A stretch of 15,458 nt of DNA from an uncultured Microbacteriaceae bacterium. GTDB lineage: Bacteria; Actinomycetota; Actinomycetes; Actinomycetales; Microbacteriaceae. Shown here piece by piece: positions 1 through 15,458 of this stretch. The notes beneath the pieces were generated by a model. That model did no database searches and was not told where the DNA came from. It worked only from the letters and a program-made list of their open reading frames with translations. Made by a program: the position numbers and the translations under genes. Location of the stretch: NCBI GenBank assembly GCA_903882245.1, contig CAIRWJ010000141.1, positions 1 to 15,458 of the forward strand, read 5' to 3'. The first letter of the stretch is position 1. Each line of letters opens with the position of its first letter.

Positions 1-3000
1 ACGGTCGCGGCAGCCAGTGCCGCATCCGTGACCTACGTTCTGACTTCTGAGGATGTCGGTGGTGTCATCACCTTCGATGTTCTCGCAATGAAGGACGGTT
101 ACGCCGACGAGCAGGTCAGTTCGAATTCCACAGCGGAAATTGGTCTTGCATCGTTCAACTTGCGGCCCGTTCCCACAATTGCCGGCGTGACTAAAGTCGG
201 AAATACCTTGACCGCGACGACAGGATCCTGGTCGCCCAACCCATCGTCGTTCACATTCCAATGGACGCGTGACGGGGTTGACATTGAATCTGCGACCTCA
301 GAAACCTACGTACTTGGTCCTCTTGACGCGGGGCGCGTCATTCGCGTTGTTGTGACAGGTGTCCGTTCTGATTATGAAAGTCAGTCCAGCACGAGCCTCC
401 CTACGGGATCGATTGCGAACGGAACATTCACCTCGACACCTCTTCCGACGATTTCTGGAACCGCACGTGTCGGTGTAACGGTCTCAGCCGTGACGGGAAC
501 GTGGTCCCCCGTAGCCACATCGAGCACCTTTGTGTGGAAGCGCAATGGCGTTACGATCGCTGGGGCCACCTCGCCAACATATGAAATCGTCGCGGCCGAC
601 CTCAACACGCAACTCACGGTTGTGCAAACAGGTTCGTCCACGGGCTACGCGGCTACCCCCGTCACGAGTTTGCCAACTGTTGCCGTTGTCACCGGAATCT
701 TCGGTACCCAGCCGACACCGCAAGTGTCGGGTCTTGCTCGAATCGGTTCGATGCTCACCGCAAGTTCCGAAGCGTGGCAACCAGCTGCGTCGACGTTGAC
801 ATATCAGTGGAAACGAGCCGGGGTAAACATCACCGGCGCAACCGGTTCGACGTACGTCGTTCAGCCGATTGATGCGGGTTCGACGATTTCGGTCGCCGCT
901 ACCGCATCCAGACTTGCCTACCTGCCCGTGACGAAAGTGAGCGCGGCAACCGCAACAATCGACCACCTGGTGTTCTCCGATGCGGTGACCCCGACAATCT
1001 CCGGCCTCGAAAAGGTCGAAGGTGTCTTGACCGCTTCGACCGGAGACTGGACGCCAACTCCGACGCAATTCACCTATCAATGGAATCGCAAATTCGCGTC
1101 GGACCCCACACCGATCGTGGGTGCCACGAGTGCGACGTATACACTCGTCGGCGCGGATGCGGGCGCGACCATCTCCGTCTCGGTAACGGCGACGAAACTG
1201 GGATACACCCCGTTGACGTACACCAGTGAACGCACCGAGGCCATCGAGAACGGGACACTAAGCTTGACGCCAGTTCCCGTGCTAACGGGCGTTCCCCAGG
1301 TTGGCGTCGCGTACACCGCGGCCCCCGGCACCTGGGCGGCGACACCTGTTCAACTGTCTTACCAGTGGCTGCTCGACGAGGAAGAAATCGACGGTGCGAC
1401 GAGCGCGACGTACACACCCGTAGCAGCCGATGTTGACGGGGTGTTGTCTGTTGAGGTTACGGGTTCCAAGGCGGGATATGACTCTGTCACTCAAACGAGC
1501 GCGGCAACTGAGCCCGTCCTTTTGGGAGTTTTCGCCGCACCAACTCCAACAATCGCCGGAACCCCGAAGGTGGGCATTGCCATCACGGCCACTCCCGGAG
1601 CGTGGGTTCCTGTGACAAGCCCTGCGCGAACATACCAGTGGAAGAAAACGCTGGCTGGAGTCACGACGAACATTTCCGATGCAACTTCAGTGAGCTACAC
1701 CCCCGTGGCCGCGGACGTTGGGGCGACTCTCACCTTCACCGTGTCGGGCGGACGTGACGGCTACGTTACGCAAACCAAGAACAGCATCGCAACAATCGCT
1801 GTCGCGAAGGGAACGTTTAGTGTGCAACCAACTCCCGTGATCTCGGGTGACACCACACCGTCGCGAGTCGGACAGCGTTTGACGGCTTCGGTTGGACGCT
1901 GGACGCCTAATGAGTCTGGGGTCACATACCAGTGGAAGCGAGCGGGTGTCGCAATTGCCGGCGCGACGGGCACAACGTACGACACAGTTGCAGCGGACCT
2001 CAACACCGCCATCACGGTGACCGCAACGGCAACGCTTGTCGGATACGTTGACGGTCCAGCGACCAGTGCCGCGCGAACGATCAGCGCAGGAGTCTTTACT
2101 GCCTCGGCGACACCCCTAATCACTGGCACAAAGGCCGTGAATGGAGTGCTCACCGCCGTCCCTGGAGAATGGTCTCCTGTAGCAACCTTCACCTATCAGT
2201 GGAAGCGCGCGGGAGTCAACATCACCGGAGCAACGGCGTCAACCTACGTTCTACGACCCGAGGACGCCGACAAGAAACTCACTGTCGTCGTCACCGGATC
2301 TCGCGCGGGGTACACGAGCATCGTTAAAACAAGTGCGGAAACCATTGACATCGCCAGAATTCCGTTTACCGCTCATCCCGAACCCATCATCACAGGGACC
2401 GTGGCAGTCGGCCAAACGCTCACCGTCGTGCCCGGAGCGTGGACACCCTCAACCACAGCCTCGCCCATTGTTCTCACCTATCGTTGGGAGCGGGACGGCG
2501 ACCCCATCACGGGAGCTACCTCATCCACGTACGTTGTCCTCGTCTCTGACGAAGGAACGAAACTCCGCGCATATGTCACCGGAACAAAATTGGGTTACAT
2601 TACCGACGAAGAGCCGAGTGCCGAAACGAGCGCGGTGGTAAAGGGTACGTTTACGGCTGCACCTAAGCCCACCATTTCGGGAACTGCGAAGGTTGGGGTT
2701 GCCTTGACCGCTGTGCCAGGCACGTGGGCACCGTCGACAGTTGCAGCGCCGACATCATTCACATATCAGTGGAAGCGGGAAGGCACGAATATTTCTGGCG
2801 CTACCGCAGCAACGTACACCCCAGTAGCAGCGGACCTTGGCAAGCCACTGAGTGTTTCGGTAACAGGTGCGAAAACCGGCTACAACACGGTCACACAGAC
2901 GAGTGATCCGATTGAGCGACTGACCACCATAGCGGGAAGATTCGCGACGGTACCAAGACCGACCATCGCCGGGACCTCAAAGGTTGGTGTGGAACTCACC

Positions 3001-3504
3001 GCAACGCCTGGAACCTGGTTACCCGGTGCGGGATCTCTGACCTATCAGTGGCGACGCAACAAGGGTGCCACAACGATCAACATTGCCGGAGCCACGTCGT
3101 CTCGATACACCCCGGGCGCGGATGACCAGGGGTGGACGCTGTCCGTCGTGACCACTGCCACAACCGCCGGCTACGTCACGACGTCCAGTCCCGCGAGCAT
3201 TTCGACAGCCGTTGTTGCTCTCGGTACGATCGAAACCCCAACCACATTGCCCGCGATTTCTGGAACGGTCAAGGTCGGACAGACGCTGACCGCCACAACC
3301 GGTGCCACGTGGCCGGTTGGCGCGATTTTGGCCTATCAGTGGAACCGCAACGGTTTGGCGATATCGACCGCGCGAGCGAGCACTTATGTCTTGGTGACCG
3401 CTGATTTGACCGCGAGAATAACGGTCACCGTTACTGCGAATCTCCCCGGATATGCGGCCAAAGGCGTGACAAGTCTTCAAACGGTGGCCGTTACCTCACC
3501 CTGA
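1..3504 (+). CDS. Giant Ig-like repeat surface/secreted protein (5' end outside window)
   Basis: The reading frame is open from the first base. The residues before the first possible start (GTG at 28) already fit the repeat pattern, so the true start lies upstream. At least 1167 residues are visible: the end of one repeat, then twelve full repeats of about 88-100 residues. Each has a PTISGTxKVGxxLTAxxGxW half, a TYQWKRxGxxIxGAT core, a TYxxxxxDxG turn, a V-T-G/A-x-xxGY strand and a linker ending in F. These are predicted beta-sandwich domains with a conserved Trp and no cysteine, of a type common in actinobacterial cell-surface and adhesion proteins. The C-terminus stops right after the last repeat, with no LPxTG motif, membrane helix or obvious anchor, so any signal or anchor must be N-terminal and outside the window. 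Ligand and role are unknown. The gene converges on the dehydrogenase gene 36 bp away and seems unrelated to the operons to its right. Confidence 0.9.
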   Translation, partial: TVAAASAASVTYVLTSEDVGGVITFDVLAMKDGYADEQVSSNSTAEIGLASFNLRPVPTIAGVTKVGNTLTATTGSWSPNPSSFTFQWTRDGVDIESATSETYVLGPLDAGRVIRVVVTGVRSDYESQSSTSLPTGSIANGTFTSTPLPTISGTARVGVTVSAVTGTWSPVATSSTFVWKRNGVTIAGATSPTYEIVAADLNTQLTVVQTGSSTGYAATPVTSLPTVAVVTGIFGTQPTPQVSGLARIGSMLTASSEAWQPAASTLTYQWKRAGVNITGATGSTYVVQPIDAGSTISVAATASRLAYLPVTKVSAATATIDHLVFSDAVTPTISGLEKVEGVLTASTGDWTPTPTQFTYQWNRKFASDPTPIVGATSATYTLVGADAGATISVSVTATKLGYTPLTYTSERTEAIENGTLSLTPVPVLTGVPQVGVAYTAAPGTWAATPVQLSYQWLLDEEEIDGATSATYTPVAADVDGVLSVEVTGSKAGYDSVTQTSAATEPVLLGVFAAPTPTIAGTPKVGIAITATPGAWVPVTSPARTYQWKKTLAGVTTNISDATSVSYTPVAADVGATLTFTVSGGRDGYVTQTKNSIATIAVAKGTFSVQPTPVISGDTTPSRVGQRLTASVGRWTPNESGVTYQWKRAGVAIAGATGTTYDTVAADLNTAITVTATATLVGYVDGPATSAARTISAGVFTASATPLITGTKAVNGVLTAVPGEWSPVATFTYQWKRAGVNITGATASTYVLRPEDADKKLTVVVTGSRAGYTSIVKTSAETIDIARIPFTAHPEPIITGTVAVGQTLTVVPGAWTPSTTASPIVLTYRWERDGDPITGATSSTYVVLVSDEGTKLRAYVTGTKLGYITDEEPSAETSAVVKGTFTAAPKPTISGTAKVGVALTAVPGTWAPSTVAAPTSFTYQWKREGTNISGATAATYTPVAADLGKPLSVSVTGAKTGYNTVTQTSDPIERLTTIAGRFATVPRPTIAGTSKVGVELTATPGTWLPGAGSLTYQWRRNKGATTINIAGATSSRYTPGADDQGWTLSVVTTATTAGYVTTSSPASISTAVVALGTIETPTTLPAISGTVKVGQTLTATTGATWPVGAILAYQWNRNGLAISTARASTYVLVTADLTARITVTVTANLPGYAAKGVTSLQTVAVTSP
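157..3501 (+). repeat. Twelve tandem Ig-like coding repeats (~270-300 bp each)
   Basis: Repeat units begin near 157, 430, 703, 976, 1261, 1534, 1819, 2098, 2368, 2653, 2944 and 3232. Units differ in length mainly through insertions around the WxP loop (for example units 9 and 10, with STTASP and STVAAP) and after the QW strand (units 4, 6 and 11). The protein consensus is well kept while the DNA is diverged, so these are not recent duplications. Confidence 0.88.
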
Positions 3505-3540
3505 CAACGCCGCGTGACCGACGATCGCCCAACATAGGAA

Positions 3541-4581
3541 CTACGCGCCCGTGACGAGGACGACTTTCGTCATCTCTTTCTTGTCGAAGGCCGCGTACGC
3601 CATGGCTGCGTCTTCCAAAGGGATCTGGTGAGTGAGTACTTTCGACGGAGAGAACTTTCCCGACTGAATCGCAGCGAACATGCGCTCGCGGTCTTTTGTC
3701 GGATTACCGACGGAAAAAATCAAGGTCAGTTCCTTCTCGAACATCACCCCATTATTGAGCGGGAAATCGGGTTCGAAATGAGCGCCGACGACCGAGACAA
3801 CACCTTGCGGGCGCGCAAGGCCAAACGCCGACTGCATCGCGGGAACTGAACCCGAAGCTTCGATGACAACATCCGCACCAATGCCGTGGGATAGCTGATT
3901 GACGAGTTTCGCCGTTGCCTCCCCCGGTTCAACGGCCGTCGCCCCGAGGCTTTCCGCGAGTTTACGCCGGTCGAAAATACCGTCGACGGCGATTACCCGT
4001 CGAGCGACACCGACCGAAGCGATGATTGCCATCAGTCCCACCGGCCCACACCCCAGAACAACCACCAGGTCGCCGTTCGAGACATTGCCGCGCTGGACCG
4101 CGGCGAAGCCGGTTGGGAGGATATCGGCCACAAAGATCGCGTCCTCATTGCTGACGTCGTCAGGGACACCCCACAGTGTTCGACTCGCGTTGGGGATGCG
4201 AACAAATTCGGCCTGACCCCCGTCGAGTTTCGGGTAAACACCGGAGTACCCGAACAACGCTCGGTCATCACACTGGGTGACGCGGTTGGCGCGGCAGTGC
4301 CCGCATGTCCCGTCCGAGGTCATGCTGGTATTGACAACTCGCTGTCCGATTGTTATCCCCGTGACCGCGTCGCCGAGTTCGGTGACCGTGCCCACAAATT
4401 CGTGTCCAAGAATTGTTCCGAATTCGAATCCGGGCGTGTATCCGTGATACGGCAGAAGGTCTGCTCCACAAATTGCGGTGTGCGAAACCTTGACAATGGC
4501 GTCCGTCTGTAGCTGAATCGTCGGGTCCGGAACCTCGTTGACGCGAACGTCTTCCGGTCCCATGAGCTGAACAGCTTTCAT
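3541..4581 (-). CDS. Zinc-dependent alcohol dehydrogenase (MDR superfamily), candidate pyridoxal/pyridoxine dehydrogenase
   Basis: This is a 346-residue medium-chain dehydrogenase of normal family length. The N-terminal GroES-like domain carries the catalytic zinc set C38 (ICGAD), H60-E61 (GHE) and probably D153. The structural zinc loop has C93, C96 and C104, with D90 where the first Cys usually sits; an acidic ligand is known there in Sulfolobus ADH. The Rossmann fold has GxGxxG at 177-182 and D200 at the end of beta-2, which favours NAD over NADP. The ATG at 4581 overlaps the VOC stop as ATGA and has GAGGAG five bases upstream. It is the last gene of the operon of transporter, PPAT-like aminotransferase and VOC gene. 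The family call is firm but the substrate is inferred. The best guess from context is oxidation of a hydroxymethyl or aldehyde group of a B6 vitamer, for example the pyridoxal made by the aminotransferase. Another alcohol or polyol is possible. Confidence 0.85.
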   Translation of the reverse strand: MKAVQLMGPEDVRVNEVPDPTIQLQTDAIVKVSHTAICGADLLPYHGYTPGFEFGTILGHEFVGTVTELGDAVTGITIGQRVVNTSMTSDGTCGHCRANRVTQCDDRALFGYSGVYPKLDGGQAEFVRIPNASRTLWGVPDDVSNEDAIFVADILPTGFAAVQRGNVSNGDLVVVLGCGPVGLMAIIASVGVARRVIAVDGIFDRRKLAESLGATAVEPGEATAKLVNQLSHGIGADVVIEASGSVPAMQSAFGLARPQGVVSVVGAHFEPDFPLNNGVMFEKELTLIFSVGNPTKDRERMFAAIQSGKFSPSKVLTHQIPLEDAAMAYAAFDKKEMTKVVLVTGA

Positions 4582-4982
4582 GCCATCTCCTCAATTTCGA
4601 TGAGGTACCCATCGGGGTCGACGATGAAGAAGCGACCTCCACCCCACGGCGGACGAAAGACCTCCGAGGCGATGGTGACGCCCGCGGCGCGAAGTGCAGC
4701 GTGCACCGTGTCACAGTTGGCGACCTCAACCACGAGCATGGTCGGTTGGTTTGTCACGTCGGACGGTGGGTAATGAAAGTGACCTGGGATGTCGTCTGCC
4801 TCCGTGCCTTTTTCTGCGAACGAAAGACGCATTTGGTTGAGGTGCAGAATTGCATAGTCTGGCGCTTCGAAGGTCTGCTCGACGCTGAACCCCAAATGCT
4901 CGGAGTAAAACGTGGTCGATCGAGAAACGCTCTCGACAGCAAGGATCACTCCCCCACGGCGGAATTCCGATTCGTTCGTCAC
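4578..4982 (-). CDS. VOC (glyoxalase/bleomycin-resistance fold) family protein
   Basis: This 134-residue protein has two beta-alpha-beta-beta-beta halves: about residues 10-56, with the FYSEHLGF helix, and about 80-131, ending in the family signature DPDGYLIEIEE. Of the four metal-ligand positions usual in glyoxalase and dioxygenase members, only the C-terminal Glu (E129) is clear. The first-strand position is aliphatic, so metal-dependent chemistry is doubtful. The GTG start at 4982 is chosen because GGAGG lies six bases upstream, and it overlaps the aminotransferase stop as GTGA. At this size it is a single VOC module, too short for a classic two-domain extradiol dioxygenase. Its position between a PPAT-like aminotransferase and a dehydrogenase suggests a step or accessory role with a B6 vitamer, such as binding, isomerisation or lactone handling. 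That is inference only. Confidence 0.8.
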   Translation of the reverse strand: MTNESEFRRGGVILAVESVSRSTTFYSEHLGFSVEQTFEAPDYAILHLNQMRLSFAEKGTEADDIPGHFHYPPSDVTNQPTMLVVEVANCDTVHAALRAAGVTIASEVFRPPWGGGRFFIVDPDGYLIEIEEMA

Positions 4983-6148
4983 GATGTGCCTCCATTGCGT
5001 CCCAATACCGCCATCGCGGCGTCAATTCCGGCACCGAGGTCGATTCCGCGAATTCCCTTGTCAATCAACCCTCGACCAACCGCGGCGAGTCCGACGATGG
5101 GGTACATGCCGCTCGCACTAGGGCCCATGTGCGCGATTCGCAACAAGTTTCCCGCGCCTTGCCCGCTCGACAACATGACTCCGTATCGTTCCCGAATGTG
5201 CGTGCGCATCTCGACATCGTTGACCGAATCAGGGAGCGCGATGGTCGTCAGGCAGTTGGCCGAGATGTCAACCGATGCTGGCCAGAGTTTCAGCCCCATC
5301 GCAACGGCACCGACACGGGTCACCTCCGCCGAACGCGCGTGACGTCGAAGGGAATTCTCGAGACCCTCCTCTAGCAGCTGGTCAAGAACAGATTCCACGC
5401 CGTAGATGTCCGAAACAGACGGGGTAAAGGGGAACCGCCCCTCGTCCCTCCATTTGATTTTCCAGTCGATGATCGACAAATACGAATCGCGAGGCGCTTT
5501 GGGGTTGGCAAGTATGTGGCTCCATGCCCTATCACTGACTGCAACCATTCCAATTCCGGCCGGCCCACCCAGACATTTTTGGGCACCGGTGACGACGACG
5601 TCCATGTTCCATGCGTCGGTCTTGAATTCGAGCCCGCCGATCGACGAAACGGCATCGACCAGTGTCAATGCCCCGTGCTTTCGAGCGATTTTGCCTATCT
5701 TTTCACAATCCGTGATGGTGCCGGACGGGGTCTCAGAGTGAACCATCGCAATCATCGACACCTCGGGGTGTCCCTTGAGGTAGGTCGCCACGGATTCGGG
5801 GCTCACCGCTGCGTTGTAGGGAACTTCAATCTCGTGAAGGATTGCGCCGAACTCGGTGAGCCAGTAGCCCATCCCCTTGCCAAAAACCCCCTGCGCAAGA
5901 TTGAGGACATGCATTCCCTCGGTGACCATCGACCGTGCCACAGACTCGAGCGCAAGAATGGCTTCCCCCTGCATGAGGAAGACATCATTCTTCGTCTGGA
6001 AAACCCGCGCAGCCTTTTTCTCGACTCGTCGGAACCGCTCAAGGAATTCAGGGTCATAGTGATACACGATGGGTTCACCCATCGCGGCGAGCGTCCTTGG
6101 CGTTGCCATCACGGGGCCGGCTGAGAGAGTGAAATCGAGTTGGTGCAT
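4979..6148 (-). CDS. Pyridoxamine-pyruvate aminotransferase-like class V aminotransferase
   Basis: The 389-residue fold-type I class V aminotransferase should convert pyridoxamine + pyruvate to pyridoxal + L-alanine without PLP (EC 2.6.1.30), in the cytoplasm. Visible marks are SAGPV (9-13), VYHYDPEF (28-35), VLNLAQGVFGKGMGYW (81-96), ETPSGT (139-144), VDAVSS (164-169), the Schiff-base lysine K191 in TGAQKCLG, FPFTPSVS (239-246) and RIAHMGP (337-343). These follow M. loti PPAT as I recall it, with K191 matching K197. E62 (QGEA) matches Glu68, the side chain that blocks the PLP phosphate and makes PPAT specific for unphosphorylated pyridoxal. R337 matches Arg345, but Q330 replaces Arg336, a substrate-carboxylate contact. 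The ATG at 6148 has GGAG eight bases upstream and precedes the conserved start of the family; an in-frame extension to 6235 runs into the permease gene and looks non-native. The gene lies 25 bp behind the transporter. A serine- or alanine-glyoxylate aminotransferase is less likely because of E62. Confidence 0.83.
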   Translation of the reverse strand: MHQLDFTLSAGPVMATPRTLAAMGEPIVYHYDPEFLERFRRVEKKAARVFQTKNDVFLMQGEAILALESVARSMVTEGMHVLNLAQGVFGKGMGYWLTEFGAILHEIEVPYNAAVSPESVATYLKGHPEVSMIAMVHSETPSGTITDCEKIGKIARKHGALTLVDAVSSIGGLEFKTDAWNMDVVVTGAQKCLGGPAGIGMVAVSDRAWSHILANPKAPRDSYLSIIDWKIKWRDEGRFPFTPSVSDIYGVESVLDQLLEEGLENSLRRHARSAEVTRVGAVAMGLKLWPASVDISANCLTTIALPDSVNDVEMRTHIRERYGVMLSSGQGAGNLLRIAHMGPSASGMYPIVGLAAVGRGLIDKGIRGIDLGAGIDAAMAVLGRNGGTS

Positions 6149-6173
6149 GCGGTTTCTCCAGTTGTTCAATCGG

Positions 6174-7109
6174 TTAGCGCGCGCCACGCGTATATGGCAC
6201 ACCGAGTGCCGGGGGCACGTACGACGAGCGGGCAAAGACGATGAGCGTGATCATCACCGCGACGAAAGGAAGCATTTTGATCACATCGGTAGGAAGGTCG
6301 AACGACGTCAACTGGAGCACTGTCCCAACAGACACACTTATTCCGTAGACAAATGATGATGCAATGACCCACAAAATTCGTCCGCGCGACAGCATGGTGA
6401 CGACGATGGCGATGTACCCGATACCTGATGTCATGAACGGCGTGAAGGTCCCCGCCGACATGAGCGCTAGGTACGCTCCGCCGAAACCTGCGAATGCTCC
6501 GCCAAGAAGCGCCACAAAGGTTCGGGTGCGGACGACGTTGCCTCCGGCGGCATCGAGGGAATTGGGGTTTTGCCCTGCCGCTCGAACGCGCAATCCGAAA
6601 TTCGTGTTTCGGAGCACGACCGAGACAACAAACGCGAGCACCAATGCGATCCAGAAGGCCAATGGTTGCTGAAAGATGCTGGAACCCACAACCGGAAGGT
6701 CCGAGAGAACCGGAATGGGAAACACGTCGGGCTGACCCAGCCGCGGAGTCGTCTGACCATATGTTGAGAAATACAGAACGCTCGTGATACCGCCACCGAT
6801 CATCGTAAGGGCAAGCCCGATGACAATCTGATTGAGCCCGAGCCAAATGTTCAACATCACCATCAGTATGGACATCACGAAGCCGGCTGCGATTCCCGCG
6901 AGTAAACCAAGGAAGTACGAATTGGTTTCCAGGGTTGTGACGAACCCAAAATACGCCCCGAACAACATCATTCCTTCGATCCCGAGGTTGAGGACCCCCG
7001 ATTGCTCGCCCAGTGTTTCACCGAGCGAGCCGAGGACGAGTGGAATTGCGCTCGCAATGACGCCCGCAATGAACGTCGCGATAAACGTGGTGGTGAAGAT
7101 GTCGATCAC
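6174..7109 (-). CDS. ABC transporter permease, BPD_transp_2 family (YufQ-like)
   Basis: This 311-residue, very hydrophobic inner-membrane protein has about eight to ten predicted helices. It carries the family signature GVLNLGIEGMM (38-48) and the cytoplasmic loop NFGLRVRAAGQNPNSLDAAG (170-189) that couples to the ATPase. It is the second, shorter permease of the nucleoside/BMP-type importer (BMP lipoprotein, double ATPase, two unlike permeases), related to branched-chain amino acid and ribose permeases. The GTG at 7109 overlaps the stop of the upstream permease as GTGA and has GAGGAG seven bases upstream. Known relatives import nucleosides. Here the next gene, 25 bp away, is a PPAT-like aminotransferase, so a pyridine-type vitamer is the inferred cargo. 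Confidence 0.88.
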   Translation of the reverse strand: MIDIFTTTFIATFIAGVIASAIPLVLGSLGETLGEQSGVLNLGIEGMMLFGAYFGFVTTLETNSYFLGLLAGIAAGFVMSILMVMLNIWLGLNQIVIGLALTMIGGGITSVLYFSTYGQTTPRLGQPDVFPIPVLSDLPVVGSSIFQQPLAFWIALVLAFVVSVVLRNTNFGLRVRAAGQNPNSLDAAGGNVVRTRTFVALLGGAFAGFGGAYLALMSAGTFTPFMTSGIGYIAIVVTMLSRGRILWVIASSFVYGISVSVGTVLQLTSFDLPTDVIKMLPFVAVMITLIVFARSSYVPPALGVPYTRGAR

Positions 7110-8254
7110 GCGCGTGCTCCTCTGTCAAATAGTCCCGTGACGGCACGACGCAGACCGGGCGGAAGATAACTTTGCCCCAGATCTTTTTTCACGCCGAAGT
7201 ATTCGATGACGGACATAAACACCAAAATGAGCGCAATCACGATCATGAGGAAGTGGGTGTCTAAGCCGCTGTCAAGCGACGCTAAGCGACCGCCGGTATC
7301 AAGAATGCAATAGAAGGCGACAAACGGAATTGTCGTCAGAATGTTCAGTCGACCGAGGAACACAAACGGCAACACCGCCGCACCATACCCAGGATTAATG
7401 TTTGCTCTGAGGTTGCCCTGATAGCCCAGCATGTCCACCGAGGCGGCCAACCCAATGAGAGCGCCACTCAAGATGAACAGAATCAGAATCATTTGCGGTG
7501 AATTGATGCCGACGTGCAGTGCTGTCTTTGGGCTCGATCCGAAAACGTCTAGTCGGAGTCCAAATGACGTGCGGGTAAGAAGTAGGTGAATGATGAGCAC
7601 GACGACGACGGAAATGATTATTCCGATATGAATGCGCGTGCCAGGGATTTGCGGAAACATATCGGCGACCGGCAATACTCGCGTTTGAGGCACGTGGATG
7701 TCCGGGTTTTGGAATGGTCCGCGAACAAGCATGTTCGAAATTCCGATTCCGATGAAAGACATCATGAGGGTTGTGATAATTTCGTTGGTTCCATAGCGCG
7801 CTTTCAGCGCGGCAGGGAGGAGTGTCCAGGCAGCACCGGCAGCGGTACCCATAATGAGCGACACGGTGAAGGCCGCCCACAGAGGCATAACCTCGATCAA
7901 CATTGGGCTGAACCCCGCGACGACGACAGAGCCGAGCAAGTACTGCGCGTCATAACCGAGATTCCACAGCTTTCCGCGAAAGACGACGATGAGACCCGCC
8001 GAATAGAGCAACAGCGGTGCCATCAACCGAATTGTTTGTTGCCAGCCATTCCCCATCACCCCGTAGCGGAACACTTCACTGTAAAAGAACCAGGGGTCTT
8101 TCCCAATGACGATGAGAACCACCACCGAGGTGAGAAGTGCGAGCACCACGGGGAGAATCGTGCGCACAAGCGTCTCCATGACCTTAGACAATTTCGATTG
8201 TCCATCCGATGGAAGAGGAATCATTCCCGTCGCGTCGCTAATGGGGTTAGACAT
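7106..8254 (-). CDS. ABC transporter permease, BPD_transp_2 family (YufP-like)
   Basis: The 382-residue membrane protein has a short cytoplasmic N-terminus, a first helix at about 31-51 and several more helices through about residue 350. The motif LWNLGYDAQ (96-104) stands where relatives have FNIGxEGQ. A large extracytoplasmic loop at about 180-205 precedes the helix at 208-226, and the ATPase-coupling loop FGLRLDVFGSSPKTALHVGIN spans about 231-251. This layout is that of the longer permease of BMP/nucleoside-type importers. The ATG at 8254 is chosen because GGAAGG lies just upstream and the residues after it look native; an in-frame extension to 8338 lies wholly within the ATPase gene. It overlaps the ATPase end by 8 bp and the next permease by 4 bp, implying coupled translation and stoichiometric assembly. 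Confidence 0.87.
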   Translation of the reverse strand: MSNPISDATGMIPLPSDGQSKLSKVMETLVRTILPVVLALLTSVVVLIVIGKDPWFFYSEVFRYGVMGNGWQQTIRLMAPLLLYSAGLIVVFRGKLWNLGYDAQYLLGSVVVAGFSPMLIEVMPLWAAFTVSLIMGTAAGAAWTLLPAALKARYGTNEIITTLMMSFIGIGISNMLVRGPFQNPDIHVPQTRVLPVADMFPQIPGTRIHIGIIISVVVVLIIHLLLTRTSFGLRLDVFGSSPKTALHVGINSPQMILILFILSGALIGLAASVDMLGYQGNLRANINPGYGAAVLPFVFLGRLNILTTIPFVAFYCILDTGGRLASLDSGLDTHFLMIVIALILVFMSVIEYFGVKKDLGQSYLPPGLRRAVTGLFDRGARA

Positions 8255-9878
8255 GATTTCCTTCCGAGTGCGCCGAGCCGACCATGAATTCTCCGACCTG
8301 TCGAGCCGTATCTGGTGAATTATTTTCGACCTCGCCAACGAGGCGCCCGCGAGAAATGATGGCGACGCGGTCGGAAAGCTCGACGAGTTCGTCCAAATCT
8401 GTTGAAATCAGCAACACCGCCCCTCCCTGTTCAGCGAAATCCTTGACAATCTTTCGGACGCGATTAACCGTCTTGAGGTCGAGTCCGTAAGTCGGTTTGT
8501 TGAAGACGACCACCGTGGGTTGATGGGACAATTCGCGCGCGAGGAGCAGTTTTTGAATGTTTCCACCCGATAGCGCGCCCGCGCGAGCATGAATGCTAGG
8601 CGTGCGAATCTCGAAGGCTTCGACGAGTCTCGTTGCCTCGGCATCCACGTCGGGCTTGCTGATTTGTCCGCGTTTCCAGTAGGGAAGTTTTCCGATTTGT
8701 TTGAGCAAGAGGTTTAGTGCAACGCTCAAATCGGTGACTATTCCCTCGTGGAGTCGGTCATCCGTGACGTAACGCAGCCCGAGCTCTTGACGAGCACGCA
8801 CGCCGAGTTTGGTCACGTCGTCGCCGTCCAGAAAGACGCTGCCACTTGTCGCTCTAACTTGACCTGCCACGACCTCAGCGAGGGCGCTCTGCCCGTGTCC
8901 GTCAATTCCCGCCACCCCGATTACTTCACCGGCGCGTAATTTGAGAGAGACGTTTGACACGCCAAATTCTGTCGGTGTCGACGGAGTGGTAACGTCCGCG
9001 AGGTGAAGGACGAGTTTCTCGTCCGATCGGCTCGACTTTGTTCGCACCTTCGTGGCGACTTTTGCTCCGGACAACAATTCGACGTCATTTCGATCCCCGA
9101 TAGCAGAGATGTCGTCGCCGAACATGGCCGCCAAAACGGCATTGGTAAACTTTTCTTCGCTCAGACCTTCGAGAGTTTCGGCATCAATGCTTGCAATGAG
9201 TCGTCCCCTCCTGAGCACGCTCACCTCATCGCCCATGGAATAGGCCTCACGTAGTTTATGGGTGATGAAAATCACGGCAATGCCGTCTTTCGTCAGTCGC
9301 TCGACACTTGCGTCAAGGTCCGCGATCGCCTGCGGTGCAAGCATGGATGTCGGCTCGTCCAGGATCAGCACCCTCGATCCTTTCCACATCGCTTTGGCAA
9401 TTTCAACCTGTTGTTGTTGGCCAAGTGCAAGGTCGGCTGCTTCCGCATCTGGGTCGATCTCGACTCCGAGCATCGCGGAAATCTCCGTTAATCGGCTGCG
9501 AGCACTTTCCCGATTCAGGAAGGCGCCTCCCGTGACGCCAAGCATGAGGTTTTCAAGCACGGTCATCGTCGAGATGAGGGTCGAGTGTTGGTAGACAACC
9601 CCGATTCCATAGTCCATTGCAGAACGGGGCGACGAGATGTTGACCTTCTGGCCATCGATCTCGATCCAACCTGTGTCGGGCTGTTGCATACCCGCCAGGA
9701 TGCTGATGAGTGTCGACTTACCTGCCCCGTTTTCACCGAGGAGACAGTGCACCCGACCCGGGCGAATATCGAGCGTGATGTCGTCGTTGGCGATGACGCC
9801 GGGGAAGACCTTTCCGACGTGTCGCATTGAGACGACAGGTGTGTTCGAATGTGTTGCGGCTGCGCTGCGCGCGTTCAC
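8247..9878 (-). CDS. ABC transporter ATP-binding protein with two fused NBDs (sugar/nucleoside type)
   Basis: This 543-residue protein is the energy subunit of the importer. NBD1 is complete: Walker A GENGAGKST (48-56), Q-loop Q97, signature LALGQ (150-154), Walker B LILDE (171-175) and switch H207. NBD2 is degenerate: a P-loop without Lys (GIDGHGQSA, 324-332), a good signature LSGGN (436-440), Walker B reading VVVFNKP (456-462) with no Asp/Glu pair, and Thr (ISTDLDE, 491-497) in place of the switch His. Such asymmetry is usual in the YufO/RbsA-like family, where one ATP site is catalytic. The linker at about 255-290 is polar and probably disordered. The GTG start at 9878 has GAGGAG six bases upstream. 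It follows the lipoprotein gene after 109 bp that contain a strong hairpin, and its stop overlaps the permease start. Confidence 0.92.
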   Translation of the reverse strand: MNARSAAATHSNTPVVSMRHVGKVFPGVIANDDITLDIRPGRVHCLLGENGAGKSTLISILAGMQQPDTGWIEIDGQKVNISSPRSAMDYGIGVVYQHSTLISTMTVLENLMLGVTGGAFLNRESARSRLTEISAMLGVEIDPDAEAADLALGQQQQVEIAKAMWKGSRVLILDEPTSMLAPQAIADLDASVERLTKDGIAVIFITHKLREAYSMGDEVSVLRRGRLIASIDAETLEGLSEEKFTNAVLAAMFGDDISAIGDRNDVELLSGAKVATKVRTKSSRSDEKLVLHLADVTTPSTPTEFGVSNVSLKLRAGEVIGVAGIDGHGQSALAEVVAGQVRATSGSVFLDGDDVTKLGVRARQELGLRYVTDDRLHEGIVTDLSVALNLLLKQIGKLPYWKRGQISKPDVDAEATRLVEAFEIRTPSIHARAGALSGGNIQKLLLARELSHQPTVVVFNKPTYGLDLKTVNRVRKIVKDFAEQGGAVLLISTDLDELVELSDRVAIISRGRLVGEVENNSPDTARQVGEFMVGSAHSEGNHV

Positions 9879-9926
9879 ATCAATCTCCTCAGTAGTTGCT
9901 CATGAAATTGTTTACCACGATATGCC

Positions 9927-9963
9927 CGTGGGGCATGTTGTCGAAACGGCAACACGCCCCACG
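9927..9963 (-). other. Intercistronic hairpin between lipoprotein and ATPase genes
   Basis: Read on the - strand, a 17-nt arm (CGTGGGGCGTGTTGCCG) is followed by TTT and an almost perfectly complementary 17-nt arm. There is one G-U wobble and one mismatch. No U-tract follows, so it is not a normal intrinsic terminator. It lies 24 bp after the lipoprotein stop, where many binding-protein transporter operons carry an mRNA-stabilising or attenuating stem-loop that keeps the binding protein more abundant than the membrane parts. Confidence 0.7.
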
Positions 9964-9987
9964 AGTGTGTAAATGAACTACTGTTCG

Positions 9988-11070
9988 CTACTTGCCATCG
10001 ATGATGGCCTGGACCGCGTCCTTGGTGGTCGAGGTCATCACGGTGATGGAACCATCTGCGATTCCGGCCGTAGCTGCATCCACAGCGGCTTGTACATCGG
10101 CGCTGAGGTTGGCGGTCTTCGCAAGCGAGAGACCTCCGTTGGCTACGTTCAAGGTGTAGTTCGCGTCACCGAAGATACCGGCGTCGATGTCCTTGATTGC
10201 CTGAACATAAGTGGGCGCGAAGTTCCACAGAACCGAGGTGAGTTCAACGCCAGTCGTGTCGATTTCGGCAACGTCGCCGATGGTCGCAATGTACTGAACA
10301 GTCGAACTTGCAGTTTCGATCGCCTGGAGGTAACCGACGGTTGCACCGTCACCCATACCGATGATGATGTCGGCACCGGCTGCGATTACCTGTTCGGTGA
10401 TGCGCTTGCCACCGGCAGAGTCACCGTACTCGGCAGGACCGATGTAGGCGATGACGATCTTGAGGTCCGGGTTGACGCTGTAAGCACCCTGGGCGAAGCC
10501 GCCGGCCATGTTGAACCAGTTGACGTCTTCAGCCGAAGCGACAATGCCGAGTGTTCCAGTTTTCGTCGCGTTGGCGGCTGCGATACCGGCAAGGTATCCA
10601 CCTTCTTGCGAGTCAAAGAAGACACCAGCTACCTGGCAGTGGACCTTCTGGTCAAGGTCAACGACGAGGACGGGTGAACCCGACGTCTCAGCGACGCGAG
10701 CGCCACCAGTTGCGAACCCACTTGCGTGAGCGATAACAAACTGGTTTCCCTTGTCGATGGTCTGTTGGACGATCGCCTCGGCGTTGTCGTAGCCGACGCC
10801 CTTGTTGATGTCAGCAGTGATACCCAGTTGCGTGGCAGCTTCGCCCGCTCCGAGAATCGCCTGCTGGTTCCAACCGTGGTCTGCTTCTGTTTCCGGGGTG
10901 ACGACCGCGAACTGTGAGATGGGCTCCGTGGTGCAACCCGTCGCAGTTGGGACTTCCTCAGTCTCAGTCGGCGTTGCCGCACAACCGGCAAGAGCAATCA
11001 CTGCGGCTGCGATGCCCAGTGCAATGCTCGAACGGATGGTGGCGTGGGGCTTGTCTGAAATAAGTTTCAT
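9988..11070 (-). CDS. BMP-family substrate-binding lipoprotein of the ABC importer
   Basis: This 360-residue protein captures the substrate outside the membrane. The N-terminal signal peptide of the lipoprotein class has a hydrophobic core at about 15-29 and the lipobox LAGC with the lipid-bearing C30, followed by a Thr/Glu-rich tether. The mature part shows the BMP/PnrA-like layout: strand ISQFAVVTPE, TEADHGWNQQ (61-70), the Asp-containing repeats of a type I periplasmic-binding fold, EGGYLAG (156-162) and GMGDGATVGY. The ATG at 11070 is chosen because it puts the signal peptide at the N-terminus; upstream in-frame residues to 11145 do not look like a signal. AGGAAG lies just upstream of it. 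Relatives bind purine nucleosides and similar ring compounds. Co-transcription with a PPAT-like enzyme points to a B6 vitamer, by inference. C46 and C145 could form a disulfide. The gene is first in the operon. Confidence 0.88.
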   Translation of the reverse strand: MKLISDKPHATIRSSIALGIAAAVIALAGCAATPTETEEVPTATGCTTEPISQFAVVTPETEADHGWNQQAILGAGEAATQLGITADINKGVGYDNAEAIVQQTIDKGNQFVIAHASGFATGGARVAETSGSPVLVVDLDQKVHCQVAGVFFDSQEGGYLAGIAAANATKTGTLGIVASAEDVNWFNMAGGFAQGAYSVNPDLKIVIAYIGPAEYGDSAGGKRITEQVIAAGADIIIGMGDGATVGYLQAIETASSTVQYIATIGDVAEIDTTGVELTSVLWNFAPTYVQAIKDIDAGIFGDANYTLNVANGGLSLAKTANLSADVQAAVDAATAGIADGSITVMTSTTKDAVQAIIDGK

Positions 11071-11151
11071 TCTTCCTTTTTCCCTTCCATGTGAAGTGAT
11101 GACTAACCAGAACTGCGTAGAAATTATTACACTTTGCAATTCCACTTTGAA

Positions 11152-11179
11152 TATATAAGAACATGGGTGTTCAAGTCAA
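11152..11179 (-). promoter_or_regulatory. Putative sigma-70-type promoter of the transporter/PPAT operon
   Basis: On the - strand TTGACT (11179-11174) and TATATA (11157-11152) are separated by 16 bp, upstream of the lipoprotein start with an expected leader of about 75 nt. The region is clearly more AT-rich than the surrounding coding DNA. A second, weaker -10-like TAATAA lies about 25 bp downstream and could be an alternative. Confidence 0.6.
11159..11172. promoter_or_regulatory. Palindromic operator candidate between -35 and -10
   Basis: GAACA-tggg-TGTTC is a perfect 5+5 inverted repeat sitting inside the promoter spacer. A protein bound here would block RNA polymerase. The IclR-family regulator encoded immediately upstream is the natural candidate. 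Confidence 0.5.
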
Positions 11180-11180
11180 G

Positions 11181-11194
11181 GATTTTCGAAAATC
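11181..11194. promoter_or_regulatory. Perfect 14-bp palindrome upstream of -35
   Basis: GATTTTCGAAAATC equals its own reverse complement and lies one base upstream of the TTGACT element. Its position suits an activator or a second repressor site, and its size is typical for IclR-family dimers. Confidence 0.5.
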
Positions 11195-11251
11195 AATTTC
11201 GGCGAGTGCGGCGAACAGCGCCTTATGGTTCAATGGCGCAAACAACGTCGA

Positions 11252-11272
11252 CGCGTGCGCTGAGCGAACGCG
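11252..11272 (-). terminator. Weak hairpin downstream of the IclR gene
   Basis: On the - strand CGCGT-T-CGC-TCA-GCG-C-ACGCG forms an 8-bp stem with one internal mismatch, starting about 18 bp after the regulator stop codon. Only a poor T-run follows, so it is at best a weak terminator separating the two operons. Confidence 0.3.
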
Positions 11273-11290
11273 GTTTAGCGAAATGCCAGC

Positions 11291-12070
11291 TCAACCGTTG
11301 GGGTGACTGAGGGATTCGTTGAGAATGCCATTGGCGATCTCTGTCGACGCATCCTTGACAATGGTCCGGAATCGCACGCGAGTTTCTTCGGGGATACGGA
11401 ATGCGGGAGCGACAATCGAAACAGCCCCAACAACGCGCGAACTCACTATGACCGGAGCGGCGACGGCCCACACGCCCGAATCGACCTCCGACTCACTTTC
11501 CGCAAAGTTTGTCTGCCCGATGACACCGAGCTGGGACTCCAAACGAAAAAGTTCCTCTGGAAGCAACTGAGGTTCGAGCGCGGCGAAATACTGCTGTTGT
11601 TTACGGGCGGGAAGATTAGCCAACAAGGTCTTCGCAGCGGCCCCGCGATGAAGTGGCATGATGTGCCCGGGTCGGAACGAAATCGCAAGACTCTTGTCGG
11701 GCTGGGCGACCGCTACACAGACCGCCGCATCCCGAATGCGTTTAACAACGAGCGCCGTTTCATGTGTTTCATGCATTATGCGTTCCAGTACTGGCCTCGA
11801 AACGCTCGCGAGGTCGAGCGATACTTCCGACGCAGCAGCGAGGCGCAGAACTTGGGGTGACAATGAATAACTCCCCCGATTGCGCTCCTCGACAAGATAC
11901 ATCTCGCGCAGAAGTGAAAGATAACGGTATGCGCTAGGTATTGAAATCCCGTGGATTTTGGCAATTTCTTCGATCGTCGTCTCAGGCTTCGTCTCGCTAA
12001 ATTGCAGCAAAATCTGCAACACACGGCGTGCGCTGTCGACACCACGTGTTGCCTTAGCCGGATTCGCCAC
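11291..12070 (-). CDS. IclR-family transcriptional regulator
   Basis: This 259-residue protein has the standard IclR length and order. An N-terminal winged helix-turn-helix spans about residues 10-70 (VDSARRVLQILLQF, then the recognition helix ISIPSAYRYLSLL at 42-54 and the wing YLVEERNRGSYSLS). A GAF-like effector domain spans about 80-250, with the family markers PLHRGAAAKTLLA, ESEVDSGVWAVAAPV and VVGAVSIVAPAFR. The GTG at 12070 has GAGGGG about eight bases upstream. It is the last gene of the B6-type degradation operon, and its 3' end faces the transporter operon promoter, where two palindromes occur. It is inferred to control both operons, with a pathway intermediate as effector. Whether it represses or activates cannot be read from sequence. 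Confidence 0.9.
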   Translation of the reverse strand: MANPAKATRGVDSARRVLQILLQFSETKPETTIEEIAKIHGISIPSAYRYLSLLREMYLVEERNRGSYSLSPQVLRLAAASEVSLDLASVSRPVLERIMHETHETALVVKRIRDAAVCVAVAQPDKSLAISFRPGHIMPLHRGAAAKTLLANLPARKQQQYFAALEPQLLPEELFRLESQLGVIGQTNFAESESEVDSGVWAVAAPVIVSSRVVGAVSIVAPAFRIPEETRVRFRTIVKDASTEIANGILNESLSHPNG

Positions 12071-12095
12071 GATCGTTTCACCCCTCGAGAAAATA

Positions 12096-12109
12096 GTTGG
12101 AAGTCAAAC
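12096..12109. promoter_or_regulatory. Imperfect inverted repeat upstream of the regulator start
   Basis: GTTgGAagTCaAAC pairs at 10 of 14 positions and lies 26 bp before the IclR start codon, in the 91-bp gap after the PEBP gene. Its - strand shares TTGACTT with the transporter promoter. It could be an autoregulatory site; weak evidence. Confidence 0.25.
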
Positions 12110-12161
12110 CTATACCCGCGCCAGTCGGGCACGACGCGTGATTCAAACTTATCCTTGATTT

Positions 12162-12623
12162 CTAAGGCGTGCTGAATGTCGCGACAAAACGATTTTGCTC
12201 GAGGATGTTGCTGGCGTACTTTTCGAGGAACGACTCTCGCGAATGCGGCCCGTCGACGTGCGCATCAAGCGCATAGACCCAGAAATAATAGTGATGTACA
12301 CCGTGCCCCTGAGGTGGCTGCGGACCTGTGTAGACGGGTTCGCCAATACCGTTCAAGCCCTGAGTGAAATCACGGAAATTCGCCGCCGAGATTTCGGTCG
12401 TGTCCGTTGGGATGTTGAAAAGCGTCCAGTGCGTGAACCCGTTCGGCAATGGCGCATCGGGATCGTTGAGAACGAACGCGAGTTCAATTGCATCCGAACC
12501 CACCCCCGAGATGGAAATCGTCGGAATTGCGTTTCCCGCATCTGCGCTAAATCGATCAGGTATACGGCCAAGGGACGGAATATCAGGAGATGACACGGTG
12601 AGGTCGGCGATGTACTTGGGCAT
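12162..12623 (-). CDS. YbhB/YbcL-family PEBP-like protein
   Basis: The 153-residue protein belongs to the bacterial phosphatidylethanolamine-binding/Raf-kinase-inhibitor-like family. It shows PDIPSLGRIPDRFSAD at the N-terminus, the DPDAP motif (54-58), THW (64-66) and the GPxPPxGxGxHHY motif (100-112), which together form the anion-binding pocket. The ATG at 12623 has GGAAA about six bases upstream; a TTG four codons earlier is possible but that region looks like the ribosome binding site itself. It lies 23 bp behind the hydrolase gene and 91 bp before the regulator, so it is co-transcribed with the degradation enzymes. No enzymatic role is established for the family. Binding of an anionic pathway intermediate is an idea, not a conclusion. 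It has no signal peptide and should be cytoplasmic. Confidence 0.88.
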   Translation of the reverse strand: MPKYIADLTVSSPDIPSLGRIPDRFSADAGNAIPTISISGVGSDAIELAFVLNDPDAPLPNGFTHWTLFNIPTDTTEISAANFRDFTQGLNGIGEPVYTGPQPPQGHGVHHYYFWVYALDAHVDGPHSRESFLEKYASNILEQNRFVATFSTP

Positions 12624-12646
12624 GGTGTTTTCCAATCAGCTAGGTG

Positions 12647-13480
12647 TTAAGTGGTTCGGTTGACAAAATCATGGACCAATCGAGCAATCTCAACTGGCTT
12701 TTCTTCCGGAACATAGTGGTCCGCGCCCTCCACGAGAGCGAATTCCAGGTCAGGGCGCAAATTCTTAGTACTCTCGAACGCTGCCGCGGTGACGAGCACA
12801 CTGTTTACCCCGCGAACCAATAACCCCGGAACCTCAACCTCGGACAGCGCAGGGGCAAGGTTTTCCCTTAACCCCTGAACGGTTTGGGCCATCGCCAACG
12901 GATCCGCGAGCGGCCGAAAAAGTCCGTCTTTCTCCACAAAACCGTTGCGGGCTCGTCGCACAATCGCGTCGCGCGGAATGGCGGGGTAACGTTCGGCAAG
13001 GTAACCCTCGACGTCATCGAGAGATTCAAAGCTTCGTGACCCACCCGTGACGCGTTGTTCGAGGGAATCAAAGACGTCGTCTTCGATGAACGGAGTGAAG
13101 TCGATGCCGACGAACCCAGATACGAGCTGGGGGAACGTCGACGCGGCGACTATCGCGTTGCGCGATCCGAGAGAGTGGCCAACGATGACCGCCCGACCCC
13201 CCGGCGCGCGAGTTTCAATTAACCGAGCAACATCGGAACTGTAGTCGGATGCGGAATACCCGGTCGCGGGCTTGTCGCTTCGCCCATGTCCTCGCTGATC
13301 CACGGCCATGACGTGAAACGTTTTTTCCAGAATTGCGACGATTGGCTCCCACACCGCGAGGTTTGCGGTTACGCCGTGCAACAACACCAACGACGTGGAC
13401 CCCCCGCCCGAAAAGTCGACGTTAAGAGAAATGTCTCCGACGGGAACAATCTCTCGATGTCGAGCGGACGAAGGGGCCAC
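12647..13480 (-). CDS. Alpha/beta hydrolase, likely (E)-2-(acetamidomethylene)succinate hydrolase
   Basis: This 277-residue cytoplasmic alpha/beta hydrolase is inferred to catalyse the last step of B6 breakdown: ring-opened acetamidomethylene succinate to succinate semialdehyde, acetate, ammonia and CO2 (EC 3.5.1.29). Visible are LLHGVTAN (33-40), VDQRGHGRSDKPATGYSASDY (60-80), the nucleophile elbow GHSLGSRN with S103, D127 in GIDFTPFI, and H255 in GADHYVPEE. The triad S103/D127/H255 equals the M. loti enzyme's Ser106/Asp130/His258 shifted by exactly three, as I recall it. The shared stretches IDFTPxIE and VDQRGHGxSDKPxTGY are specific rather than generic for the superfamily. The GTG at 13480 lies 8 bp after the dehydrogenase stop with a weak AGGG upstream. 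It sits directly behind the FHMPC dehydrogenase-like gene. A generic esterase or dienelactone-type hydrolase is the alternative. Confidence 0.8.
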   Translation of the reverse strand: MAPSSARHREIVPVGDISLNVDFSGGGSTSLVLLHGVTANLAVWEPIVAILEKTFHVMAVDQRGHGRSDKPATGYSASDYSSDVARLIETRAPGGRAVIVGHSLGSRNAIVAASTFPQLVSGFVGIDFTPFIEDDVFDSLEQRVTGGSRSFESLDDVEGYLAERYPAIPRDAIVRRARNGFVEKDGLFRPLADPLAMAQTVQGLRENLAPALSEVEVPGLLVRGVNSVLVTAAAFESTKNLRPDLEFALVEGADHYVPEEKPVEIARLVHDFVNRTT

Positions 13481-13488
13481 GTCGTGCC

Positions 13489-14430
13489 CTAGATGATGCT
13501 GCCGCTGAGTGGAGCCGGCATCGATTTGCGAACCGCGATGAATTGCTTCACGATTTCGCCACGTGTCTTTGCGACGTCGCCGTCACCGTACTCGAAAATT
13601 CCCCCAGAGGACTTCATCCCAAGCTCCCCCTTCTCGACGAGATCAGAGATGAAGGATGGGACCCCTGCAGTGTTGGACAGATCGGGGTTGAGGTAACTCG
13701 CAACACTTGTGTAAATGTCGAGTCCGGCCATATCCAGCAAACGCATCGGCCCAACGACAGCCAACTTGTAGCCGATGCCCCACTTCACGCACACGTCGAG
13801 GTCACGTTGCGAGATGACCCCCTCGTCGACGAGTGCGAGGCACTCGCGAAGGATCGCGTACAGCACGCGGTTTTCGACGAAACCAGCTTTCTCTTTTTCG
13901 TACACCGCCTCATAGCCAAACGCATGGACAATCTCAATGAGTCGGTCGGCAATCGCACCGCCAGTCTTTTCGCCCGGTACAACCTCGATCATGGGGATGA
14001 TGTGCGGCGGGTTCGACCAGTGCATGCCGATAAAGCGTTCGGGGTTTGTCAGTGCTTCGGCAATCGCAGTGATGGGGATACCGGAGGTGTTCGACGCAAT
14101 GATGACGTCTTTCCCCACGTACTTTTCGACATCGGCCAACACGGATTTTTTGAGGTCAATTTTTTCGGGAACAGCCTCGACAACAAAATTCGTGTCGGTC
14201 AGAGCTTCGGCAAGATCGGTGTGGAATGTGACCGTACCGGACGACGTGGATTTGCCGCCGATCTGGTCGAGCACACTCTCACACAGCGTGAGAGCGCTCT
14301 TGGCATTTTCGAGGGCGACCTCACTGATGTCAAAAACTCGAACCTGCGAGCCAGCGCGAGCAAAGATTGCCGCGATTCCGGGACCCATCGTTCCAGAACC
14401 GACGATGGTGGTGATTGCGGGAAGAGACAT
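13489..14430 (-). CDS. 3-hydroxyacyl-CoA-dehydrogenase-like enzyme, likely FHMPC dehydrogenase
   Basis: This 313-residue NAD-dependent enzyme is inferred to oxidise 5-formyl-3-hydroxy-2-methylpyridine-4-carboxylate to the 4,5-dicarboxylate (EC 1.2.1.100). The N-terminal Rossmann domain has GSGTMG (11-16) and D34 ending beta-2 (NAD preference). The catalytic region is SNTSGIPIT (113-121) and IGMHWSNPPHIIPMIEVVPGEKT, with H137 and E149. The helical C-terminal domain starts near KAGFVENRVLYA (181-192). The stretches MHWSNPPHIIPMIEV and WGIGYKLAVVGPMRLLDMAGLDIY match the M. loti B6 enzyme as I recall it, H137 at the same number, and are unlike ordinary CoA-thioester dehydrogenases. The ATG at 14430 has AAAGGAG six bases upstream. 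It lies between the decarboxylase-like gene (35 bp) and the hydrolase (8 bp). A true 3-hydroxyacyl-CoA dehydrogenase is the alternative, but no thiolase, hydratase or CoA ligase is nearby. Confidence 0.82.
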   Translation of the reverse strand: MSLPAITTIVGSGTMGPGIAAIFARAGSQVRVFDISEVALENAKSALTLCESVLDQIGGKSTSSGTVTFHTDLAEALTDTNFVVEAVPEKIDLKKSVLADVEKYVGKDVIIASNTSGIPITAIAEALTNPERFIGMHWSNPPHIIPMIEVVPGEKTGGAIADRLIEIVHAFGYEAVYEKEKAGFVENRVLYAILRECLALVDEGVISQRDLDVCVKWGIGYKLAVVGPMRLLDMAGLDIYTSVASYLNPDLSNTAGVPSFISDLVEKGELGMKSSGGIFEYGDGDVAKTRGEIVKQFIAVRKSMPAPLSGSII

Positions 14431-14465
14431 GATTCACTCCTTTGTGTTGATGATCTCGAGATTTG

Positions 14466-15242
14466 TTAGGTGGTTGGCGCCATCGGGGCGTCGTACTTCG
14501 GGTCCCATGACCGGCCTTCACGAACAGCCAATTTGCGGTTGAAATAGTTCCAAAAATTGTTCTTGGCACGCTCGGGGTAAATATCGACACGCTTGGTCAG
14601 AATCTCGTCGTGATCCGGAGCGGTGTGTTTCCATCCCGTGGACGCGATCGCGACCTGCATCTTGGCAGCCTTCTCAAGGAAAATCCCAGCAAGTGTGCAT
14701 TCCTTGACTCCGGTGCCGACAAACGACGCACCGTGATTACGAAGGAGCACCGCGTCCGACGCACCCAATGACGCGGCGTGAGCTTCTCCGAGAGCGCGGG
14801 TGTCAATGAGATTCGATGTCAACGTGAAGTGTGGTACTCCGTGTTCCTCAAACCAGACGCCTTCGTTGCTATACGCACGCAACGCTTGACCCGTAGCCGA
14901 AAGGACGATGGCGTTGAAGGGATGTGAGTGTCCGACGACGTTGATGTCTGGTCGCGCAAGCATCATCTCGGTGTGAAGAGGCCATTCGAGATGTCGAAGT
15001 CCCGTGCCTTCGAGGACGTTCCCATCCCAATCAATCAAAATGAAATCCTCCGGCTGAACCTCTTCAAATCCGAGGTTGCCACGCTTTAGCCATGCTCCAC
15101 GACCTTCTGGATCACGAAAGGAAAGATGCCCCATCGACATATCGCCGTGGTCCTCCATCTCAAGAATCCGATGTGCCCGAGCGAGGTCGTCAAGAATCTC
15201 GACAACGGCGGGTGACGGCGAAATCGGCTTGAGTCCGGTCAT
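14466..15242 (-). CDS. Class II aldolase/adducin-fold decarboxylase, likely 3-hydroxy-2-methylpyridine-4,5-dicarboxylate 4-decarboxylase
   Basis: This 258-residue protein has the class II aldolase fold. The divalent-metal ligands sit at family spacing: E86 (HLEWPLH), H105 and H107 (VGHSHPFNA) and H170 (RNHG). DMSMGHLSFRDP (34-45) is the usual N-terminal loop. The C-terminal tail after about 225 is longer than in sugar aldolases. In the M. loti B6 pathway this fold removes the 4-carboxylate of the pyridine dicarboxylate (EC 4.1.1.51), and here the next two genes match the enzymes just before and after the following steps. The ATG at 15242 has AAGGAAAGG upstream; an in-frame extension to 15353 runs into the preceding gene and is rejected. 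By sequence alone it could be another class II aldolase or decarboxylase, so the specific name rests on context. Confidence 0.72.
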   Translation of the reverse strand: MTGLKPISPSPAVVEILDDLARAHRILEMEDHGDMSMGHLSFRDPEGRGAWLKRGNLGFEEVQPEDFILIDWDGNVLEGTGLRHLEWPLHTEMMLARPDINVVGHSHPFNAIVLSATGQALRAYSNEGVWFEEHGVPHFTLTSNLIDTRALGEAHAASLGASDAVLLRNHGASFVGTGVKECTLAGIFLEKAAKMQVAIASTGWKHTAPDHDEILTKRVDIYPERAKNNFWNYFNRKLAVREGRSWDPKYDAPMAPTT

Positions 15243-15268
15243 GTTGTGCCTTTCCTTGAAGTTGAGCG

Positions 15269-15458
15269 CTATTCCTGCGCCGCGACAACGTCGGCGACAG
15301 TCAATCCACCAACGCGGTTGAACGGTCGCGGCCCGCTCGACACCGCAACGCAAATGACAAACTCGTTTGCCTTGGGACCGTCCGGGATAGTCAACGTTAT
15401 TGCGTCATAGTGCGAACGTACATACACCTCGTCTTTGTAGGCGAGGGGAATATCAAGC
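15269..15458 (-). CDS. C-terminal end of a gene resembling the 'amino acid synthesis' (PF06684-type) family
   Basis: On the - strand the window edge opens into 62 codons ending at a TAG at 15269-15271. The visible C-terminus runs from LDIPLAYKDEVYVRSHYDA through TIPDGPKANEFVICVAVSSG and PRPFNRVGGLTVADVV. The YKDxxYVRSHYDA, PDxPxAxE and RVGGL features resemble the C-terminal half of the PF06684 'amino acid synthesis' family, a poorly characterised group of about 190 residues. This is recalled by eye from a short fragment. The gene ends 26 bp before the decarboxylase-like gene, so it belongs to the same operon. Its role in B6 breakdown, if any, is unknown. Confidence 0.6.
   Translation of the reverse strand, partial: LDIPLAYKDEVYVRSHYDAITLTIPDGPKANEFVICVAVSSGPRPFNRVGGLTVADVVAAQE

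Follow-up and report, generated by a model that had tools for sequence, protein, structure and literature searches.

What does a BMP-type ABC transporter carry when its genes run directly into a gene for a pyridoxamine-pyruvate aminotransferase (PPAT)-like enzyme, and is it tied to the breakdown of vitamin B6? The window analyzed here, 15,458 nt in length, is the entire contig CAIRWJ010000141.1 (C141) from an uncultured Microbacteriaceae MAG given as 75% complete. The transporter genes and those that follow them are listed in their order on the minus strand, with the site that precedes them.

11150..11179, minus strand: promoter-like site TTGACT-18-TATATT, ahead of the importer genes
9988..11070, minus strand: BMP-family substrate-binding lipoprotein, B6 type (NF047927; Pfam Bmp; lipobox ...ALAGC)
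8247..9878, minus strand: double ATP-binding protein (NF047930; 743.4 bits, passing the cut-off of 670)
7106..8254, minus strand: permease (NF047929; 439.6 bits, passing the cut-off of 400)
6174..7109, minus strand: permease (NF047928; 360.6 bits, below the cut-off of 465; best family by far)
4979..6148, minus strand: PPAT-like enzyme (NF046070, 434.6 bits; PDB 2z9u)
4578..4982, minus strand: VOC-fold protein (Pfam Glyoxalase)
3541..4581, minus strand: zinc-type alcohol dehydrogenase (Pfam ADH_N, ADH_zinc_N)

These coordinates bear out the layout given in the initial annotation, that of a BMP importer (lipoprotein, double ATPase, and two permeases) leading into PPAT-like, VOC, and dehydrogenase genes: only 25 bp separate the permease stop (6174) from the PPAT-like start codon (6148), and 4-base overlaps join the two permease genes, PPAT with VOC, and VOC with the dehydrogenase. 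The promoter-like site is weak on its own, since 6 such sites were found between positions 3300 and 12200 versus 3.5 expected; similar sites before the BMP gene were also seen by eye in loci L013, L014, L015, L017, and L018.

All four subunits have their best matches in the NCBIfam models NF047927 to NF047930, and two of the four score over the cut-offs; the lipoprotein, at 395.3 bits against a cut-off of 400, is 5 bits below. As these models, and relatives as well, already carry the name “putative B6 ABC transporter,” the system is not undescribed, contrary to what had been proposed. The NCBIfam name is a prediction, and a literature search found no experiment (binding, transport, or growth) on this importer family. 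The accompanying statement that no B6 importer of the BMP family is established may well be right, given that none turned up in this search, which left most subscription papers outside its reach. One rhizobial locus shares the importer gene order of the window, and there both the lipoprotein and the PPAT encoded with it score above their cut-offs, whereas the window lipoprotein and its NF047928 permease score below theirs. NF047927 also takes in importers without B6 neighbors, as the lipoproteins of loci L010 and L022 pass its cut-off, yet no core B6 enzyme is encoded nearby.

The PPAT-like enzyme scores 434.6 bits against NF046070, under the cut-off of 600, with the next family about 260 bits lower (174.8). 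Its best PDB match is 2z9u (2e-105), listed as aspartate aminotransferase, which we take to be the PPAT of Mesorhizobium loti; PucG comes next at 1e-41. With Glu68, Lys197, Arg336, and Arg345 taken as the active-site residues of PPAT, the equivalents of Glu68, Lys197, and Arg345 are kept and Arg336 is replaced by Gln; across 56 aligned sequences, this last position holds Gln in 26 and Arg in 3.

Upstream of the importer, the window encodes a further string of genes in the same direction.

11291..12070, minus strand: IclR-family regulator (Pfam IclR_C)
12162..12623, minus strand: PEBP (YbhB/YbcL) family protein (family match)
12647..13480, minus strand: E-2-(acetamidomethylene)succinate (E-2AMS) hydrolase, alpha/beta hydrolase (best PDB match 3kxp, 2e-78; next, 7e-19)
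13489..14430, minus strand: 5-formyl-3-hydroxy-2-methylpyridine-4-carboxylate (FHMPC) dehydrogenase-like protein, 3-hydroxyacyl-CoA-dehydrogenase type (NF042925)
14466..15242, minus strand: class II aldolase-fold protein (Pfam Aldolase_II; homologue in 33 of 84 loci)
15278..15457, minus strand: tail of an AA_synth (PF06684) gene that runs off the contig (80% identical to its L014 counterpart along 60 residues)

All ten residues that PMC3538738 names for the E-2AMS hydrolase (Ser106, His258, Asp130, Ser230, Arg146, Arg167, Tyr168, Arg179, Tyr259, and Glu262) are identical in the 3kxp alignment, counted by hand with an offset of 36. The FHMPC dehydrogenase-like protein reaches 387.5 bits with NF042925, under the cut-off of 500 but about 190 above the next family (196.7), and matches 4om8 best in the PDB (7e-88; next, 4e-39). 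The class II aldolase-fold protein is probably the HMPDC decarboxylase, to judge from its gene context; its match to PDB Mlr6791 (2z7b) is only 8e-12, and five other chains rank higher. Homologues of the IclR regulator, which possibly controls the B6 cluster, occur in 27 of the 84 loci surveyed (see below), and those of the PEBP protein occur in 20.

The ring-opening oxygenase MHPCO and the lactonase were not found in the window's own 75%-complete genome. For MHPCO, this is attributable to the contig end, since the sister genome encodes it: sister contig L143, which overlaps the end of the window (99.2% identity over 2293 bp), carries MHPCO, a partial pyridoxal dehydrogenase, and a PF06684 gene. 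In locus L014, the lactonase, pyridoxal dehydrogenase, MHPCO, and the remaining cluster genes are all present. Three genes of the window have counterparts in pathway I of M. loti, namely those for the PPAT-like enzyme, the FHMPC dehydrogenase-like protein, and the E-2AMS hydrolase; L014 adds the lactonase, pyridoxal dehydrogenase, and MHPCO, the last two of which are also in the sister contig. The VOC, PEBP, and PF06684 genes differ from that pathway, and we know of no role for them. When FHMPC dehydrogenase and MHPCO served as queries against plasmids, all relatives recovered were <60% identical.

A BMP fold would also suit a nucleoside or purine importer lying beside an aminotransferase of the ureidoglycine or serine-glyoxylate type, with the likeness to B6 enzymes arising only through the aminotransferase family. 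The closest solved structures to the lipoprotein include nucleoside-bound PnrA, BmpD, and Lbp, as well as AtzT; the aminotransferase has PucG as its second-best PDB match, and AllR is, weakly, among the matched IclR models. No B6-binding protein was named among the best 50 matches of each fold search, which excludes nothing. The pocket residues tell against purines. According to PMC13325309, BmpA contacts nucleosides through Phe27, Phe176, Asp98, Asp225, and Lys242, and these positions were matched here by motif, with BmpA itself outside the alignment. The equivalent of Asp225, a ribose contact, is Ile in 82 of 84 B6-type proteins but Asp in 30 of 31 canonical ones; that of Lys242, another ribose contact, is Trp or Phe in 83 of 84 versus Lys in 30 of 31; and the stacking Phe positions have become Trp/Tyr and Tyr, in 84 of 84 each. 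By the same motif comparison, the window lipoprotein has Ile for Asp225, Trp for Lys242, and Trp and Tyr for the Phe pair, keeps Asp98, and does not show the PnrA-type pocket. The predicted B6-type site thus retains the aromatic clamps while two of three ribose contacts of the nucleoside binders are gone. The window importer has the binding-protein fold, lipoprotein nature, and aromatic sandwich positions of PnrA, BmpA, and BmpD but differs in the stacking residues and in the two lost contacts, and in a tree, the B6-type branch stands apart from five canonical BMP proteins (100/99, with a long-branch warning). In addition, the PPAT model is far ahead of other families, the PPAT-type Glu (QGE) is found in 56 of 56 aligned sequences whereas PucG has another residue there, and the FHMPC dehydrogenase-like and E-2AMS hydrolase genes lie in the same gene string. 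On the aminotransferase scores, pocket residues, and neighboring genes, purine salvage was set aside as very improbable.

If the importer serves B6 metabolism, its genes should recur beside those of B6 enzymes, and a survey of this kind had been proposed. We searched 84 loci, of which 52 have flanks of 5 kb or longer to either side, with named tblastn queries and identity thresholds set per family by choice; this replaced ORF clustering, where the high GC content had given rise to confusing shadow ORFs. The 80 genome loci had been picked with a pair of peptide patterns. The pocket Trp is part of one pattern, and 59 of the loci match only the other and have Trp (53 loci) or Tyr (6 loci) at that position. 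Of the 84 loci, 63 encode one or more of the five core B6 enzymes, as do 47 of the 52 well-flanked ones, although four of these 47 (L065, L067, L068, and L087) rest on a single match of 36 to 41% identity; none was found in the well-flanked loci L010, L020, L022, L023, and L024. The neighborhood is conserved in several phyla. Among 396 Actinomycetota genomes, the lipoprotein is encoded in 4 and a strong PPAT match in 3, all of them among those 4 and with the two genes 2.5 to 4.5 kb apart, a pairing with a chance of about 4e-7 if the genomes are independent; no strong PPAT was found in the fourth genome, G261. In a set of 198 genomes, only 2 of 132 BMP matches are of the B6 type, and no strong PPAT lies beside the remaining 130.

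Among the five core neighbors, the most frequent is PPAT, which acts on pyridoxamine (55 of 84 loci; 40 of 52 well-flanked ones). This argues against the import of mainly a derivative of B6 or a product of its degradation (4-pyridoxate, 4-pyridoxolactone, or pyridoxine glucoside), or of a wider range of substituted pyridines, as does the fact that importer-only Leucobacter mostly lack PdxS, which fits a need for the vitamin itself. We consider such a ligand unlikely, although six well-flanked loci (L032, L034 to L037, and L042) encode the lactonase and pyridoxal dehydrogenase with no PPAT within the 10 kb covered, 4-hydroxyphenylacetate-3-hydroxylase-type genes occur in one Thioclava and two rhizobial loci, and the rhizobial pair also has an annotated dihydroxypyridine dioxygenase. 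The downstream chemistry of the rhizobial loci differs, as their PPAT-bearing loci gave no match to the lactonase, pyridoxal dehydrogenase, and MHPCO queries at the thresholds used. The clusters without PPAT also suggest that the ligand is broader than pyridoxamine alone.

The zinc dehydrogenase is present in 9 of the 11 loci (of 84) that carry the VOC gene. The 4-pyridoxate dehydrogenase and pyridoxine oxidase of M. loti are of the GMC type. A GMC oxidoreductase is found in 16 of the 20 loci with MHPCO and the zinc dehydrogenase in the other 4, never both. This mutual exclusion makes the zinc enzyme a candidate new 4-pyridoxate dehydrogenase; six other enzyme-rich loci encode neither.

Is the vitamin, then, food or cofactor? 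Import for cofactor supply, with the degradation genes trimming any excess, would be compatible with B6 uptake as such, and PdxS was not found in the 75%-complete MAG; the pyridoxal-kinase family gave one match, below the cut-off. However, the sister genome G396 has PdxS along with more of the degradation cluster, so we do not claim auxotrophy for the window's host. PdxS is also encoded in 20 of the 23 tested hosts with pathway genes (20 of 24 if L015 is included, which was omitted for its 4.2-kb contig and whose genome encodes a partial MHPCO but lacks PdxS); this test covered 32 of the 80 genome loci. Supply of the cofactor as the main role is quite improbable in the window's host. In Leucobacter, where the importer occurs without pathway genes, PdxS is present in only 1 of 9 importer-bearing genomes and missing in 8, whereas it is missing in 15 of the 45 genomes set against them; these figures are uncorrected for kinship and completeness, and at least 5 of the 8 genomes are MAGs. 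This hints that the Leucobacter importer serves vitamin salvage.

Taken together, the subunit models, the neighborhood in several phyla, the genome-level pairing with PPAT, and the pocket lacking nucleoside contacts support the reading of the four genes as, very probably, a BMP-type importer of unphosphorylated B6 that feeds pathway I breakdown. The predicted B6 uptake stands as putative, and pyridoxamine as the sole ligand is unlikely. The order of steps in pathway I is in part general background and in part follows PMC6253932. The importer would capture unphosphorylated B6 outside the cell, most likely pyridoxal and pyridoxamine and perhaps pyridoxine, and presumably works in the uptake direction. 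PPAT would convert pyridoxamine to pyridoxal, which pyridoxal dehydrogenase and the lactonase, encoded outside the window, would turn into 4-pyridoxate. The zinc dehydrogenase probably oxidizes this to the 5-formyl acid, and the ring would be broken down to succinic semialdehyde and small products by the FHMPC dehydrogenase, the probable decarboxylase, the E-2AMS hydrolase, and MHPCO, the last encoded outside the window.

According to PMC8427247, P5PA/P5PAB of Actinobacillus, described as the first of its kind for a PLP importer of the Pasteurellaceae, is likewise a binding protein-dependent ABC importer of a B6 form but takes the phosphorylated form through a Type II, AfuA-like binding protein, and the term BMP does not appear in that text. 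Candidates of the ECF type have also been described. RfuA of Treponema (4iil; 16% identity) binds a different ligand, riboflavin.

Few bacterial B6 importers are known. A wider claim, of a first BMP-family B6 importer with dual use, feeding the pathway in prototrophs and supplying Leucobacter that have lost PLP synthesis, together with a zinc enzyme that replaces the GMC type in the window's branch as a new 4-pyridoxate dehydrogenase, is tentative and on balance doubtful, lowered by the MAGs among the PdxS-less Leucobacter and by the enzyme-rich loci with neither dehydrogenase. With the dehydrogenase swap, one step in an already described pathway gains a candidate enzyme that can be tested directly. 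If a BMP-type B6 importer is real, genome sequences would allow B6 uptake to be predicted in several phyla, and some actinobacteria would be able to consume a vitamin that others need.

All four subunits of the importer have their best NCBIfam matches in the models for a putative B6 ABC transporter. The ATPase (score of 743 versus a cut-off of 670) and one permease (440 versus 400) are above the respective cut-offs, whereas the lipoprotein (395 versus 400) and the other permease (361 versus 465) fall below them. Membership of the importer in this family, at the edge of its curated models, is well supported. The initial annotation regarded it as a candidate vitamin B6 transporter and as the strongest candidate for an undescribed system; the word "undescribed" does not hold, because the family already carries this name, as a prediction, in NCBIfam. 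In the literature searched, which covers few subscription papers, no published experiment on the B6-type family was found.

The gene positions, minus-strand orientation, and 25-bp gap between the importer and the PPAT-like gene were all confirmed on the sequence. The string of same-direction genes is longer than initially described, extending from the tail of a PF06684 gene to the zinc dehydrogenase gene. The features discussed here are as follows:

15457, minus strand, start of the gene string (tail of the PF06684 gene, 15278-15457)
13489-14430, minus strand, FHMPC dehydrogenase-like gene
9988-11070, minus strand, importer lipoprotein gene
3541, minus strand, end of the gene string (zinc dehydrogenase gene)
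28-3504, plus strand, gene for a large protein, convergent with the importer genes

The widest gap in the string, 220 bp, lies 5' of the lipoprotein gene and contains a promoter-like site, and similar sites were seen by eye ahead of the lipoprotein gene in five related loci (L013, L014, L015, L017, and L018; L numbers denote loci around lipoprotein relatives). As the scan returned 6 promoter-like sites against 3.5 expected, the site is weak evidence by itself. The large convergent gene encodes Ig-like repeats of ~90 residues, recognized by eye, and its product matches only SCAB-Ig and AIR9 Ig in Pfam; no tandem array was detected in its DNA.

The source MAG is fragmented (1.1 Mb in 272 contigs, 75% complete), the window being one whole contig, and the gene string is very probably a B6-degradation cluster interrupted by the contig end. 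The Aurantimicrobium locus L014 encodes, in order, a lactonase, pyridoxal dehydrogenase, the ring-opening oxygenase MHPCO, PF06684, a decarboxylase, FHMPC dehydrogenase, a hydrolase, PEBP, and IclR, followed by the lipoprotein, ATPase, two permeases, PPAT, VOC, and zinc dehydrogenase; its lactonase and pyridoxal dehydrogenase exceed the NCBIfam cut-offs, and for its MHPCO the match to the solved enzyme has an E value of 2e-135. The L013 lipoprotein is identical to that of the window, and L143, a contig of the same genome as L013, overlaps the window end (99.2% over 2293 bp) and continues through the genes for PF06684 and MHPCO into a partial pyridoxal dehydrogenase gene. Neither MHPCO nor lactonase was found in the window's own MAG at its 75% completeness. 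The PF06684 (AA_synth) gene (L014:4603-5226) is present in 21 of the 84 loci compared here and adjoins MHPCO in L014 and L143; we know of no role for it in B6 degradation.

The aminotransferase is closest to the PPAT model, at 434.6 bits (cut-off, 600) against 174.8 for the next NCBIfam family, and in the PDB it matches 2z9u at 2e-105 and PucG at 1e-41. The former, labeled aspartate aminotransferase by its depositors, is the M. loti PPAT. In the alignment, the PPAT-type glutamate is found in 56 of 56 sequences, PucG having another residue there; the Arg336 position is Gln in the window, and across the 56 sequences it is Gln in 26, Tyr in 18, and Arg in 3 (the rhizobial ones). The alpha/beta hydrolase keeps 10 of the 10 residues named for E-2-(acetamidomethylene)succinate (E-2AMS) hydrolase. 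The 13489-14430 gene has FHMPC dehydrogenase as its best family, yet under that family's cut-off; the aldolase-type gene resembles Mlr6791 only weakly, and its role is tentatively assigned from gene context.

The best 80 of 97 stretches encoding a lipoprotein relative in a public-genome scan, together with 4 plasmid loci drawn from 23 matched plasmid records, make up the 84 loci, which come from Actinomycetota, Chloroflexota, Thermomicrobiota, Spirochaetota, one SAR324 MAG, and Alphaproteobacteria. Neighboring enzymes were called by tblastn with identity thresholds of our own setting, the five core enzymes being PPAT, lactonase, pyridoxal dehydrogenase, FHMPC dehydrogenase, and MHPCO. PPAT was found in 55 of these 84 loci and at least one core enzyme in 63; for the 52 loci with at least 5 kb on each side, the counts are 40 and 47, with 4 of the 47 (L065, L067, L068, and L087) depending on a single match of 36 to 41% identity. 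In the other five well-flanked loci, L010 and the Leucobacter-type L020, L022, L023, and L024, tblastn detected no core enzyme; L010 and L022 exceed the cut-off of the lipoprotein model NF047927. In a separate sample of 396 Actinomycetota genomes, the lipoprotein was found in 4 and PPAT (E up to 1e-85) in 3, all 3 among the 4 lipoprotein genomes and with 2.5 to 4.5 kb between the genes; in the fourth, G261, no PPAT reaches this E value, and G218 carries an additional copy at another site. In a control set of 198 genomes, whose handles recur among the 396, 99 genomes together have 132 BMP matches. Two of these matches are of the B6 type, and a strong PPAT was found near 0 of the other 130; both PPAT counts would miss more divergent enzymes.

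PPAT being the commonest core neighbor points to pyridoxamine as the substrate, and pyridoxal is indicated by six well-flanked loci in which lactonase and pyridoxal dehydrogenase occur with no PPAT detected in the 10 kb covered; the safest reading is that the predicted binding site accepts several vitamers.

The ligand pocket was compared in an alignment of 84 B6-type lipoproteins with 31 canonical BMP proteins (30 loci and the own-genome paralogue). As described in PMC13325309, Phe27 and Phe176 of BmpA form an aromatic sandwich, and Asp98, Asp225, and Lys242 contact the ribose; these positions were mapped by motif, BmpA itself being absent from the alignment. At the Phe27 position, canonical proteins have Phe (31/31) versus Trp (78/84) or Tyr (6/84) in the B6 type; at Phe176, Phe (29/31) versus Tyr (84/84); at Asp98, Asp (30/31) versus Asp (58/84) or Glu (17/84); at Asp225, Asp (30/31) versus Ile (82/84); and at Lys242, Lys (30/31) versus Trp (68/84) or Phe (15/84). 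One of the two peptide patterns that selected the loci includes the pocket Trp; among the 59 loci selected solely by the pattern without it, 53 have Trp and 6 have Tyr, and neither pattern covers the positions of the Ile, Tyr, and Trp/Phe changes. Judging by these aligned residues, a ring clamp without the Asp225/Lys242-type ribose contacts would suit a pyridine such as B6, short of proof for B6 itself, and the same changes would speak against nucleosides. The structure model of the lipoprotein (pLDDT 84.9) has the BMP fold, and a tree separates the 84 B6-type proteins from five canonical ones (100/99), with long-branch warnings. In the second BMP lipoprotein of the window's own genome (G000:C217:656-1420; L001, L008), the mapped residues are Phe at the Phe27 position, Asp at those of Asp98 and Asp225, Lys at that of Lys242, and Thr at that of Phe176.

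In pathway I, 4-pyridoxate must be oxidized before 5-formyl-3-hydroxy-2-methylpyridine-4-carboxylate (FHMPC) dehydrogenase acts. Of 20 MHPCO loci, 16 encode a GMC oxidoreductase and 4 (L014, L016, L017, and L018) the zinc dehydrogenase together with VOC; every one of the 20 has exactly one of the two dehydrogenases (P = 2e-4, assuming independent loci, which these are not). This distribution is most simply read as the zinc dehydrogenase, a candidate 4-pyridoxate dehydrogenase, taking the place of the GMC enzyme. However, neither dehydrogenase is found in 6 of the 30 well-flanked loci with at least 3 core enzymes (L049, L056, L070, L078, L079, and L090), so other enzymes may be able to perform this step, and the zinc dehydrogenase is found in 5 loci without detected MHPCO (L043, L048, L053, L057, and L059). 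The GMC enzyme could also be a pyridoxine oxidase, in which case the zinc enzyme would be a pyridoxine dehydrogenase rather than the 4-pyridoxate dehydrogenase of the simplest reading. Among other neighbors, a PF04909 amidohydrolase (L031:5325-6044) occurs in 21 of the 84 loci, and no E-2AMS hydrolase homologue was detected in 12 of those 21. An LLM-class oxidoreductase (L048:16176-17210) in 12 of 84 loci, with MHPCO in 0 of the 12, is possibly another ring-opening enzyme. The rhizobial and Thioclava importer loci L009, L010, and L012 encode amidases and a 4-hydroxyphenylacetate 3-hydroxylase-type gene, with an annotated dihydroxypyridine dioxygenase in the rhizobial ones, perhaps a different pyridine degradation route.

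Eight Leucobacter-type loci (L019 to L024, L026, and L064) make up a nested clade that has the importer but, in the locus DNA examined, no pathway genes. In the 32 genomes searched, with L015 set aside, the PLP-synthesis enzyme PdxS is encoded in 20 of 23 hosts with pathway genes versus 1 of 8 Leucobacter-type hosts. Among 54 genomes of the genus Leucobacter, 9 encode the importer, and PdxS is found in 1 of these 9 versus 30 of the other 45 (Fisher P = 0.003, ignoring kinship and completeness). The eight importer genomes without PdxS are five MAGs by title (L019, L021, L023, L026, and L064), the named strains L020 and L022, and G440. An MHPCO-like match (41%) was found in G403, a Leucobacter genome. 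The Leucobacter pattern, which together with the pocket signature and the proposed zinc-dehydrogenase swap is new and testable, suggests that the importer may act as a vitamin supply.
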